DNA of 64,000 nucleotides from Actinoplanes subtropicus (lineage in GTDB: Bacteria; Actinomycetota; Actinomycetes; Mycobacteriales; Micromonosporaceae): contig NZ_JOJL01000007.1 in NCBI RefSeq assembly GCF_000721705.1, positions 124,001 to 188,000 of the forward strand, written 5' to 3'. Under the pieces are notes generated by a model. The model searched no databases. It was not told where the DNA came from and worked only from the letters and a program-made list of their open reading frames with translations. The position numbers and the translations under genes are program-made. This document shows, one piece after another, positions 1-64,000 of the stretch; within the stretch, counting starts at the first letter, position 1; each line of letters starts with the position of its first letter.

Positions 1-4
1 CGCA

Positions 5-571
5 TCAGAGGTCCAGCAGACCGTCCGGCAGGTCGACCACGATCCGCCCGCCGGCCACGTCCACGGACGGCACGAGCTGGCTGACGAACGGGATCAACGC
101 CGTTCCACCGCCCGATTTGTCCAGCACGATCAGATCCGAGGCGGGCGCGTGATCGATCCGGGCGACGGCCCCCAGATCGTCGCCGCCCACCGAGACGACC
201 CGCAACCCCACCAACTGGTGGTCGTGGAACTCGTCCGGGTCCGACGGCGGCGTCAGCGTCGAGCTCTCCACCTGCAGCAGGACGCCGCGGAGGGCCTCGG
301 CCACGTTGCGGTCGTGGACGCCCTCGAACTGCACGATCCCGCGGCCCTGATGCCACCGCACGGACTCGACGACGAGGGACGGCGGCACCTGATAGGGCAC
401 CCCGGGAACGGCAGCCGCCGGCCCGGCGTTCACCCGGCGGTCCCGGGGGACCTCCGTGGCGAACACCGAACCGGCGACGAAACGCTCCTCGGGCTCATCG
501 GTCCGCACATACACCGAGACCTCGCCCCGGATCCCGTGCGGCTTACCGATCTGACCTACGACTAGGAGCAT
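5..571 (-). CDS. rimM: 16S rRNA processing/ribosome maturation factor RimM
   Basis: RimM is a cytoplasmic factor that binds the 30S head and assists late 16S rRNA maturation. The 188-residue product is close to the usual family length. The N-terminal RimM domain opens with VVGQIGKPHGIRGEVSV (residues 4-20), the most conserved stretch of the family. The C-terminal PRC-barrel begins near residue 110 (EFHDHQLVGLRVV) and ends with the typical ALIPFVSQLVPSVD segment. It is the third gene of an rpsP-khpA-rimM run, 40 nt after the khpA stop. The trmD and rplS genes that usually follow would lie beyond the left edge. Both ends of the gene are inside the window. Confidence 0.97.
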   Translation of the reverse strand: MLLVVGQIGKPHGIRGEVSVYVRTDEPEERFVAGSVFATEVPRDRRVNAGPAAAVPGVPYQVPPSLVVESVRWHQGRGIVQFEGVHDRNVAEALRGVLLQVESSTLTPPSDPDEFHDHQLVGLRVVSVGGDDLGAVARIDHAPASDLIVLDKSGGGTALIPFVSQLVPSVDVAGGRIVVDLPDGLLDL

Positions 572-611
572 TCAAATTTTCCTTGCAGTACGGCGAAGCC
601 GTTCAGGAGGC

Positions 612-869
612 TCAGTAGGCGTCGACGATGTCGACGCGGATGCCGCGCCCGCCGATCGACCCGATGACCTGACGCAGGGCCTTGGCCGTCCGGCCGCCGC
701 GCCCGATGACCGTACCCAGGTCCTCCGGGTGCACGCGGACCTCCAGCCGCTTGCCGCGGCGCGAGTCGACCAGCCGGACCCGAACGTCATCCGGGTTGTC
801 GACGATGCCCTTGACGAGGTGCTCCAGCGCCGGCCGGAGCGCCCCGTCAGCTCGCGCCGGCGCCGGCAT
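612..869 (-). CDS. khpA: KH-domain RNA-binding protein KhpA (YlqC family)
   Basis: This is a small single-KH RNA-binding protein of 85 residues; the family is usually 75-85. The KH core is visible as [18 protein letters not shown] near the N-terminus and the GxxG loop in [18 protein letters not shown]. The chosen ATG (867-869) lies 23 nt inside the 3' end of rpsP. A longer reading with an Arg/Pro-rich leader is possible, but it would run far back into rpsP and has no family support. The position between rpsP and rimM is the standard bacterial arrangement. In other bacteria KhpA pairs with KhpB and affects cell division and sRNA binding; whether that holds here is not visible. Confidence 0.93.
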
Positions 870-1407
870 CGGTCGTTCCCTCGGTGGTAGCAGCGCCGGC
901 ACCGGCGGGCTCCGCTGCGGTCTCGGCGACAGCCTCGCGGTTCGGCTCGGCAGGGTCGACGGCCTTGGTCTCCGCCGGCTTGGCCTCGGCGGCCTCCGGA
1001 GCGGCAGCCTGCTTCGGCTCGGTCCTGGCCGACTTCTTCGGGGTGGCCGGCTTGGTGTCGGCAACGCCCGCGGCGGCCTTCGACTCGGCCTCGTACACCT
1101 CGGTGCGGCTCTTCTTCGGCTCCGCCACCAGCAGCGGCGGCGGCGCCGGCAGGCCCTTGAACTGCTGCCAGTCGCCGGTCTTCTCCAGGATGCGCTGGAC
1201 GGCCTCGCTCGGCTGCGCGCCGACCGAGAGCCAGTACTGCACGCGCTCGGACTTGACCTGGATCAGCGACGGGTTTTCCTTCGGCTGGTAAATGCCGACG
1301 TACTCGATGGCACGACCGTCGCGCTTGGTGCGCGAGTCGGCGACGACGATGCGGTACTGCGGGTTGCGGATCTTGCCCATCCGCAGAAGCCGGATCTTAA
1401 CGGCCAC
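847..1407 (-). CDS. rpsP: 30S ribosomal protein S16 (bS16) with long acidic/Ala-rich tail
   Basis: Structural protein of the small ribosomal subunit. The globular S16 domain covers about the first 80 residues ([19 protein letters not shown], then [16 protein letters not shown]). The GTG start at 1405-1407 is preceded at good spacing by AGGAG (around 1416-1421). Initiation upstream would add a leader absent from the family. The product is 186 residues because the core is followed by a tail of about 100 residues rich in Ala, Glu, Pro, Thr and Lys, likely disordered. Actinobacterial S16 proteins often carry such tails, though this one is on the long side. It heads the rpsP-khpA-rimM run. Confidence 0.96.
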
Positions 1408-2269
1408 GGTAATTAGCTCCTGGTGACTGCGTGAGTGTTTGAGGCCTCGGACCCGCGTGGGGTTGCGGAGCCGTGACCTCGGGGATGGCATCGCGCTCAG
1501 AGTTAGAGGGCGCCTCACGCGTGCCAAGCGTATCCATTCTGCCAGACGGTATTTGTTTCCTGCCAACCGGCCGGGAGAAGGGCCACGTCAAGATCAAATT
1601 CAAGGTGTCGTGCCTGGTTGCATGGTGCAGACCGTCGCTCACGCCGAGGCCGGGCCAGGGGCCCAGCTGACGCTGCCCCTGACCCTTCATTCTGCGTGAG
1701 TGGTTGCCGTCGAAGGGGAACTCGCCGGCCTCGATGATTTTCAGCAGGCGGCGGCCCTCGGCCCAGACCGTTCGCTCGTCGCGTACCCAGTAGTGGTCCG
1801 GGTGGCTCAGGCGTTCGCCGAATTCCGCCTCGTCCTTCCACTCCCAGGAGCGGTCGGGGTGGACGACGATGTCGAGGTCCTGGTCGATCACGTCGATGCC
1901 GGCGATGGTGCCGTCGTCCCAGCGCAGGGCGCCGTACTCGAGGTTGACGTACCAGTTCTGGAAGGTGCCGGCGTCGTCCCGGAAGAACCAGACCGAGTGG
2001 TCGCCGCCCGGCGGCACGAACTTGAGCAGGCCCGGGCCGCGCCAGGTCTCCACCACGTTCTCGTGCTCCAGCCGGATCCACTCGGCGAACGGCATGTCCC
2101 GGATGTTCCGGCCGTCGACCGCCTGCTCGACGACCACGGCGCTGCCGCGGGGCAGCCACAGCAGCAAGCCGCGCTCGTCGTCGGAAATCACCCGGCAGGG
2201 GCGCACGCACGCGATCCGTGGGCCGTCGACGTTGCGGTACAGGACCGTACGGCCCGGGGCGAAGCTCAC
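1397..2269 (-). CDS. DUF402 family protein, C-terminus replaced by unrelated sequence
   Basis: The first 165 or so residues match the DUF402 family: [15 protein letters not shown] at the start, then [45 protein letters not shown] and AGEFPFDG. Characterised DUF402 proteins include nucleoside di-/triphosphatases and RNA-linked proteins; the function here is unknown. After AGEFPFDG the family normally ends within about 15-25 residues in a Trp/Pro-rich tail. Here the frame instead continues for about 110 residues of low-similarity sequence and stops inside the rpsP start region. That extension coincides with a repeat-like segment (1590-1680). The GTG start (2267-2269) is 17 nt after the proS stop. 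The gene may be damaged at its 3' end. Confidence 0.7.
1590..1680. repeat. Degenerate relative of the 160-bp dispersed repeat
   Basis: The segment begins AAGATCAAATTC, matching the start of the two better copies at 11631 and 51375 (reverse strand). About 60-80 bases on it carries GGCCGGGCCAGGGG, comparable to their shared GGCCGGCCCAGG block. The middle is shorter and diverged. It sits where the DUF402 gene loses family similarity, upstream of rpsP. Membership in the repeat family is a by-eye judgement. Confidence 0.35.
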
Positions 2270-2286
2270 CTCAGTACGCCCGAGCC

Positions 2287-3693
2287 TCAGTAAGAGCGCG
2301 CCAGGTAGGCGATCAGGTTCGGCTCCTCGTCCGAATCCGGCATCGTGCCGTCCGGGCGGGTCAGGCAGCGGACCGTGACCGCCTTGCCGTTCGCCTCCTT
2401 CTCGCCCTCGTCGCCGACCGCCGACCACGGCACCCGCGCCCAGCCGGTCTGCGCCGCCTCGATCGCGTCACCCAGCGTCTTCACGTCGACCGTGCGCTCC
2501 TCGCGGAACGACAGCGCGTCGTCGAAGAGCCGCTGCTGGTCGGCCTTGAGCGCGGTGGTGACCGCGCCGACGAGGTCGCCCATCGGGATCGGCGACTTCG
2601 AGCCGTCCACCCGGCGGGCCACCGTCACGTTGCCGGCCGCCAGGTCACGCGGGCCGACCTCGACCCGGATCGGGATGCCCTGCAACTCGGCGTCCACCGC
2701 GCGCCGGCCGAACGGGACGTCCGCGCGGTCGTCGAGCTTGACGCGTACACCCGCTGCTTTCAGTTCGTCGCGGAGCTTGGCCGCCGCTTCCGTGACGCCC
2801 TCGCCCGCCTTGACCACCATGACCTGCACCTGGATCGGCGCGAGGCGCGGCGGAAGCCGCAGGCCGTTGTCGTCGCCGTGCACCATGATCAGGCCACCCA
2901 TCATGCGGGTGGAGGTGCCCCACGACGTGGTCCAGCAGTGCTCGACCGCGCCGGCGGCCGACGAATACGTGATGTCGAACGCCCTCGCGAAATTCTGGCC
3001 GAGCTCGTGCGAGGTACCCATCTGCAGCGCCTTGGCGTCGCCCATCATGGCCTCGACGGTCATCGTGTTGGTGGCCCCGGCGAACCGCTCGCCCCGGGTC
3101 TTGCGGCCCGGGACGACCGGCACGGCCAGGATCTCCTCCATGAACGCCTGGTAGACGTTCTTGTGGATGTCGCGGGCGTGCTCTCGGGCGTCCGCCTCGG
3201 TGGCGTGCGCGGTGTGCCCCTCCTGCCAGAGGAACTCGGTGGTACGCAGGAACGTGCGCGGCCGCAGCTCCCACCGCACCACGTTGGCCCACTGGTTGAG
3301 CAGCAGCGGCAGGTCCCGGTACGAGTCGACCCACTTGGCCATGAACTCGCCGATCACCGTCTCGCTGGTCGGGCGCACCACCAGCGGCTCGGCCAGCTCC
3401 TTGCCACCCGCGTGGGTGACCACCGCGAGCTCGGGCGAGAAGCCCTCCACGTGGTCGGCCTCGCGGCGCAGGTAGCTTTCCGGGATGAACAGCGGGAAGT
3501 AGGCGTTCTGCACGCCGGCTTCCTTGATCCGCGCATCCATGTCGGCCTGCATGCGCTCCCAGATCGCGTAGCCCACCGGGCGGATCACCATCGTGCCGCG
3601 CACCGGGCCGTTGTCGGCCAGCTGCGCCTTGGCGACCAGGTCCTGATACCAGCGGGGGAAGTCTTCCGCACGGGGCGTGAGCACTCGAGCCAT
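2287..3693 (-). CDS. proS: Prolyl-tRNA synthetase (short, archaeal/eukaryotic-like type)
   Basis: Class II aminoacyl-tRNA synthetase that charges tRNA-Pro with proline in the cytoplasm. At 468 residues it is the short form without the editing insertion domain of the roughly 570-residue bacterial type. It starts MARVLTPRAEDFPRWYQDLV. Class II motifs are visible in RGTMVIRPVGYAIWE (motif 1 region), PLLLNQWANVVRWELRPRTF with FLRTTEFLWQEGHTAH (motif 2), and GGLIMVHGDDNGLRLPPRLA (motif 3). The anticodon-binding domain follows, and the protein ends IAYLARSY with the C-terminal aromatic residue typical of this form. The ATG at 3691-3693 begins the conserved N-terminus. Confidence 0.96.
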   Translation of the reverse strand: MARVLTPRAEDFPRWYQDLVAKAQLADNGPVRGTMVIRPVGYAIWERMQADMDARIKEAGVQNAYFPLFIPESYLRREADHVEGFSPELAVVTHAGGKELAEPLVVRPTSETVIGEFMAKWVDSYRDLPLLLNQWANVVRWELRPRTFLRTTEFLWQEGHTAHATEADAREHARDIHKNVYQAFMEEILAVPVVPGRKTRGERFAGATNTMTVEAMMGDAKALQMGTSHELGQNFARAFDITYSSAAGAVEHCWTTSWGTSTRMMGGLIMVHGDDNGLRLPPRLAPIQVQVMVVKAGEGVTEAAAKLRDELKAAGVRVKLDDRADVPFGRRAVDAELQGIPIRVEVGPRDLAAGNVTVARRVDGSKSPIPMGDLVGAVTTALKADQQRLFDDALSFREERTVDVKTLGDAIEAAQTGWARVPWSAVGDEGEKEANGKAVTVRCLTRPDGTMPDSDEEPNLIAYLARSY

Positions 3694-4011
3694 GAGGCTG
3701 CATCCTAGTCCGGCCCGCACTGCAACCTTCCGGGCGGGCAGGCCGTGTCCTGTCTCGGAAGGGCGTTGACGGATGGAGTTCGACGGCTCCGTCCGGTCGT
3801 CAACCGCCTGGCCACCGACCGGTGGCGCCGTATCGGGGTGCGCCGGGCTCACGCGCCGGCGCCGGCGCCACCGGTCGATCCACCCGCCGAGGACGTGGTG
3901 CTGCTGGTCGAGGCGGCCGGGCCGCCACCGGCGCGGAGTTCGGGTTCGGCTCCTCGACCAGCATCGTGCTGGCGTGCCCGGCACCGAGCGGCCTGCGGCT
4001 CTGGCGAGTGC
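3694..4011. other. Gap between proS and the amidohydrolase gene
   Basis: These 318 bases separate two minus-strand genes. They are very GC-rich, with several short self-complementary stretches (for example around 3815-3880, where ACCGGTGGCGCC and GGCGCCACCGGT face each other). I find no ORF with family similarity, start-site support or coding pattern. The proS promoter is expected here but I could not place a convincing -35/-10 pair. Confidence 0.5.
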
Positions 4012-5088
4012 CTAACGGATCACCTCGCCGCGCAGCACGATCCGTTTCGGCGCCTTGACCACCCGCAGGTCGGCGCGCGGGTCGGCCTCGTAGACCACCA
4101 GGTCGGCGAGGCCGCCCTCGACCAGCCCCGGGAAGCCCAGCCACTCCCGCGCCCGCCACGAGGCGGCGGCGATGATGTCGGCGGCCGGCAGCCCCGCCTC
4201 CCGCAGGAGCAGCATCTCCTCGGCCTGCAGGCCGTGCCGGATCCCGCCGCCGGCGTCGGTCCCGAGGTAGATCGGCACCCCCGCCTCGTACGCCGCCCGC
4301 ACCACCCCCGGAAACCGGTCCCGCAGCGCGATCATGTGATCCGCGTACCCGGCGAACTTCTCCCGGGCCTGCTCCGCGATGCCCCCGAAGGTCCGGATGT
4401 TGATCATCGTGGGCACCAGCGCCGTCCCCCGCCGCGCCATCTCGTCGATGAGGTCGAGCGACAGCCCGGTCCCGTGCTCGACCGAGTCCACCCCGGCCCG
4501 CACCATGATCTCCACGCCCTCCTCGGAGAACGTGTGCACCGCCGCCCGCGCCCCCGCCGCGTGCGCGGCCTCCACCGCCGTGGTCATCGTGGCCGCGTCC
4601 CAGGAGGGCGCGAGATCCCCCACCCCCCGGTCGATCCAGTCCCCGACCAGCTTGACCCACCCGTTCCCGGCCTTGGCCTGCGCGGCGACGGTGGCGGCGA
4701 CATCCTCGGCGGCCACCTCGACCCCGATGTCCCGCAGATACCGCCGCTGGGGCGCCACATGCCGCCCGGCCCGGGCCAGCCGCGGGATCCCCGCCTCGTC
4801 GTCCAACTCCGGGTACGGGTACGGCGACCCGGCATCCCGCAAGGCGAGCACTCCGGCGTCGCGGTCGATGACGGCCAGCTCGCGGGCCTCGTCGAGGCTC
4901 TGGATCGGCTTGGCCCCGTACGCGATCCCCAGGTGGCAGTGCGCGTCCACCAGCCCCGGCACCACAAACCCACCGTCACTGATCGTCTCGGCCCCGCCCA
5001 CGGGCTCGAACGTGACCCGATCCCCCACCAGCCACAGATCGCGAACGTCGCCCTCAGGCAGGACCGCCCCACGCACATGCAAAGCCAT
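4012..5088 (-). CDS. Metal-dependent amidohydrolase (imidazolonepropionase-like)
   Basis: A TIM-barrel amidohydrolase of 358 residues. A short beta-sandwich opening (MALHVRGAVLPEGDVRDLWL) leads into the metal-binding HxH of VPGLVDAHCHLG (His50, His52). Further metal-ligand candidates follow in order: the Lys of GWVKLVGDW, the His residues of AAVHTFSEEG and SVEHGTG, and the Asp of IYLGTDAGGG. The C-terminal part (LADLVVYEADPRADLRVVK) completes the sandwich, as in prolidase- and imidazolonepropionase-like members. The substrate cannot be told from the sequence. The family is slightly longer on average (about 380-430), but no core motif is missing. Confidence 0.85.
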   Translation of the reverse strand: MALHVRGAVLPEGDVRDLWLVGDRVTFEPVGGAETISDGGFVVPGLVDAHCHLGIAYGAKPIQSLDEARELAVIDRDAGVLALRDAGSPYPYPELDDEAGIPRLARAGRHVAPQRRYLRDIGVEVAAEDVAATVAAQAKAGNGWVKLVGDWIDRGVGDLAPSWDAATMTTAVEAAHAAGARAAVHTFSEEGVEIMVRAGVDSVEHGTGLSLDLIDEMARRGTALVPTMINIRTFGGIAEQAREKFAGYADHMIALRDRFPGVVRAAYEAGVPIYLGTDAGGGIRHGLQAEEMLLLREAGLPAADIIAAASWRAREWLGFPGLVEGGLADLVVYEADPRADLRVVKAPKRIVLRGEVIR

Positions 5089-5116
5089 AGAACAGTCCTA
5101 CCCGATCAGGCGATCA

Positions 5117-5728
5117 TCAGCGGCTTCGGGTCCTCTCCCGGATCAGGTCACGCCGGCGGGTCCAGGCCGGCAGATCCAGCGTGATCTTCCACGGCTCCTC
5201 GACGGTGACCAGCTCATCCGTCTTGAGGTGCTGCCGATACGACCCATCCGGCCCGAGCAGGAATTGCGTCAACGTCACCCGCTCTGCCAACGGATCGATG
5301 ATCCAGTAGGCCGGAATACCGAGTTCGCGGTAGCGCTCGAACTTCTTACCCAGATCAACGGACTGCGACGACGGCGAGATCACCTCGATCACCAGCAGCA
5401 CATCGGCCGACATGATCGGCGATCGGTCGGCGCCCTCCTCACGGAAGACCATGACGTCGGGACACAGCTCGTTGAAGCGGTCCAGCCGAACCGCCTGCCC
5501 CACGTTGACCATGATGCCATCAGGGCAATGCTCCTCGATGGCATTGTTGGCTCTGACACTGATGAACTGGTGGATGGGGAGAGCGCGGGGAGTCAAGACG
5601 AGCCTTCCGTCGAGCAACTCGAAGCGAAGATCCTCTGGAAGGCCCGCGATGTCGTCGACGGTCAGATCGTCTCGGCCGAGCAGATGGTCGATCAGGTCCT
5701 GCCCGACTAGGTGCGGCGCGATGGTCAT
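5117..5728 (-). CDS. Uma2 family (DUF820) restriction-endonuclease-fold protein
   Basis: A protein of 203 residues with the PD-(D/E)xK fold typical of Uma2. Pieces in order: LTVDDIAGLPEDLRFELLDG, LCPDVMVFREE (Asp), VLLVIEVISPSSQSVDLGKK (Glu, Ser, Lys) and ELGIPAYWIIDP. All catalytic-core residues appear present. The ATG at 5726-5728 is preceded by GAGGAGG at ideal spacing, which decides against an upstream in-frame start at 5761. Uma2 genes are amplified in actinomycetes and cyanobacteria; their biological role is not established. A second, degenerate Uma2-like gene lies directly upstream (5834-6424) on the same strand. Confidence 0.85.
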   Translation of the reverse strand: MTIAPHLVGQDLIDHLLGRDDLTVDDIAGLPEDLRFELLDGRLVLTPRALPIHQFISVRANNAIEEHCPDGIMVNVGQAVRLDRFNELCPDVMVFREEGADRSPIMSADVLLVIEVISPSSQSVDLGKKFERYRELGIPAYWIIDPLAERVTLTQFLLGPDGSYRQHLKTDELVTVEEPWKITLDLPAWTRRRDLIRERTRSR

Positions 5729-5833
5729 CGATTCCTCCTCGATGGGATCGCCATTCACCATACTAGGCTCCAGACTAGTTGCTCCATGCCGACATCGGAC
5801 CGCCCTTCCCCGGCGGGTCAGGTTGACAAAAGC

Positions 5834-6424
5834 CTACTGATTCTCTTCGCGATCCCAGTAGTTCCCGCGATACGTGAACACCATCGGCCACCAGTTCGAG
5901 ATGGCCGGAAGATCGACGGTCACGGGATAGGGCACTTCCGTCGTGAAGACCTCACGAGTGCGCGTCACCGTCTCGAAGCCACTGCCGACGGCGCGCCGAA
6001 ACTCGCTCAGCCCGCCACCCAGACAGCTCTCGGAGCCGTCCTCGAAGACCCAGTAAGCCGGTACGCCCATCGCCGACAGCCTCGCGACCCGGTCGAGCAT
6101 GTCAGCGAAGAGCAGGTACGGATCGACCACATCGACCACCAGCACGACATCGCCGTCGCCACCGGGGCCGAGCACGACGATATCGGGCCAAGGCACATCT
6201 TCCTCGTCGCTCCACAGCGGCATCCGTGGCACCAACCGGTAGCCCTCAGGTTGCCGCTCCTTGAGCGAGCCGAGCAGGGCGGCGCCTCCGAGCTGCGAAA
6301 GGTTGCCGCGCTGCGGTAAGTCGAGCCAGCCGTCGATGAGTTCGTAGCGGAACTCGAACGGCAGCACATCGAGGTCGTCAACGGTCCAGTCGCCGCCACA
6401 GGGAAGTACGTAATCCGACATCAT
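5834..6424 (-). CDS. Uma2-like protein with degenerate active site
   Basis: A protein of 196 residues resembling its neighbour: WTVDDLDVLPFEFRYELIDG, PWPDIVVLGPGGDGDVVLVV and AMGVPAYWVFEDG. The acidic residue of the ExK pair reads Asp (VVLVVDVVDP, against VLLVIEVISP in the neighbour). The Ser-rich turn is gone and the conserved Lys region reads FADMLDRVARL. It is therefore likely catalytically dead or a pseudoenzyme. Two adjacent Met codons (6422-6424 and 6419-6421) could both serve as start. No clear Shine-Dalgarno precedes them; the upstream sequence is an AT-rich imperfect palindrome. Confidence 0.7.
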   Translation of the reverse strand: MMSDYVLPCGGDWTVDDLDVLPFEFRYELIDGWLDLPQRGNLSQLGGAALLGSLKERQPEGYRLVPRMPLWSDEEDVPWPDIVVLGPGGDGDVVLVVDVVDPYLLFADMLDRVARLSAMGVPAYWVFEDGSESCLGGGLSEFRRAVGSGFETVTRTREVFTTEVPYPVTVDLPAISNWWPMVFTYRGNYWDREENQ

Positions 6425-6425
6425 A

Positions 6426-6449
6426 GTCGCATAGTAATTTACATACGAC
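6426..6449 (-). promoter_or_regulatory. AT-rich imperfect palindrome upstream of the Uma2-like gene
   Basis: The 24-bp segment matches its own reverse complement at 16 positions, with GTCG/CGAC ends and an AATT centre. It abuts the start codon of the 5834-6424 gene. It is strikingly AT-rich for this genome. It could be a -10 region of a leaderless transcript or a repressor site; neither is proven. Confidence 0.3.
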
Positions 6450-6466
6450 TACCCCGCGAGGCCGCG

Positions 6467-8026
6467 TCAGCGCTTGTCGTCGTCGTCCTTCTTGGGCTTG
6501 GTGAGCTTGTTGAAGTCCAGGTTGGGGAGCTTGAAACCGCCCGCCCCGCCGCCCAGTGCGTTCGGGTCGAAGCCCGGGGGCAGCTGGGGCATGCCGCCCG
6601 GGAAGCCGGCCGGCAGGCCGCCGCCGCCCGCGCCGGCACGGGGGCGGGACGAGCCGCCCTTCGTACCCTTGCGCTTGTTCTTCGGGCTCTTCGTGGCCTT
6701 TCGGCGGGCGCCGGGCAGGCCCATCATGCCGCCCATCTGCTTCATCATCTTCTGCGCGTCGGCGAAGCGGTTGAGCAGCTGGTTGACGTCCATCACCGTG
6801 ACGCCGGAGCCGTTCGCGATGCGGGCGCGGCGGGAGCCGTTGATGATTTTGGGGTTGGTGCGCTCGGTCGGGGTCATCGAGCGGATGATCGCGGTGACCC
6901 GGTCGAAGTGGGAGTCGTCGAGCTCGTCGAGCTGGGCCTTCATCTGGCCCATGCCGGGCATCATGCCGAGGATGTTGGCGATCGGGCCCATCCGGCGTAC
7001 GGCGATCAGCTGCTCGAGGAAGTCCTCCAGGGTGAACTGCTCGCCACCGAGCAGCTTGGAGGTCATCTTCTCCTTCTGCTCGTCGTCGAAGGCCTGCTCG
7101 GCCTGCTCGATGAGGGTCAGCACGTCGCCCATGCCGAGGATCCGGCTGGCCATCCGGTCGGGGTGGAAGAGGTCGAAGTCCTCCAGTTTCTCGCCGGTCG
7201 ACGCGAACAGGATCGGCTCGCCGGTCACCTGCCGCACGGAGAGGGCCGCGCCACCGCGGGCGTCGCCGTCGAGCTTGGAGAGGACCACGCCGCTGATGCC
7301 GACGCCGTCGCGGAACGCCTCGGCGGTCTGCACCGCGTCCTGGCCGACCATCGCGTCGACGACGAAGAGGACCTCGTCGGGGTCGACCGCGGCGCGGATG
7401 TCGCGGGCCTGCTGCATCATCTCGGCGTCGACGCCGAGGCGGCCGGCGGTGTCCACGATGACGATGTCCTTGGCGTGGCGCCGCGCGTACTCGATCGAGT
7501 CCTTCGCCACCTGGACCGGGTCGCCCACGCCGCTGCCGGGCTGCGGCGCGTAGACCTCGACGCCGGCCCGGCCGCCGAGCACCTGCAGCTGGTTGACCGC
7601 GTTGGGGCGCTGGAGGTCGGCGGCGACCAGCATCGGCTGGTGGCCCTGGCCGGCGAGCCAGCGGGCGAGCTTGCCGGCCAGCGTCGTCTTACCGGCGCCC
7701 TGCAGGCCGGCCAGCATGATCACGGTGGGCGGGGTCTTGGCGAACCGCAGCCGCCGGCCCTCGCCGCCGAGGACGTTGATCAGCTCTTCGTGAACGATCT
7801 TGATGATCTGCTGGGCGGGGTTGAGCGCCTGGGAGACCTCGGCGCCCCGGGCCCGCTCCTTCACGTTGAACACGAAGGACTTGACCACGGGCAGCGCGAC
7901 ATCCGCCTCGAGCAGCGCGAGGCGGATCTCGCGAGCGGTGGCGTCGATGTCGGCATCGGTGAGCCGGCCCTTGCCGCGGAGCTTGGTGAAGATCCCGGAC
8001 AGGCGGTCACTCAAAGTGTCAAACAC
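6467..8026 (-). CDS. ffh: Signal recognition particle protein Ffh (SRP54)
   Basis: Ffh is the GTPase of the signal recognition particle, binding 4.5S RNA and signal peptides and docking on FtsY for membrane targeting. The 519 residues match actinobacterial Ffh. The N-terminal helical domain (1-95) is followed by the G domain, with P-loop GLQGAGKTT at 107-115, DTAGRLGVD and SKLDGDARGG. The C-terminal M domain is Met-rich (ILGMMPGMGQM, MMKQMGGMMGLPG), and the tail is Gly/Pro- and Lys-rich. The ATG at 8024-8026 begins the canonical MFDTLSDRLSGIFTKL. Its receptor gene ftsY lies in the same window at 38.4-39.6 kb. Confidence 0.98.
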   Translation of the reverse strand: MFDTLSDRLSGIFTKLRGKGRLTDADIDATAREIRLALLEADVALPVVKSFVFNVKERARGAEVSQALNPAQQIIKIVHEELINVLGGEGRRLRFAKTPPTVIMLAGLQGAGKTTLAGKLARWLAGQGHQPMLVAADLQRPNAVNQLQVLGGRAGVEVYAPQPGSGVGDPVQVAKDSIEYARRHAKDIVIVDTAGRLGVDAEMMQQARDIRAAVDPDEVLFVVDAMVGQDAVQTAEAFRDGVGISGVVLSKLDGDARGGAALSVRQVTGEPILFASTGEKLEDFDLFHPDRMASRILGMGDVLTLIEQAEQAFDDEQKEKMTSKLLGGEQFTLEDFLEQLIAVRRMGPIANILGMMPGMGQMKAQLDELDDSHFDRVTAIIRSMTPTERTNPKIINGSRRARIANGSGVTVMDVNQLLNRFADAQKMMKQMGGMMGLPGARRKATKSPKNKRKGTKGGSSRPRAGAGGGGLPAGFPGGMPQLPPGFDPNALGGGAGGFKLPNLDFNKLTKPKKDDDDKR

Positions 8027-8107
8027 GGTGCGCTCGATTTCCTAGTTGGCTCGGCCCGTTGGTCAGAGTTAAGGCGATGCCGCAAGCCTAGCCGCCCGTA
8101 CGAACGC

Positions 8108-8338
8108 TCACCGGTTGCGCATGCGGTAGGTCTTCTGCGCGGCCTCGATCCGCCGCTGCGTACGGGTGCCGGGGGCGATCCCCTTCTTGACCTTGCCGTA
8201 CACGTACGCGCCGCCGGCGAGCGCGATCGCGCCGACGATCAGATAGAACAGCGCGGGCCCGATCAGCGAGCTGACCACCCAGCCGACCACGATCACGCCG
8301 GCGATCAGTGCCACCAGAAACGCGATTGCCTTGCCCAT
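8108..8338 (-). CDS. Small membrane protein, conserved-hypothetical type
   Basis: A protein of 76 residues with two likely transmembrane helices, about residues 4-25 (AIAFLVALIAGVIVVGWVV) and 28-50 (GPALFYLIVGAIALAGGAYV). A basic tail follows (YGKVKKGIAPGTRTQRRIEA), predicted cytoplasmic. The ATG at 8336-8338 has GAGGA at good spacing; upstream starts would only add an unsupported leader. I do not recognise a functional family. It lies between ffh and the divergently transcribed glycan island, and the 239-bp gap at 8339-8577 must hold both promoters. Confidence 0.7.
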   Translation of the reverse strand: MGKAIAFLVALIAGVIVVGWVVSSLIGPALFYLIVGAIALAGGAYVYGKVKKGIAPGTRTQRRIEAAQKTYRMRNR

Positions 8339-8577
8339 CGGGTCCTCCCCCTGGGTCCGAAAAACCTCGACCTCCACCATGCCCCAACATCGCAACCCTG
8401 CCCATCCGCCGTAACCCTGAGCGCACCCGTAGGGGTCGGTCTCGCCCGTTTCCGCACGTCACAGGCGCCAAAAGACGTATACCGGCGATATCAGGCGTCA
8501 CCCGACACCGCAACCTGGAGTTCCGGAGCGCCGTTGAGGGTCACAGACCTCGACGGACCCGGCGGAAGGACGACGGC

Positions 8578-10338
8578 GTGCCCCTACGGCGGATCCTGCG
8601 ACATACCCCCTGGCCGGTACGGCGCCGCCTGATGGCCGGCGTACAGCACAAACTGCTGCCCTATCTGCCGGCCGAGCGCCGGTTGGCGACGGCCCGGCGG
8701 CTCGTTCCGCTGGCCGACGGGGCCGGCGCGGCCGGACGCCGGGGCCGGACCGCGGTCCGGGTGACGACGAGAGCAACCCCGACGGGCGTCCGCCGGGAGA
8801 ACCTCGACCGCGTCGTCACCGCCCTGGAGACCGCCGGCATCGAGTGGTTCCGGGTTCCCGTCGACTCCCTCACCGGCTCGGCCGTCGCCGTACGGGAAGA
8901 GGATCGGAACCGGGTGATCGGCCTGCTCGAAACGCTCGGCGCGAGCGACGCCGGCCTGCTGGAAGTGGTCCGGCCGGCCGGCCGGTCCGGCCGCCGGGCC
9001 CGCTGGAAGGCCGACGTGCTGCGGCTGAGCCGCCCGGTGACCGACCCGGGCCGCACCCTCGTCTTCGGACCCGAGTACGGCTGCGAGATCGAGTTCTGGC
9101 GGACCGTGAACGGCAACCTGGCCGGGCCGCGCAGCAACCCGGTCGCCGACGTGGTGCCGGCCGGCGAGCCGATCGTGGACGCGCCCGAGTCGGTCTTCGG
9201 CTCGTTCAGCTCCACGGCTGACCCGGCCTCCTACCGGACCCGCGAGATCTTCACGATGGTCAGCCCGGATCGGGTCGCGTTCCCGATCGACGTGGTCTAC
9301 ACCTGGGTGGACGGCGGCGATCCGGCCTGGCGCGAGCGCAAGGCCGCGGCGCTGCGCGAGAACGGCTGGGTCGCCGAGGTCAGCGAGCAGGCCGCCAACG
9401 ACTCGCGGTTCGCCTCCCGGGACGAGCTGCGCTACTCGCTGCGCGCGCTGCACGCGTTCGCCCCCTGGGTGCGGCACATCTTCCTGGTCACCGCCGACCA
9501 GGTGCCGGCCTGGCTGGACACCACCCGGCCGGACCTGACCGTGGTGAGCCACCGGGAGATCTTCGGGGACACCGGGCGGCTGCCGACCTTCAACTCGCAG
9601 GCCATCGAGTCGCGGCTGCACCGGATCCCGGGGCTGTCCGAGCACTTCCTCTACCTCAACGACGACGTCTTCCTGGCCCGGCCGGTGCCGCCCGAGATGT
9701 TCTTCACGCCGGGCGGGCTGACCCGGTTCTTCCCCTCCGGCGCGCTGGTCGACTCGGCGCCCCGGCAGCCCACCGACCCGCCGGCGAACTCGGCCGGCAA
9801 GAACAACCGGCGGCTGATCCAGCAGGCGTTCGGCCGGGTGCTGACCCGCAAGATGAAGCACACCCCGCACCCGTCGCGGCGCAGCGTGCTGGCCGAGATC
9901 GAGCTGCGCTTCGCCGAGCACGTGGCGGCGACGGCGAGTCACCAGTTCCGGCATCCCGACGACATCTCGCTGCTCTCCTCGCTGCAGCAGTACTACGCCT
10001 ACCTGACCGGCCGGGCGGCGCCCGGGGACATCCGGTACATGTACACCGACCTGGCCGACCCGGCGACGCCGATCCGGCTGGCGCGGGTGCTGCACGACCG
10101 GCAGATGGACGCGTTCTGCCTGAACGACACCGACTCGTCGGCCGAGGCGGCGCGGGAGCAGGCGGCGTTGCTGGCCGAGTTCCTGCCCGCCTTCCTGCCG
10201 TTCCCGTCCCCGTACGAGCTGAGCACGCCCCGGCCGGCGACGGCCGCCATCGAGCCGCCCCGGCCGCCCGTCGTGGGCCGGCAGAGCCCCCACCGCTCGG
10301 CCCAGGTGCACCCGGACATCCCGCTGCCGCACGCCTGA
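8578..10338 (+). CDS. Stealth family sugar phosphotransferase
   Basis: Stealth proteins transfer sugar-1-phosphate units from nucleotide sugars, building phosphodiester-linked surface glycans and capsules. All four conserved regions are visible. CR1 is FPIDVVYTWVDGGDP (near residue 238). CR2 runs from RDELRYSLRALHAFAPWVRH to LSEHFLYLNDDVFLARP. CR3 lies around SRRSVLAEIELRFAEHV with ASHQFRHPDDIS, and CR4 is VLHDRQMDAFCLNDTDS. The GTG at 8578-8580 is preceded by GGAAGGA; a farther upstream start is open but would be Arg/Pro-rich and unsupported. The 586 residues fit a two-domain actinobacterial member. It lies 30 nt upstream of the sugar dehydrogenase gene, so the two are probably cotranscribed. 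Confidence 0.9.
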   Translation: MPLRRILRHTPWPVRRRLMAGVQHKLLPYLPAERRLATARRLVPLADGAGAAGRRGRTAVRVTTRATPTGVRRENLDRVVTALETAGIEWFRVPVDSLTGSAVAVREEDRNRVIGLLETLGASDAGLLEVVRPAGRSGRRARWKADVLRLSRPVTDPGRTLVFGPEYGCEIEFWRTVNGNLAGPRSNPVADVVPAGEPIVDAPESVFGSFSSTADPASYRTREIFTMVSPDRVAFPIDVVYTWVDGGDPAWRERKAAALRENGWVAEVSEQAANDSRFASRDELRYSLRALHAFAPWVRHIFLVTADQVPAWLDTTRPDLTVVSHREIFGDTGRLPTFNSQAIESRLHRIPGLSEHFLYLNDDVFLARPVPPEMFFTPGGLTRFFPSGALVDSAPRQPTDPPANSAGKNNRRLIQQAFGRVLTRKMKHTPHPSRRSVLAEIELRFAEHVAATASHQFRHPDDISLLSSLQQYYAYLTGRAAPGDIRYMYTDLADPATPIRLARVLHDRQMDAFCLNDTDSSAEAAREQAALLAEFLPAFLPFPSPYELSTPRPATAAIEPPRPPVVGRQSPHRSAQVHPDIPLPHA

Positions 10339-10368
10339 CGCAGCTCGTACCTTTCGAGAGGATTTTTC

Positions 10369-11631
10369 GTGACTTTTGATGTTGCAGTGCTCGGGCTCGG
10401 GTATGTCGGGCTGCCGCTCGCCCAGCAGGCCACCCGGGTCGGCATGCGGGTGCTCGGCTTCGACGTCAACGCCAAGGTGGTCGCCTCGCTGGCGGCCGGC
10501 CGCTCGCACGTGGACGACCTCAGCGACGCCGACGTCGCCGAGATGCTGGCCGGCGGCTTCCGTACCTCCACCGACGAGTCGCAGATCGCGGAGGCCGGCA
10601 CCGCGGTCATCTGCGTACCCACCCCGCTCGCCGAGGGCGACGGCCCGGACCTGCGCGCGGTGGTCGGCGCCACCGAGGCGATCGGCCGCAACCTGCGCCC
10701 CGGCATGCTGGTCGTGCTGGAGTCCACGACCTACCCGGGCACCACCGACGAGGTGGTCCGGCCGCTGCTCGAGAAGCTCTCCGGGCTGACCGCCGGCATC
10801 GACTTCCACCTGGCCTTCTCCCCCGAGCGGATCGACCCGGGCAACGAACGCTTCGGCGCCCGCAACACGCCCAAGGTGGTCGGCGGCTACACCCGGGACT
10901 GCGCCGACCGGGTGGCCGCCTTCTACGGCCGGTTCGTCGACACCGTGGTGCGTACCAAGGGCACCCGCGAGGCGGAGACCGCGAAGCTGCTCGAGAACAC
11001 CTACCGGCACGTCAACATCGCGCTGGTCAACGAGATGGCCCGGTTCTGCCACGAGCTCGACATCGACCTGTGGGACGTGATCCACGCCGCCTCGACCAAG
11101 CCGTTCGGCTTCCAGGCCTTCTATCCGGGGCCGGGCGTGGGCGGCCACTGCATCCCGATCGACCCGAACTACCTTTCGCACAACGTACGCAGCAAGCTCG
11201 GCTACCCGTTCCGCTTCGTCGAGCTGGCCCAGGAGATCAACGCGACCATGCCCGGCTACGTGGCCCGCCGCGCGCAGAACCTGCTGAACGCCGACGGCCA
11301 GGCGGTCCACGGCGCCACCATCCTGCTGCTGGGCGTCACCTACAAGGCCAACATCGCCGACCAGCGCGAATCCCCCGCGACCCCGCTCGCCCGGCAGTTG
11401 GCCCAGCTCGGCGCGACCGTCCTCTACCACGACCCGCACGTTCCATCGTGGACGGTCGGCGACGTGGAGGTGACCCGCACCGACGACCTCGAGGGCGCGG
11501 CGGCCGCCGCCGACCTGGTGATCCTGGTCCAGCAGCACCGCGAATACGACGCCGACCACCTGGCCCGCGTCGCGAAACGCTTCTTCGACACCCGCGGCGT
11601 CACCACCGTCCGCGAAGCACATCGCCTATAA
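10369..11631 (+). CDS. UDP-glucose/UDP-HexNAc 6-dehydrogenase (WecC/WbpA-like)
   Basis: NAD-dependent oxidation of a UDP-hexose or UDP-N-acetylhexosamine to the uronic acid, supplying charged sugar for surface polysaccharide. The 420 residues carry the Rossmann motif LGLGYVGLPLA (residues 8-18), VPTPLAEGDGPDL, ESTTYPGTT and FSPERIDPGN. The catalytic Cys261 lies in GPGVGGHCIPIDP, followed by LGVTYKANIADQRESPA. The pattern of motifs fits the WecC/WbpA (HexNAc) branch slightly better than plain UDP-glucose dehydrogenase, but the substrate is an inference. The GTG start (10369-10371) follows GAGAGGA. It ends in TAA, directly followed by a dispersed repeat. Confidence 0.88.
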   Translation: MTFDVAVLGLGYVGLPLAQQATRVGMRVLGFDVNAKVVASLAAGRSHVDDLSDADVAEMLAGGFRTSTDESQIAEAGTAVICVPTPLAEGDGPDLRAVVGATEAIGRNLRPGMLVVLESTTYPGTTDEVVRPLLEKLSGLTAGIDFHLAFSPERIDPGNERFGARNTPKVVGGYTRDCADRVAAFYGRFVDTVVRTKGTREAETAKLLENTYRHVNIALVNEMARFCHELDIDLWDVIHAASTKPFGFQAFYPGPGVGGHCIPIDPNYLSHNVRSKLGYPFRFVELAQEINATMPGYVARRAQNLLNADGQAVHGATILLLGVTYKANIADQRESPATPLARQLAQLGATVLYHDPHVPSWTVGDVEVTRTDDLEGAAAAADLVILVQQHREYDADHLARVAKRFFDTRGVTTVREAHRL

Positions 11632-11792
11632 AAATCAAATTCCAGCTACCGTACGCGTCAGCCAGGCCCCGCCTGTTCCAGGCGGCCTGGCTGCCGTCCC
11701 GGCCCCGTGCCGCCACCATCCGGGCTGTGCTGCAACTCGGGCAGGCCGGCCCAGGCGTCGGCCCACTTTCTCTGCCGCCGCTCACGGTTGCG
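11631..11792 (+). repeat. 160-bp dispersed repeat, copy 1 (between convergent genes)
   Basis: This fills the whole gap between the dehydrogenase stop (11629-11631) and the GtrA stop (11782-11784). By eye it is about 85% identical to the reverse complement of 51215-51375. The identity includes a perfect 26-base block at 11730-11755 and the opening AAATCAAATTCC and GCTACCGTACG. Within it, bases 11661-11694 form a strong hairpin (AGCCAGGC.CCGCCTG against CAGGCGG.CCTGGCT), which could serve as a bidirectional terminator here. Confidence 0.75.
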
Positions 11793-12159
11793 GGCGGAAC
11801 GTCCAACGGGAGTTGAGCCTGTAGTTCAGCACTGGGATGGCGACCAGGGCGACCGCCTGAACGATCGGGTAAGGGGTGTGCATTGCCTCGGTGCCAACCC
11901 AGAGCACAACCGTGTTGAGGGCGAAAGCGGCGGCCGTCACGGTCAGAAAGCGCGAACCCGCGACGGCGTGACCGGTGGTCGAGCGGAACACCCAGGCGTG
12001 CTGCAGCACGTACGAGACGAGGATGCTCGCCAGGAAGCCGGTGGTGGACGCCGCGACCGGGCGGACGCGCAGGCCCTCGGCCAGCGCCAGGCCGACGCCG
12101 AAGTGGGTGAGGGCGCTGGCGCCGCCGCTGACGGCGTAGCGGAGCAGGCGAGCGATCAT
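11782..12159 (-). CDS. GtrA family membrane protein
   Basis: GtrA-like proteins are small four-helix membrane proteins implicated in moving polyprenyl-phosphate-linked sugars across the cytoplasmic membrane. The 125 residues show the family opening RLLRYAVSGGASALTHFGVG, then ILVSYVLQHAWVFRS and the closing VLNYRLNSRWTFRP. Four hydrophobic segments are evident. The ATG (12157-12159) overlaps the stop of the preceding membrane-protein gene by 4 bases (ATGA), so translation is probably coupled. With the GtrB-like transferase at 13670-14674 it forms the usual GtrA/GtrB pair, and the third partner may be one of the polytopic proteins of this operon. Confidence 0.88.
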   Translation of the reverse strand: MIARLLRYAVSGGASALTHFGVGLALAEGLRVRPVAASTTGFLASILVSYVLQHAWVFRSTTGHAVAGSRFLTVTAAAFALNTVVLWVGTEAMHTPYPIVQAVALVAIPVLNYRLNSRWTFRPQP

Positions 12160-13673
12160 CGGCAGAACGGCCTCCCGTACATCTGCTCGGTCGCCATCGA
12201 CGCGGTGACCGCCATCCGTTCCCCGGAGCTGTGCGTGCCGGGCAGTTCGCCGGACGCGAAGCGGGAGTACGGCGCCTCGCGGAACAGCGCACCGAACTCG
12301 CCGAGCAGCGCGCACCGCCGGGTGTTGCCGGAGGGCCGCGGGTCGAACTGGGCGACCTCGGCGGCGATCGCGCCGGTCAGCACCGCGTACGGCAACCGGT
12401 CCGCGCCCACGGCGTACGCCTGATTGGCGGTGGTTGTCCCCGCGCCGAGCAGGACCGCCACGACCAGCGCGACCCGAGTCACCAGCGCCCGCCCGGCGAG
12501 CCCGAGCAGACCGGCGAGCAGCAGCGCGCCGCCGGCCGCGGTGAGACCACTGTCCCGCCAGCCCAGCCCCCACCGCCCGGCCTCGGCCAGTTCCTGCGTC
12601 TGCTCGTTGATCGAGCCGAGCACCGCGCCGAGCAGCAGCACCGACCCCCCGGCCGCGGCCAGCCGGACCGCCCGCGGCCGGCCGAGACCGGGCAGCCGCG
12701 GCAACTCGGCGAACACCCGGGCGGCGAGCAGCGCGAGCACCACCGCCGCCACCCCGAACACGACCTTGCTGACCGGCCCGGCGTCGCGCATCGCCTCGCC
12801 CCACTGCAGCGGGGGCAGCCACGCGGTGAGCCGGTTGGCCAGCGCGCCGCCGACGCCGGGCCCGAGCACCAGATCGGAGTTGCCGTAGCAGCCGCCGTCC
12901 CGGCAGGCGTGGTACAGCACGACGCGGACCGGCCCGAAGACCGGCAGGAAACCGGCCCAGAGCAGCAGCGCGGGCCGCAGCCGGGCCGGGCCGCCGCGGG
13001 CCAGCACCGCCGCCGTGGCGAGCGGCGGCGCGAACGCTGCCACCTCGTTGAAGACGGCCAGCGTTGCGCCGGCGAGCACCACGAGAGCGGCCCGGCGCGG
13101 GCCGCGGCAGACCCAGGCGGCGACCAGGAGCACCAGCGCCGCGGAGAGGAAGTACAGCCCGCCGAAGAGGACCGTGGTGCTCAGCCGGCCGGCCGCGCAC
13201 AGTCCGGCCGCGAAGGCGAACGGCAGCAGGGCGATCGGGCGGGCCGGCGGCTCGGCGAACATCTGCCCGGGGGCGGTCACCGCCTCGGCGAAGACCACCG
13301 CGGCCGCGCACAGCACCGCGGCGGCCAGCGCCGAGACCAGCCGCAGGCCGACCTGCACCGGGAGGTGGGTTACCTCCGCGACGACGTACGCGGCGGTGTC
13401 CACCGACCACTCGAGCATGCGGCCCAGCGGGCGGAAGTTGCCGAAGCCCACGTACATCGGCACCGAGCGGAGATTGTCGGTGACCAGCCGCCAGGGCTGC
13501 CGCTGCCCGATCGAGCCGTGCCAGTACACGTTGTACCGGTGGTCGGCGTCGGCCACGAGGTAGAGCAGCGGCGCGGTCACCGTCAGCGGCAGCACCAGGC
13601 AATGAAGGAAGATCCGCCGCCATCCTCCGGCGGCCAGCACCGCCACGCCCGGTTTGTCCAGGACCGCGGTCAC
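12156..13673 (-). CDS. Polytopic membrane protein, paralog 1 of a three-member local family
   Basis: A 505-residue protein with about ten or more hydrophobic segments. It shares a clear motif series with the products at 14671-16185 and 23167-24705: DADHRYNVYWHG after the first helix, GNFRPLGRMLEWSVD, VLFGGLYF, FNE, GFLPVFGPVR, CRDGGCYGNSD, WLPPLQW, GWRDSGLT, RRCALL and a terminal GRPFC. The layout (long helical protein with a large loop after helix 1) resembles GT-C glycosyltransferases, but no catalytic motif is certain. The neighbours are GtrA and a GtrB-like enzyme, so a role as the operon-specific glycosyltransferase is plausible. The GTG start overlaps the upstream stop (GTGA). Function is not known to me. 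Confidence 0.75.
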   Translation of the reverse strand: MTAVLDKPGVAVLAAGGWRRIFLHCLVLPLTVTAPLLYLVADADHRYNVYWHGSIGQRQPWRLVTDNLRSVPMYVGFGNFRPLGRMLEWSVDTAAYVVAEVTHLPVQVGLRLVSALAAAVLCAAAVVFAEAVTAPGQMFAEPPARPIALLPFAFAAGLCAAGRLSTTVLFGGLYFLSAALVLLVAAWVCRGPRRAALVVLAGATLAVFNEVAAFAPPLATAAVLARGGPARLRPALLLWAGFLPVFGPVRVVLYHACRDGGCYGNSDLVLGPGVGGALANRLTAWLPPLQWGEAMRDAGPVSKVVFGVAAVVLALLAARVFAELPRLPGLGRPRAVRLAAAGGSVLLLGAVLGSINEQTQELAEAGRWGLGWRDSGLTAAGGALLLAGLLGLAGRALVTRVALVVAVLLGAGTTTANQAYAVGADRLPYAVLTGAIAAEVAQFDPRPSGNTRRCALLGEFGALFREAPYSRFASGELPGTHSSGERMAVTASMATEQMYGRPFCR

Positions 13674-14674
13674 TTGCGGTCCGCCACCAGCTGTTCGGGA
13701 ACTTCAGCCGTTTCTTCCGGGGTTTTCCGCCGCGGGTCGGCACCGCCCATCGACCGGGGCGACTTCTCCTGCACCAGGTAGCGCGGCCGGCCGCGGACCT
13801 CCTCGTGGATGCGCGCCAGGTACTCGCCGATCACGCCCAGCCCGAGCAGCACGAACGTGCCCATCACCAGCAGCACCAGAATCACGGTCGGGAAGCCGGC
13901 CAGCGCCCCGCCGCGCACCCAGCGGATCAGCGTCTGCGCGCCGAGCACCACCGAGAACCCGGCGAAGGCCAGCCCGACCAGGGTCACCAGGTGCAGCGGC
14001 GCCGAGGTGAACGAGGTCAGCCCGTTGACCGCGAGCCGGAACAGCGCGCGGAACGTCCACCGGGACGCGCCGCCCTCCCGGTGGTCGATGTCCACCTCGA
14101 TGGTCGTACGCCGGAAGCCGATCCAACTGGACGTGCCCCGGAAGAACGACGAGTGCTCCGGCAGCCGCAGCAACGCCTCCAGGGCCGGGCGGCTGAGCAG
14201 CCGGAAGTCGGTGGCGTTGACCAGATCCACCTGGGTCAGCCGGGTGAACGCCCGGTTGAACAGCCGGCCGCCGACCCGGCCGATCAGCCCCTGCCCGGTC
14301 CGGTTGCGCTTGACCGCCTCGACCACGTGCGCGCCGTCCCGCCAGCGCTGCACCATGGCCGGGATGGCCGACGGCGGGTGCTGCAGGTCGGAGTCGATGA
14401 CCACGACGGCGTCGCCGGCCGCGTGCTCCAGCCCGGCGAGCACGGCCGGCTCCTTGCCGAAGTTGCGGGACAGCTGGACGCCGCGGACCCGGTCGTCGGC
14501 GAGCGCGTGCCGGACGATGCGGTCCCACGAGTCGTCGGCCGAGCCGTCGTCGACCAGCACCAGCTCGTACCGCAGCCCGGCGTCGCCGAGCACCTGGCCG
14601 AGCCGGCGCACGAAGCGGTCGACGCCCGGGCCCTCGTTGTAGATCGGCGCGACCACCGACACCAGCGCGCTCAT
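13670..14674 (-). CDS. Polyprenyl-phosphate glycosyltransferase (GtrB/DPM1-like, GT2)
   Basis: A cytoplasmic-facing GT2 enzyme that makes polyprenyl-phosphate sugar from a nucleotide sugar. Of 334 residues, the GT-A domain (about 1-230) shows SVVAPIYNEGPGVDRF, LVDDGSADDSW, SRNFGKEPAVLAGL and the DxD-like VVIDSDLQHPP. NATDFRLLSRPALEALLRL is also characteristic. Two C-terminal helices follow (HLVTLVGLAFAGFSVVLGAQ and VILVLLVMGTFVLLGLGVIG). The ATG overlaps the previous gene's stop and its own stop overlaps the next start, so four genes (14671-16185, this one, 12156-13673, 11782-12159) form one tightly coupled operon. Its product is presumably the lipid-linked sugar used by this island. Confidence 0.9.
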   Translation of the reverse strand: MSALVSVVAPIYNEGPGVDRFVRRLGQVLGDAGLRYELVLVDDGSADDSWDRIVRHALADDRVRGVQLSRNFGKEPAVLAGLEHAAGDAVVVIDSDLQHPPSAIPAMVQRWRDGAHVVEAVKRNRTGQGLIGRVGGRLFNRAFTRLTQVDLVNATDFRLLSRPALEALLRLPEHSSFFRGTSSWIGFRRTTIEVDIDHREGGASRWTFRALFRLAVNGLTSFTSAPLHLVTLVGLAFAGFSVVLGAQTLIRWVRGGALAGFPTVILVLLVMGTFVLLGLGVIGEYLARIHEEVRGRPRYLVQEKSPRSMGGADPRRKTPEETAEVPEQLVADRK

Positions 14675-16185
14675 CGCGGCGCCCGGCTGCAGAAGCGGCG
14701 GCCGGCGAGCTGCCGGGTGGCCCGGTCGAGACTCATGTCAAAACGCTCCCCGTCGCGAGAGTCCACAGTCAGAAAGGCGTCGCGCAGCGCGCAGCGGCGG
14801 GCGTCGCCGGCCGGCGTCCGGTCGAAGCCGGCCACCTCCTGCGCGATCCGGTCGTAGAGGTACGGGAACCGCCCGCCCCCGGAGGCGTCCCGGAAGTCCT
14901 TGTTCGCCGCCGCCGAGATGGTCCCGGCCACCACGAGCAGCGCCAGCAGCACCAGCACGAACCGCCGCCACAGCGCGAGCACCAGCACGCTCCCGGCGAC
15001 CGTGGTGAGCCCGCTCTCCCGCCAGCCGCTGCCGACCGGCAGATCCTGGCCTTCGGCGCCGAGCGCGGCGAGCGTGCCGGCCAGCACCAGCAACGCGATC
15101 GCGACGCCGACCAGCGCGCCGCTCTGCCGGCCGTCGAGAACGGGCAGCGCCCACAGCCCGCGCAGCGCCCGCCAGCCGAGCACCGCCAGCGCGACGAAGG
15201 CCAGCACCGGGACCGCCGCCGCCAGACGCGGGAACTCGCCGCCGGTGGCCCGCTGCCACATCAGCGGCGGCAGCCAGGAGACCAGCCGGCCGGGCAGGGC
15301 GGCGGCCGCTCCCCGGTACGCGATATCCGAGCCCACGTAGCACCCGCCGCTCGCGCACCGCTGGCGGATGAGCAGCCGGACCGGCACGAAGACCGGCAGG
15401 AACCCGATCCAGAGCAGGCCCGCGAACCGGACCGACGCGCCGCGCAGCACCCGGCGCCAGTCGAACCCGAGCACCACCCGGCCGTGCAGCAGCACCGCCA
15501 CGGTGGCCAGCGGCACGGCCAGGTAGGCGAGCTCGTTGAACGCGGCCAGCCCGGCCCCCACCAGGACGATGAGCAACCCGGCCCGCCGCGCCCGGCAGGC
15601 CCAGGCCGCGACGCCGAGCACGAGCGCGCTGGTGGTCAGGTAGAGCCCGCCGAACAGCACGGTCGTGCCGAGCCGGCCGGCCGCCACCAGCCCGGCCGCG
15701 ACCGCGAACGGCAGCAGCGCCGCGGCCGCCGACGGCGACCCGGCGAAGAGCCGGCGACGCCGCGCGGTGACCGCCTCGACGAAGACGACGGCGGCGACGG
15801 TCAGCAGGACCGCGGCCAGGAACGAGATGACCCGCAGCCCGATCGGGGCCGGCACGCCGAAGAGCGCGGTCAGGGCGAACGCGGCCACGTCCAGCGACCA
15901 CTCCAGCACCCGGCCCAGCGGACGGAAATTGCCCGCGTCCAGATACCGCGGGACGGTGGTCACCGCCGCCTCGAACAACCGCCATGGGCGCGTCGCGTAC
16001 AGCCCGCCGTTGTTGTAGATGTTGAACCGGTGGTCGGCCGACAGAGTCAGCGTGACCAGCGGCGAAAGCACCACCAGCGGGGCCAGCAGGCACCGCCGCA
16101 GAAGCGCCCGCCACGGGCGGCCCGCGGCCGGGACGACAGCCGCCGGGCCGGCCTGACGCGGCACTTCTAGGATCTCGGCGGTCAC
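14671..16185 (-). CDS. Polytopic membrane protein, paralog 2 of a three-member local family
   Basis: About 504 residues from the GTG at 16183-16185 (VTAEILEVPRQAG); an in-frame upstream start exists but would overlap the divergent gene. Motifs in paralog order: LSADHRFNIYNNGG, GNFRPLGRVLEWSLDV, VLFGGLYLTTSALVLG, AFNELAYLAVPLATVAVL, GFLPVFVPVR, CASGGCYVGSD, WLPPLMW, GWRESGLT, ANKDFRDASGG, RRCALRDAF and RRFC. Four Cys residues are shared with both paralogs: a C-x4-C pair and two near the C-terminus. They probably lie on the outer face as disulfides. It is the first gene of the gtrB-gtrA operon. The 55-bp gap to the divergent acyltransferase gene must hold both promoters. Confidence 0.72.
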   Translation of the reverse strand: MTAEILEVPRQAGPAAVVPAAGRPWRALLRRCLLAPLVVLSPLVTLTLSADHRFNIYNNGGLYATRPWRLFEAAVTTVPRYLDAGNFRPLGRVLEWSLDVAAFALTALFGVPAPIGLRVISFLAAVLLTVAAVVFVEAVTARRRRLFAGSPSAAAALLPFAVAAGLVAAGRLGTTVLFGGLYLTTSALVLGVAAWACRARRAGLLIVLVGAGLAAFNELAYLAVPLATVAVLLHGRVVLGFDWRRVLRGASVRFAGLLWIGFLPVFVPVRLLIRQRCASGGCYVGSDIAYRGAAAALPGRLVSWLPPLMWQRATGGEFPRLAAAVPVLAFVALAVLGWRALRGLWALPVLDGRQSGALVGVAIALLVLAGTLAALGAEGQDLPVGSGWRESGLTTVAGSVLVLALWRRFVLVLLALLVVAGTISAAANKDFRDASGGGRFPYLYDRIAQEVAGFDRTPAGDARRCALRDAFLTVDSRDGERFDMSLDRATRQLAGRRFCSRAPR

Positions 16186-16240
16186 GAAAAAGCAACGACC
16201 GCACCGAGTCGAAAGTTGCGAAACGGGCGTTGGGTGGACC

Positions 16241-18283
16241 GTGCGCAACGTAGCGGCCCTGGACACGTCCGCCCGCCGGCTGCCCAGCCAGCGCGACCCG
16301 CTGCCGGTGGCGGTGCGACCCGGCGAGGGCGTCTTCCGGCCGGACATCGAGGGCCTGCGGGCGGTGGCCGTGCTGCTCGTGGTGGCGGCGCACGCGGGCG
16401 TCGCCGGGCTGGCCGGCGGCTACGTGGGCGTGGACGTGTTCTTCGTCGTCTCCGGCTTCCTGATCACCTCGCTGCTGCTGCGCGAGGCGGAGCGGACCGG
16501 CCGGATCTCGGTGGCCCGCTTCTACTGCCGCCGAGCCGTACGCCTGCTGCCCGCCGCCGCCGTGGTGCTGGTCAGCACGCTGGTCGCCGCCCGCTTCCTG
16601 CTCCCGGCGGTACGCCTCGGCGAGTACTGCAAGGACGCGCTGTCGGCCGCCACGTACGTCGCGAACCTGCGCTTCGCCGCGATCGGCACCGACTACCTGA
16701 ACGCCGACCGGCCGCCCTCGCCGTTCCAGCACTTCTGGTCGCTCGCCGTCGAGGAGCAGTTCTACCTGGTCTGGCCGCTGCTGATCCTGGCCGCCGCGCA
16801 CCTGTGGCGACGCCGCCGGCCGCTCGCCGCGGTGCTCGGCGTGCTGGTGGTCGCCTCGTTCGCGCTGAGCGTCACCGAGACCGAGCGCTCGGCGCCGTGG
16901 GCCTACTTCGGCCCGCACACCCGGGCGTGGGAGCTGGGCGCCGGCGCCCTGCTTGCGCTCGGCATCAAAAAGATCAAAGGACCGATGCGGGCGTACGGCT
17001 GGGCCGGGCTCGCCGCGATTGCGGCGTCCGCACTGTGGTTCGACGACGCTACCGCGTACCCCGGATGGCGGGCCCTGCTGCCGGTCGGCGGCGCGGTCGC
17101 GGTGATCGCCGCGGGCGGCAACCGGCTCCTCGAGATCCGTCCGATGCGGACGGTCGGCCGGCTCTCCTACGGCTGGTACCTCTGGCACTGGCCGGTCCTG
17201 CTTCTCCTCCCGTTCGGCAACGGCCTCCCTTTCGCCGTCCTGAAGGCGGGGGTGGCCCTCGGCCTGGCCGCGGCGACCTACCGCTGGGTGGAGAACCCTC
17301 TGCGCCGCCACCGCTGGCGCGGCGCGCGAACCGGCCTGAGCCTCGGCGCCGCCCTCTCCGGCACGGTGGCGGCGGTCGCGATCGGCCTGGCGCTGCTGCC
17401 GCACGCGGTGCCCACCGGCGCGCGCCGGGTCGACCTGCGCGCCACCCTGGCCACCGCCTCGCGACCCGAACAGGAACTGGCCGCGGCCATCGAGGCGAGC
17501 CGCGCGATGGGCCCGCTGCCCGGCAATCTCGTCCCCGCGCTCGCCCGGGCCGCCCGCGACCGCCCCCGGGTGTGGACCGACGGCTGCCACGCCGACGTCC
17601 CGGTCACCGCCGCGCCCGAGGGCTGCGTCTACGGCGACCCGGCCGGCACCCAGACCGTCGTGCTGTACGGCGACTCGCATGCGGCGCAATGGTTCCCGGC
17701 CGTGGAGCGGCTCGCCGTCCAGCGGCATTGGCGGCTGGTCGAGCTGACCAAGAGCTCCTGCTCGGCCGCGGACCTGCCGCTCTGGCACGACACGCTCAAG
17801 CGGGAGTACACCGAGTGCGCCGCGTACCACCGCTCGGCGCTGGCCCGGATCGCCCGCCTGCGCCCGGCGCTCGTGGTGGTCGGGTCGAGCTTCAACTATC
17901 GCCCCGCCCACCCGTCTCCTGACCTGAGCGGCCAGTGGCGCGCCGCCTGGGACCGAACCTTCGCCGCGCTGCGCTCTACCGGCGCCCGGGTCGTCGCCAT
18001 CTCCGACACGCCCTACATGGGCGGCTCGGTCCCCGAGTGCCTCGCGTCCCCCGCCAACGCCAACCACGCCGGCAACTGCACCCGAACCCTCCACTCGGCG
18101 ATCCGCGGCCCCGAGCAGCGCCAGGTCTTCCTGTCCTACGCCAACGTCATCGACCCGACCGAATGGTTCTGCACCGACGCGTGCCCCGCGGTGATCGGCA
18201 ACCTGCTCGTCTACCGCGATTCCAACCACCTGACGACGACGTACGCCGAGGCCCTGGCGCCACTGCTCGGCGCCCGCCTCTGA
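16241..18283 (+). CDS. OafA/YrhL-type acyltransferase with C-terminal SGNH domain
   Basis: A membrane O-acyltransferase that probably acetylates or acylates surface glycan. The 680 residues begin with the acyltransferase-3 domain: RPDIEGLRAVAVLLVVAAHAG, GGYVGVDVFFVVSGFLITSL, FYCRRAVRLLPAA, FQHFWSLAVEEQFYLVWPL and RLSYGWYLWHWPVL. These occupy about residues 30-370 with ten or so helices. The extracytoplasmic SGNH domain follows, with nucleophile Ser in VVLYGDSHAAQWFP and the Asp-His pair in YRDSNHLTTTYAEAL. Such fused proteins pass acyl groups through the membrane and place them on sugars. The GTG start (16241-16243) faces the divergent operon. It ends 45 bp before a large inverted-repeat element. 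Confidence 0.92.
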   Translation: MRNVAALDTSARRLPSQRDPLPVAVRPGEGVFRPDIEGLRAVAVLLVVAAHAGVAGLAGGYVGVDVFFVVSGFLITSLLLREAERTGRISVARFYCRRAVRLLPAAAVVLVSTLVAARFLLPAVRLGEYCKDALSAATYVANLRFAAIGTDYLNADRPPSPFQHFWSLAVEEQFYLVWPLLILAAAHLWRRRRPLAAVLGVLVVASFALSVTETERSAPWAYFGPHTRAWELGAGALLALGIKKIKGPMRAYGWAGLAAIAASALWFDDATAYPGWRALLPVGGAVAVIAAGGNRLLEIRPMRTVGRLSYGWYLWHWPVLLLLPFGNGLPFAVLKAGVALGLAAATYRWVENPLRRHRWRGARTGLSLGAALSGTVAAVAIGLALLPHAVPTGARRVDLRATLATASRPEQELAAAIEASRAMGPLPGNLVPALARAARDRPRVWTDGCHADVPVTAAPEGCVYGDPAGTQTVVLYGDSHAAQWFPAVERLAVQRHWRLVELTKSSCSAADLPLWHDTLKREYTECAAYHRSALARIARLRPALVVVGSSFNYRPAHPSPDLSGQWRAAWDRTFAALRSTGARVVAISDTPYMGGSVPECLASPANANHAGNCTRTLHSAIRGPEQRQVFLSYANVIDPTEWFCTDACPAVIGNLLVYRDSNHLTTTYAEALAPLLGARL

Positions 18284-18322
18284 CCCCCACGGTGCGGCGT
18301 GGACTTCGACTACGGCTGCCTG

Positions 18323-18624
18323 GCCCAAGACCGGCTTGCCATGGGCCGGTGGTGCGACACCGGCTCTGACTCCGGCCGCCGGCTGGGCAGGCGATGACGT
18401 TATCTCTGCACGATCGATTCGTTGGGGCCGAGAAGGAAGAGTTTGCGTTCGCCGTGAACGGATTTCCTCCATGATCTGGCAGTCGAGCTTCGAGAGTGGA
18501 GTGTTCCTGTTCGCCGGAAACCCGTTCTCTTCACGATCGCCTGCCGTCGGTCTGGGGCGGAACCCGGCAGCCGGAGACGCAGCCGGAGTTGCAGCCACCG
18601 GCCCATGGCAAGCCGGTCTGGGGC
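18323..18624. repeat. Large inverted-repeat element (MITE-like) between convergent genes
   Basis: Bases 18328-18352 and 18595-18619 are perfect 25-bp inverted copies of each other. Similarity continues imperfectly for roughly 45 more bases inward and four or five outward. The interior also has a 16-base direct repeat (CGGTCTGGGGCGGAAC at 18548 and 18614) and two CACGATCG sites. There is no ORF of transposase type. It occupies nearly all of the 358-bp gap between the acyltransferase gene (+) and the coiled-coil gene (-). It may be a miniature transposable element or an exported RNA structure. Confidence 0.65.
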
Positions 18625-18641
18625 GGAACAGTGCGCGCTGG

Positions 18642-19313
18642 TCAGCGGAGCAGGTCGGCGAGGGTTGGGGGCTGGGTGGCGTCCACGATGACGGTGCGGG
18701 CGGTGTCGTGGTCCCGGTTCAGGCGGGAGAGGCGTTGGGTGAGCACGTCGTCCCAGGGGCGGTCCGGGCGGTGGTGGTCCCAGGTGGCCCGGTCCGGCAG
18801 GTATTCGATCAGTACGCCCAGGTCGCGGAGCAGGGCGAAGGACGGGCAGTCGGTCACCACGACCGGGCGGTGGTCCGGGTTCACCAGCAGGCGCTGGCGC
18901 AGGGTGAGGACGAACTCGCGGACCGCCGCGGTGTCCAGGCCGATCGCCACGTACAGGTGGGCGGGGGGTCGCTGCGCGGCGGAGGGCACTCGGCGTACGG
19001 CCGCGGAATTGGTCTTTGGATGACCACGCAGCCGGCGCAGGACCGCGCGGCTCAGCCGGGGCACGGTGTGTACCGGGTCCTTGACCAGCGAGACCAGGCC
19101 GTAGCCGAGGCGGTAGGACTCGCTGTGCCGCAGGCGCTCCAGGCGGCGGCGCTCGCGGTCGAGTTCGCGGCGGGCGGTCTCGGCGTTCTCCTGCTCCTCG
19201 GCGAGCCGCGCCTCCAGCGAGCGCATCCGGCCGGCCATCGCGGCCAGTTCCCAGCGGGCCCGCTCGGGGGCGTCCAGGGCCATCCGGCGGTCGGGCACCT
19301 TGACGTTACGCAC
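18642..19313 (-). CDS. Coiled-coil protein, copy 1 (paralog of 24733-25335)
   Basis: A 223-residue protein of unknown function. Residues about 15-65 form a strong heptad-type helix (ARWELAAMAGRMRSLEARL, then ETARRELDRERRRLERL), followed by SYRLGYGLVSLVKDPVHTVP. The C-terminal half looks alpha/beta: LYVAIGLDTAAVREFVLTLR, RPVVVTDCPSFALLRDLG, VLIEYLPDRATWDHH and ends PPTLADLLR. All these pieces recur in the same order in the 24733-25335 product. The GTG start lies one base after the stop of the twin-domain glycosyltransferase, with GGAGG upstream. The pair is therefore translated together and may work as a complex. No known family was recognised. Confidence 0.72.
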   Translation of the reverse strand: MRNVKVPDRRMALDAPERARWELAAMAGRMRSLEARLAEEQENAETARRELDRERRRLERLRHSESYRLGYGLVSLVKDPVHTVPRLSRAVLRRLRGHPKTNSAAVRRVPSAAQRPPAHLYVAIGLDTAAVREFVLTLRQRLLVNPDHRPVVVTDCPSFALLRDLGVLIEYLPDRATWDHHRPDRPWDDVLTQRLSRLNRDHDTARTVIVDATQPPTLADLLR

Positions 19314-19314
19314 G

Positions 19315-21483
19315 TCAGCCTCCGTGTCGGCGGGCCCGTAGGCCGCTCAGCCACGCGGCGGCCGCGCCGCCGCCGTTCTCGAATGCCAGTTCGCGGCAGC
19401 GGTGCGCGAGGCCGGCCCGCACCTCCGGGCGGGTGGCCTGGTCGAGTACCTCCTCGAGCTCGCCGGTGGACGGGTCCTCGACGGTGAGCGCCACCCCGGT
19501 GGCCGCCGCGAACCGGGCCCGGCCGACCTGGTCGTCCAGGCGGGTGGCGGCGTTCGGCAGGAAGACCGTGGGGATGCCGAAGCCGATCTGCTCGTGGAAC
19601 GAGTTGTAGCCGGCCGCGCTGACCGCGAGGTCGAACGCCCGCAGGTAGCGGCTCACCGGGTAGAGCTTGACCACCTTGGCGCCGGCGATCCGGGGCAGCG
19701 GGGTGGTGGCGATCGTCGACTCGGCCAGCACCAGCTGGAAGCCGCGCCCGGTCAGGTGCTGGCAGATCCGGGCGGCCGGGGACGAGATGTCGTTGATGTT
19801 GCCGGCGCCCAGTTGCAGCAGCGCCGCCGGCCGGTCGTCGAGGTCGAGTTCGGCCCGGGCCGCCTCGCGGGTCAGCAGTTCGCTCTCGTCGAGGAAGGTG
19901 ATCGGCTCGACCTGCACGGCGTTGGGCCGGTCGGCGACGGTGGGGCCCTCGTCGACCACGGCGGCGAACTCGCCCGGCTCCAGCACGTGGTCGAAGACCT
20001 TGCCCTCGGTGATCCAGTCGGCGCCGACGCCGCGCTGCCACATGGCCCGGCGGACCCACACCCAGATCAGCCCGGGGTGGTCGCGGACCGCCTCGACGAT
20101 CCCGGCGTGCGGCAGGCAGTCGACCGCGACCACGGCCGGCTCGTGCAGGTCGATCAGGTGGGCGAGGCGGTCGCGCAGCAGGGCGGTCCACCGGGGATGG
20201 GCGGCCTGCAGCACCTTGCGGGACGGGATGTACTCGGTCAGGAAGCCCTCGCCGTGGGCGACCGAGGCGGCGTACGACTGGGTGGCGATCACCGCGGTGT
20301 GGTCGTCGGGCAGCCGCCGGGCGATGGCCATCAGCCGGGAGAGGTGGCCCATCCCGGCGCCGTTGTCGCTGACCATGAGGACGCGTCGCGTGGTGGCCGG
20401 CTTGCCGGTGGCGGCGGAGGCGGTCGGCGGGGAGATGCGCGGGCGGATGCCGTACGTGGCCAGCCGGGTCAGGTGCGACTGGTGGCCGTAGCGCTGCTCG
20501 GCGAACTCGCGGGCCCGGCTGGCCACCGCGCGGTAGCGGGCCGGGTCGGCGTACAGCTCGTTCACCAGGGCGGGCACGTCGGCGGGCCGGCCGTAGAGTG
20601 CGGCGTCGGCGAAGGTGGGGCGGAAGTGCTCGCCGATGATCACCGGGACGCCGCTGGCCATCGCCTCGAGGATGGTCCGGCCGAAGGCCTCGACCAGGTC
20701 CGGGTCGTGGAAGTAGACGAAGAAATCGATCGTACGCAGGAACTCCTCGGGCGATTCGGCGCCGAACGGGACCACGTCCCAGTTGTCCGGTTTGTGGCCG
20801 AGGCGGCGGACCGCGATCTCGCCGCCACCGAGCACGCGCACGCGAAACGAGGACGACGGCGGGTAGGCGCGCAGGATCTCGTCCGGGTCGAGCGGCCACT
20901 TCACCGGGTCGGCCCGCCCGTGCCGGCCGATCACCGGCAGGTCGCCGACGAAGCCGTCCCGGTCGCGCCACCAGTGCGCCACGTCGATGATCTCGTGCCA
21001 GTCGGCGTCGGCGAGCCCGGCGTCCGGCTCGACCTGGCGGACCTGGTCGCGGACCTGGGAGCTGATCGGGGCCCACTCCACCCGCGGGCCGAAGTAGCGG
21101 TGCACCCGGTCGCGTACGGCCGCGAAGTCGTAGTAGCGGAAGGGGTTGCCGGCGTCGCCGGGCGGCTGGTTGATCACCATGACGGTCCGCTCGGCGCGGA
21201 TCCGCGGTAGCGCGGCGAGGTCCTCGGTGAAGATCCGGGGCTGCCGTACGAGCAGCAGCTTGCACTCGATCTCGTCGTCGTCCCGGGCCAGCGTGGCCAC
21301 CCCGTCCCGCAGCAGGTCGCTGATCCGCGGGCTGAACGGGAGGGTCCTCGGCTGGTGCGGCGACGGCACGTGCACGAGAACGGTGGAAAGCGCCGCCTCG
21401 GCCTGCGCGTACACCTCCGCGGCGATGCTCGCCGAGGTGCCGCCGGGGTAGCGGAAGTCCGAAAGGATCGCCACGTCGTGCAC
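19315..21483 (-). CDS. Twin-domain glycosyltransferase (GT4-like plus MurG/GT28-like), copy 1
   Basis: A 722-residue cytoplasmic protein with two GT-B-type halves. The N-terminal half (about 1-345) starts VAILSDFRYPGGTSASIAAE and carries RVLGGGEIAVRRL and the GT4 nucleotide-sugar segment EAFGRTILEAMASGVPVIIG. The second half (about 370-715) begins RRVLMVSDNGAGMGHLSRLM, the Gly-rich acceptor loop of MurG-like enzymes. It continues with ALLQLGAGNINDISSP, YLRAFDLAVSAAGYNSFHEQ and IPTVFLPNA. Both halves look intact. The GTG start is at 21481-21483 and the coiled-coil gene follows after one base. The substrate is unknown; the island context suggests assembly of a surface glycan. Confidence 0.85.
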   Translation of the reverse strand: MHDVAILSDFRYPGGTSASIAAEVYAQAEAALSTVLVHVPSPHQPRTLPFSPRISDLLRDGVATLARDDDEIECKLLLVRQPRIFTEDLAALPRIRAERTVMVINQPPGDAGNPFRYYDFAAVRDRVHRYFGPRVEWAPISSQVRDQVRQVEPDAGLADADWHEIIDVAHWWRDRDGFVGDLPVIGRHGRADPVKWPLDPDEILRAYPPSSSFRVRVLGGGEIAVRRLGHKPDNWDVVPFGAESPEEFLRTIDFFVYFHDPDLVEAFGRTILEAMASGVPVIIGEHFRPTFADAALYGRPADVPALVNELYADPARYRAVASRAREFAEQRYGHQSHLTRLATYGIRPRISPPTASAATGKPATTRRVLMVSDNGAGMGHLSRLMAIARRLPDDHTAVIATQSYAASVAHGEGFLTEYIPSRKVLQAAHPRWTALLRDRLAHLIDLHEPAVVAVDCLPHAGIVEAVRDHPGLIWVWVRRAMWQRGVGADWITEGKVFDHVLEPGEFAAVVDEGPTVADRPNAVQVEPITFLDESELLTREAARAELDLDDRPAALLQLGAGNINDISSPAARICQHLTGRGFQLVLAESTIATTPLPRIAGAKVVKLYPVSRYLRAFDLAVSAAGYNSFHEQIGFGIPTVFLPNAATRLDDQVGRARFAAATGVALTVEDPSTGELEEVLDQATRPEVRAGLAHRCRELAFENGGGAAAAWLSGLRARRHGG

Positions 21484-21517
21484 GTCGGATCAACGAGAAA
21501 CCGGCCCGCACCGTGAC

Positions 21518-21576
21518 GGCAACCGTGCCGGAGGCGCCAACCGTCCGGCAACCGAGAGGCCCCGGCAAGGCAACCG
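21518..21576. promoter_or_regulatory. Four spaced GGCAACCG-type motifs in a divergent promoter region
   Basis: GGCAACCG occurs at 21518, 21547 and 21569, with GCCAACCG at 21536. The last three sites are 11 and 22 bases apart, close to whole helical turns. They lie between the divergent starts of the twin-domain glycosyltransferase (21483, minus) and the CAP gene (21671, plus). They could be binding sites of one regulator acting on both; this is inferred from spacing only. Confidence 0.35.
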
Positions 21577-21670
21577 CCGCGGGGTCATCCGGGCTCGTGT
21601 GGAGCCGAACTGAGTCGGTGAACCCGGCGGTAGGAGCCGGGCACCTACCACCGAAAGTGAGTTCGACTCG

Positions 21671-22156
21671 ATGCGTACCAAGATCACCAAGCGTCTGGCC
21701 CTGATCGCGACGATCCCCGCCACCCTGCTCGGCCTGGTCATGGTGGCCGCACCGGCGAGCGCCGCGGTGGTGAGCGAGACCAAGCTGCAGGGCGACATCG
21801 CCTACCTGACCAACAAGCAGCGGGTGGCCAACGGCTGCAAGGCGGTGCACCTCGACGCGCGGTTGACCAGCGCGGCCCGGGTGCAGAGCACGTACATGGC
21901 CCGGACCGGCGCGTTCAGCCACGTCGGCAGCGGCGGCTCGACCTTTGTGGCCCGGCAGAAGGCGGCGCACTACCCGCGGCCGGCCGGCGAGAACATCGCC
22001 TTCGGCTTCCGCACCGGCGTGGACGTGGTGAAGGCGTGGATGGCCAGCCCCGAGCACCGCGCCAACATCCTCAACTGCAAGGCGACCGCGCTGGGCGTCG
22101 GCGCGGTGTACTCGGCGAGCGGCAACACGTACTTCACCCAGGAGTTCGGTTACTGA
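21671..22156 (+). CDS. Secreted CAP-domain (SCP/PR1-like) protein
   Basis: A 161-residue exported protein. Residues 1-31 form a Sec signal peptide (KITKRLALIATIPATLLGLV, cleavage after ASA). The rest is one CAP domain: LTNKQRVANGCKAVHLDARL, RTGAFSHVGSGG, YPRPAGENIAFGF, VVKAWMASPEHRANILNCKA and a terminal NTYFTQEFGY. The family's His and Glu residues (FSHV, GENIA, PEHRANIL) are present. Bacterial CAP proteins are secreted and mostly of unknown activity. It lies alone on the plus strand inside the glycan island. Its end overlaps the end of the convergent methyltransferase gene by 7 bases. Confidence 0.9.
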   Translation: MRTKITKRLALIATIPATLLGLVMVAAPASAAVVSETKLQGDIAYLTNKQRVANGCKAVHLDARLTSAARVQSTYMARTGAFSHVGSGGSTFVARQKAAHYPRPAGENIAFGFRTGVDVVKAWMASPEHRANILNCKATALGVGAVYSASGNTYFTQEFGY

Positions 22157-23160
22157 GGAGCTAGTTGGCGCACGACGCGCCGGTAAGAGAGCACGGCGTG
22201 CCGTCCGGGGGCCTCACCTTCTTCGGTGAGGCCCTCGATGGTTTCCACCCACTTGCGGAGAGCCTGCTGCTCGTCGTGCCGGTGCGCGTCGTCGAAGACC
22301 ACGGTCGCCGCGTCGGCCAGCTTGTCCTCCAGCACCCGCATCGCCGGGTAGCGCGCGTCCGGCCCGGTCTTCTCCGGCGGCCCGTCGATCAGCAGCAGGT
22401 CCACCGCGCGCACGTCGGCCAGCGCATCGGTGTCGTACCAGGGGAAGCTGCGGCCGTCGAGCAGCACCGGGCGCAGCGGGGCGTCGCGTACCTCGGCCAC
22501 CTCGGTGAGGCCGTGCGCGGCCAGCATCGCCCGGGTCTTCTCGGCGTACCCCGGGTCGTGGTCGAGCGACACCAGCCGGCCGCCCAACTTCTCCAGGGCG
22601 TACGCGAGCCACACCGTCGACGTGCCGCTGCCCAGCTCCAGCACCAGTTTCGGCTTGCGGGTCCGCACCAGGTGCACCAGGTCGAGCAGGTCGGTGGGGT
22701 TGAGCGCGAACCCGCCCGAGGACGGCATCGGCGCCCGCGGCGGGAAGCCGTCGAACAGCTGGAAGAGCGCCTCCACCTCGGCGGTCTGCGCGCGCAGCAG
22801 CCGGTCGGTGCCGTTGGCCGCGGCCTTCTGCTGGGCGGCCAGCTTGTCGGTGAGCTCGCGGTGCCGGTCGCCGGCGGACAGCAGCATCTCCTCGACCGCG
22901 CCGAGCACCCGGCGCTGGGTGTGGTCGAGCACCTGCCGCACGTCCCGCTGGTGGGTGCGCTGCAGCGCGAACAGCTGGGTCAGCCGGTGCAGGACGAACA
23001 GCAGGCCGGCGACCGTCCCGGCGAGGAAGACCCCGAGCAGGGTGAGCGCCAGCCCGAAGTGCCCGGTGAGCGCGCTGCCGACGACCGCGAGGCCGAGGAG
23101 GGCCGCGGCGGCCAGCACGGCCGCCTGGCGGCGGTTGAGTTTCCGCAAACGGCTAATCAC
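22150..23160 (-). CDS. Membrane-anchored class I SAM methyltransferase, copy 1
   Basis: A 336-residue protein. Two N-terminal helices (about 14-33 and 37-58) anchor it. A helical linker (DVRQVLDHTQRRVLGAVEEM) is followed by a class I methyltransferase domain with SAM motif I LVLELGSGTSTVWLAYALE, motif II RLVSLDHDPGYA and LLLIDGPPEKTG, then ATVVFDDAHRHDEQ. The motifs resemble O-methyltransferases that act on glycan or small-molecule hydroxyls. It is the last gene of a minus-strand run starting at 27331, 6 nt after the polytopic-protein stop. Its paralog at 29865-30896 has lost motif I. The substrate is unknown. Confidence 0.8.
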   Translation of the reverse strand: MISRLRKLNRRQAAVLAAAALLGLAVVGSALTGHFGLALTLLGVFLAGTVAGLLFVLHRLTQLFALQRTHQRDVRQVLDHTQRRVLGAVEEMLLSAGDRHRELTDKLAAQQKAAANGTDRLLRAQTAEVEALFQLFDGFPPRAPMPSSGGFALNPTDLLDLVHLVRTRKPKLVLELGSGTSTVWLAYALEKLGGRLVSLDHDPGYAEKTRAMLAAHGLTEVAEVRDAPLRPVLLDGRSFPWYDTDALADVRAVDLLLIDGPPEKTGPDARYPAMRVLEDKLADAATVVFDDAHRHDEQQALRKWVETIEGLTEEGEAPGRHAVLSYRRVVRQLAPQ

Positions 23161-23166
23161 ACCACG

Positions 23167-24705
23167 TCAACGCCCCTGCCCGCGGCCGGTTACGGGGCAG
23201 AACGGCCGGCCGGCCCGCTGCCGCGCGGCCGCGTCGAACGCGGTGTCGAAGCGCCGGGCCACCCGGGCGCCGCCCGGATTGACCGCGAGGAACTCGGCAC
23301 GCAGCGCACATCGACGGGCCGCGCCGGCCGCGGTCGGGTCGAAGTCGGCGACCTCCTGGGCGAGCCGGTCGTCGAGCCGGGCGACCGGCGACGCCATGAC
23401 CGTGTCCCGGAAGCGCTTGTTCACCGTGGCGGTGACCGCGCACCCGGCGACCAGCACCGCGATCAGGCCGCCGAGCACCAGTCGGCGGGGCCGGGCCAGG
23501 TGGGCCGTGGCGACCAGCAGCAGGGCGCCGCCGGGTGCGACCACGGCGGTGTCCCGCCAGCCCTGCCCCCAGCGGTGCGCGGCCACCAACTGCTGCACGT
23601 CGGCACTCAGCGAGGCCAGAGCGGCGCCCAGCGCGATCAGCGTGAGGGCCACCACGGCCAGGGCGCGAGCGGCCGGCCGGCCGACCGGGCCGAGCCGGCG
23701 CAGGTCGCGCTGGGCGGTCCGGGCGAGCACGGCCAGGGCGGCCAGGGCGAGGACGAGGGTGAGGGCGGAGAGGGCGCCGCCGCCGCGGATCGCGCTCTGC
23801 CACTGCAGCGGCGGGAGCCAGGCGATCGCCCGTACGGGAAAGGCTTCCAACGACGCCGGGCGCAAGGCGACGTCGGAGGCCGAGTAGCACGGACCGGTGT
23901 CGCAATAGGACTTGATCACGAGCCGGACCGCGCCGAAGACCGGCAGGAAGCCCAGCCAGAGCGCGGCCAGAGCGCGCCGGCCGGGCACCCATCGGCCGCG
24001 GGCCACCACCGCGACCGTGGCCAGCGGCAGCGCGAGATAGGTGAGCTCGTTGACGGCGGCCAGGGCGGCGCCGCCGAGTGCCAGCAGCGGCAGGTGCCGG
24101 ACCCGGACCCGGCCGAGCCGGACGATCGCCGCCACGGCCAGCAGGACCAGCGCGGCGGTCGTGAAATACAGTCCGCCGAAGAGCACCACCGGGCTGGACC
24201 GCCCGGAGGCCACCAGCCCGGCGGCGAGCGCGAACGGGGTCAAGGCGGCCACTGTGGACGGTTCGGCGCGGAACAACCGGCCCCGGCACACCACGCTCTC
24301 GGCGAGCACCAGCGTGGCCACCCCGAGCAGCATCGCGGCGGCGATCGACACCAGCCGCAGCCCGATGTTCGCCGGCACGCCGAAGTCGCCGAGCGTGTAC
24401 GCCGCCAGGTCGACCAGCTTCTCCAGCATCCGCCCGAGCGGCCGGAAGTTGCCGTTGCGCAGATAGCCCGGCAGGGAATCGAGGGTGTCCGGCACGATCC
24501 GCGGCGGGTCGTCGTGGAACAGGCCCCCGTGCCAGTAGACGTTGTACTTGTGGTCGGCGGTCGGCGCGAGCGCCACGATCGAGGCCAGCACGACCAGCGG
24601 CGCCAGCGCGGCCCGCAGCAGCGCCCGCCGCCACAGCGCGCCGGCCGACGGCCCGGCCGCGGCAAAGCGCATCTCGGTCCGGGGCTTCGGCACGACGACG
24701 GTCAC
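23167..24705 (-). CDS. Polytopic membrane protein, paralog 3 of a three-member local family
   Basis: A 512-residue protein with ten or more hydrophobic segments and the same motif order as the products at 12156-13673 and 14671-16185: TADHKYNVYWHGG, GNFRPLGRMLEKLVDLA, VVLFGGLYFTTAALVLL, AAVNELTYLALPLATVAVV, LGFLPVFGAVR, CDTGPCYSASD, WLPPLQW, GWRDTAV, VNKRFRDTV, RRCALRAEF and GRPFCPVTG. The C-x4-C pair and the two C-terminal Cys residues are conserved. It differs from the others in its genetic setting: it sits with a coiled-coil protein and a methyltransferase rather than GtrA/GtrB. GT-C-like by layout only. Confidence 0.72.
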   Translation of the reverse strand: MTVVVPKPRTEMRFAAAGPSAGALWRRALLRAALAPLVVLASIVALAPTADHKYNVYWHGGLFHDDPPRIVPDTLDSLPGYLRNGNFRPLGRMLEKLVDLAAYTLGDFGVPANIGLRLVSIAAAMLLGVATLVLAESVVCRGRLFRAEPSTVAALTPFALAAGLVASGRSSPVVLFGGLYFTTAALVLLAVAAIVRLGRVRVRHLPLLALGGAALAAVNELTYLALPLATVAVVARGRWVPGRRALAALWLGFLPVFGAVRLVIKSYCDTGPCYSASDVALRPASLEAFPVRAIAWLPPLQWQSAIRGGGALSALTLVLALAALAVLARTAQRDLRRLGPVGRPAARALAVVALTLIALGAALASLSADVQQLVAAHRWGQGWRDTAVVAPGGALLLVATAHLARPRRLVLGGLIAVLVAGCAVTATVNKRFRDTVMASPVARLDDRLAQEVADFDPTAAGAARRCALRAEFLAVNPGGARVARRFDTAFDAAARQRAGRPFCPVTGRGQGR

Positions 24706-24732
24706 AAGGCGGCCAACGAGGGCGCCGCGCGG

Positions 24733-25335
24733 TCAGTTACTCAGCAGGCGCGCCAACGTCGGCGGGTCCCGGGGATCGATCACCACCGTGCCGGCCGCGC
24801 GATGGTCGCGGCAGAGCTGGGCGATCCGGCCGGCCAGCATCGTCTCCCAGTCGGCGCCGGGGTCGTGCCGGCGCCAGGTCGCCGGGTCGGGCAGGTATTC
24901 GAGCACCACGCCCGGCACCTGCAGGCCGCGCAGCGCCGGCTGGTCGGTGACCAGGACCGGCAGGTGGTCGCCGTCCACGACGATGCGCTGCCGCAGGGCC
25001 CGGACCAGCGCGTGCGACGCCGGGCCGCCGAGGCCGACCGCGACGTAGACCCGGGCCGGCGCCGGGCCGGCCGGCGGGCGGCGCCGGGGCGGCGTGGCCC
25101 GGCCGTGCCGGATGCGCCGGACCGCCCGGCCGGCCAGCCCGATCGGGTCGCGGGTCAGCTCGACCAGAGTCCGCCCGATCCGATACGACGGGCTGCCCCG
25201 CAGGGCCGCGGCCTGCCGCCGGTGCCGGTCGCGCTCCTCGACGGCGGCGTCCCGCTCGGCCTCCAGCGAGCGCAGCCGGCCGGTCAGCGTCGCCACCTCC
25301 CAGCGGGCCAGCGCGAGGTCATCGGGTTCCGACAC
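24733..25335 (-). CDS. Coiled-coil protein, copy 2 (paralog of 18642-19313)
   Basis: A 200-residue protein. It opens with a heptad-rich helix (ARWEVATLTGRLRSLEAERD onward), then SYRIGRTLVELTRDPIGLAG, a short basic/Pro-rich linker and the alpha/beta half VYVAVGLGGPASHALVRALR, LPVLVTDQPALRGL, VVLEYLPDPATWRRH, ending PPTLARLLSN. Every block has its counterpart in the 18642-19313 product, while intervening sequence has diverged strongly. The start overlaps the end of the twin-domain glycosyltransferase by 17 bases, so the glycosyltransferase/coiled-coil gene order is also duplicated. Function unknown. Confidence 0.72.
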   Translation of the reverse strand: MSEPDDLALARWEVATLTGRLRSLEAERDAAVEERDRHRRQAAALRGSPSYRIGRTLVELTRDPIGLAGRAVRRIRHGRATPPRRRPPAGPAPARVYVAVGLGGPASHALVRALRQRIVVDGDHLPVLVTDQPALRGLQVPGVVLEYLPDPATWRRHDPGADWETMLAGRIAQLCRDHRAAGTVVIDPRDPPTLARLLSN

Positions 25336-27331
25336 GGTTGGCCTCCCTCGCGAATCCGGCCAGCCAGCTGGCCGCGTCGCCGGCGCCGTTGCCGAAGGAG
25401 AGCTCGGCGCAGCGCCGGCTGAGCGCCTCGCGGACGGCCGGGTCGGCGAGCCGCTGCAGCTCGGCGGCGGCCGACCCGTCGTCGGTGGCGTACGCGGCGA
25501 CCCCGGCGGCGGCCGCGAACCGGGCGCGGGCCAGCTCGTCGTCGGTGGCCGCGGGATCGGGCACGAAGACGGTCGGCACCCGGGCGCCGATCAGCTCGTG
25601 GAAGCCGGTGTAGTCGGCCCGGGACACGGCCACGGTGACCCGGCCCAGCTCGGCCCCCATCGCTGAGACGGCCCGGAAACCGGGCAAGGTAGCCTCGACG
25701 CCCCGGCAGAGCAGCGTCAAGTCGCCGGCCCGCCGGACGACCCGGTCCGGCAGGTCGGTGATCGGGTCCACCGTGGACACCCCGTGCCGGGCGGTGGTGG
25801 TCCAGCCCTCGTCCCCGGCCGCGGCGAACTCGCCCGGCTCGAGGATGCCGGCGAAGGCCAGTCCGCGGGCCGCCCACTCGCCGCCGGTGCCGCGCCGCCA
25901 CATCGCCGGGCGCAGCCACAGCCAGCGGGTCGCCGGGTTCTCCTCGATCGCACCGAGGATCCCGTCGTGCGGCAGCCCGCCGACCAGCACGGCCCGCGGG
26001 CGGTACAGCTCGACCAGATGGCGCAGCCGGTCGCGGACGAAGCCGGGCCAGCGGGCGGGCGGCACGCCCAGGTCGGCGGCGCCCGGCAGGTACTCGGTGA
26101 GCAGGCCGGCGGCGTGCGCCTCGGCCAGGCTGGCGGTGCCGACCACGACCGCCTCGAGGCCCTCGGGGAGCCGCCGGGCGATCGCCCGGAAGCGAGCCAC
26201 GTCATCGCCGACCAGGAGGACGCGCCGCCTTTCTCGGGTAATTCGGGCACGTCGCTTCTTAGGGGAAAATCCCGCTCGGGACACCACGCCGAGAGACGCC
26301 AACCGAGCGATGTGCGACGCACTGCCGAACTGGTCGGCCACGAACCGCCGAGCCCGCAAGACCTGCGAGTCGTACGCCTCCCGGTCGTGGTGCAGCCGGC
26401 GGACCACCTCGCGCACGCCGGCCGGCTCGCAGTAGAGCGCCGCCTCCCCGAAGATGGCCCGGAAGTGCGGCCCGACAATCACCGGCACCCCGCTGGCCAT
26501 CGCCTCGAGGATGGTCCGGCCGAACGCCTCCTTCCAGTCCGGGTCGTGGAAGTAGACGAAGAAGTCCAGCCCGGCCAGGAAGTCGCGGGGCGCCTCGGCG
26601 CCGAACTCGACCACCTCCCACGACCGCGGCAGCCGGCCCAGCCGGTGGACGCCGATCTCGCCCCCGCCGAGAATGCGCACCTTGAAGTCCGGCGAGTCCG
26701 GGTAGGCCTGCAGCAGCTCACCCGGGTCGCGCGGCCACTTCACCGGATCGGGCCGGCCGTGCCGCCCGAGCACCGGGACGGCACCCGGCTCACGGCGGTG
26801 CTCGACCTGCCAGTCGGCGACGTCGATGATCTCGTGCCAGTCGGTGTCCGGCAGCGCGATCGAGGGCGCGACCTGCAGCACGTTGTCGCGTACCTGGGTG
26901 CTGATCGGGGCCCAGACCGCGTCGCCGCCGAAGAGCCGCTCGACCCGCTCGCGTACCTCGTCGAAGACGTAGTAGCACTGGGCGTGCCGCTCGTCGCCGG
27001 GCGGCTGGTTGAGCACGACGATGGTGTGCCCGGCCCGGATCCGGGGCACCACGGCCGGTTCCTCGGTGAAGATCCGCGGCTGGCGGATCAGCAGCACCCG
27101 GGCGGTGATCTCGGCGCCGTCGTCGTGGGCGAGGTCGGCGAGCCCGTCGCGCAGGCAGGCGACGATCCGGCTCTGGAACGGCCGGGCGTGCTTGAGGTGC
27201 GGCGACGGCAGGTGGGCGAGCACGGTGGACAGTCCGGCGGCGGCCTGCGCGCGTACCTCGGCGACGATGCTCGCGGAATTGCCGCCCGGGTACCGCAGGT
27301 CGGACAGGATGGCGACGTCGTACTGGGGCAC
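25319..27331 (-). CDS. Twin-domain glycosyltransferase, copy 2, second half degenerate
   Basis: About 670 residues from GTG 27331, chosen because VPQYDVAILSDLRYPGG then aligns with the start of the 19315-21483 product; a TTG at 27355 is an alternative. The first half is intact (VRILGGGEIGVHRLGRL and EAFGRTILEAMASGVPVIVG). In the second half the Gly-rich acceptor loop is gone: copy 1 reads SDNGAGMGHLSRLMAIARRL where this copy reads GDDVARFRAIARRL. The block around LLQLGAGNIND is also shortened. YTGFHELIGARVPTVFVPDP remains. The second half may be inactive or structural. The coiled-coil gene overlaps the 3' end. Confidence 0.8.
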   Translation of the reverse strand: MPQYDVAILSDLRYPGGNSASIVAEVRAQAAAGLSTVLAHLPSPHLKHARPFQSRIVACLRDGLADLAHDDGAEITARVLLIRQPRIFTEEPAVVPRIRAGHTIVVLNQPPGDERHAQCYYVFDEVRERVERLFGGDAVWAPISTQVRDNVLQVAPSIALPDTDWHEIIDVADWQVEHRREPGAVPVLGRHGRPDPVKWPRDPGELLQAYPDSPDFKVRILGGGEIGVHRLGRLPRSWEVVEFGAEAPRDFLAGLDFFVYFHDPDWKEAFGRTILEAMASGVPVIVGPHFRAIFGEAALYCEPAGVREVVRRLHHDREAYDSQVLRARRFVADQFGSASHIARLASLGVVSRAGFSPKKRRARITRERRRVLLVGDDVARFRAIARRLPEGLEAVVVGTASLAEAHAAGLLTEYLPGAADLGVPPARWPGFVRDRLRHLVELYRPRAVLVGGLPHDGILGAIEENPATRWLWLRPAMWRRGTGGEWAARGLAFAGILEPGEFAAAGDEGWTTTARHGVSTVDPITDLPDRVVRRAGDLTLLCRGVEATLPGFRAVSAMGAELGRVTVAVSRADYTGFHELIGARVPTVFVPDPAATDDELARARFAAAAGVAAYATDDGSAAAELQRLADPAVREALSRRCAELSFGNGAGDAASWLAGFAREANRVGTR

Positions 27332-27383
27332 GCGAGGACAAACGACAGGAACCAAGGGGGCGATACGGACAATTCACCCGAGT

Positions 27384-27420
27384 CTCTCGGTGGTTAAGAC
27401 GAGCCTCTCGGTCGTTAAGA
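27384..27420. promoter_or_regulatory. Two direct 16-bp repeats with 21-bp period in a divergent promoter region
   Basis: CTCTCGGTGGTTAAGA (27384-27399) and CTCTCGGTCGTTAAGA (27405-27420) differ at one base. Their starts are 21 bp apart, two turns of B-DNA, so both face the same side. They lie between the starts of the twin-domain glycosyltransferase (27331, minus) and the GT2 gene (27444, plus), ending 11 bases before the AGGAGG of the latter. An operator for a dimeric or tandem-binding regulator is a reasonable guess. Confidence 0.45.
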
Positions 27421-27443
27421 ACACCGAGACCAGGAGGACGCGC

Positions 27444-29729
27444 ATGTACGAACCGCACCCGCTCGCCGTGGCCGCGCTGCAGGCCCGCTCGGTCGCCGCC
27501 CGGGCGCCGCTGGCCCGCGCGGCCGCCGAGGAGCCCTGGCCGGTCGGCGAGCTGGCCCGCGTGATCGCGTGTCAGGACCTGCGCCCGGACGATCCGGCGG
27601 AGGCGCTGGCGATCCTGGCGAAGCTGCGGCGGGCCGGCACGATCGCGCCGGAACATCAAGGACTGCACACCCAGATTGCGTACGCCGTGGGCGATCGCAC
27701 GCTCGCGGCCGCCCTCCTGGCGGAGTACCCCGGGATCGCCGAGCCGATCCGTACCGCCGTCACGCTCGACCTGGCCAATCCGCACGCCGGTGGGACCGGC
27801 CGCAACTGGGACTTCACCGGCCTGCTGCCGCACCCGTCCTGCCGGGTGGCCGAGGGCGGCGGCCCGGCCCTCGACCGGCTGGTCACCGGCGCGGCCCAGC
27901 GGATCGGCCACCCCCGCCGGATCACCACCATCGTCACCACCTGGCGGCCCGGCCGGGAGCTGCTCACCGCGGTCCGCTCGCTGGTCGCGCAGACCTGGAC
28001 CAACCACGAGATCCTGCTGGTCGACGACGGCTCGCCGGCCGAGTACGACCCGATCCTGCGCGCCGCCACCGGGCTGGACCCGCGGGTCCGGCTGATCCGG
28101 ATGGTCGCCAACGGCGGCACCTACGTGGCCCGCAACGCCGGCCTGGACGCCGCGACCGGGGACTTCGTCACGTTCCAGGACTCCGACGACTGGTCGCACC
28201 CGCTGCGGCTGGAGCGGCAGATCGCCCCGCTGCTCGCCGACGACGCGGTCTTCTCGACCACCTCGGTGGGCATGCGGGTCACCCCGGACCTGGTGCTCAC
28301 CCGGGTCGGCGTCGAGCAGACCCGGTCGTACAACCTCTCCTCGCTGATGATCCGGCGGACGGCGGCGCTCAACCGGGTCGGCTACCTCGACCCGGTCCGC
28401 AAGGGCGCCGACGCCGAGTACGTCGAGCGGGCCCGCGCCGTCCTCGGCCGCGCCGCCACCCAGCACCTCGGCGGCGCCCCGCTGGCCCTGATCCGGCTCT
28501 CCGCCGATTCGCTGTCCAGCGCCGACTACCGCCCAGGCTGGATGCACCCGGCCCGCCGCTCGTACCTGTCCGCGTTCCAGGCCTGGCACGTACGGGTCAA
28601 GGACGGGACGGCCGACCCACGACAGCCCCGCGCCTTCGCCGCGCCCCGCCGGATCCGGGGCGAGAGCGGGCCGCGGGCCTACGACGTGGTGCTGGCCGGG
28701 GACTGGACCGCGGCCGGGGGCGCCGGGACGGCCGGCATCGGGCAGCTGCGGGCGCTGCGGGACCGGAACCTGCGCGCCGCCTTGCTCCAGCTGGACGTGC
28801 TCTCGCACCTGCGGCACGGCGTGCGCAACCTCGACCCGGCGGTGCAGGAGCTGATCAACCTCGGCGAGCTGGCCCAGGTCGAGCTCACCGACGACGTCCG
28901 GGCCCGGCTGGTGGTGTGCCGCACCCCCAAGGTGCTGCAGCACGCGCCCGACCTGCCGAGCGGGATCCGGGCCCAGCGGGTGGTGATCGAGTCGGCGACC
29001 ATCGCCCGCTCGGCGGCCGCGTCCAGCCGCCGCCTGTTCGGCCGCCGGCCGCTCTGGGCCCCGGCCGGGCCGGACGGCCGCCGGCTGCTCACCGAGGCGC
29101 TCGCCGAGGACCCGCTCACCGACGGCGCCCCGGCCGACCTGCTCACCCCGCTCGACCTGCCCGGCACGGTCGACCCCGCGCAGTGGCGCCTGGACCGGCG
29201 CGGGCCGCGGGCCGACCGGCCGGTGCTCGGGCGGCGCTGCCGGGGCGGCCGGGCCGAGTGGCACCGCCTTCGGGCGGAACTGCCGGACGGCCCGGGGGTG
29301 GACGTACGCCTGCTGGATGCCGACGGCACCGCCGAGCGTTCGTTCGGACGGCCCGGCGCCCCCGGTTCCTGGCTGGTCTACGGCCCGGCCGAGGTGAGCC
29401 TGCGCTCGTTCCTCTACCAGATCGACTTCTACCTGCCGCTGCCCCGCCCGGACGCGCCCGCCGACCCGGAACCGGACGTGCTGGCCGCGCTCGCCGCCGG
29501 TTGCGTGGTGCTGCTGCCGGCCCGGTACGCCGCCGCGTTCGGCGACGCCGCGGTCTACTGCGAGGCGGCCGAGGTGGCGGAGACCGTACGCCGGCTGCAC
29601 GAGGACAAGCCGGCACTGCGCGCCCAGGCCGCCCGCGGCCCGGAGTTCGTCCGCCGGCACCACGGCCACGAGGTGTACGCCGAGCGCGCCGCCCGGTTGG
29701 CAACCCAAGGGCACCCGGCCCGTTCGTAA
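27444..29729 (+). CDS. GT2-type glycosyltransferase with long flanking domains, copy 1
   Basis: A 761-residue cytoplasmic protein. The ATG at 27444 has AGGAGG at ideal spacing. A helical N-terminal part (about 1-150) precedes the GT-A domain: ITTIVTTWRPGRELLTAVRS, ILLVDDGSPAEYDPIL, ANGGTYVARNAGLDAATGDF and the catalytic-acid region TFQDSDDWSHPLRLERQ. The C-terminal 300 residues contain a GT-B-like end (VLLPARYAAAFGDAAVYC). All parts recur in the 30914-33346 product. It stands alone on the plus strand with an intrinsic terminator shortly after its stop. The acceptor is unknown. Confidence 0.85.
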   Translation: MYEPHPLAVAALQARSVAARAPLARAAAEEPWPVGELARVIACQDLRPDDPAEALAILAKLRRAGTIAPEHQGLHTQIAYAVGDRTLAAALLAEYPGIAEPIRTAVTLDLANPHAGGTGRNWDFTGLLPHPSCRVAEGGGPALDRLVTGAAQRIGHPRRITTIVTTWRPGRELLTAVRSLVAQTWTNHEILLVDDGSPAEYDPILRAATGLDPRVRLIRMVANGGTYVARNAGLDAATGDFVTFQDSDDWSHPLRLERQIAPLLADDAVFSTTSVGMRVTPDLVLTRVGVEQTRSYNLSSLMIRRTAALNRVGYLDPVRKGADAEYVERARAVLGRAATQHLGGAPLALIRLSADSLSSADYRPGWMHPARRSYLSAFQAWHVRVKDGTADPRQPRAFAAPRRIRGESGPRAYDVVLAGDWTAAGGAGTAGIGQLRALRDRNLRAALLQLDVLSHLRHGVRNLDPAVQELINLGELAQVELTDDVRARLVVCRTPKVLQHAPDLPSGIRAQRVVIESATIARSAAASSRRLFGRRPLWAPAGPDGRRLLTEALAEDPLTDGAPADLLTPLDLPGTVDPAQWRLDRRGPRADRPVLGRRCRGGRAEWHRLRAELPDGPGVDVRLLDADGTAERSFGRPGAPGSWLVYGPAEVSLRSFLYQIDFYLPLPRPDAPADPEPDVLAALAAGCVVLLPARYAAAFGDAAVYCEAAEVAETVRRLHEDKPALRAQAARGPEFVRRHHGHEVYAERAARLATQGHPARS

Positions 29730-29830
29730 ACCCGCCCGGGCCGGCGACCGATCTGTGCCGGCGTAGGACAACAGAGCAGCCGGCCCCCGCCGGCTCGGCC
29801 GCCGGGACACTCCCCTGGTACCCGCGGCCC

Positions 29831-29863
29831 AGCGGTCCCGCCGTCCCCCGCGGCGGGACCGCT
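29831..29863. terminator. Bidirectional intrinsic terminator
   Basis: A perfect 13-bp stem, AGCGGTCCCGCCG (29831-29843) with CGGCGGGACCGCT (29851-29863), and a 7-base loop. It is followed by a short T-containing tract (CTTATTT) on the plus strand. It lies between the convergent stops of the GT2 gene (29729) and the methyltransferase-like gene (29865), suited to ending both. Confidence 0.75.
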
Positions 29864-29864
29864 C

Positions 29865-30896
29865 TTATTTGGCGGCCTTGGCCGGTGCTTCGGGATGAGC
29901 GAGCACCGTCCAGCGGCCGCTGACCCGGCGCTGCTCGGTCAGGCCGAACCCGCCCTGCCGCGGCGCGACGTGCGTCGGCGCCTCCACCACCACCGCGCCG
30001 CCGTCGGCCAGCCGCCGGCCGAGCACGTGCAGGGCCGGCGCCACGCCGTCGGCGCCGGCCACCACCAGCAGGTCGATGCCGGTCAGGCCGTCCAGCGCGT
30101 CGACGTCGTACCAGTCGACGGGCCGGCCGTCCACGGTGAGCTCGGCAAGCGGAGCGTGCCGCACCTCGACGCCGGTCAGGCCGTGCTCGCGCAGCGCGTC
30201 CCGGGTCGCCTCGGCCCGGGCCGGGTCGTGCTCGACCGCGACCAGCCGGCCGCCCTCGGCGAGCGCGTAGCCGAGCCAGACCGCGGCCGGCCCGCCCCCG
30301 CCGAGCAGCACGGTCAGCCCGGGCTGCCGGCCGGCCGCCAGGTTGTGCAGGCCGAGCAGGTCGGTCGGGTTGAGCGCGCCGCCGGGCGGCATCGGCGCCC
30401 GCGGCGTCACCCGCTGGAAGAGTTGGAACAGCGCCTCGACCTCGCGGGTCTGCTCGCGCAGCAGCAGTTCGGCGCCGCGCCCGGTGAGCCGCTCGGCCCG
30501 GGACAGCGCCTCGGTCAGCTCCTGGTGCCGGTCGCCGGCCGCGAGCCGCTCCTTCTCCACCGCGGCGATCACCCGGCGCTGCACCTGCTCGACGAGCGCG
30601 CGCAGGTCACGGACGGCCTCGCGGTTGGCCCGGCCGACCCCGCCGAGCCGGCGGGACAGGTGGATCACCCCGGCCGGCACGGCGACCAGCAGCAGCGCGA
30701 GCAGGCTGGTGGCCAGCGCGGACTGCCCCGCGGCCGAGGCCACCGCGACCCCGAGGCCGACGATCGCCGTCGCCAGCAGGCCGGCGACCTGCCGGCGGGA
30801 CAACCCGAGGAGGGCCTTGACCAGCCGCTTGACCTTCGCCGTCACCTTCACCCGTCCAACCACCCCGCCCGCCACCCAAAAACCGCCTAAAGGCAC
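29865..30896 (-). CDS. Membrane-anchored methyltransferase-fold protein, copy 2, SAM motifs lost
   Basis: A 343-residue paralog of the 22150-23160 product. Two N-terminal helices, the linker (ALVEQVQRRVIAAVEKERLA) and the landmarks EVEALFQLFQRVTPRAPMP and ALNPTDLLGL are shared. The SAM-binding motif has changed: LVLELGSGTSTVWLAYALE of copy 1 reads TVLLGGGGPAAVWLGYALAE here. LLLIDGPPEK reads LLVVAGADGV. It is probably unable to methylate, perhaps a scaffold or regulatory partner. The GTG at 30896 is used here, but a start near VKVTAKVKRLVKALL is equally possible. It follows the GT2 copy 2 stop after 17 nt. Confidence 0.72.
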   Translation of the reverse strand: MPLGGFWVAGGVVGRVKVTAKVKRLVKALLGLSRRQVAGLLATAIVGLGVAVASAAGQSALATSLLALLLVAVPAGVIHLSRRLGGVGRANREAVRDLRALVEQVQRRVIAAVEKERLAAGDRHQELTEALSRAERLTGRGAELLLREQTREVEALFQLFQRVTPRAPMPPGGALNPTDLLGLHNLAAGRQPGLTVLLGGGGPAAVWLGYALAEGGRLVAVEHDPARAEATRDALREHGLTGVEVRHAPLAELTVDGRPVDWYDVDALDGLTGIDLLVVAGADGVAPALHVLGRRLADGGAVVVEAPTHVAPRQGGFGLTEQRRVSGRWTVLAHPEAPAKAAK

Positions 30897-30913
30897 ATTT
30901 TTCTCAACGGAGC

Positions 30914-33346
30914 CTACGTCGCGGCCGTTACGGGAAGCATCGCCATGATCCGCTCCACCAGCAGCGCCGGATCATGCGCGCGGGCGACCACCGATCGGGC
31001 CCTCCGGCTTTGCTCGGCGAACAGCGCCGGATCGGCCCGGTAGCGCTCGATCAGCGGCGCCACCTCGGTGCGGCCGCAATAGACCGCGGCGTCGCCGTAC
31101 AGCCCGGCGTACCGCTCCGGCATCACCACCACGCAGCCCATCGCGGCCGCCTCCAGCGCCGGCCGGGAGTACCACTCGGCGCTCTCCGGCGGCGGGAAGT
31201 GCAGGTAGAAGTCGAGCTGGTGGAGGAACGGGCGGGGGTCGAGGTCGCCGGCCTCGTACGCCAGCCAGGTGGGGCGCAGCGGCACCTCGAGCGTGCCGCG
31301 CGGCCGGTCGGGCAGCCGCACCCGGAGGTCGGCGCCGGGCAGCCGGTGGCACACCGCGAGGGTCTCGGCCGGGTCGCCGGGCCAGTTGGCGGCGTCGCAG
31401 AGATCGGCGCCGGCCAGCGCGGGTCCCGGGCCGGCGGCGGTGCGCGGCGGGACCCAGCCGCCGGGCGCGAGGGCGGTGGGAAAGTCCCGGTCCTCACCGG
31501 TACGCAGGGCGGCCCGCACCCCCGGGTCCTGTGGAACCCATGCCGGCTCCGCCCCGAACAGCTCGCGCGCCACCTCGGTGCACGTCTCCGGCAGGTAGCG
31601 GTGGTCGGTGCCGTTCGACCGGCGCGGCGCCCGGTCGGCGACCACGACCACCCGCCCGGCCCGTACCCGGCTCGGCAGGCCGCCCGCGAACTGCAGCACC
31701 GCGGCCTGCCGGACCAGCACCAGCGCGGCCTCGACCCGCTCCTGGATCCCGACCCGATCGACCACGCCCGCGTTGATCAGGTCTTGCAGCGGCGCGCAGA
31801 TCGGCTGCCGCTTGAGGTAGACCGCCCGGAACGACTCCAGCTGCAGCACGGCGACCCGCAGGCCGGCCGCGACCAGCGCCCGCAACTCGTCGATGGCGGT
31901 CCGCTGCGGGCTCTCCAGGAACCGCCAGTCGGCGACCATGACCACGTCGTACCGGACGGGCGTGGACGGGTCGGCGCCGAGCAGGTGGCCGGGCGCCGGG
32001 AACGGCCGGCCGGAGCCGTCGGCCGGGCGTACCGGCGAGGCGACCCCCGCCGCGATCCGGTCGTGCCAGCGCAGGTACGCCGAGCTGTAGGCGACCCGGG
32101 CCGGGTGCATCCAGTTCGGCTTGATCTCCGAGCGGGACAGCGAGTTCGCGCTGAGCCGGATCAGCGCCAGCGGCAGCGAGTCGAGGTGCCGCACCCGGCG
32201 CGCCCCGAACGCCGCCTGGATCCGCCCGATGTACTCGCTGTCGGCCGCCTTGCGCACCCGGTCGAACCAGCCGACCTTGCCGAGCACCGCGTTGCGCCGG
32301 AAGACCAGCGAGGACGGGTTGAACCGGCCGCTGCGCACCCCCGGCCGGCTGAGCATCAGCTGGTCGGTGACGGCCAGCCCGTCCGAGGTGGTGGCGACCA
32401 GCCGCCGGTCGGAGAGCATCGGCCGCACCTGCAGCTCCAGCCGGCGCGGGTGCGACCAGTCGTCGGAGTCCTGGAACGCCGCGAACTCGCCGCCGGCCGC
32501 CTCCAGCCCGGCGTTCCGGGCCGCGTAGGTGCCGCCGTTGACCGCGAGCTTGACCAGCCGGATCCGGTCACCGAGGGCCACCGCGGCGCGCAGCACCTCG
32601 TCGTACTCCGGCGGGGACGCGTCGTCGACGATGACGATCTCGGTGTTCGCCCAGCTCTGCGCCAGGATCGAGCGGATCGCGGTGAGCAGGCCCCGATCCG
32701 GCCGGTACGCGGTGACCACCACCGAGACCCGGTGCGCCTCCTCGACCCGCTCGACGGCCGGCGCGGCCAGCCGGTCGAACGGCGCGCCGTCGCCCTCGCC
32801 GACCACCGGCCCGGGCGCCGGCAGCATCGCCTGGAAGGCCCGCAGCCACGGCTCCGCCGGCCGGTCCCCGGCGTACGGGTTGATCAAGTCGGCCCGCAGG
32901 CAGCCCAGCGCCGGCTCCTTGATCCGCCAGTAGCCCCGCAGCAGCGCCCGGGCCCGCTCCGGACCCAGGTCGGCCAGCGCGAGCTGAACGTGCAGCGCCT
33001 GGTTGGCCGGGTTCAGCCGGCGGCCGCCCAGAGCCCGGCGGATCAGCTCGTAGAGGGCGAGCGCGTCTGCCCGGTCCTCCGGCGCGAGCTCCTGCTGGGC
33101 GTACGTCTGCGCGATCGCGGCCAGCAGCGACGCGGTCACCTTCCGCCGGACCTTCCGCAGCCGGCGGCGGTCGCCGGCCCGGGCCGCGGCCAGCAGGTCG
33201 TCCAGCGTCAGGGCATCGCCGAGCGCGGCCCGGGCCAGCAGCAGGCGCCCGTCCCGCGAGCGGGTGCGGGTCACCGTGGCGGTCAGCGCGAGCCGCAGTT
33301 CCGGCCCGAGCGCGGCGATGTGATCATCAAGCAGGGCCTCGAGCAC
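30914..33346 (-). CDS. GT2-type glycosyltransferase with long flanking domains, copy 2
   Basis: An 810-residue paralog of the 27444-29729 product. The N-terminal helical part (about 1-220) is longer. The GT-A domain has VSVVVTAYRPDRGLLTAIRS, IVIVDDASPPEYDEVL, VNGGTYAARNAGLEAAGGEF and AFQDSDDWSHPRRLELQ, so the metal and sugar-binding residues are intact. IRLSANSLSRSEIKPNWMHP and the C-terminal CVVVMPERYAGLYGDAAVYC also match. It starts with GTG 46 nt after the glnD stop on the same strand, so it may receive read-through from the nitrogen operon. The next gene is methyltransferase copy 2. Confidence 0.85.
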   Translation of the reverse strand: MLEALLDDHIAALGPELRLALTATVTRTRSRDGRLLLARAALGDALTLDDLLAAARAGDRRRLRKVRRKVTASLLAAIAQTYAQQELAPEDRADALALYELIRRALGGRRLNPANQALHVQLALADLGPERARALLRGYWRIKEPALGCLRADLINPYAGDRPAEPWLRAFQAMLPAPGPVVGEGDGAPFDRLAAPAVERVEEAHRVSVVVTAYRPDRGLLTAIRSILAQSWANTEIVIVDDASPPEYDEVLRAAVALGDRIRLVKLAVNGGTYAARNAGLEAAGGEFAAFQDSDDWSHPRRLELQVRPMLSDRRLVATTSDGLAVTDQLMLSRPGVRSGRFNPSSLVFRRNAVLGKVGWFDRVRKAADSEYIGRIQAAFGARRVRHLDSLPLALIRLSANSLSRSEIKPNWMHPARVAYSSAYLRWHDRIAAGVASPVRPADGSGRPFPAPGHLLGADPSTPVRYDVVMVADWRFLESPQRTAIDELRALVAAGLRVAVLQLESFRAVYLKRQPICAPLQDLINAGVVDRVGIQERVEAALVLVRQAAVLQFAGGLPSRVRAGRVVVVADRAPRRSNGTDHRYLPETCTEVARELFGAEPAWVPQDPGVRAALRTGEDRDFPTALAPGGWVPPRTAAGPGPALAGADLCDAANWPGDPAETLAVCHRLPGADLRVRLPDRPRGTLEVPLRPTWLAYEAGDLDPRPFLHQLDFYLHFPPPESAEWYSRPALEAAAMGCVVVMPERYAGLYGDAAVYCGRTEVAPLIERYRADPALFAEQSRRARSVVARAHDPALLVERIMAMLPVTAAT

Positions 33347-33391
33347 GCCCGGACCAACGCGCCTTCACCGCCTTTGGTTACCCGTCTCTGG

Positions 33392-35650
33392 TCATACGGC
33401 GGCCAGCACCGCCGCCTCGACCCGGTCGCGTTCGGCCTGCTCGGCCCACGAACCGACCAGGTAGAACGCGTCCACCACGTCACCGCCCAGGGTGGAGATG
33501 CGGGCCGCGCGCACCTCGGCGCCGGCCTCGTCGAGCGCGCTCGCCACCCGGTAGAGCAGCCCGGCCGAGTCGGCCGCGCGCAGCTCCAGCACGGCCGCGT
33601 CGGTCGCCGCGTCCCGATGCCAGACCACCCGGGGCGAGGCCGTGCCGCCGCGGGCGCTCATCGCCCGGGCCCGCACCCGCTGGGTGACCGACACGTCCCC
33701 GGCGGCGACCCGGCGCAGGTCGGCGGCGAGCGCCACCGGGTCGTACGGCGAACCGTACCGCGGCTGGGTGAGGAACTCGACGATGGCCCGGCCGTCCATC
33801 GTGCTGGTGTTCGCGCCGACCACGTCCAGGCGGTGCAGCGCCAGGCAGGCGGCGACCTGGCCGAGCAGCCCGCGCCGGTCGGCGGCGGCCACCGCCACCC
33901 GGTCGCCGTCCAGGTGCACGGCCGGCAGGTCGCCGTCGAGCAGTTCCGGGTCGGGCAGCGGCGGCTCGGGCAGCTCGCCGTTGTCCAGCGCGGCGTGCAC
34001 CCGCCGGACCAGCTCGGCCATCAGCCGGCCCTTCCAGTCCGACCAGGCGGCCGGGCCGGTGGCGTGCGAGTCGGCCCGGGCCAGCGCGTGCAGCAGGTCG
34101 AGGGTGGCGCTGTCGCCGACCTTCCCGGCCACCGTGGAGATGGTCACCGGGTCGCTCAGGTCGCGGCGGGTGGCCACGTCCGGCAGCAGCAGGTGCAGCC
34201 GCACCAGCTTCTCGATGGTGGCGACGTCGGCCGGGGGCAGGCCGATCCGGGTGGCGATCTCGGCGGCGATCGGGGCGCCGACGATGCTGTGGTCGCCGGG
34301 CAATCCCTTGCCGACGTCGTGCAGGAACGCGCCGATCAGCAGCAGGTCGGGGCGGTCCACCTCGCGGGCGTACGCGGTGGCCTCGTAGGCGGCCTGCACC
34401 AGGTGCCGGTCGAGGGTGAAGCGGTGCACCGGGTGGACCTGCGGGAGGCTGCGCATCCGGGCCCACTCCGGCAGCCACGCGTCGATCAGCCCGTACCGGT
34501 CGCAGGTCTCCCAGGCGGGCAGCAGGCCCGGGCCGGAGCCGAGCAGCGAGACCAGCGCGGCGCGGGCGGCCGGCGGCCAGGGGTTGGGCAGCGGCGGGCT
34601 GAACGCGGCGAGCCACTCGCTGGTGGCGCGGGCGATCGGCAGCCGTACGGTGGCGGCGGCCGCGGCCACCCGCAGCGACAGGCTGGGGTCCGGGACCGGA
34701 CCGATGGCGGTACGCGCGAGCACCAGCTCGCCGTCCTGCTCCACCACGTCGCGGGCGATCGGCCGGCGGGTCGGCGACCCGGCCGGACCACCCCGGCGCC
34801 GCCCGGCCCGCAGCCGGTCCACCGCCCGCCAGGCGTCGTCCACCGCGTGCGCGATCGTCCGCGCGTCGCCGGCCACCCGGCGCAGCAGCGCGTCCCCGTC
34901 GTCGAGTTCGAGCAGCTCGGCGACCGCGGCGCGCTCCTGGGCGACCAGCCGGTCGACCCGGCGGCCGACGGCCAGGTGCAGGGCGTCCCGGGTGTCGAGC
35001 AGGCGCAGGTTGGCGGCGCGCACCGCGGGGCGCATGGTGTCGGCGACCCCGGCCCGGCCGATGCCGCGCAGGATGGTGACGTCGCGCAGCCCGCCAGCCG
35101 CCTCCTTGAGGTCGCCCTCGAGCAGGAACGCGAGCTCGCCGTGGCTCGCCCAGCGGGTGGTGGTGAGTTCCTTGAGCTGCGGCATCAGGCGTACGGCGGT
35201 GCGCCGCCACTGATCGCCCGCCGCCGCGATCAGCTCGCCGGAGAGCGCCGGGTCGCCGGCCAGGTGCCGGGCGTCGAGCAGGCCGAGGGCGACCTTGACG
35301 TCGTCGTGCGCGACCGACAGCGCCTCGGGCAGCGTGCGCACCGAGTGGTCGAGGCCGAGCCGGGCGTCCCAGATCGGGTACCAGAGGGCGGAGGCGATCC
35401 GGTCGATCCCGGCCGCGCCGTTGTGCAGCAACACCAGATCGAGATCGCTGAACGGGGCGCAGTCCCGCCGGCCGAGCCCGCCCACCGCCAGCAGGCTGAC
35501 GCCCGGCAGGTGGCTCGGGAAGATCGCGGTCAGCCACGCGTCGAGCGCCGCGGCCCGGTCGGCCCGGGCGGCGGCGCCGATGTGCGCGCGAAGTTTGTCG
35601 AGCGAGCCGCCGGCCGGCACTGAGGGCGGGGCCGGCGGCTCGCTGGACAT
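33392..35650 (-). CDS. glnD: PII-modifying nucleotidyltransferase GlnD
   Basis: GlnD covalently modifies and demodifies the PII protein in response to nitrogen supply. The 752 residues are in the lower range of the family. The nucleotidyltransferase domain has VGGLGRRDCAPFSDLDLVLL (about 56-75, with Gly-Gly and two metal-binding Asp). The HD phosphohydrolase domain has LLIGAFLHDVGKGLPGDHS. Two C-terminal ACT domains start near VAVAAADRRGLLGQVAACLA and VLELRAADSAGLLYRVASAL, the glutamine sensors. In Streptomyces and Corynebacterium the enzyme adenylylates PII at Tyr51, which is present in the GlnB product here. It lies 11 nt after glnB in an amtB-glnB-glnD operon. Confidence 0.96.
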   Translation of the reverse strand: MSSEPPAPPSVPAGGSLDKLRAHIGAAARADRAAALDAWLTAIFPSHLPGVSLLAVGGLGRRDCAPFSDLDLVLLHNGAAGIDRIASALWYPIWDARLGLDHSVRTLPEALSVAHDDVKVALGLLDARHLAGDPALSGELIAAAGDQWRRTAVRLMPQLKELTTTRWASHGELAFLLEGDLKEAAGGLRDVTILRGIGRAGVADTMRPAVRAANLRLLDTRDALHLAVGRRVDRLVAQERAAVAELLELDDGDALLRRVAGDARTIAHAVDDAWRAVDRLRAGRRRGGPAGSPTRRPIARDVVEQDGELVLARTAIGPVPDPSLSLRVAAAAATVRLPIARATSEWLAAFSPPLPNPWPPAARAALVSLLGSGPGLLPAWETCDRYGLIDAWLPEWARMRSLPQVHPVHRFTLDRHLVQAAYEATAYAREVDRPDLLLIGAFLHDVGKGLPGDHSIVGAPIAAEIATRIGLPPADVATIEKLVRLHLLLPDVATRRDLSDPVTISTVAGKVGDSATLDLLHALARADSHATGPAAWSDWKGRLMAELVRRVHAALDNGELPEPPLPDPELLDGDLPAVHLDGDRVAVAAADRRGLLGQVAACLALHRLDVVGANTSTMDGRAIVEFLTQPRYGSPYDPVALAADLRRVAAGDVSVTQRVRARAMSARGGTASPRVVWHRDAATDAAVLELRAADSAGLLYRVASALDEAGAEVRAARISTLGGDVVDAFYLVGSWAEQAERDRVEAAVLAAV

Positions 35651-35661
35651 AATGGTCGTAA

Positions 35662-37397
<1,736 letters not shown>

Positions 37398-37515
37398 GCC
37401 GCCTCCCTTCGGATATGTGTAAGTCCTCCACACGACCTACGGAGGCGCCATCGCCTGTCGGCCGGTTCGTGGCGAGAGCCTTCCGCTCCGCTGTTTCACG
37501 CACAGTCCATGCGCG

Positions 37516-37552
37516 ATTTCCGGGAGGTGACGGCTTGTTTCGTACGTGTGAA
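37516..37552 (-). promoter_or_regulatory. GlnR-type operator upstream of amtB-glnB-glnD
   Basis: Read on the minus strand the segment is TTCAC-n6-GAAAC-n5-GTCAC-n6-GAAAT. The actinobacterial GlnR box known from Streptomyces amtB and glnA is gTnAC-n6-GaAAc repeated. Both half-site pairs fit at the expected spacing, with one base less between pairs. A further GAAAC lies 19 bases downstream (37493-37497). It is 119-155 bases upstream of the amtB start, in the gap before the phosphotransferase gene. Binding is inferred from motif match. Confidence 0.65.
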
Positions 37553-37572
37553 GAAACTCTCACAGCCCGCGC

Positions 37573-38370
37573 TCAGCGCAGGGCGTACTCCAGGGTGTGG
37601 CGCTCGTAGTCGAGCAGCCGGAGATCACGCATCGGACGCCGGAGGTGACCCTTGTGCACGATCCGGACAAAAGCCGGATCGCCGGCCGCCGCCATCCGCC
37701 GGATGCCCTCGACGTGGTCCACGATCCGCTTCCGGATCGTGCGGACCAGCCGGTGCCGGTCGCGCGGGATCAGCCCGTACGCGTCGGCGAACAGCCGCAG
37801 GCGGCGCGGCCTGTTGGGCCGCTTCCAGCCCAGCGTGTACGAGTCGCGATCGCTGAACAGCGGCACCCAGGTCCAGGCCGCGTACGCGACGTCGTAGATC
37901 CGCGCGCCCGGCGAGGCCAGGTCGAAGTCGATCAGGGCCAGCGTGCCGTCCGGCCGCCAGACCACGTTGTGCGGCGCCGCGTCGTGGTGGCAGATCACCT
38001 CGGTGTCCGGCGGGGGCGGCCCGAACGAGCGCCAGATCGCGTTCGGCGGCGGTGCGAAACCGTACTGGGCGTCGTGGAACATCCGCAACATGGTCGCCAC
38101 GGTGACCAGCGCTTCCTCGGTCACCCAGTGCGGGGCCAGCGGGTACTCGCCGCATTCGCCGTCGAGATACGACAAAACCTCGCGGCCCTTCTCGTCCACG
38201 CCGAGCGCGTGCGGCGAGCCGGTGAAGCCCACCCGCTCCAGGTGGTTGAGCAGGGCGTGCACGGCCGGGGTCCACGGCCCGGTGTTTCGCCGGACGGTGT
38301 CCCCGATTCGCGAGACCGTGCTGACGTTGCCGCCGTGCAGCGGAATCTCGCGCACCGGCTCCTGCGCCAC
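37573..38370 (-). CDS. Aminoglycoside-phosphotransferase-fold kinase
   Basis: A protein of about 265 residues with the APH/choline-kinase fold. The N-lobe has GGNVSTVSRIGDTVRRN. The catalytic loop is VICHHDAAPHNVVWRPDG (HxDxxxxN) and the metal-binding motif is LALIDFDLASPG. IYDVAYAAWTWVPLF is typical of small-molecule phosphotransferases. The GTG at 38368-38370 with AAGGGAG upstream is preferred; a TTG at 38394 would add 8 residues. The substrate is unknown; such genes are common in actinomycetes and need not confer antibiotic resistance. It lies 38 nt after the ftsY stop on the same strand. Confidence 0.85.
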   Translation of the reverse strand: MAQEPVREIPLHGGNVSTVSRIGDTVRRNTGPWTPAVHALLNHLERVGFTGSPHALGVDEKGREVLSYLDGECGEYPLAPHWVTEEALVTVATMLRMFHDAQYGFAPPPNAIWRSFGPPPPDTEVICHHDAAPHNVVWRPDGTLALIDFDLASPGARIYDVAYAAWTWVPLFSDRDSYTLGWKRPNRPRRLRLFADAYGLIPRDRHRLVRTIRKRIVDHVEGIRRMAAAGDPAFVRIVHKGHLRRPMRDLRLLDYERHTLEYALR

Positions 38371-38408
38371 CCACGTCTCCCTTGCCTCAAGCAACGTAGT
38401 CTCCGAGA

Positions 38409-39554
38409 CTAACCGTCGGAGCCAAGCAATGCTTCGACGAACGCCGCCGGCTCGAAGGGCGCCAAATCGTCCGGCCCCTCGCCCAGACCCACCAGCTTCA
38501 CGGGAATGCCCAGCTTGCGCTGCACGGCGATGACGATGCCGCCCTTCGCCGTGCCGTCCAGCTTGGTCAACACGACGCCCGTCACATCCACCACTTCGGT
38601 GAACACCCGGGCCTGTTCGAGTCCGTTCTGTCCGGTCGTGGCGTCCAGGATCAGCAGCGTCTCGTCGACCGGGCCGTGCTTCTCCACCACCCGCTTGACC
38701 TTGCCGAGCTCGTCCATCAGGCCGACCTTGTTCTGCAGCCGGCCGGCCGTGTCGATCAGCACGGTGTCCACGCCGGTGTCGATGCCGCGCTTCACCGCGT
38801 CGAACGCCACGCTGGCCGGGTCGCCGCCCTCCGGGCCGCGCACGGTCTCGGCGCCCACCCGCTCGCCCCAGGTCTGCAGCTGGTCGGCGGCCGCCGCGCG
38901 GAACGTGTCGGCCGCGCCGAACAGCACGCTCCGCCCGTCGGCGATCAGCACCCGGCCGATCTTGCCGCAGGTGGTGGTCTTGCCGGCGCCGTTCACGCCG
39001 ACCACCAGCACCACCGCCGGGCGGCCGTCGTGCGGGGCGGTCTTCAGGCTGCGGTCGAGCTCGGGCTCGAGCGCCGCGGTCAGCTCCTCGGCCAACTGCG
39101 CCCGCACCTCGGCCACGGTGCGGGTGCCGAGCACCCGGACCCGCTCGCGCAGCCGCTGGACCAGCACCTGGGTGGCCTCGACCCCGACGTCCGCCGAGAT
39201 CAGGCTGTCCTCGATCTCCTCCCAGGCGTCGTCGTCGAGGTGGTCGCGGGACAGCACGCTGAGCAGGCCGCGGCCGAGGACGCTCTGCGAGCGGGCCAGC
39301 CGGGCGCGGAGCCGGACGAGCCGGCCGGCGGTCGGCTCCGGCGTCTCGACCGCCGGCTTCTCCTCGACGATCAGGGGAGGAAGCTCCTCCTCCGCCTCGG
39401 GAACGACGAGATCGGCCGGGGGACGCTCGATCGTGGTCGTCGGGGCCTCCCCCGGAGGCGGCAGCTCACGACGGCGCAGGCGGGGCACCACCAGGCCGGC
39501 CACGCCGGCCACCAGGACCACGAGCAGGATGACTGCGGCGACCACGTATTCCAT
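38409..39554 (-). CDS. ftsY: Signal recognition particle receptor FtsY
   Basis: FtsY is the membrane-docked SRP receptor GTPase, partner of Ffh. The 381 residues begin with a single transmembrane helix (YVVAAVILLVVLVAGVAGLV), typical of actinobacterial FtsY, followed by an acidic/Pro-rich stretch. The NG domain has the P-loop VVGVNGAGKTTTCGKIG, VLFGAADTFRAAAADQL, DTVLIDTAGRLQNK and TKLDGTAKGG. It ends LGEGPDDLAPFEPAAFVEAL as in the family. The ATG at 39552-39554 starts MEYVVAA. It is expected to follow smc in actinobacteria, and here four genes separate them. Confidence 0.97.
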   Translation of the reverse strand: MEYVVAAVILLVVLVAGVAGLVVPRLRRRELPPPGEAPTTTIERPPADLVVPEAEEELPPLIVEEKPAVETPEPTAGRLVRLRARLARSQSVLGRGLLSVLSRDHLDDDAWEEIEDSLISADVGVEATQVLVQRLRERVRVLGTRTVAEVRAQLAEELTAALEPELDRSLKTAPHDGRPAVVLVVGVNGAGKTTTCGKIGRVLIADGRSVLFGAADTFRAAAADQLQTWGERVGAETVRGPEGGDPASVAFDAVKRGIDTGVDTVLIDTAGRLQNKVGLMDELGKVKRVVEKHGPVDETLLILDATTGQNGLEQARVFTEVVDVTGVVLTKLDGTAKGGIVIAVQRKLGIPVKLVGLGEGPDDLAPFEPAAFVEALLGSDG

Positions 39555-39700
39555 GGCTCAAATCCTGACAGACGAGCCGTCCGCGCGTGGCTCGGGCCGC
39601 GCAGTGGCGACATCCGGCACATCTGTTGAAAGATGAGATCCCCTATCGCCGTCCAACCGCCCCGCCCACCACTCATGATCGGACTGAAGGCCTGAGCTGA

Positions 39701-41371
39701 ATGACTGCACACCTTCTAGTCGGCCCCGTCCTGCGGCGCGTCGTCGGCACCAGCGCGACCGTCTGGGTGGAGACCACCGCAGCGGCCACCGTGCGGGTCG
39801 AGGTCGAGGGCGGCGGTTCCGGGTCCGCGAAGACCTTTTCGGCGTACGGGCATCACTACGCCCTGATCGTGGTCACCGGCCTGGTCCCGGGCACGAGCAG
39901 CCCCTATCGCGTGCTCGTGGACGACCGCGAGCTCTGGCCGGCGCCGGGCTCGGCGTACCCCCCATCGGAGATCAGCACCCGCCCGGCGGAAGAGGGCGAC
40001 GACCCGGTCCGATTGATCTTCGGATCGTGCCGCGAGGGAACACCCAGCTCGTCCGCCCGGCACCTGCCTCCGGACGCGCTGGACGCCTACGCCCGCCGGC
40101 TGATGACCGACCCCTCGACCCGCCCGGACCTGATCGTGCTGCTCGGCGACCAGGTGTACGCGGACAACACCTCGGCCAAGGTCAAACGCTTCCTCAAGCA
40201 CCGCCGGGCGGCCGGCCAGCAGGGCCCGGCCGACCAGGTGGTGACCTTCGACGAGTACACGAAGCTGTACCTGGAGTCGTGGCGCGACCCGGAGATCCGC
40301 TGGCTGTTCGCCACCGTACCGAGCGTGATGATCTTCGACGACCACGAGCTGATCGACGACTGGAACACCTCGGAGTCCTGGCGCGCGGACATGGCCGCCG
40401 AGCCGTGGTGGTCCGAGCGGATCGCCGGCGGGCTGGCCTCCTACTGGGTCTACCAGCACCTGGGCAACCTCTCCCCGGACGAGCTGGCCGCCGACCCGCT
40501 CTATCAGAAGGTGAGCACGGCCGAGGACGCCACGGTCCTGCTGCACGACTTCGGCCGTACGGTCGACACCGCCGACGTCAACAGGTACCGCTGGAGCTAC
40601 GCCCTCGACCTGGGCCGCACCCGCCTGGTGATGCTGGACAGCCGGTGCAACCGGGTGCTCGCCCCCGGCGCCCGCGAGATGCTGCCGGCCGCCGAGTGGC
40701 AGTGGTTCCTCGACCAGGCGCACGGCGACTACGACCACCTGGTCGTCGGGTCGTCCCTGCCGTGGCTGATGCCGCCGGCGATCCACCACCTGGAGGCGTG
40801 GAACGAGCGCCGGGCCGATTCGCCCCAGCCCCGGGTGGCGGCCCGGGCCGAGAGGATCCGGCGAACGTTCGACCTCGAGCACTGGGCCGCGTTCGGCCGC
40901 TCGTTCGCGGCGCTCGGCGAGCTGTTCCGGCGGCTTGGCGAGGGTGACCCTGCCTTGGGCGACCGGGTGGGAGCCGGCGGCGCATATCGGCCGCCGGCGA
41001 CGATCAGCGTGCTGTCCGGGGACGTCCACCACTCGTACGTCGCCGAGGCCGAGCTCGGCACCCGCACCCCGGTCATGCAGCTGACCTGCTCCCCCGTGCA
41101 CAACCAGGTGCCGGCCTTCATGCGCCCGATGATGCGGTTCAGCTGGTCGCGGCTGGCCGCCCGGGGCGTACGCGCGATGGCCCGCGCCGCCGGCGTGCGC
41201 GCTCCCGCGTGGCGCTGGAAGCGGCTGGCCGGCCCGTACTTCGGCAACGCGGTGAGCACACTGCGGCTGGACGGCCGGACCGCCACGGTCCGGGTCGAGG
41301 GCACCGCCAAGGGCGGCGAGCTTTTTTCGGTCGCCGAGGTGAGCTATCCCCGGCAGGATGACCCTCGATGA
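39701..41371 (+). CDS. PhoD-like metallophosphatase/phosphodiesterase without signal peptide
   Basis: A 556-residue protein of the alkaline phosphatase D type. An N-terminal beta domain (about 1-100, VGPVLRRVVGTSATVWVETT) is followed by the metallophosphatase core: RLIFGSCREG, LIVLLGDQVYADN, MIFDDHELIDDWN, VVGSSLPWLMPP and ISVLSGDVHHSYVAEAEL. These supply the Asp, Asn and His metal ligands. No Tat or Sec signal is visible, unlike secreted PhoD, so it probably acts in the cytoplasm. The ATG overlaps nothing upstream and ends with an ATGA overlap to the DinB gene, suggesting joint translation. The substrate is not known. Confidence 0.88.
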   Translation: MTAHLLVGPVLRRVVGTSATVWVETTAAATVRVEVEGGGSGSAKTFSAYGHHYALIVVTGLVPGTSSPYRVLVDDRELWPAPGSAYPPSEISTRPAEEGDDPVRLIFGSCREGTPSSSARHLPPDALDAYARRLMTDPSTRPDLIVLLGDQVYADNTSAKVKRFLKHRRAAGQQGPADQVVTFDEYTKLYLESWRDPEIRWLFATVPSVMIFDDHELIDDWNTSESWRADMAAEPWWSERIAGGLASYWVYQHLGNLSPDELAADPLYQKVSTAEDATVLLHDFGRTVDTADVNRYRWSYALDLGRTRLVMLDSRCNRVLAPGAREMLPAAEWQWFLDQAHGDYDHLVVGSSLPWLMPPAIHHLEAWNERRADSPQPRVAARAERIRRTFDLEHWAAFGRSFAALGELFRRLGEGDPALGDRVGAGGAYRPPATISVLSGDVHHSYVAEAELGTRTPVMQLTCSPVHNQVPAFMRPMMRFSWSRLAARGVRAMARAAGVRAPAWRWKRLAGPYFGNAVSTLRLDGRTATVRVEGTAKGGELFSVAEVSYPRQDDPR

Positions 41372-41889
41372 CTACTTGGACCGCACCCACACCGAATCGC
41401 GAGCGCGAGCCCCTCACCGGCCCCGAGCGGCAGATGCTGCAGGGCTGGCTGGACCGGCACCGCCAGACCCTGCTGACCAAGTGCGCCGGCCTGACCGCGC
41501 CGCAGCTCAAGACGGCGAGCACCGAGCCGTCCAACCTCACCCTGCTCGGCCTGGTCCGCCACATGACCGAGGTCGAGCGCTGGTGGTTCCGGATCCGTGC
41601 GGCCGGCCAGACCCTGCCCGACCTCTACTGCCCGGAAGGCAACGACGACGGCGACTTCGACGACGTGGCCGAGGCGGACGCCGAGGCCAACTTCGCGGCC
41701 TTCGACGCCGAGATCGAAGCGGCCGACAAGGCGGTGGCCGACCTCCCGCTCGACCACGAGTTCACCACCAACCGGGGCAGCACGATAAGCCTGCGCTGGG
41801 TCTACATCCACATGATCGAGGAGTACGCCCGCCACAACGGTCACGCCGACCTCATCCGCGAACGCCTCGACGGCACCACCGGCGATTAG
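41368..41889 (+). CDS. DinB-superfamily (DUF664) protein
   Basis: A 173-residue helical-bundle protein of the DinB/YfiT superfamily, members of which include mycothiol- or bacillithiol-dependent enzymes. Metal-binding His candidates are LLGLVRHMTEVERWWF and HMIEEYARHNGHADLIRE, which give the expected three-His arrangement (one central and two late). The opening LTGPERQMLQGWLDRHRQ and TSEPSNLTLL-like segment are typical. The ATG overlaps the phosphatase stop by 4 bases. Its own end overlaps the convergent HAD gene by 4 bases. The thiol cofactor dependence is a family-based guess. Confidence 0.85.
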   Translation: MTTWTAPTPNREREPLTGPERQMLQGWLDRHRQTLLTKCAGLTAPQLKTASTEPSNLTLLGLVRHMTEVERWWFRIRAAGQTLPDLYCPEGNDDGDFDDVAEADAEANFAAFDAEIEAADKAVADLPLDHEFTTNRGSTISLRWVYIHMIEEYARHNGHADLIRERLDGTTGD

Positions 41890-42497
41890 AGGTCGAGCGC
41901 CTTCTTGAGCAGCTCCACGTGGTGCGGGCCGCTCCACCGGTAGGCGGACATCCCGGCGGCCCGCGCGCCACGGATCACCCGGTCGTCGTCGTCCACGAAG
42001 AGGACGTGCTCGCGCTTCGCGCCGATCAGGCGGGCCGCCTCGGCGAAGAACTCCGGTGCCGGCTTGTGGACCTTCAGCTCCCAGGAGCTGACCACCACGT
42101 CGAGCTCGTCGGTGAGGCCGAGCGCATCCAGGTCGGGCCGCAGGCGGTCGGTCGCGTTGGTGGCGATGCCGACCTTGCGGCCGCCCGCGCGGACGTCACG
42201 CACGAAGGCCAACGCCTCGGGATCCACCTCGCCGCGGTACGACTGCCAACGGGCGACGGCCTCGGTCGCTTTGTCCTCGGGAAGCGGCAATCGAGAAGCG
42301 ACCAGCCGCATCCACTCGGCGTCGGTGAGCTCGCCCGAGATCGCCGGGCGGTAGATGTCCCACTCCATCGCCGTCTCCAGCAGGGCGGCCGGCTTCAGGC
42401 CGTACTCGATCTCGACGGCGATCATCGGGGCCGGGTCCCAGCGGCGCAGCACGCCGTCCAGGTCGATGAGCAGGGCCTGGGCGCGCTCGCGCGACAT
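41886..42497 (-). CDS. HAD-superfamily hydrolase (subfamily IA)
   Basis: A 203-residue cytoplasmic phosphatase-like protein. Motif I is ALLIDLDGVLRRWDP (nucleophile Asp and Asp+2). Motif II is KVGIATNATDRLRPDL, and the Lys of motif III is in SSWELKVHKPAPEFF. Motif IV is HVLFVDDDDRVIRGARAAG. A helical cap occupies about residues 25-95. The length matches IA-variant-3 hydrolases. The ATG (42495-42497) lies 5 nt after the smc stop, so the gene is probably cotranscribed with smc. The substrate is unknown. Confidence 0.9.
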   Translation of the reverse strand: MSRERAQALLIDLDGVLRRWDPAPMIAVEIEYGLKPAALLETAMEWDIYRPAISGELTDAEWMRLVASRLPLPEDKATEAVARWQSYRGEVDPEALAFVRDVRAGGRKVGIATNATDRLRPDLDALGLTDELDVVVSSWELKVHKPAPEFFAEAARLIGAKREHVLFVDDDDRVIRGARAAGMSAYRWSGPHHVELLKKALDL

Positions 42498-42502
42498 GCT
42501 GA

Positions 42503-45500
42503 CTAGTCCTCGACTTCCTTCTTGAGTCGCTGGCTGATCACCTGCGTGACGCCGGCGCGCATCGTGACGCCGTAGAGGGCGTCCGCGACCTCCATCGTCC
42601 GCTTCTGGTGCGTGATGATCAGCAGCTGCGAACGCTCCCGCAACTGCTCGAAGAGCGTAATCAACCGGCCCAGGTTGACGTCGTCGAGGGCCGCCTCGAC
42701 CTCGTCCATGATGTAGAAGGGCGACGGGCGGGCCCGGAAGATCGCGCACAGCATGGCCACCGCGGTCAGCGAGCGCTCGCCGCCGGAGAGCAGCGACAGC
42801 CGCTTGATCTTCTTGCCCGGCGGGCGGGCCTCGACCTCGACGCCGGTGGTGAGCATGTCCTCGGGGTCGGTCAGCACCAGCCGGCCCTCGCCGCCCGGGA
42901 ACAGCACCTGGAAGACGGTCTGGAACTCGCGGGCGGTGTCCTCGAACGCCGACGTGAACACCTCGAGGATCCGGTCGTCGACGTCCTTGACCACGGTCAG
43001 CAGGTCCTTGCGGGTGGCCTTCAGGTCCTCCAGCTGGTCGGAGAGGAATTTGAAGCGCTCCTCGAGCGCCGCGAACTCCTCCAGCGCCAGCGGGTTGACC
43101 TTGCCGAGCAGCTGCAGGTCCCGCTCGGCCTTGTTGGCCCGTTTCTCCTGGGTGGGCCGGTGGAAGGGCGTCGGTTCCGGTACGGGTTTGCCGTCCTTCT
43201 CCGCCTGCGCCGTCTCCGCGGCGCTGGGCGGCACGAGCTGGCTCGGCCCGTACTCGCTGATCAGCGTCTCGACGTCGAGCGAGAAGTCCTCGGCGGCCTT
43301 CGCCTCCAGCTGTTCGATGCGCATCCGCTGCTCGGCCCGGGCCATCTCGTCCCGGTGCACCTCGCTGGTGAGCCGCTCCAACTCGGACACCAGGCGCTTC
43401 GCGCTCGCTCGTACTTCCTGCAACTCGGCCTCGCGGGCGGTGCGCGCCTGGGCCAGCTCGTCGCGCGCCTCGACCGCCGCGGCCAGCGACACCTCGACCC
43501 GGACCAGCGCGGTGGCCGCACCGAGCGCGACCGCCTTGGCGATCTCGGCGCCGCGAGCCCGGGCGGCGCGGCGGGCGGCGGCGCGTTCCCGGGCCTGCCG
43601 CTCGGCGTTGGCCTGCCGCATCAGCGAATCGGCCCGGCCGGCGATCGAAGAAACCCTTTCCTCGGCCGTACGGACGGCGAGGCGTACTTCCATCTCGTTC
43701 TGCCGGGACTGCGGCACCAGCGCGGCCAGTTGGTCGCGCTCCTCGGTGGACGGCTCCTCGTCGATCGGGGTGGACTCGGCCAGCGACAGCCGCTCCTCCA
43801 GCTCGGCCAGGCGCATCAGGTCGGTCTCCCGGGCCGACTCCGCCTTCTGCCGGGCCGCGCCGAGCCGCTCGCTCTCCGCCTTGGCCGAGCGGGCGGCGGC
43901 GCCGAGCTCGGCCAGCCGGCGGGCGGCGGCGTTGCGCTCGCCCTCGGCGGCCCGCTTGGCGGCGGCCGCGACGTTCACCGCCTCCTTGCGCTCGGCGACC
44001 TCGGCCCGCGCGTCGACCAGCTGGGCCTTGACCTCGCGGATGGTCTCCTCGGCGACGGCCCGGTTCGCCTTCGCCTCGTCGACCGCGGCCTGTACCTCGA
44101 TGTAGCTGGTGGCCTTGCCGGAGCCGCCGGCCGCGGCGAACACGCCGAGCACGTCGCCATCCGGGGTGACCGCGCGCAGCTCGGGGTTGTGCGCGACCAC
44201 CCGGGCGGCGGCACCCAGGTCGGCGACCAGCGCCACGTCGCGCAGGGCCCGGTTGAGGGCGGGCCGCACCTGCTCGGGGCACTCGACCACCTCGGGCGCC
44301 CAGACGGCGCCCTCGGGCAGCTGCGGGCGCAGGCTCTCCAGCGAGCCGCGCATGCCGGGGCCGGCGGGCGAGGCGACCACCAGCGCGGCTCGGCCGGCGT
44401 CGGCGATCTTGAGCGTACGCATCGCCTCGATCGCCTCGTCCACGCCGGTGAGCGCGACCGCGTCGGCCAGCGTGCCCAGCGCGGCGGCGACCGCACCCTC
44501 GTAGCCGCCCTTGACCGTCAGCATCGAGGCCAGGCTGCCGATCAGGCCGGGCACCTCGGCCGACTTCGCGAGCAGCGCGCCCGCGCCGTCCTTGCGCTGC
44601 AGGCCGAGCGCCAGCGCCTCCTCGCGCGCCTTCCAGCTGGCCGCGTCCTTCTCCGCGGCCCGCTCGGCGTCGCTCAGCTCGCGCACCACCGCGTTGGCCC
44701 GGTCGAGCGCGCCGACCGCCTCGGCGTGCCGCTCGTCCAGCTCGACATTGTCCCGATCGGCCTCGGTGGACTCCGCGGCGACCGTGTCCACCTCGGCCTG
44801 CGCGGCCTCGGCCCGCATCAGCGCGTCGGTGTGCGCGGCGGCGAGCCGCTCGATCTCCTCGGCCACGCCCTCGGTACGCGCCCGGGCCGCGTTCACGTTG
44901 CCGGTGAGCTTGGCCAGCCCCTCGCGCCGGTCGGCGATCGCCTTGGCCGCCGTACGCAGCGCACCCTCGGCCGCGGCCAGCTGCCGTTCCAGCTCCTGCC
45001 GCTGCTCGACCGCCTCGGCCAGCCGCATCTGGTCGTCGGTGAGCGCCTCGCGCAGCTCTTCTTCCTGCTCACGGACCCGCTCGGCCTCGGCGACCAGCTG
45101 GTCCGGGTCCCGGCCGGGGCGCTCGTCGTCGGGCGTGGCGGCCAGGTGCCGCAGTCGCTCGCTCGCCAGCTGCTCGGTCGAGCGGAACCGCTCCTGCAGC
45201 GCGGACAGCTGGTACCAGGTGTCCTGCGCGGCCTGCAGCAGCGGCGCGTCCTCGGCGTGCGCCGCCTCCAGGTCGGCGAGCATCCGCTGGATCTCGCGGT
45301 TCTCCGCCTCGACCTGCTCGCGCCGCTCGCGCATCGCCGACTCGTCGGCGATCTCCTTGTCCAACGTGGTGCGCAGCGTGTGCAGGTCGTCGGCGAGCAG
45401 CCGGAGCCGGGCGTCGCGCAGGTCGGCCTGGATGCCGGCCGCCCGGCGGGCCACCTCGGCCTGCTTGCCCAGCGGCTTGAGCTGGCGGCGCAGCTCGCCG

Positions 45501-46084
45501 GTGAGGTCGGTCAGGCGGTTGAGGTTCACCTGCATGGCGTCCAGCTTGCGGATCGCCTTTTCCTTGCGCTTGCGATGCTTGAGCACGCCGGCGGCCTCCT
45601 CGATGAAGGCGCGGCGGTCCTCGGGCTTGGCGTGCAGCATGGCGTCGAGCCGGCCCTGGCCGACGATGATGTGCATCTCCCGCCCGATGCCGGAGTCGCT
45701 CAGCAACTCCTGGATGTCGAGCAGGCGGCAGGCGTTGCCGTTGATCTCGTACTCGCTGGCGCCGTCGCGGAACATCCGCCGGGTGATCGAGACCTCGGTG
45801 TACTCGATCGGGAGGGCGCCGTCGTTGTTGTCGATGGTGAGCGTCACCTCGGCGCGGCCCAGCGGGGCCCGGCCGGCGGTGCCGGCGAAGATGACGTCCT
45901 CCATCTTTCCGCCGCGCAGCGCCTTGGCGCCCTGCTCGCCGAGGACCCAGGCGATGGCGTCGACGACGTTGGACTTGCCGGAGCCGTTGGGGCCCACCAC
46001 ACAGGTGATGCCCGGCTCCAGGCGCAGCGTCGTGGCGGAGGCGAAGGACTTGAAGCCCTTGACCGTCAGGCTCTTGAGGTGCAC
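42503..46084 (-). CDS. smc: Chromosome segregation/condensin protein SMC
   Basis: The 1193-residue SMC ATPase, core of the Smc-ScpAB condensin that folds and separates chromosomes. The N-terminal ATPase half has Walker A VVGPNGSGKSNVVDAIAW (Gly31-Ser38). Two long coiled coils (about 170-500 and 680-1000) flank a hinge starting near VPGLIGSLASMLTVKGGYEG. The C-terminal half has the signature LSLLSGGERSLTAVAML and Walker B FYIMDEVEAALDD. A Pro/Lys-rich insert (EKDGKPVPEPTPFHRPTQEK) lies near residue 970. The GTG at 46082-46084 begins MHLKSLTVKGFKSFAS. All parts are intact. Confidence 0.98.
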   Translation of the reverse strand: MHLKSLTVKGFKSFASATTLRLEPGITCVVGPNGSGKSNVVDAIAWVLGEQGAKALRGGKMEDVIFAGTAGRAPLGRAEVTLTIDNNDGALPIEYTEVSITRRMFRDGASEYEINGNACRLLDIQELLSDSGIGREMHIIVGQGRLDAMLHAKPEDRRAFIEEAAGVLKHRKRKEKAIRKLDAMQVNLNRLTDLTGELRRQLKPLGKQAEVARRAAGIQADLRDARLRLLADDLHTLRTTLDKEIADESAMRERREQVEAENREIQRMLADLEAAHAEDAPLLQAAQDTWYQLSALQERFRSTEQLASERLRHLAATPDDERPGRDPDQLVAEAERVREQEEELREALTDDQMRLAEAVEQRQELERQLAAAEGALRTAAKAIADRREGLAKLTGNVNAARARTEGVAEEIERLAAAHTDALMRAEAAQAEVDTVAAESTEADRDNVELDERHAEAVGALDRANAVVRELSDAERAAEKDAASWKAREEALALGLQRKDGAGALLAKSAEVPGLIGSLASMLTVKGGYEGAVAAALGTLADAVALTGVDEAIEAMRTLKIADAGRAALVVASPAGPGMRGSLESLRPQLPEGAVWAPEVVECPEQVRPALNRALRDVALVADLGAAARVVAHNPELRAVTPDGDVLGVFAAAGGSGKATSYIEVQAAVDEAKANRAVAEETIREVKAQLVDARAEVAERKEAVNVAAAAKRAAEGERNAAARRLAELGAAARSAKAESERLGAARQKAESARETDLMRLAELEERLSLAESTPIDEEPSTEERDQLAALVPQSRQNEMEVRLAVRTAEERVSSIAGRADSLMRQANAERQARERAAARRAARARGAEIAKAVALGAATALVRVEVSLAAAVEARDELAQARTAREAELQEVRASAKRLVSELERLTSEVHRDEMARAEQRMRIEQLEAKAAEDFSLDVETLISEYGPSQLVPPSAAETAQAEKDGKPVPEPTPFHRPTQEKRANKAERDLQLLGKVNPLALEEFAALEERFKFLSDQLEDLKATRKDLLTVVKDVDDRILEVFTSAFEDTAREFQTVFQVLFPGGEGRLVLTDPEDMLTTGVEVEARPPGKKIKRLSLLSGGERSLTAVAMLCAIFRARPSPFYIMDEVEAALDDVNLGRLITLFEQLRERSQLLIITHQKRTMEVADALYGVTMRAGVTQVISQRLKKEVED

Positions 46085-46263
46085 GGATCTCCGAGGGTCG
46101 GCGACGTAGTACTGGGGTGCAGGCTACCCGTACCCCGGCCCGGCGGCTCGGCACGCCGCGCTCACACGGGGCGTCGCCCTGCAAATCGGACAAAAGGATG
46201 CGCGCCGCCACGACGTGGAGGCGCGCTGTTTGAGATGCGTTATAGGTGCTTGAGGGGGGATTT

Positions 46264-46281
46264 GGCCGCCGGTGGGCGGCC
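46264..46281 (-). terminator. Intrinsic terminator-like hairpin after the 64-residue gene
   Basis: A perfect 7-bp stem, GGCCGCC (46264-46270) and GGCGGCC (46275-46281), with a 4-base loop. It begins 10 bases after the stop of the minus-strand gene 46291-46485 and upstream of smc. No clear U tract follows, so efficiency is uncertain. A second hairpin (GCGCGCC...GGCGCGC, 46200-46226) lies slightly further on. Confidence 0.45.
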
Positions 46282-46290
46282 GGATGAAGC

Positions 46291-46485
46291 TCAGGTCAGC
46301 GCGGGCTCGGTCAGCCGCAGGATGTCGTCCGCCTCGGCCGCGGCGGCCGCCAGACGATCATTTTCCGCCCGGAGGCGGGTGACCTCGAACTCCAGAGCCT
46401 GCACCCTGGAACGCAGTCGGGTGACCTCGTCGAGCAGGCGCCGATCGGGCGCCGCACCTACGTGGCCGAAGAGGGCCTTCGCCAT
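46291..46485 (-). CDS. Small coiled-coil protein (64 residues), conserved-hypothetical type
   Basis: Starts MAKALFGHVGAAPDRRLLDE and continues in a regular heptad pattern (VTRLRSRVQALEFEVTRLRA, then ENDRLAAAAAEADDILRLTE). The whole protein after residue 15 should be one coiled-coil helix. The ATG at 46483-46485 has AAGGAG at good spacing, which argues for real translation. I recall proteins with the same MAKALFG(H/Y)VG opening in many actinomycetes, but no function. It lies upstream of smc on the same strand, separated by hairpins. Confidence 0.75.
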   Translation of the reverse strand: MAKALFGHVGAAPDRRLLDEVTRLRSRVQALEFEVTRLRAENDRLAAAAAEADDILRLTEPALT

Positions 46486-47123
46486 GGTGACTCCTTGAGA
46501 AGCACTGCTTCTTCTTGGGTGTTGTTGAAACCGCGCGCTCTCACATCGCGCGCCCAGCTTGCACCACACTTCTATGCACACGGGCACGCGTGAGCACAGA
46601 ATCGTGCACCCTAGAAAAGTGCTCTTAGGTGCAGATGTCCCATGTCTGGCTTGGGGTTACCGCTGAAACCAGGCATGAGTGGGCGCGACTGGCGACAACT
46701 CCATAGTCCGCCGATACCCACTCTGCGTCAAGCCGTGTGCCCGCCGTCCCCCGGACGCATCCAGTGAATCTTGCCACCTTGACACTTTTACCTGGCCTTA
46801 CGTTTGGCTTAGCGGGTTTGCCGCGGAGCGCTCCCACTGCATACGGTCAGCCGCGCTATACGGCGTCGCGGCCGCGCGCCGGCGATGAGCGTCGGCATCT
46901 CGATCATCGCTTCCGGCCCGACCGGCTCAGCCTCCCTCCTCGCCAGGCGAGCCGGCAACGGGACAGGCCCGGGGTGGCGCGCGGCCGCGGACGCTCCTTC
47001 CCGTCGAGGTGACATCCGCCCATTTCGGGCAAATCAGGCGGCAAATCGGATAAAAGTCGCGTAATTCTGTCGCCTACCCGACAGGGTCTCGTAACTTTCC
47101 CGCGCTGTGTCGTTGCCTCCTTC
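46486..47123. other. Long divergent intergenic region
   Basis: 638 bases between the 64-residue gene (minus) and the PelF-like gene (plus). I find no credible ORF. The left part (46573-46634) is rich in GTGC/GCAC tetranucleotides and has an imperfect inverted repeat, TGCACCCTAG (46605-46614) with CTTAGGTGCA (46624-46633). A TTGACA hexamer sits at 46779-46784 without a convincing -10. The segment CAAATCGGATAAAAG near 47043 is almost repeated near 46183, upstream of smc. Regulatory sites for both genes probably lie here. Confidence 0.5.
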
Positions 47124-49076
47124 GTGAAATCGACCCCGTCGCTCGAGCGCGTCTGCCTGCTCACCGGCGGCGGGTACCCGTACCGGCGGGACGCGTTGAG
47201 TGGGTGGTGCCGGACCCTCGTCGAGGGACTCCGCCGCTTCCGGTTCGACCTGCTGACCGTCACGGACCGCGAACCGCCGTCCGCGCCGGCGTACCCGCTG
47301 CCGCTCAACGTCGGCACGGCCTCGGCCGTCCAGATCGGCCGGGAGCCGCCGCGCGAGCGCCGCCGCGGCGACCACAACGAGACCGGCCGCGGCGCCGCCC
47401 ACCTGCTCTGCCGGGGGCTGCTCGAGGAGCGCCGGTTCGCCACCGGGCTGCGCGGGCTGGCCGAGCTCGCCGCCGAGCGGGCCGACCCGCTGGCCGGGGT
47501 GCCGCTGGCCGACCTGCTGGTGGACGCCTGGCGGACGCAGCCCGAGTCGGCCGAGCCGCCACTGCCGCGGCTCTCCACCCGGGATGCGCGTACCGCCGCC
47601 ACGCTGCTCAAACACGCGCTCGGAGCGCTGACCGTGGAACTGCCGGAGACCGACCTGGTGCACTGCGTGGGCGGGACGACGCCGCTGCTGGCCGCGCTGG
47701 CCGGGCGGTGGCGGGCCGGGGTGCCGCTGCTGCTCACCGAGGCGCGGGCGCCGGTCGCCCGGCACAAGCCGGCGGAGGACCGGCTGTCGCCGGCGGTGCG
47801 GGTGGTGCTGCGCCGGTTCCGGGCCGCGGTCGCCCGCACCGGGTACGCCGAGGCCGGACTGATCGCCCCGCTCAGCGCGTATCACCACGGCTGGGCGCTG
47901 CGGCACGGCGCCGAGGCGACCCGGCTCGTGCAGGTGCCGGCCGGCGTGGACCCGTCGGAGTATCCGGTCACCGCCGAGCTGAACACCGAACCGGCCGTGG
48001 TGTGGGCGGGCAGCGGCGGCCCGGACAGCGGCCTCACCCCCCTGCTGGCCGCCTTCGAGCAGATCGCGGCGGCCCAGCCGGGGACCGTGCTGCACCTGGT
48101 CGGGGTCACTCCCGCGCACGAGGACCACTGCGCCGAGCAGATCGAGCGCACCGGGCTGGGCCGGGCCGTCCGGCTGCACCCGCTGCCGGCCGACCCGCGC
48201 GACCGGTACACGGTCGGCCACGTGGTGGCGCACGTGCCGGGGCCGGCCGACCCACCGTACCGGCTGATCGAGGCGATGATGTCCGGCCGCGCGGTGGTCG
48301 GCGTGGACGTCGGCCCGGCCGCCGAGACGCTGGGCGACGCGGGCGTGCTGGTGCAGCCGGACGACCCGGCCGAGCTGGCGATCGCCGTCGTCGGCCTGCT
48401 CCGCAACCCGAACCGCCGCCGCCAACTCGGCGACGCGGCCCGGCAGCGGGCGCTGCTGCACTTCACCACCGACCGGGTGGTACGGGTCTACGACGCGCTC
48501 TACCGCGATCTCGGCGCGCCCCCGCCACCGGGCGCGTTCGAGCTGACCCTGGCCGTGCCGGCGCCGCGCACCGCGTTGCCGGCCACCCTCCGCTGGCTGA
48601 CCACACCCGACCGTCCGGCGCCCACGGCCGGCGCCATCCGCGGAGCCGGCGCCGTCGGCGCGGACGAGGCCAACGGTGCGGCAGCCGCTGTCCGCGGCGC
48701 CGGCGCCACCAGTCGGGCCGGCGCCCTCCGCGGAGCAGACGCCTTCCACAGGGCCAGCGCCGCCGGTGGGGCCGACACCGTCAATGGGGCAGACGCCGTC
48801 AGTGGGGCAGACGCCGTCAATGGGGCAGACGCCACTGGCGGCGGCGACGCCATTCGCGGGGACGACGCCATTCGCCCGGACGACGCTGGAACCGCGCTGG
48901 AGGGCCCCGGCGGCCCGATGCTCGGCGGCCACGAGCCGACCGTCACCCTGCCGCCGATCAGCCACATCGCCAGCGCCACCCCGATCGCCCTGGACGTCTT
49001 CCCGCCCCGGCCGGCGTTCGCCGGGGTCGCGCCCGGCGAATGGCCGCCCGCGCCGGACGGAGGCGCAGCACTGTGA
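47124..49076 (+). CDS. PelF-like GT4 glycosyltransferase with repetitive tail
   Basis: A 650-residue GT-B glycosyltransferase. The opening RVCLLTGGGYPYRRDALSGW resembles the DUF3492 start of PelF (LLLEGTYPYV..GVSSW type), the polymerising transferase of Pel polysaccharide. The GT4 C-terminal half has VVWAGSGGPDSGLTPLLAAF, RVLHLVG-like TVLHLVGVTPAHEDHC, PYRLIEAMMSGRAVVGVDVG and AGVLVQPDDPAELA. After about residue 490 it becomes Ala/Gly/Asp-rich, including four 6-residue repeats (GAD-V-x-G type). The GTG start is 47124. The next two genes encode a membrane protein and a spherulin-4 hydrolase, which supports a Pel-like role. PelF identity is a motif-level inference. Confidence 0.75.
   Translation: MKSTPSLERVCLLTGGGYPYRRDALSGWCRTLVEGLRRFRFDLLTVTDREPPSAPAYPLPLNVGTASAVQIGREPPRERRRGDHNETGRGAAHLLCRGLLEERRFATGLRGLAELAAERADPLAGVPLADLLVDAWRTQPESAEPPLPRLSTRDARTAATLLKHALGALTVELPETDLVHCVGGTTPLLAALAGRWRAGVPLLLTEARAPVARHKPAEDRLSPAVRVVLRRFRAAVARTGYAEAGLIAPLSAYHHGWALRHGAEATRLVQVPAGVDPSEYPVTAELNTEPAVVWAGSGGPDSGLTPLLAAFEQIAAAQPGTVLHLVGVTPAHEDHCAEQIERTGLGRAVRLHPLPADPRDRYTVGHVVAHVPGPADPPYRLIEAMMSGRAVVGVDVGPAAETLGDAGVLVQPDDPAELAIAVVGLLRNPNRRRQLGDAARQRALLHFTTDRVVRVYDALYRDLGAPPPPGAFELTLAVPAPRTALPATLRWLTTPDRPAPTAGAIRGAGAVGADEANGAAAAVRGAGATSRAGALRGADAFHRASAAGGADTVNGADAVSGADAVNGADATGGGDAIRGDDAIRPDDAGTALEGPGGPMLGGHEPTVTLPPISHIASATPIALDVFPPRPAFAGVAPGEWPPAPDGGAAL
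48768..48839 (+). repeat. Four 18-bp in-frame tandem repeats in the PelF-like gene
   Basis: Unit GGGGCAGACGCCGTCAAT, starting at 48768, 48786, 48804 and 48822, with the first and last units slightly diverged. It encodes GADxVNGADAVSGAD-type repeats in the disordered tail. Being a multiple of three, copy changes would keep the frame. Confidence 0.85.
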
Positions 49077-49185
49077 CGACCACCCCACACCGGGCCGCGG
49101 ACAACGGGACGGCCGCTGTGACGACCACCCAACGCCGGGCCGCGATCGGAGGTGCAGCACTGTGACGATCACCCCACGCCGGACG
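49060..49185 (+). repeat. Triplicated gene-junction segment (three GTGACGAyCACCC copies)
   Basis: The core CTGTGACGACCACCC is centred on GTG codons at 49073, 49118 and 49162, periods 45 and 44. The first and third copies also share the upstream GGAGG.GCAGCACT, i.e. a Shine-Dalgarno and start region. The repeat spans the end of the PelF-like gene, a 30-codon ORF and the start of the membrane-protein gene. Confidence 0.8.
49073..49165 (+). CDS. 30-codon micro-ORF bridging two genes by GTGA overlaps
   Basis: The GTG at 49073 overlaps the stop of the PelF-like gene (GTGA), and its own TGA (49163-49165) overlaps the GTG of the next gene (49162-49164). A GGAGG precedes both starts at the same spacing. 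The product would be 30 residues with two similar halves (MTTTPHRAAD and VTTTQRRAAI) and ends GGAAL, the same last residues as the upstream protein. It may be a translated coupling peptide or a by-product of the junction duplication. No family is known. Confidence 0.4.
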   Translation: MTTTPHRAADNGTAAVTTTQRRAAIGGAAL

Positions 49186-50559
49186 TCCACCCGGCCGACC
49201 CGGGTCCGCACTCGGCGCCCAGGCCCGGCCGCCACCGGCCGGCACGGTTCCGGTGTGCGCGCGGGGGCCCGGCACGCCGCCGAGCCGGTACCCACCGTGC
49301 CGGAGACCGCCGCGCCGGCGCCGGCCGTCAGTGTCCGCCGGCGATCGCGGCGCGCGCCGGCCCGCCGGGCCTACCTCGGGGCCGTCGCGCTTCGCTGCGC
49401 GCTCTACCTCGGGCCGCTCAGCGTCGCCCTGGCCGGTGGCGAGTCGTTCGGGCAGGTGGCCTGGCCGGTTCCGCTGGTCACCCTGCTGCTCGGCTGGACC
49501 GCCGCCCAAGCTTTGACCTGCGCCGGCGTGTCCGTGGCCCGGCGGGCCGGGGTCTCGGCCGCCTGCCGGCTGGTCGGCGCCGGCTTCACCGCGACCGGGG
49601 CGCTGTGGTGCGCGCTGGTCTGGGTCGCGCCGCATGCCCTGGTCGGGCCGCACCGCTGGCTGGCGCTGGTGGTCGGGCTCGGCGGGCTGGCCACGCTGGC
49701 CACGGTCACCGCGGCGCTGGTCACCCGGGCCGAGGCGGCCGTCGTCCGCTGGTTCGTGCCGTGCTGGGCGCTCGCCGCCGCCGCGCTCGCCGCACTGGCC
49801 AGCCGGCCGGTGCCCGGGCTGCCGGCCGGCACGCTCCCGACGGGCACGCTGTCGATCGGCATGCCGCCGATCGGGACGCCGCCGGCCGGCACACTGTCGA
49901 TCGGGACGCTGCCGATCGGCACGCTGTCGATCGGGACGCTGCTGCCGGCCGCGATCGTGGTGGCGCTGATCCGCGCGTTCCGGCCGGCCATGATCTGCGG
50001 TACCCGGGGACCGATCCGGCTCACCCGGCCGGAGGTGCGCCGGGCCGCCGCGTACCTGGCCGTCGGCGCCTCCCAGGCAATCAGCGTGGGGCTGGTCTGG
50101 CGAGCCGTGCCGTCCGGCTCGACCGCGCCGTTCTGGTTGCCGCTGCTGCTCGCGGTGCCGATCCTGGAGGCGCTGATCGGGTGGAGCACCGAGGCCGGCC
50201 CGGACCGCCGGGGCGTCACCGCGGTCACCCTCGCCGGCCTGCTGCCGCCGCTGGCCCTGGGGATCGCGCTCGCCGTGGTCGCCGCCCGCACCGAGGCCCG
50301 CGCCGAGGTACTGGCGCTGGCTGGCGGCACCCTGCTGGGCGGCGTCTTCGCCGTCACCTACCTGCTCGCCGCCCGCGGCCGCACCGGCGTCGCCGCCGTC
50401 CTGGCGATCGCGGCGCCGCTGCTCACCGTGTCCCTGAAGATCCTTCCGCTACCGGCCGCCGGCCCCCTGCCGGACGCCGTCGGCGCGCTAGCCGTGACCC
50501 ACCTGGCCGGCCTGCTCGCCGTCGCCCTGACCGCCGCCGACCCCCGGAGAGCATCATGA
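49162..50559 (+). CDS. Polytopic membrane protein in the PelG position
   Basis: A 465-residue protein. A basic, Pro/Arg-rich cytoplasmic leader (about 1-70) is followed by about twelve hydrophobic segments, e.g. VALRCALYLGPLSVALAGG, PVPLVTLLLGWTAAQALT and PFWLPLLLAVPILEALIGW. Length and helix number fit PelG or MOP-type flippases, but specific PelG motifs are not obvious, so the call is based on position after a PelF-like gene. Residues about 223-262 are eight pentapeptide repeats of the form GTLxI. The GTG start has GGAGG upstream, and its stop overlaps the hydrolase start (ATGA). Confidence 0.65.
   Translation: MTITPRRTSTRPTRVRTRRPGPAATGRHGSGVRAGARHAAEPVPTVPETAAPAPAVSVRRRSRRAPARRAYLGAVALRCALYLGPLSVALAGGESFGQVAWPVPLVTLLLGWTAAQALTCAGVSVARRAGVSAACRLVGAGFTATGALWCALVWVAPHALVGPHRWLALVVGLGGLATLATVTAALVTRAEAAVVRWFVPCWALAAAALAALASRPVPGLPAGTLPTGTLSIGMPPIGTPPAGTLSIGTLPIGTLSIGTLLPAAIVVALIRAFRPAMICGTRGPIRLTRPEVRRAAAYLAVGASQAISVGLVWRAVPSGSTAPFWLPLLLAVPILEALIGWSTEAGPDRRGVTAVTLAGLLPPLALGIALAVVAARTEARAEVLALAGGTLLGGVFAVTYLLAARGRTGVAAVLAIAAPLLTVSLKILPLPAAGPLPDAVGALAVTHLAGLLAVALTAADPRRAS
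49828..49947 (+). repeat. Eight 15-bp in-frame tandem repeats in the membrane-protein gene
   Basis: The unit resembles GGCACGCTGTCGATC and runs without gaps from 49828 to 49947. It encodes pentapeptides of the form G-T-L/P-x-I/T/A/P. It lies between two hydrophobic segments, or extends one as a flexible loop. Unit number could change without a frameshift. Confidence 0.85.
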
Positions 50560-51119
50560 AGACCCTCTTTCCGCCGTACGCCCATCCCTCGCCCGAGCTG
50601 GCCCTGGACAGCGAGACCTGGATCATCCGGGAGTTGCCCGGCGAACGCCGCACCATGCACCAGTCGCTCGGCCGGATCGACCTGGACTGGGGCAGCCGGT
50701 CGCTGGCCGACGTGCTCGCCGACGTCGACGCCTGGCGGGAGGACGGCGTCGAGGGCCTGTTCCTCGACCGGGCGCCGGCCGGCTCGGGCGGGGTCGGGCC
50801 GGTGGCGCTGACCGTACGGCTGGCCGCCCGGCGCGGGCTGCACCGCGTGGTGCTCAACCCCGGCGTGCCGACCCACCCCCTCTACCGGGACCTGGGCGTC
50901 CGGATCTGCACCTTCGAGGGCCCGTGGACGGCCTACCAGAGCTGGGACGGCGAGGGCGTCCGCCCCGGCGACGGCCACATCGTGCACGGCGTCCCGCCGG
51001 CCCTGCTAACCGCCGCCCGCCGCCTGATGGGCCGCCGCGGCGCCGGCTTCGGCCTGGCCACCGACGCCAGCCCCTATGTCAGCGCCTACGCGGGCGGCGC
51101 CGGCAGCCCGGACCGCTGA
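50556..51119 (+). CDS. Spherulin-4 family (GH135-like) glycoside hydrolase
   Basis: A 187-residue protein resembling the spherulation-specific family 4 domain, whose fungal member Sph3 cleaves galactosaminogalactan. A related fold (GH114-type) is found in PelA. Visible pieces: LADVLADVDAWREDGVEGLF with LDRAPAG (the acidic WxxDGIFLDE-type motif, here VEGLFLDRAP), GLHRVVLNPGVPTHPLYRDL (GxVVxNPG) and ICTFEGPWTAYQSW (V-FEG). The second acidic residue of the usual LDE appears to be Arg, so activity is uncertain. There is no signal peptide. The ATG overlaps the membrane-protein stop. It completes a PelF / membrane protein / hydrolase operon. Confidence 0.75.
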   Translation: MKTLFPPYAHPSPELALDSETWIIRELPGERRTMHQSLGRIDLDWGSRSLADVLADVDAWREDGVEGLFLDRAPAGSGGVGPVALTVRLAARRGLHRVVLNPGVPTHPLYRDLGVRICTFEGPWTAYQSWDGEGVRPGDGHIVHGVPPALLTAARRLMGRRGAGFGLATDASPYVSAYAGGAGSPDR

Positions 51120-51129
51120 CCCACTCTCA

Positions 51130-51202
51130 CGCCGAGCAAGATACTCGCCCAGCAAGATACTCGCCCAGCAAGATACTCGGTCGGCGAGATACTTGCTCGG
51201 CG
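51130..51202. repeat. Hairpin with internal 16-bp tandem repeats
   Basis: AGCAAGATACTCGCCC is repeated three times from 51135. The whole block is bounded by nearly perfect inverted arms, CGCCGAGCAAGATACTCG (51130-51147) and CGAGATACTTGCTCGGCG (51185-51202), differing only at the AT/TA centre. It begins 11 bases after the hydrolase stop. Transcribed, it would fold into a long stem and could end the Pel-like operon. It is too short and spacer-free for CRISPR. Confidence 0.7.
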
Positions 51203-51214
51203 AGAGAAGGTAGT

Positions 51215-51375
51215 CGCGTGAACGGCGGCAGCGAGGGCAGGCTGACACCTGGGCCGGCCTGCCCGAGTTGCAGTCTCAGCCCGGATGGTGGCGGCACAGG
51301 GTCGGGACGGCAGCCAGGTCGCCTTGGTAGGCCGGGACTTGGCTGACCTCGTACGGTAGCGGGAATTTGATCTTA
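51215..51375 (-). repeat. 160-bp dispersed repeat, copy 2 (next to mutM stop)
   Basis: On the minus strand it starts at the mutM TAA (51373-51375) with GATCAAATTCCC, GCTACCGTACG and GGTCAGCCA. It runs to CTGCCGCCGTTCACG, matching 11631-11792 for its full length. The 26-base identical block lies at 51248-51273. The central hairpin seen in copy 1 is weakened by substitutions. The GGCTGACACCTGGG at 51240 recurs at 51398, inside the mutM 3' end. Confidence 0.75.
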
Positions 51376-52227
51376 GTTTTTCGGCAGACGAGGTCTTGGC
51401 TGACACCTGGGGCAGCTGAAGGAGGAGCGGTTCATGAATTGCTCGCGGCGGATGAGGGTGCCGCAGCGGTGGCAGGGCTGGCCCTCGCGGCCGTAGGCGT
51501 TGAGTGAGCGGTCGAAGTAGCCGCTCTCGCCGTTCACGTTGACGTAGAGCTCGTCGAAGCTGGTGCCGCCGGCCACGATCGCCTCGCCCAGGACGTCGCG
51601 GACGTGGGCCAGCAGGCGCCGGGCGGCGGGACGGGTGAGCTGGTCGGTCGGGCGGGCGCCGTGCAGCTGGGCCCGCCACAGCGCCTCGTCGGCGTAGATG
51701 TTGCCGACGCCGCTGATCAGGGTCTGGTCGAGCAGGGCGCGCTTGACCTCGGTGTGCTTGCCGCGCAGCCTTGCCACGAACAGCTCGTCGTCGAAGAGCG
51801 GGTCCATCGGGTCGCGGGCAATGTGGGCGATCTCGTCGGGCAGCTCGGCGCCGCCCTCGGAGACCGACAGGCCGCCGAACGTGCGCTGGTCGACGAAGCG
51901 CAGCTGCGGGCCGCCGTCGGTGAAGGTGAACCGGATCCGCAGGTGCTTTTCGTCCTCGGCCTCGGCCGGTTGCATCAGCAGCTGGCCGCTCATGCCCAGG
52001 TGCCCGATGATCGCGTCGCCGGAGTCCAGCGGCAGCCACAGGTACTTGCCGCGCCGGGAGGCGTCCAGGATCGTCCGGCCGGTCAGCATCGCGATGAAGT
52101 GCGCGTCGCCGGGCAGGTGCCGGCGGATCGAGCGCGGGTGGTGCACCTCGACGGTCGCGATGGTCCGGCCGGCCACCCACTTGGCCAGTCCCTGCCGGAC
52201 GGTCTCGACCTCGGGCAGTTCGGGCAC
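51373..52227 (-). CDS. mutM: Formamidopyrimidine-DNA glycosylase (Fpg/MutM)
   Basis: A bifunctional glycosylase/AP lyase removing 8-oxoguanine and formamidopyrimidines. The 284 residues start [13 protein letters not shown] after the initiator, giving the catalytic Pro2 and Glu3. [10 protein letters not shown], the helix-two-turn-helix [20 protein letters not shown] and the Lys of RGKYLWLPL are present. The zinc finger is CHRCGT...FSCPRC with four Cys, and the C-terminus ends 9 residues later. The GTG at 52225-52227 follows GGGAGA. In many actinobacteria mutM is directly followed by smc; here the Pel-like island lies between. Confidence 0.97.
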
Positions 52228-52238
52228 TTCACGTCTCC

Positions 52239-53414
52239 CTACAGCGTATAAGGCCAGATGGCGACCAGGTAGGCGCCATACCAGAGGCCGAACGCCGCCC
52301 ACGCCACGATCGACAGCACCGCGACCCGGGGGCGGGCGCGCGCGGCCGCGACGGCGGCGGGCAGCAGCGTCAACAGTACGGGCAACAGCAGGCGCGGCTT
52401 CGAGTGGTAGAAGCCGGCCTGGCCGTACACCAGCACCATGGCCACCACCCCGTAAACCGCCAGCGGCAGCCACGGCTTCCCGGCCAGCGCCACCCCGGCC
52501 GCGGCCAGCGCGACCAGCAGGATCAGCGCCACGCTGACCGGCACCCAGCCGTCCCCGGTGCTCAGCGTCTGGCGCAGGAACGTCCAGGTGCTGCTTCCGA
52601 AGTCGAACGAGGTGCCCCAGCCGGCGGACTGGATACGGAACCAGGCGCTCGGGTCGCCGACCCGCAGGCCCACCCAGATCAGGAACAGCGGCACGCCGGC
52701 CAGCGCCACCGCGGCGGCCAGCAGCGGCTGCCAGGCCTTCGTCCGGGACTCGCGCACCGCCATGATCGCGGCGACCGCCAGGGCGAGCGCGGCCGCTGCG
52801 CCGGTCGGCCGGGTCAGCGCGCACCCCAGACCCAGCAGCCCGGCGGCCCACCACACCTTGCGGTGGGCGGCGGCCAGCATGCCGGCCACCAAAGCCAGGA
52901 AAAGCGCTTCGGAGTACGCCATGGACAGCACCACCGACACCGGCGCCGTGCAGCAGATCGCCACCAGCGCCCAGCCGGCCCGCTTGCTGTGCAGGGTGGT
53001 GCCGAGCAGATGCAGGGCGACCGCGGCGCCGATCGAGGCGAGCCAGGTGACCCCGATCGCGGCCGTCTGCGGGCTGATGCCGAGCGCCGCCACGCCCCGG
53101 ATCAGCATCGGGTAGAGCGGGAAGAAGGCGAGCTCGTTGCCCTCCATCTGATGGTTCGCGCCGTACGTGTAGCCGTGCGGGTACCCGTTAACGGCGACCC
53201 GCAGGAACCAGCCGCCGTCCCAGACCAGCAGGCGGCTGCGCAGGCTGTCCCCGTCGCCCGAGGCGTGCCCCAGCCAGGCCAGCATGAGCAGCTGGGCGAT
53301 CCGGGTCAGCGCGAAGATCCCGACCGCGGTGAGCACGCCGCGCCGGCAGCCGGCCTGCTCCCAGAGCGACGGCCGCCGGGTTGCCGTTTCCGCTTCCACC
53401 ACGGTCGCGCTCAC
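52239..53414 (-). CDS. PIG-V-like mannosyltransferase (GT-C membrane protein)
   Basis: A 391-residue polytopic protein with about ten helices. It resembles the PIG-V/GPI-mannosyltransferase family: [15 protein letters not shown] (the acidic WDxxW/xF loop after helix 1), [38 protein letters not shown] and [19 protein letters not shown]. In actinobacteria such proteins are suspected of adding mannose to lipids or cell-wall glycans from polyprenyl-phosphate-mannose; the acceptor here is unknown. The GTG overlaps the rnc stop (GTGA), and mutM follows after 11 nt. It is thus embedded in the rnc-mutM operon. Confidence 0.85.
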
Positions 53415-54142
53415 AGATCGTCGGGCTTCTCGCTGCCGCGTTCGTTCAGCGTCCGCCACGCCGCCGCCGCGGCCCGCTGCTCGGCCTGCTTCTTGCTGCG
53501 CCCCTCGGAGCCGCCGTACCGCTCGCCGGCCACCACCACCCAGGCGGTGAAGGTTTTGGCGTGGTCCGGGCCGGAGTCCTCGATCACGTAGTCCGGGACG
53601 CCCAGCCCCAGCGCCGCGGTCAGCTCCTGGAGGCTGGTCTTCCAGTCCAGCGCCGCGCCGCGCCCGGCCGACTCGGCCATCAGCGGGTCGAACAGCCGGT
53701 GGATCACCTCGCCCGCCACGTCCAGGCCGTGCTCCAGGTAGATCGCGCCGAGCAGCGCCTCCAGCGTGTCGGCCAGGATGCTCGCCTTGTCCCGCCCGCC
53801 GGTGGTCTCCTCGCCCTTGCCCAGCAGCAGGTGCGGGCCCAGGCCGGACGGGCCGAGGCCGCGGGCGACGTCCGCGAGCGCGTGCATGTTGACCACGCTG
53901 GCCCGCAGCTTGGCCAGCTGGCCCTCGGGCAGGTCGGGGTGGTTGTGGTAGAGCGCCGAGGTGATCACGACGCCGAGCACCGAGTCGCCGAGGAACTCCA
54001 GGCGCTCGTTGGTGGGCAGGCCGCCGTTCTCGTACGCGTACGACCGGTGGGTGAGGGCCCGCTCGAGCAGGGGTGGCTCGAACGGGACTCCGAACGCCTC
54101 CTCGAGCGGGGCGGTCGACGGCCGGCGACGCTTGTCACTCAT
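53411..54142 (-). CDS. rnc: Ribonuclease III
   Basis: Cleaves double-stranded RNA in rRNA processing and mRNA turnover. The 243 residues hold the RNase III domain with [12 protein letters not shown], the signature [17 protein letters not shown] and [15 protein letters not shown] (catalytic Glu and Asp). The dsRNA-binding domain follows: [29 protein letters not shown] and [19 protein letters not shown]. The ATG (54140-54142) lies 8 bases inside the plsX end. It is part of the plsX-rnc-mannosyltransferase-mutM run. Confidence 0.97.
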
Positions 54143-55151
54143 GGGACACCTCGTTGTGCGGGCTCTGCTGATCTTCAAAGACGTGTTCGGCCATCGCCGC
54201 GACGGCGGCGCGGCGGTGCGTCCGGGCGGCGAAGGCGATGCCGGCGGCCAGGTCCGCGCCGGAGGCGGCCCCGTGGCAGACGACGACGGTGCCGTTGACA
54301 CCGAGCAGCAGGGCGGCGCGCGGTGGCACGCCCGCCGACCCGCCGGGCGGCCCGAGCCGGGCGTACGCCGTCTCCAGACCCTTGAGCAGGACGTTTCCGG
54401 TGAAGCCGTCGGTCACCACGACGTCGGCCACGGCGCCCATGACGACGTCATGGCCCTCGACCAGCCCGACAAAACGGCCGCCGGCCGGCAGGTCCAGGGC
54501 GGCGAGCAGCTCGGGCGCGGCGCGGCGCAGCCGGTCGCCCTTGCCGCGCTCGGTGCCGATGGTGAGCAGGCCCACCCGGGGCTCGGCGACCTCGTGCACG
54601 ATCGCGGCGTACGCGGCGCCGAGCCGGGCGTGCGTGGCGAGGGTCGCGGCGTCCGGGTCGACCGCGGAGCCGACGTCGAGCAGCACGAGCCGGCCGGCGG
54701 CGGTGGGCAGCACGGCGGCGAGCGGCGGGCGGCGCACCCCCGGCCAGCGGCCGAGCGCGCGGGTGGCGGAGACGACGATGGCCGCGGTGTTGCCGGCGGA
54801 GAGCACCGCGTCGGCGAGGCCGTCGGCGACCGCGCGCAGGGCGGCCCGGGTGGCGTCGTCGGGATGCAGCTCGACGGCCGGCATGGGCAGCATGCCCACG
54901 CGGTCGCGCTCGGCCGGTGCGACGGCAGCGAGAACCGCGCCGGCCGCCTCATGCGTGCCGACGAGAAGGAGGTGAAGGGACGGGTCGTCCTGGAAGGCGC
55001 GCAGAGCGCCGTCAACCACGACGGCGGGAGCGTTGTCCCCGCCGAGGAGGTCGACGGCGATCCGCGCGGTCACCGGCTCCGCGGAGGGAGCCGGCACACC
55101 GGTGGTCCGCCGTTGCCCAGGAACGACCCGCCCGGAGATCGGGCGCGTCAC
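54135..55151 (-). CDS. plsX: Phosphate acyltransferase PlsX
   Basis: Makes acyl-phosphate from acyl-ACP for phospholipid synthesis. The 338 residues include [20 protein letters not shown] at the N-terminus, [20 protein letters not shown], the central [32 protein letters not shown] with [12 protein letters not shown] and [17 protein letters not shown]. The first 26 residues are not family-like, so a start at the GTG near 55073 ([10 protein letters not shown]) is possible; 55151 is kept because it lies just 10 nt after the rpmF stop. The rpmF-plsX-rnc linkage is widely conserved. Confidence 0.93.
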
Positions 55152-55161
55152 TCCGCGAGGC

Positions 55162-55335
55162 TCAGACCTCGAGGACCTGACGACCGTTGTAGGTCCCGCA
55201 GACCGAGCAGGCCGTGTGCGGCAGCTTCGGCGACTTGCACTGCGGGCAGGCCTGGGTCGCGACCGCGGTCGCCTTCCAGTTCGCCCGGCGGGACCGGGTG
55301 TTGCTGCGCGACATCTTGCGCTTGGGGACGGCCAC
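55162..55335 (-). CDS. rpmF: 50S ribosomal protein L32 (bL32), zinc-binding form
   Basis: A 57-residue ribosomal protein. It starts MAVPKRKMSRSNTRSRRANW with a GTG at 55333-55335. The four cysteines CPQC and CSVC (30, 33, 43, 46) form the zinc ribbon, so this is the C+ version that depends on zinc. It ends YNGRQVLEV. AGGAG of the preceding DUF177 stop region serves as Shine-Dalgarno. Confidence 0.97.
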   Translation of the reverse strand: MAVPKRKMSRSNTRSRRANWKATAVATQACPQCKSPKLPHTACSVCGTYNGRQVLEV

Positions 55336-55340
55336 GGTAG

Positions 55341-55907
55341 TTACTCCTCAGTCTCTTTCAGGTTCCGCAAAGCGGCCCAGCGGGGATCGGCAGCCTCGTG
55401 GCTGTGATCGGCCGGGAGGTCGTCGAAATGCACCCCGCACTCGGGGCACAAGCCTGGGCAGTCCGGCCGGCAGAGCGGGTTGGTCGGCAAGGTCAGCACG
55501 ATCGCGTCCCGTACCGCCGGCTCCAGGTCGATCAGGTCGCCCTGCATCCGGCCCACCTCGTCCTCGTCGGTCGTCTCCTCGGTGGTGCTGTCCTCGTAGG
55601 CGAACAGCTCCGCGATGGCGACGTCGAAGGACTCGCTGATCTCGTTCAGGCAGCGGCCGCACTCGCCGGTGAGCGAGCCACGGACCCGGCCCGAGACGTA
55701 CACACCCTCGGAGACGGAGGTGAGCTCGAGATCAAGCTCAAGATCCGACCCTTCCGGTACGCCGATCAGCTCCAGGCCGAGATCCGCCGGCGCCGGGGCC
55801 ACCCGTTTCAGGGCACGCGTCGCACCAGGCTGCCGCGGAAGCTTGGTCGTGTCGACGACCAGCGGGAGCCTGGGGTCCAGGTGGTTCTGCACAGGTGACT
55901 TGGGCAT
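55341..55907 (-). CDS. DUF177 (YceD) family protein
   Basis: A 188-residue protein. The DUF177 core shows ELIGVPEGSDLELDLELTSV, GVYVSGRVRGSLTGECGRCL, DLIDLEPAVRDAIVLTLPTN and the metal-binding CRPDCPGLCPECG, followed by a basic/acidic end (ADPRWAALRNLKE). YceD is linked to 23S rRNA accumulation and lies next to rpmF throughout bacteria; the gene ends 5 nt before rpmF here. The ATG at 55905-55907 is chosen by family start. The Cys-rich motif probably binds zinc. Confidence 0.92.
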   Translation of the reverse strand: MPKSPVQNHLDPRLPLVVDTTKLPRQPGATRALKRVAPAPADLGLELIGVPEGSDLELDLELTSVSEGVYVSGRVRGSLTGECGRCLNEISESFDVAIAELFAYEDSTTEETTDEDEVGRMQGDLIDLEPAVRDAIVLTLPTNPLCRPDCPGLCPECGVHFDDLPADHSHEAADPRWAALRNLKETEE

Positions 55908-55985
55908 CGTGAACTCTCAGCCATGGGTAGGCCGACGTAAAAGGCTACCTGAGCAGGAGCCGCAGCGTCGAATCGGGCCGGGCCG

Positions 55986-56483
55986 CTAGAACGGCAGGGG
56001 CCGCTCGGTGTCTTCGCCCTGGAATGTCCCGATCTCCCGGAGGGCGTGCATCTTGTCCCGGCCGCGCTCGATCGAGGCGAGCGCCCGGGTTAGGAACTGC
56101 TCGAAGTTGGCCAGCGCGGTGTCGACGTAGTCGTCGACCTCCTCGCGCAGCCGCTGGGCCTCGGTGCGGGCCTCGGCGATGATCCGGGCGCCCTCGTGCT
56201 CGGCGGAGACGGTGATCTCGTTGACCGAGACCAGCCGGGCGTGTTCGGCCTCACCCTCGCTGATGATCCGGTCGGCCTCCCGGCGGCCGGCCTCGATGAT
56301 GCGGTCCCGCTCGTCGAGCACGGCGGCGGCCTTGCGGATCTCCGAGGGCAGCCCGGAGCGCAGCGCGTCGAGCAGCTCGATCATCTCGCCCCGGTCGTAC
56401 ATGAAATTCGTCCGCGACATCGGGACGGAGCGCGCGTCCTGGACGCGTTCGATGATCTCGTCGATGTTGTCGAGCGGATCCAC
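55986..56483 (-). CDS. SepIVA/DivIVA-like coiled-coil cell-division protein
   Basis: A protein of about 165 residues, mostly helical. It resembles mycobacterial SepIVA (DivIVA family): a start around DPLDNIDEIIERVQDARSVP, then EMIELLDALRSGLPSEIRKA, a long heptad segment (RDRIIEAGRREADRIISEGE) and HEGARIIAEARTEAQRLREE. SepIVA is a membrane-proximal division factor needed for septum and intracellular membrane domain organisation; that role is family knowledge, not shown here. The GTG at 56481-56483 has AGGAGTGA upstream and is preferred over the GTG at 56510. Confidence 0.8.
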   Translation of the reverse strand: MDPLDNIDEIIERVQDARSVPMSRTNFMYDRGEMIELLDALRSGLPSEIRKAAAVLDERDRIIEAGRREADRIISEGEAEHARLVSVNEITVSAEHEGARIIAEARTEAQRLREEVDDYVDTALANFEQFLTRALASIERGRDKMHALREIGTFQGEDTERPLPF

Positions 56484-56575
56484 CGGTGATTCACTCCTGT
56501 CATAGCGCACCCACAGAGCGTGGTCCGATCACGTTACTGCGTCCGTCGCGGTCCGGTTTCCGGCGCGCCGAGGGG

Positions 56576-57051
<476 letters not shown>

Positions 57052-57055
<4 letters not shown>

Positions 57056-57615
57056 GATCGGCGACCGTACCAAAGAGTAGTCTCCCCGTACCGTCGACTG
57101 CGGTCGGCAGTGATGCCATCCACCCAGCTCAGCGGATCACCCCGGCTCGAGCGCTCGATCGCGAGCACGGCGTCCGGCGCGAGCCAGTCCCCGGCCAGCA
57201 GCGCTTCCTGCAGCTGGAGGATCTCGTCGTCGCCGACCGCGTAGGGCGGATCGGCGAACACCACGTCGTACGGGCCGCCATCGGCCGCTCCGGCGAGCAC
57301 CTGCGAGACCTTGCCGGTGATCAGCCGGGCGGCCGCGCCGACCTTGAGCGCCACGATGTTGTCGCGGATGGCCCGCGCCGCGCGAGCGTCCGATTCGACC
57401 AGAAGGGCATGCTTCGCGCCGCGGGACAGCGCCTCCAGACCAACCGCCCCGGATCCGGCATAAAGGTCGGCGAACCGCGCTCCCGACAGGTCGGTCATCG
57501 TGTCTAGGGCACTGAAGAGCGCCTCACGAACACGGTCCGAAGTGGGCCGAGTAGCGACGCCGACCGGGGCGGACAGCCGCCGGCCGCCGTGGGCGCCCGC
57601 AATGATCCTGGTCAT
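57052..57615 (-). CDS. rsmD: 16S rRNA (guanine-N2-)methyltransferase RsmD
   Basis: Methylates G966 of 16S rRNA (E. coli numbering). The 187 residues start MTRIIAGAHGGRRLSAPVGV, then TRPTSDRVREALFSALDT. The SAM site is ARFADLYAGSGAVGLEALSR and the catalytic DPPY is in YDVVFADPPYAVGDDE. The ATG at 57613-57615 is the family start; a longer reading adds an unsupported leader. It is coupled to coaD by a 4-base overlap, the usual pairing. Confidence 0.96.
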
Positions 57616-57831
57616 GCCGCCGCACCGGGGTTGTCGAGGAACACGTGTAGAAGCTACTTCACCACTTACCGACCGCAATCGGAGAGTGAACAATTCCCCT
57701 GTGGCCGGACACGCTCGGCAGCCGCCCGATGCCCCTCGGTTCATGGAAGATCACGGATGGATAACAACAGTTTTAAGAGCCTCTGAGGCATTTCCCAGTT
57801 ACTCCTTAGTCGCTAGGGTCATCCTCCGTTG

Positions 57832-57878
57832 CACGTAGATACGTCTACGTGTCGACGACGTGGGGAGGCGTCGTCGAC
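57832..57878. promoter_or_regulatory. Two adjacent perfect inverted repeats upstream of the surface-protein gene
   Basis: The first is CACGTAGA-TACG-TCTACGTG (57832-57851). The second is GTCGACGACG (57851-57860) with CGTCGTCGAC (57869-57878) around an 8-base spacer. They share base 57851. They lie 74-120 bases upstream of the GTG of the LPXTG protein in the 336-bp gap after rsmD. Either DNA operators or two hairpins in the 5' leader are possible; perfect symmetry of both is unlikely by chance. The rest of the gap (57616-57831, 57879-57951) shows nothing else convincing. Confidence 0.6.
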
Positions 57879-57951
57879 GGCCTCGCCCCCATTTCTTGGC
57901 GTCGGCCCGCCGCTTCCTCGCCGGACCCCTGACCCCAACACAGGAGTAGGC

Positions 57952-58911
57952 GTGAACCTGCTTAAGACCAAGTTCCGGCGTACGACCGCCGTCGTCACCG
58001 GCACCCTGCTCGGCCTCGCCGGAGTGGCCGCCTTCGCGGCCCCGGCCAGCGCGCACAGCCCCCTCGTCGCGGGCAGCTCCGACTGCGTCAAGTCCGACGG
58101 CAGCTGGACCGTTTCCTGGAAGATCGGCAACGACTTCGGGGCCGACGCGAAAGCCAGCGACATTTCGGCCAAGGACAGCAGCGGCAAGGCCGTGACGGTG
58201 AACATCACCGATCCGGCCCACGCCATTCCCCCCTACACCCAGCCCAGCTCGGATCAGGCGCTCGCGGCCAGCACCAAGATCACCAACTCCAGCGCCACAT
58301 CGGTGACCCTCAAGACCATCCTGCTGTGGTCGGACGGCTACACCAACAATGGTGACAACTGGCACGCGCCGGTGTACACGACGGTGCACAAGCCGGAGCA
58401 GAAGTGCGACAGCACGCCGAGCACGCCGCCGTCGTCGCCGGCCTCTCCGTCGTCGCCGACCCCGACCCCGTCGGAGACGCCGACCCTGCCGGTTCCGACC
58501 GACGCGCCGAACATCTTCACGCCGATCCTCGAAGAGGACTGCACCACGATGACCATCGGCGCGGACAACCCCGCCAACGGCATCACGTGGAAGTTCGACC
58601 TGAAGACCTCGAAGGGCGAGGAGCGCAGCTTCACGCTCAAGCCCGGTGAGAAGCACACCGAGAAGTTCAGCGCGACCGCCGGCTTCTCGATCAAGGTCAC
58701 GATCTCGGTGACCGTGAACGGCAAGACCATCTCGGACTACGACACCGTCAAGTACGAGGGCCCCGGCAACTGCACCGGCGGCAAGGGTGGCGGCCTGCCC
58801 GTGACCGGCACGCCGACCGCCGCCATCGCCGGCGGCGCGGTGGCCGTCCTGGCCCTGGGCGCGGTCCTGTTCTTCCTGGCCCGTCGCCGCAAGGTGAAGT
58901 TCACCGCCTGA
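57952..58911 (+). CDS. Secreted LPXTG-anchored surface protein
   Basis: A 319-residue protein exported by Sec and probably attached by sortase. The signal peptide (1-34, TAVVTGTLLGLAGVAAFAAP then ASA) has the basic FRRTT start. Two beta-rich parts (about 35-140 and 185-275) flank a Pro/Thr/Ser linker (STPSTPPSSPASPSSPTPTP). The C-terminus has LPVTG (near 282), a hydrophobic helix and LARRRKVKFTA. A paired Cys is seen in each globular part. The GTG at 57952 follows GGAG. Typical of actinomycete cell-wall anchored proteins of unknown role; an intrinsic terminator follows. Confidence 0.88.
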   Translation: MNLLKTKFRRTTAVVTGTLLGLAGVAAFAAPASAHSPLVAGSSDCVKSDGSWTVSWKIGNDFGADAKASDISAKDSSGKAVTVNITDPAHAIPPYTQPSSDQALAASTKITNSSATSVTLKTILLWSDGYTNNGDNWHAPVYTTVHKPEQKCDSTPSTPPSSPASPSSPTPTPSETPTLPVPTDAPNIFTPILEEDCTTMTIGADNPANGITWKFDLKTSKGEERSFTLKPGEKHTEKFSATAGFSIKVTISVTVNGKTISDYDTVKYEGPGNCTGGKGGGLPVTGTPTAAIAGGAVAVLALGAVLFFLARRRKVKFTA

Positions 58912-58929
58912 TCACCGCAACAACCCTGA

Positions 58930-58958
58930 GGGGCGCGCCGACCTGGTCGGCGCGCCCC
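58930..58958 (+). terminator. Intrinsic terminator after the LPXTG gene
   Basis: GGGGCGCGCCGACC (58930-58943) pairs with GGTCGGCGCGCCCC (58945-58958), followed by TTCTTGT. It starts 18 bases after the stop. The same 12-base arm (GGGGCGCGCCGA) is found in the terminator at 60637-60668. Confidence 0.85.
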
Positions 58959-59048
58959 TTCTTGTGTCGGCACCCGAGCCGAACACTTTTCCCGGCTTCG
59001 GCGAATCATCGGTGTGACGCACCTTGAGATACGACGGAGACGGGTCTG

Positions 59049-59642
59049 GTGGTGACGGTGACGCAGCCCGGGGCGACGTGGGTGGACACCGATGCCGACC
59101 TGATCGAACAGGCCAAACGGCGACCGGAGATCTTCACGGCGATCTTCGATCGGCACTATCGGAATATCTACGCGTACGTGGCGCGGCGGCTGGGCCCGGA
59201 TCTCGCCGAGGACGTGGCCTCCGAGACGTTCCTGGCCGCCTTCGACCGGCGGCACAGCTTCGACGCCGCTCGCGGCGAGGCACGGCCCTGGCTGTACGGG
59301 ATCGCCTCGAACCTGGTCGCCCGGCACGTGCGTGCCGAGTCGCGACGCTACAAGGCGCTGGCGCGGGCCGGCCGGCAGGACACCGGCGAGGTCGACGGCC
59401 ACGCCGACGCGGTCGCGGTCCGGCTCGACGCGGCAGCCGTACGCGGGCGCCTCGCCGACGCGTTGCGGCGGTTGCCCGAGCCGGTCCGTGCCGTGCTGCT
59501 GCTGGTGGCATGGGCCGGGCTCAACCAGCAGGAGGCCGCCGAGGCGCTCGGCATACCGGCCGGCACCGCCAGGTCCCGGCTGCACCGGGCACGACAGGAG
59601 ATGCGACGGGCGCTGGGCGCCGAGACCGAGGTGGACGAGTGA
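59049..59642 (+). CDS. ECF-type RNA polymerase sigma factor
   Basis: A 197-residue SigE-like factor. Region 2 has FTAIFDRHYRNIYAYVARRL, DLAEDVASETFLAAFDRRHS and EARPWLYGIASNLVARHVRA. Region 4 has RLADALRRLPEPVRAVLLLV, LNQQEAAEALGIPAGTARSR and LHRARQEMRRAL. The GTG at 59049 is chosen as the family start; GTG 59052 is an alternative. It overlaps the next gene (TGATG), whose product is a membrane protein of the type often paired with ECF factors in actinomycetes. No anti-sigma zinc motif is visible there, so control of activity is unclear. Confidence 0.92.
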   Translation: MVTVTQPGATWVDTDADLIEQAKRRPEIFTAIFDRHYRNIYAYVARRLGPDLAEDVASETFLAAFDRRHSFDAARGEARPWLYGIASNLVARHVRAESRRYKALARAGRQDTGEVDGHADAVAVRLDAAAVRGRLADALRRLPEPVRAVLLLVAWAGLNQQEAAEALGIPAGTARSRLHRARQEMRRALGAETEVDE

Positions 59643-60616
59643 TGGACGAGATCAGCATTCTGCGCGAGGCCTTCGACCCCGACGTGGCGCCGCCGATGGC
59701 CGCGCAGCAGCGGGCCCGGGCCGCGCTGCAAACCCGGATCACCGCGCCGCGCGCGGACGGGCGCCGCCTGCGCGTTCCCTTCGTGGTCGGCGTCGCCACG
59801 GCCGCCGCCGTTGCGACCGCCGTGGTGGTGGTCAACCTCGACGACCCGGCGGCCACCCGGCCGGCCGTGCAGCAGGGGAAGGTTCCGGCGGCGGTGCCGT
59901 ACCTCCGCCCGGTCAGCGCCGCCCAGTACCTGGAGAACGCGGCGTGGACGGCCGAGCGGCGAGGCTGGGTGAACCCCCGGCCCGACCAGTTCATGTACGT
60001 CGAGACGCGGGAGATGCGCAACCCGCCGGCGTACGAGCGGAAGACACCCAACGGCGCCCTCCTGCCGGGCCAGGCGAAGTACCGCACGGTGCAGGTGTGG
60101 AACCGCATCGACGGCCAGGTCCAGGCGTCGATGAACAACGGGAGGCTCGAGGTGCACCGGCAGGGCGAGAACGGCGGAAGCTGGGCGTTCGTCCCGTGGT
60201 CGCAGATCGTCAAGCTGACCACTCCCGCGAAGGTGGCGTACTACCTCGACCACCCCGAGGGCGGCGTCATGGCGCAACCCGAGTCGCTGGCCGGGCAGTA
60301 CGTGCTGCCACCCGACGTGCGGGCGGCCATCTACCGCTACCTCGCCGAGCAGCCGGGCATGACGATCAACCCGGACGCGGTCACCATCGACGGTCGCCCC
60401 GCGATCGGCCTGGGCCGGGTTCTCGAGGGCTACCTGTCGCAGGAACTGCTCTTCGACAAGCAGACCTACGCCCTGATCGGCGAACGCATGATCGCCGTGG
60501 CCGACCACGTCAACCGCGCCGACGACGGCACCTCGTACACGCACAAGGGCGACCTGTTCCGGCAGGTGATCTACGGCAAGATGACCATCGTCGACAAGCC
60601 CGGCGAAACGAACTGA
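59642..60616 (+). CDS. Membrane protein paired with ECF sigma (CU044_5270-like)
   Basis: A 324-residue protein with one transmembrane helix near residues 40-60 (PFVVGVATAAAVATAVVVVN), a short cytoplasmic N-terminus (MDEISILREAFDPDVAPP) and a large extracytoplasmic part. The pattern (short start, MAAQQRARAALQTRI, helix, then a domain with YLENAAWTAERRG and QFMYVETREMRN) is that of the CU044_5270-type proteins encoded after ECF sigma genes. They may act as anti-sigma or sensing partners. The ATG overlaps the sigma stop. A terminator follows 20 bases after the stop. Confidence 0.8.
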   Translation: MDEISILREAFDPDVAPPMAAQQRARAALQTRITAPRADGRRLRVPFVVGVATAAAVATAVVVVNLDDPAATRPAVQQGKVPAAVPYLRPVSAAQYLENAAWTAERRGWVNPRPDQFMYVETREMRNPPAYERKTPNGALLPGQAKYRTVQVWNRIDGQVQASMNNGRLEVHRQGENGGSWAFVPWSQIVKLTTPAKVAYYLDHPEGGVMAQPESLAGQYVLPPDVRAAIYRYLAEQPGMTINPDAVTIDGRPAIGLGRVLEGYLSQELLFDKQTYALIGERMIAVADHVNRADDGTSYTHKGDLFRQVIYGKMTIVDKPGETN

Positions 60617-60636
60617 TACCCCCAGTTCGGGCCAGC

Positions 60637-60668
60637 GGGGCGCGCCGATCTTCCGGTCGGCGCGCCCC
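60637..60668 (+). terminator. Intrinsic terminator after the sigma operon
   Basis: GGGGCGCGCCGA (60637-60648) pairs with TCGGCGCGCCCC (60657-60668), 8-base loop. It is between convergent genes (60616 stop, plus; 60710 stop, minus) and may serve both. The stem is the same as in the terminator at 58930. Confidence 0.8.
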
Positions 60669-60676
60669 TGTCACTT

Positions 60677-60722
60677 CAGCGGCTCACTGCAGCGGCTCAC
60701 TGCAGCGGCTCACTGCAGCGGC
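60677..60722. repeat. 13-bp tandem repeat overlapping the DUF952 stop codon
   Basis: CAGCGGCTCACTG is repeated three times exactly from 60677, plus a partial fourth unit. Each unit holds TCA, a TGA stop on the minus strand. As 13 is not a multiple of 3, the array places a TGA in all three minus-strand frames. The DUF952 stop (60710-60712) is the first of these. Confidence 0.85.
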
Positions 60723-61048
60723 GAGAACGAACCGTCCGCGTCGGGTGGGTAATCCCGGACCGCGACGACCGCCGCCGTGGGCAGCGCCGAGTACAGGTGC
60801 GGGAAGAGCGGGACCTCCGGGTGCGGCGGCACGCCCTCCTCCCAGACCACGGGACTGGGCAGCCGATCCTCGGCGATCTCCAGCAGGACCAGATCGGCGC
60901 GGCCCCGGAAGATGGCCGTGGCCGGCAGGTGCACCCACTCCTCGGTCGAGCAGTGGATGAAGCCGTCGGTGGCCAGCGTGTCACCCTCGTAGACGCCGGC
61001 GGCCAGCGCCTTCTCCCACGCGTCACGCGGGCAGATATGCAAAATCAT
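60710..61048 (-). CDS. DUF952 family protein
   Basis: A 112-residue small protein. The DUF952 opening ILHICPRDAWEKALAAGVYE, TDGFIHCSTEEWVHLPA, LVLLEIAEDRLPSPVVWEEG and FPHLYSALPTAAVVAVRDYP are all recognisable. The conserved GFIHCS is the hallmark. The fold resembles an ADP-ribosyltransferase-like barrel, but activity is unknown. The ATG overlaps the recG stop (ATGA). The stop lies in a 13-bp repeat array, so the last residues (SFSPLQ) are repeat-encoded. Confidence 0.9.
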   Translation of the reverse strand: MILHICPRDAWEKALAAGVYEGDTLATDGFIHCSTEEWVHLPATAIFRGRADLVLLEIAEDRLPSPVVWEEGVPPHPEVPLFPHLYSALPTAAVVAVRDYPPDADGSFSPLQ

Positions 61049-63237
61049 CCCTTCTCCAAGTACTCGGCGCGCTCCTCGTCGACCAGCGCCGCCACCGAGG
61101 CGGCCAGCGCCGGGTGGTCGGTCAGGTCGGGGTCGCCGGCGATCAGGTCGGCGGCCTCGGTGCGGGCATCGGTGATCAGTTTCGCGTCGTGCAGCAGGGA
61201 GAGCAGCCGCAGGTGCGAGTGGCGGCCGGACTGCGAGGCGCCCAGCACGTCGCCCTCGCGGCGCTGCTCGAGGTCGATCTCGGAGAGCCGGAAGCCGTCG
61301 GTGGTGGAGGCGACCGCGTCCAGCCGCTCCCGGGCCGCGGTGCCCTCCACCGACTCGGTTACCAGCAGGCAGATGCCGGCCGCGGAGCCGCGGCCGACCC
61401 GGCCACGCAGCTGGTGCAGCTGGGAGACGCCGAACCGGTCGGCATCCATGATGATCATGACGGTGGCATTCGGCACGTCGACGCCCACCTCGATCACCGT
61501 GGTGGCGACCAGCACATCCAGGTCGCCGCCGGCGAAGGCGCGCATCACCGCGTCCTTCTCGTCGGCCGGGAGCTTGCCGTGCAGCACGCCGATACGCAGG
61601 CCGTTCAGCGGGCCCTCGGCGAGCAGCGGCGCCACCTCGGTCACGGCCAGAGGAGGGCGCCGGGCCGGTTCGTTGTCGCCGGGCGGCTCCTCGTCTTCGT
61701 CGGCGCCGCCGGTACCGATCCGGGGGCACACCACGTACGCCTGGTGGCCGGCCTTCACCTCCTCGCGCAGCCGCTGCCAGGCTCGGTCGAGGAAGGCCGG
61801 CCGCTCCGGCGGGACCACATGCGAGGCGATCGGCGAGCGGCCGCGCGGCAGCTGGGACAGGGTGGACACCTCGAGGTCGCCGTAGACCGTCATGGCGACC
61901 GTGCGCGGGATCGGCGTCGCGGTCATCACCAGCACGTGCGGCGGCCGGGCCGCCTTGGCGCGCAACGCGTCGCGCTGCTCGACCCCGAACCGGTGCTGCT
62001 CGTCCACCACCACCAGCCCGAGGTCCCGGAAGTCGACCCCCTCGTACAGCAGGGCGTGCGTGCCGACCACGATGCCGGCCGTCCCGTCGGCCACCTTGGC
62101 CAGTGCGGCCCGGCGGGCGGCGGCGCCGAGCGAGCCGGTGACCAGGGTGAGCTGGGTGCCGCCGGGATCGCCGTCGATCTCGCCGGCCCGGCCGAGCGCG
62201 CCCAGCTGCTCGCTTATCCCGCGGTAGTGCTGCGTCGCGAGCACCTCGGTCGGCGCGAGCAGGGCCGCCTGGCCGCCGGCGTCGACCACCTGGAGCATGG
62301 CGCGCACCGAGACCAGGGTCTTGCCCGAGCCCACCTCGCCCTGCAGGAGCCGGTGCATCGGGTGCGGGTGGGCCAGGTCGGCGGCGATCTCCTCGCCGAC
62401 CTGCCGCTGGCCGTCGGTCAACTCGTACGGCAGGGTCGCGTCGAATTTCGCCAGGATGCCGCCCTCGGCCCGGGGGCGCGCGGTGCCCGGCGCGGCGGCC
62501 GCCCGCGCCCGGCGCTGCACCAGGGTTAGCTGCACGGCGAAGGCCTCGTCCCATTTCAGCCGGTATTTCGCGGCGAACAGCGCCTCTTTCGAGCTGGGCC
62601 GGTGGATCTCGCGCAGCGCCGTGCCGATGCCGACCAGGTTGCGGTTGGCCCGCACCGCGGCCGGCAGCGGGTCGGCGGGCGGCTGGAACGTCTCCAGCAG
62701 GGTGCGGACGTGCTTGGCGATCACCCAGGTCGGCACCGCCTGCGCGGCCGGATAGACCGGGATCAGCGCGCCGGCGAACTCCTCGATCTCCTCGGCCGCT
62801 TCGTCCTGCGTGGCGTCGGCGGAGAGCAATTGGTACGCCGGGCCGTTCAGCTGGCGCTTGCCGCGGAAGTCGGTGATCTTGCCGGCGAACAGGCCCCACC
62901 GGCCGCGGCGCAGCTCGCGCTCGCGCCAGGCCTGGTTGAAGAAGGTGCAGGTCAGCGTCGCCCCGGAGCCGTCCCCGATGGTGATCTCCAGCATATTGCC
63001 CTTGCGGGCGCGCATCGGCTTGACGCTCACCGACTGCACCTGGGCCAGCAGCGTGACCTGCTCGCCGATCTTCAGGTCGCGCATGTCGGTGTGCTCGCCG
63101 CGCTCGTCGTACCGCCGCGGGAAGTGGTAGATCAGGTCGCCGGCGGTGTGCAGCTCCAGGTGGGTGGCGAGGGCCTTCGCCGCACGCTCGCCGAGCACCG
63201 CGCGCAGCGGGGTGGTGGTCGTCGTCGGGTCGCTCAT
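61045..63237 (-). CDS. recG: ATP-dependent DNA helicase RecG
   Basis: A 730-residue branched-DNA helicase that rescues stalled forks. It has an N-terminal wedge/OB domain (about 50-170: LIYHFPRRYDERGEHTDMRD onward), then helicase motif I LLQGEVGSGKTLVSVRAML, Ia LAPTEVLATQHY, II LGLVVVDEQHRFGVEQRDAL (DEQH) and III MTATPIPRTVAMTVYGDL. Motifs IV-VI are ATTVIEVGVDVPNATVMIIM and QLRGRVGRGS. A Glu/Asp/Pro-rich insert sits near GTGGADEDEEPPGDN. The ATG at 63235-63237 overlaps the upstream gene's stop (ATGA). All helicase motifs are intact. Confidence 0.97.
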   Translation of the reverse strand: MSDPTTTTTPLRAVLGERAAKALATHLELHTAGDLIYHFPRRYDERGEHTDMRDLKIGEQVTLLAQVQSVSVKPMRARKGNMLEITIGDGSGATLTCTFFNQAWRERELRRGRWGLFAGKITDFRGKRQLNGPAYQLLSADATQDEAAEEIEEFAGALIPVYPAAQAVPTWVIAKHVRTLLETFQPPADPLPAAVRANRNLVGIGTALREIHRPSSKEALFAAKYRLKWDEAFAVQLTLVQRRARAAAAPGTARPRAEGGILAKFDATLPYELTDGQRQVGEEIAADLAHPHPMHRLLQGEVGSGKTLVSVRAMLQVVDAGGQAALLAPTEVLATQHYRGISEQLGALGRAGEIDGDPGGTQLTLVTGSLGAAARRAALAKVADGTAGIVVGTHALLYEGVDFRDLGLVVVDEQHRFGVEQRDALRAKAARPPHVLVMTATPIPRTVAMTVYGDLEVSTLSQLPRGRSPIASHVVPPERPAFLDRAWQRLREEVKAGHQAYVVCPRIGTGGADEDEEPPGDNEPARRPPLAVTEVAPLLAEGPLNGLRIGVLHGKLPADEKDAVMRAFAGGDLDVLVATTVIEVGVDVPNATVMIIMDADRFGVSQLHQLRGRVGRGSAAGICLLVTESVEGTAARERLDAVASTTDGFRLSEIDLEQRREGDVLGASQSGRHSHLRLLSLLHDAKLITDARTEAADLIAGDPDLTDHPALAASVAALVDEERAEYLEKG

Positions 63238-64000
63238 TCCACTCCAACCAGCAGGTGGTACCGGGGCTGCCCGCCGGCGTAGCAGGCCAGCTCGACGAAC
63301 GGCCAGGCCTGCGTGACGTGGCCGCGGAGCACCCCCTCCAGCGCGGGCGGGGCGTCGGCGCCGAGCACCAGGGTGGCCAGCTCGCCACCGCCGCCGAGCA
63401 TCCGGTCGAGCAGGCGCCGGCTCACGTCCTCCAGGTCGGCGCCGATCACGTGCACCTCGCCGTCGACCAGGCCGAGCAGGTCGCCGGCCCGGCACGGCCC
63501 GGCCACCGTGAGCGAGTCGCGCTGGGCGGTGCAGACCTCGCCGTACCGGCAGGCGCCGGCCGCCTCGGCCATCGCGATGACGTCGTCGGCGAACGGGCGC
63601 GCCGGGTCGCGGACGGCCAGCGCGGCCAGCGCCTGCACCGGCGAGCGGGTCGGCACCACGCTCACCCGCACCCCGGCCGCCTCGGCCTCGCGGGCCGCGC
63701 CGGTGGCCACGGCATGCGTATTCGCGTCGTTGGGCAGCAGGACGACGCAGCCGGCGCCGCTCGCGGTGATCGCCTCCAGCATCTCCCGGATCGACGGGTT
63801 GCGGCCGACGACGGTGGCGCCCTCGGCCTCGAAGAGCGCGGTGAGGCCGTCGCCGGCCGCCACCACGACCGCGGCCCGGCCCGGCGTCGGCGCGGGCGTC
63901 ACCTCGACCGCATGCGGGCCGCTGGGCTCGAGCGGGGTGACGCTTATCCGGTGCGGCCGGCCCGCGGCGACGCCCGCCTCGACGGCCGGCCCGATCTGGG
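63234..64000 (-). CDS. FakA/YloV-like DAK2-fusion protein, 3' part (runs off the right edge)
   Basis: Only the last 255 residues are inside the window; the frame stays open to base 64000. The C-terminal part shows VVVAAGDGLTALFEAEGATV, GCVVLLPNDANTHAVATGAA, RVSVVPTRSPVQALAALAVR and GLVDGEVHVIGADLEDVSRR, with the family's NDAN motif. This matches the DegV-like C-terminal half of YloV/FakA, the kinase that with FakB phosphorylates fatty acids. The DhaL kinase domain would lie beyond the edge. It directly precedes recG, the common bacterial gene order. Confidence 0.85.
   Translation of the reverse strand, partial: QIGPAVEAGVAAGRPHRISVTPLEPSGPHAVEVTPAPTPGRAAVVVAAGDGLTALFEAEGATVVGRNPSIREMLEAITASGAGCVVLLPNDANTHAVATGAAREAEAAGVRVSVVPTRSPVQALAALAVRDPARPFADDVIAMAEAAGACRYGEVCTAQRDSLTVAGPCRAGDLLGLVDGEVHVIGADLEDVSRRLLDRMLGGGGELATLVLGADAPPALEGVLRGHVTQAWPFVELACYAGGQPRYHLLVGVE

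What the first reader, a model, noticed from the sequence alone, without database searches (positions are those of the whole stretch)
18642..33346. Duplicated glycan-assembly cassette inside one island
Four families each occur twice: coiled-coil protein, twin-domain glycosyltransferase, membrane-anchored methyltransferase-fold protein and GT2 with long flanks. The glycosyltransferase/coiled-coil order is kept in both copies, and the polytopic protein is triplicated nearby. The copies are strongly diverged, so the duplication is old or the two sets were acquired separately. Such a set has no named system that I recognise. It may build two related surface polymers or one alternating polymer.
Basis: partly seen in the sequence, partly recalled or inferred. 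Interest (0 to 1): 0.75.

Follow-up and report, generated by a model that had tools for sequence, protein, structure and literature searches.

The report
Merged spore-case glycan gene sets
In a branch of the soil bacterium Actinoplanes, two long-separated versions of a gene set that in a relative helps to build spore cases lie side by side; two enzymes of one version have lost key catalytic residues but still evolve as if they were needed.

Summary
In detail: coiled-coil (C), two-module glycosyltransferase (T), membrane methyltransferase (M) and GT2 (G) proteins occur twice, a polytopic protein (P) three times. But it is neither nameless nor one local duplication. The island, between ffh and glnD, matches gene for gene the gsf cluster of A. 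missouriensis, whose deletion gives small sporangia and immature spores (PMC13390465). G1/G2 are an older pair. The T, C and M pairs are confined to one clade (21 of 67 genomes searched). Tests reject a local origin for T, C, M and P. The glnD-side genes (G1-M2-G2-T2-C2-P3) are of Jidongwangia type; M1, T1, C1, P2 and DPM are of Actinoplanes sensu stricto type. I read this as two diverged gsf loci merged at one junction. In 21 of 21 double loci M2 and T2's second module have lost key catalytic residues, yet dN/dS there is 0.22-0.36 in four pairs tested: maintained, probably non-catalytic copies. P has a GT-C-like fold and travels with DPM and GtrA: the likely third part of the gsf Gtr system, unassigned in the paper. 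'Two polymers' is not supported; substrates and roles remain unproven.

The parts
8308..10338 (+). Stealth protein (CR1-CR4), putative sugar-phosphate transferase
   Evidence: Pfam Stealth_CR1-4, all above cut-off
10369..11631 (+). UDP-sugar dehydrogenase (UGD)
   Evidence: Pfam UDPG_MGDP_dh N/central/C
11782..12159 (-). GtrA flippase, 125 aa, ATG at 12159
   Evidence: PF04138 hit G000:C7:135797-136141, 76.3 bits, above cut-off; start and translation
12156..13673 (-). P1, polytopic protein, GT-C candidate; neither A- nor B-type
   Evidence: paralogue of P3; in the P tree it branches with the P of G009
13670..14674 (-). DPM: GT2, putative polyprenyl-phosphate-sugar synthase (A-type)
   Evidence: PF00535 92 bits; tree
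14671..16347 (-). P2, polytopic protein, GT-C candidate (A-type)
16241..18283 (+). O-acyltransferase with SGNH domain (AT); type not tested
   Evidence: Pfam Acyl_transf_3 and SGNH
18642..19313 (-). C1: coiled coil plus half GT-B lobe (A-type)
   Evidence: trees
19315..21483 (-). T1: GT4-like GT-B module plus GT1/GT28-like GT-B module, both motif sets intact (A-type)
21671..22156 (+). CAP-domain protein
   Evidence: PF00188 77.4 bits
22150..23160 (-). M1: methyltransferase with N-terminal membrane/coiled-coil part, motifs intact (A-type)
   Evidence: PF13578 53.5 bits against cut-off 26.3; 13 of 13 positions
23161..23166 (.). junction between A-type genes (ffh side) and B-type genes (glnD side)
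   Evidence: gene trees change type between M1 and P3
23167..24705 (-). P3, polytopic protein with GT-C-like fold (B-type)
24733..25335 (-). C2 (B-type)
25319..27355 (-). T2: first-module residues intact, second module has lost its motif residues (B-type)
27444..29729 (+). G2: GT2 plus GT-B-like module without its EX7E pair (B-type)
29865..30896 (-). M2: methyltransferase-like, motif residues lost (B-type)
   Evidence: PF13578 22.7 bits, below cut-off 26.3
30914..33346 (-). G1: GT2 plus GT-B-like module with EX7E pair (B-type)

Best explanation
The island is the gsf locus (ffh-glnD) of an Actinoplanes of the 'Paractinoplanes' clade, made of two diverged gsf loci merged at one junction (23160/23167). 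Proposed working: cytoplasmic transferases (G1, G2, T1, with partner C) build an oligosaccharide, M1 methylates and AT acylates it; DPM makes a polyprenyl-phosphate sugar, GtrA flips it, and the GT-C proteins P1-P3 transfer it outside onto an envelope or sporangium glycan; Stealth may add a sugar phosphate. The B-type half adds P3, G1, G2 and T2, whose first module is intact. T2's second module and M2 are most likely no longer enzymes and serve as scaffold or anchor of the complex. Shown by calls: gene content, synteny, tree types, loss of motif residues, purifying selection, GT-C-like fold of a model. Inferred: transfer as the cause, every substrate, every biochemical step, loss of activity, the scaffold role.
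For: Gene-for-gene match to AMIS_70380-70480 (A. missouriensis locus in G035). Species tree of GlnD, FtsY, SMC, GlnB (21 genomes): double-locus genomes with Actinoplanes sensu stricto 100/98; with Jidongwangia (G025) rejected p 1.2e-5. B-type genes go with G025/G058 and, for M and G1, G011; G1 and G2 of doubles + sensu stricto rejected p 0.002 and 5.9e-7. Both copies as one clade rejected: M 1.5e-5, P 3.4e-5, C 0.011, T first module 0.008. All 13 chosen positions: M2 0 of 21 (each keeps 2 to 8 of them), M1 8 of 8 in group I; all 16 of T's second module: T2 0 of 21, T1 8 of 8 in group I; other genomes M 39 of 40, T 25 of 28, the B-type G025, G058, G011 not counted there. dN/dS of those regions 0.22-0.36 in 4 of 4 group I pairs, upper 95% bounds 0.36-0.58. 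P: fold; Asp51 after the first helix 37 of 37. Of 60 loci 45 have P, each with DPM or GtrA or both; the 15 without P have neither.
Confidence: 0.6

Rival explanations
1. Very old duplication: the whole gsf locus was doubled before the genus radiated; sensu stricto species lost the B-type set, Jidongwangia-type species lost the A-type set, and the Paractinoplanes clade kept most of both.
For: The same gene trees are expected; both types sit at the same chromosomal place; the mixed placement of P fits paralogue sorting.
Against: Needs G1 and G2 doubled too and then lost complementarily; no locus seen outside the one clade holds two T, C and M; one junction between the typed genes.
Confidence: 0.24
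2. Local tandem duplication of [M-CAP-G2-T-C-AT-P] with fast divergence of one copy.
For: Gene order alone fits it well.
Against: AU tests reject a shared clade of both copies for M, P, C and T; B-type genes group with G025 outside the clade.
Confidence: 0.06
3. The second set is decaying: T2 and M2 are on the way out and nothing depends on them.
For: Motif residues and segments lost in 21 of 21; in group II the frames of T1, T2 and M1 shrink in many genomes.
Against: Frames open in all 21; dN/dS of the affected regions 0.22-0.36 with intervals below 1, whole genes like their neighbours.
Confidence: 0.2
4. One reading: two complete sets build two related polymers or one alternating polymer.
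For: Two sets of transferases; P3, P2 and P1 keep the conserved Asp51, Arg92 and Glu95 columns.
Against: Set B has no intact methyltransferase or second T module motif set; the island has one DPM and one GtrA for three P (though the genome has seven other GtrA hits).
Confidence: 0.08

Closest known systems
gsf cluster of Actinoplanes missouriensis (AMIS_70380-70480), PMC13390465
   Same: The same eleven kinds of gene, in the published order in the A. missouriensis genome and, allowing for rearrangement, here; beside glnD, and beside ffh where the fetched stretch reaches it.
   Different: A. missouriensis has one T, C, M and P; here two T, C and M and three P, of more than one phylogenetic type, with T2 and M2 that have lost motif residues. 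The paper predicts no domain in the 11-helix protein AMIS_70420 (= P) and suggests AMIS_70410 as the outer transferase while noting that it is not GT-C.
Three-component transmembrane glycosylation systems (CsbB/GtcA/YfhO type; PMC5836110, PMC8035078, PMC7389260: search listing with the start of the abstract only)
   Same: A GT2 synthase, a GtrA-type flippase and a GT-C-like protein travel together.
   Different: Embedded in a larger island; three GT-C candidates for one synthase and one flippase; acceptor unknown.
MurG/GtfD-type (GT28/GT1) and BshA/HepE-type (GT4) GT-B transferases
   Different: Two GT-B units in one chain; T2 keeps only the first one's motif residues.
Alg13/Alg14 split GT-B enzyme (recalled, no call)
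   Same: A separate protein with only an N-lobe-like part (C) beside a GT-B enzyme.
   Different: T1's second module still carries both lobes, so C would be an extra lobe.

Membership tests
gsf locus | Stealth, UDP-sugar dehydrogenase, GtrA, GT2 synthase, 11-helix protein, C, T, G2, AT3, M, G1 together | tested here: met
   All found in the window and in the A. missouriensis locus in the published order. Copy number is not taken as defining
gsf locus | transcribed early in sporangium formation; deletion gives small sporangia | not testable with these tools
   Known for A. missouriensis only
Gtr three-component system | GT2 synthase and GtrA flippase in one gene group | tested here: met
   13670-14674 and 11782-12159, with P1 between them
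Gtr three-component system | third component with GT-C fold and a conserved acidic residue after the first helix | tested here: met
Gtr three-component system | transfer of a polyprenyl-phosphate sugar outside | not testable with these tools
   needs biochemistry
GT1/GT28-like GT-B transferase: T1 second module | GT-B fold and conserved motif residues | tested here: met
GT1/GT28-like GT-B transferase: T2 second module | conserved motif residues | tested here: not met
   5 or 6 of 16 positions in the 21 double loci; glycine-rich loop and GNIND segment deleted; PF04101 14.1 bits. T2 was not folded
Methyltransf_24 (PF13578): M1 | score above the curated cut-off and conserved motif residues | tested here: met
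   53.5 bits against 26.3; 13 of 13
Methyltransf_24 (PF13578): M2 | score above the curated cut-off and conserved motif residues | tested here: not met
   22.7 bits against 26.3; 2 to 8 of 13 positions, with Glu175, Pro261, Pro262, Arg294 and Trp304 lost in 21 of 21
Wzx/Wzy pathway | Wzx and Wzy in the cluster | tested here: inconclusive
   None of the Pfam-scanned island proteins matched such a family at E 0.1; the rest of the genome was not searched

The most novel reading that the evidence does not exclude
Two diverged versions of one glycan-assembly locus were fused by recombination, and the transferase module and methyltransferase of one version, enzyme-dead by their motifs, have been kept under selection as the non-catalytic scaffold of a multi-enzyme complex whose membrane-embedded (GT-C) transferases were so far unrecognised. 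In a sister group the once-intact partners have followed the same path, in two species down to the membrane/coiled-coil stub of M1.
Probability: 0.32. Interest if true: 0.62.

Novelty: new variant of a known kind. Interest (0 to 1): 0.46.

Why it matters
It ties an unnamed island to a phenotype known in a relative (sporangium size and spore maturation), offers the unassigned gsf protein AMIS_70420 as the missing GT-C transferase, which a single deletion can test, and gives a natural series (minimal, single, double, double-eroded loci in one genus) in which to ask why glycan enzymes that have lost catalytic residues are kept.

Tried and rejected
Local tandem duplication: first favoured from gene order (note), then dropped after the trees and AU tests. 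First species tree put G045 beside G025; per-gene identities showed that amtB comes in two types in the genus, so amtB was left out; one search also used only the best domain of each hit and was redone. UGD and Stealth trees did not discriminate. A flagellin-glycosylation idea (the genus has motile spores) gave 0 papers and was not pursued. Promoter scan: 0 sites against 0.3 expected; terminators 5 against 2.5. A VIA row list cannot exclude families that are absent from it. Presence/absence count: 60 of 68 regions; dropped were G064, G042, G042b, G027, G041, G031b, G059 and G016 (cut by contig or fetch ends); five counted ones (G035, G033, G038, G040, G019) do not reach ffh; G006 was not fetched. 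The AU tests used subsets of genomes (18 to 28 rows, named in the scripts); the P and T tests used group I doubles only, and P1 was left out of the P test; the M, P, C, G1 and G2 trees were the quick kind. The motif positions were picked from the invariant columns of alignments that did not hold T2 or M2, after I had seen the losses.
Full report
Observation. The window lies in an Actinoplanes genome (G000:C7:124001-188000; relatives named). Between ffh (6467-8026) and glnD (33392-35650) there are, from ffh: Stealth, UDP-sugar dehydrogenase, GtrA, P1, DPM-like GT2, P2, acyltransferase/SGNH, C1, T1, a CAP-domain protein, M1, P3, C2, T2, G2, M2, G1. Paralogue identities are 43-53%. The families also share modules: the C-terminal part of G resembles the first module of T, and the C-terminal part of C resembles the N-lobe of T's second module.

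What it is. A paper of June 2026 (PMC13390465; I read its outline and abstract, introduction, in silico section, gsf transcription, phenotype section and the first of two parts of the discussion) describes the gsf cluster AMIS_70380-70480. Its eleven genes are, in order, the kinds found here, in single copy except for two G. In the genome whose contig length equals that given for A. missouriensis 431 (G035; 8,773,466) I find them in that order between glnD and Stealth. The paper reports that transcription rises early in sporangium formation and that the deletion gives small sporangia, uneven spores and fewer released spores. A search for three of the locus tags found only this paper. In the parts I read, single-gene deletions are reported for wps-1 but not for gsf.

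The locus across the genus. Among 67 genus genomes (own included) glnD was found in 67. I fetched the region for nearly all and annotated 68 regions; 60 were counted. G1 was found in 59 and M in 60 of the 60 (the one without G1 is cut by a contig end). G2, T and C are present together in 46 and absent together in 14. P is present in 45, always with DPM or GtrA or both (GtrA not detected in 6, DPM not in 2); the 15 without P have neither. Two loci have P, DPM and GtrA without T, three have T without P. So the island looks modular: a core (G1, M), a G2-T-C module and a P-DPM-GtrA module. In G047, G052 and G041 the G2-T-C-P-DPM block is inverted. Double loci (two T, C and M) were seen in 21 of 67 genomes, minimal ones in 12; a few of the 67 could not be judged. 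In a quick tree of FFH the 19 double-locus genomes included form one side of a branch (SH-aLRT 98); in the four-protein tree the ten included do so with 83/86.

Origin of the two sets. The species tree (GlnD, FtsY, SMC, GlnB; 21 genomes) joins double-locus genomes with Actinoplanes sensu stricto (100/98) and rejects joining them with G025, the genome of Jidongwangia (p 1.2e-5). M1, T1, C1, P2 and DPM of the doubles go with sensu stricto genes, CAP weakly so. G1, G2, M2, T2, C2 and P3 instead go with G025, G058 and, for M and G1, G011. Tests: G1 and G2 of the doubles with sensu stricto rejected (0.002, 5.9e-7); both copies as one clade rejected for M (1.5e-5), P (3.4e-5), C (0.011) and T first module (0.008). 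Against a simple story: T2 with G025 is weak (89/75; 44/42); T1 and C1 sit beside G019 (Mangrovihabitans), which the species tree puts on the other side; the P of the missouriensis group falls on the P3 side and P1 is a third type. All typed B genes lie on the glnD side and all typed A genes on the ffh side, with one junction between M1 and P3. G1 and G2 are an older pair: each is one clade in the 31-genome sample. I therefore favour a merger by transfer and recombination over an old duplication with complementary losses, which remains possible. My confidence went down by 0.02 on recounting these exceptions.

State of the enzymes. I chose 13 positions of M among those invariant in 14 intact relatives and, in T, 3 of the first and 16 of the second module among those invariant. 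In single or minimal genomes, the B-type G025, G058 and G011 set apart, M keeps all 13 in 39 of 40, T the second-module set in 25 of 28 and the first-module set in 26 of 28 (one second-module miss, G027, is cut by the fetch). In double loci M2 keeps the full set in 0 of 21 (2 to 8 of 13 each) and T2's second module in 0 of 21 (5 or 6 of 16). Group I (8 genomes, the window's) keeps M1 8 of 8 and T1 8 of 8; T2's first module is kept 8 of 8. Group II (13 genomes) keeps M1 0 of 13, T1 second module 0 of 13, and T2 first module 2 of 13; in G003 and G015 M1 is a stub of 133 and 135 residues, the membrane and coiled-coil part. No AT or P2 hit was seen in group II loci (one of the 13, G042, is split over contigs). 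G025 already lacks these sets in its M and T, so the loss predates the merger. In the G family the EX7E pair of the GT-B module is kept in 50 of 64 G1 and 0 of 50 G2.

Selection. Over four group I pairs (which share genomes) the dN/dS of the affected regions was 0.23-0.36 for T2 and 0.22-0.34 for M2, with upper 95% bounds below 0.6; whole-gene values resemble those of neighbours. In one search one control row (T1 of G063-G064) covered the whole gene because the anchor motif was not found. The estimate is Nei-Gojobori and rough, but it is far from 1, and the frames are open. That argues for maintained copies. Because group II has lost motif residues in both M copies, a simple 'dead partner activates live partner' model does not cover the whole clade; a structural role does.

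T and C. The T1 model (26 sequences, pLDDT 90, pTM 0.53, so the arrangement of the two halves is unsure) gives two GT-B units: residues 1-347 like HepE/BshA, 366-717 like GtfD and MurG. The T-C pair is old: a profile of C finds a relative directly downstream of T in 9 of 18 non-Actinoplanes loci with full-length T (five Jiangella, Haloactinopolyspora, Phytoactinopolyspora, one Cellulomonas, Sneathiella; E 8.5e-13 to 2.4e-6) and one upstream in a Rhodospirillales MAG (the 18 are L033-L045, L048-L051 and L053, my count).

Co-occurrence in the class. In 197 genomes of the class (own included) M was found in 34, G1-type in 24 and T-type in 42 at E 1e-15; many T hits match one module only. Fourteen genomes other than the window's, all of family f20, hold one hit over most of T (a fifteenth, G085, as two neighbouring hits); 12 of the 14 have M, and in 10 of the 12 M and T lie on one contig within about 40 kb (my count from the tables). 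M and G hits lie under 100 bases apart in G125, G258, G230 and G156. Loci of Cellulomonas, Isoptericola and Oerskovia carry M, G and AT together.

Verdict. Real and correctly seen, but it is a new arrangement of a recently named locus. What is new as far as my searches and reading go: the two types side by side, the conserved loss of motif residues in one set, and a GT-C assignment for the unassigned membrane protein. Not shown: any substrate, product, expression in this species, or a role for T2 and M2.

Noticed in passing
window 36036-37433 and its counterparts in L167-L186: amtB upstream of glnD comes in two types in the genus (G045 is 94% identical to G025 but 67% to G000) that cut across the species tree, as if exchanged between species.
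   Followed up: partly
G047, G052, G041 regions (L127, L099, L166): The G2-T-C-(AT)-P-DPM block of gsf is inverted relative to its flanks in three genomes.
   Followed up: no
window 21671-22156: A small CAP-domain protein gene sits inside the island; one search counts 52 CAP hits over the fetched loci, from minimal to double.
   Followed up: no
window 11782-12159: GtrA overlaps the 3' end of P1 by four bases; the simple gene call missed it because a longer frame runs through it.
   Followed up: yes
L053 (Sneathiella sedimenti), L033, L045, L049, L051: Relatives of T, in Sneathiella with a C relative directly behind it, occur in Alphaproteobacteria with no other gsf family seen within the fetched flanks.
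   Followed up: partly
L067 (Stenotrophomonas mori): A gammaproteobacterial locus holds Stealth, a G relative and an acyltransferase relative together.
   Followed up: no
window 29831-29863: A strong terminator-like hairpin (14 pairs) lies between the convergent genes G2 and M2.
   Followed up: no
L052, L054-L062, L065: In other actinomycetes and in MAGs, one of them Chloroflexi, T-like modules sit beside a UDP-sugar dehydrogenase gene without M or G in the fetched flanks, perhaps another glycan locus.
   Followed up: no
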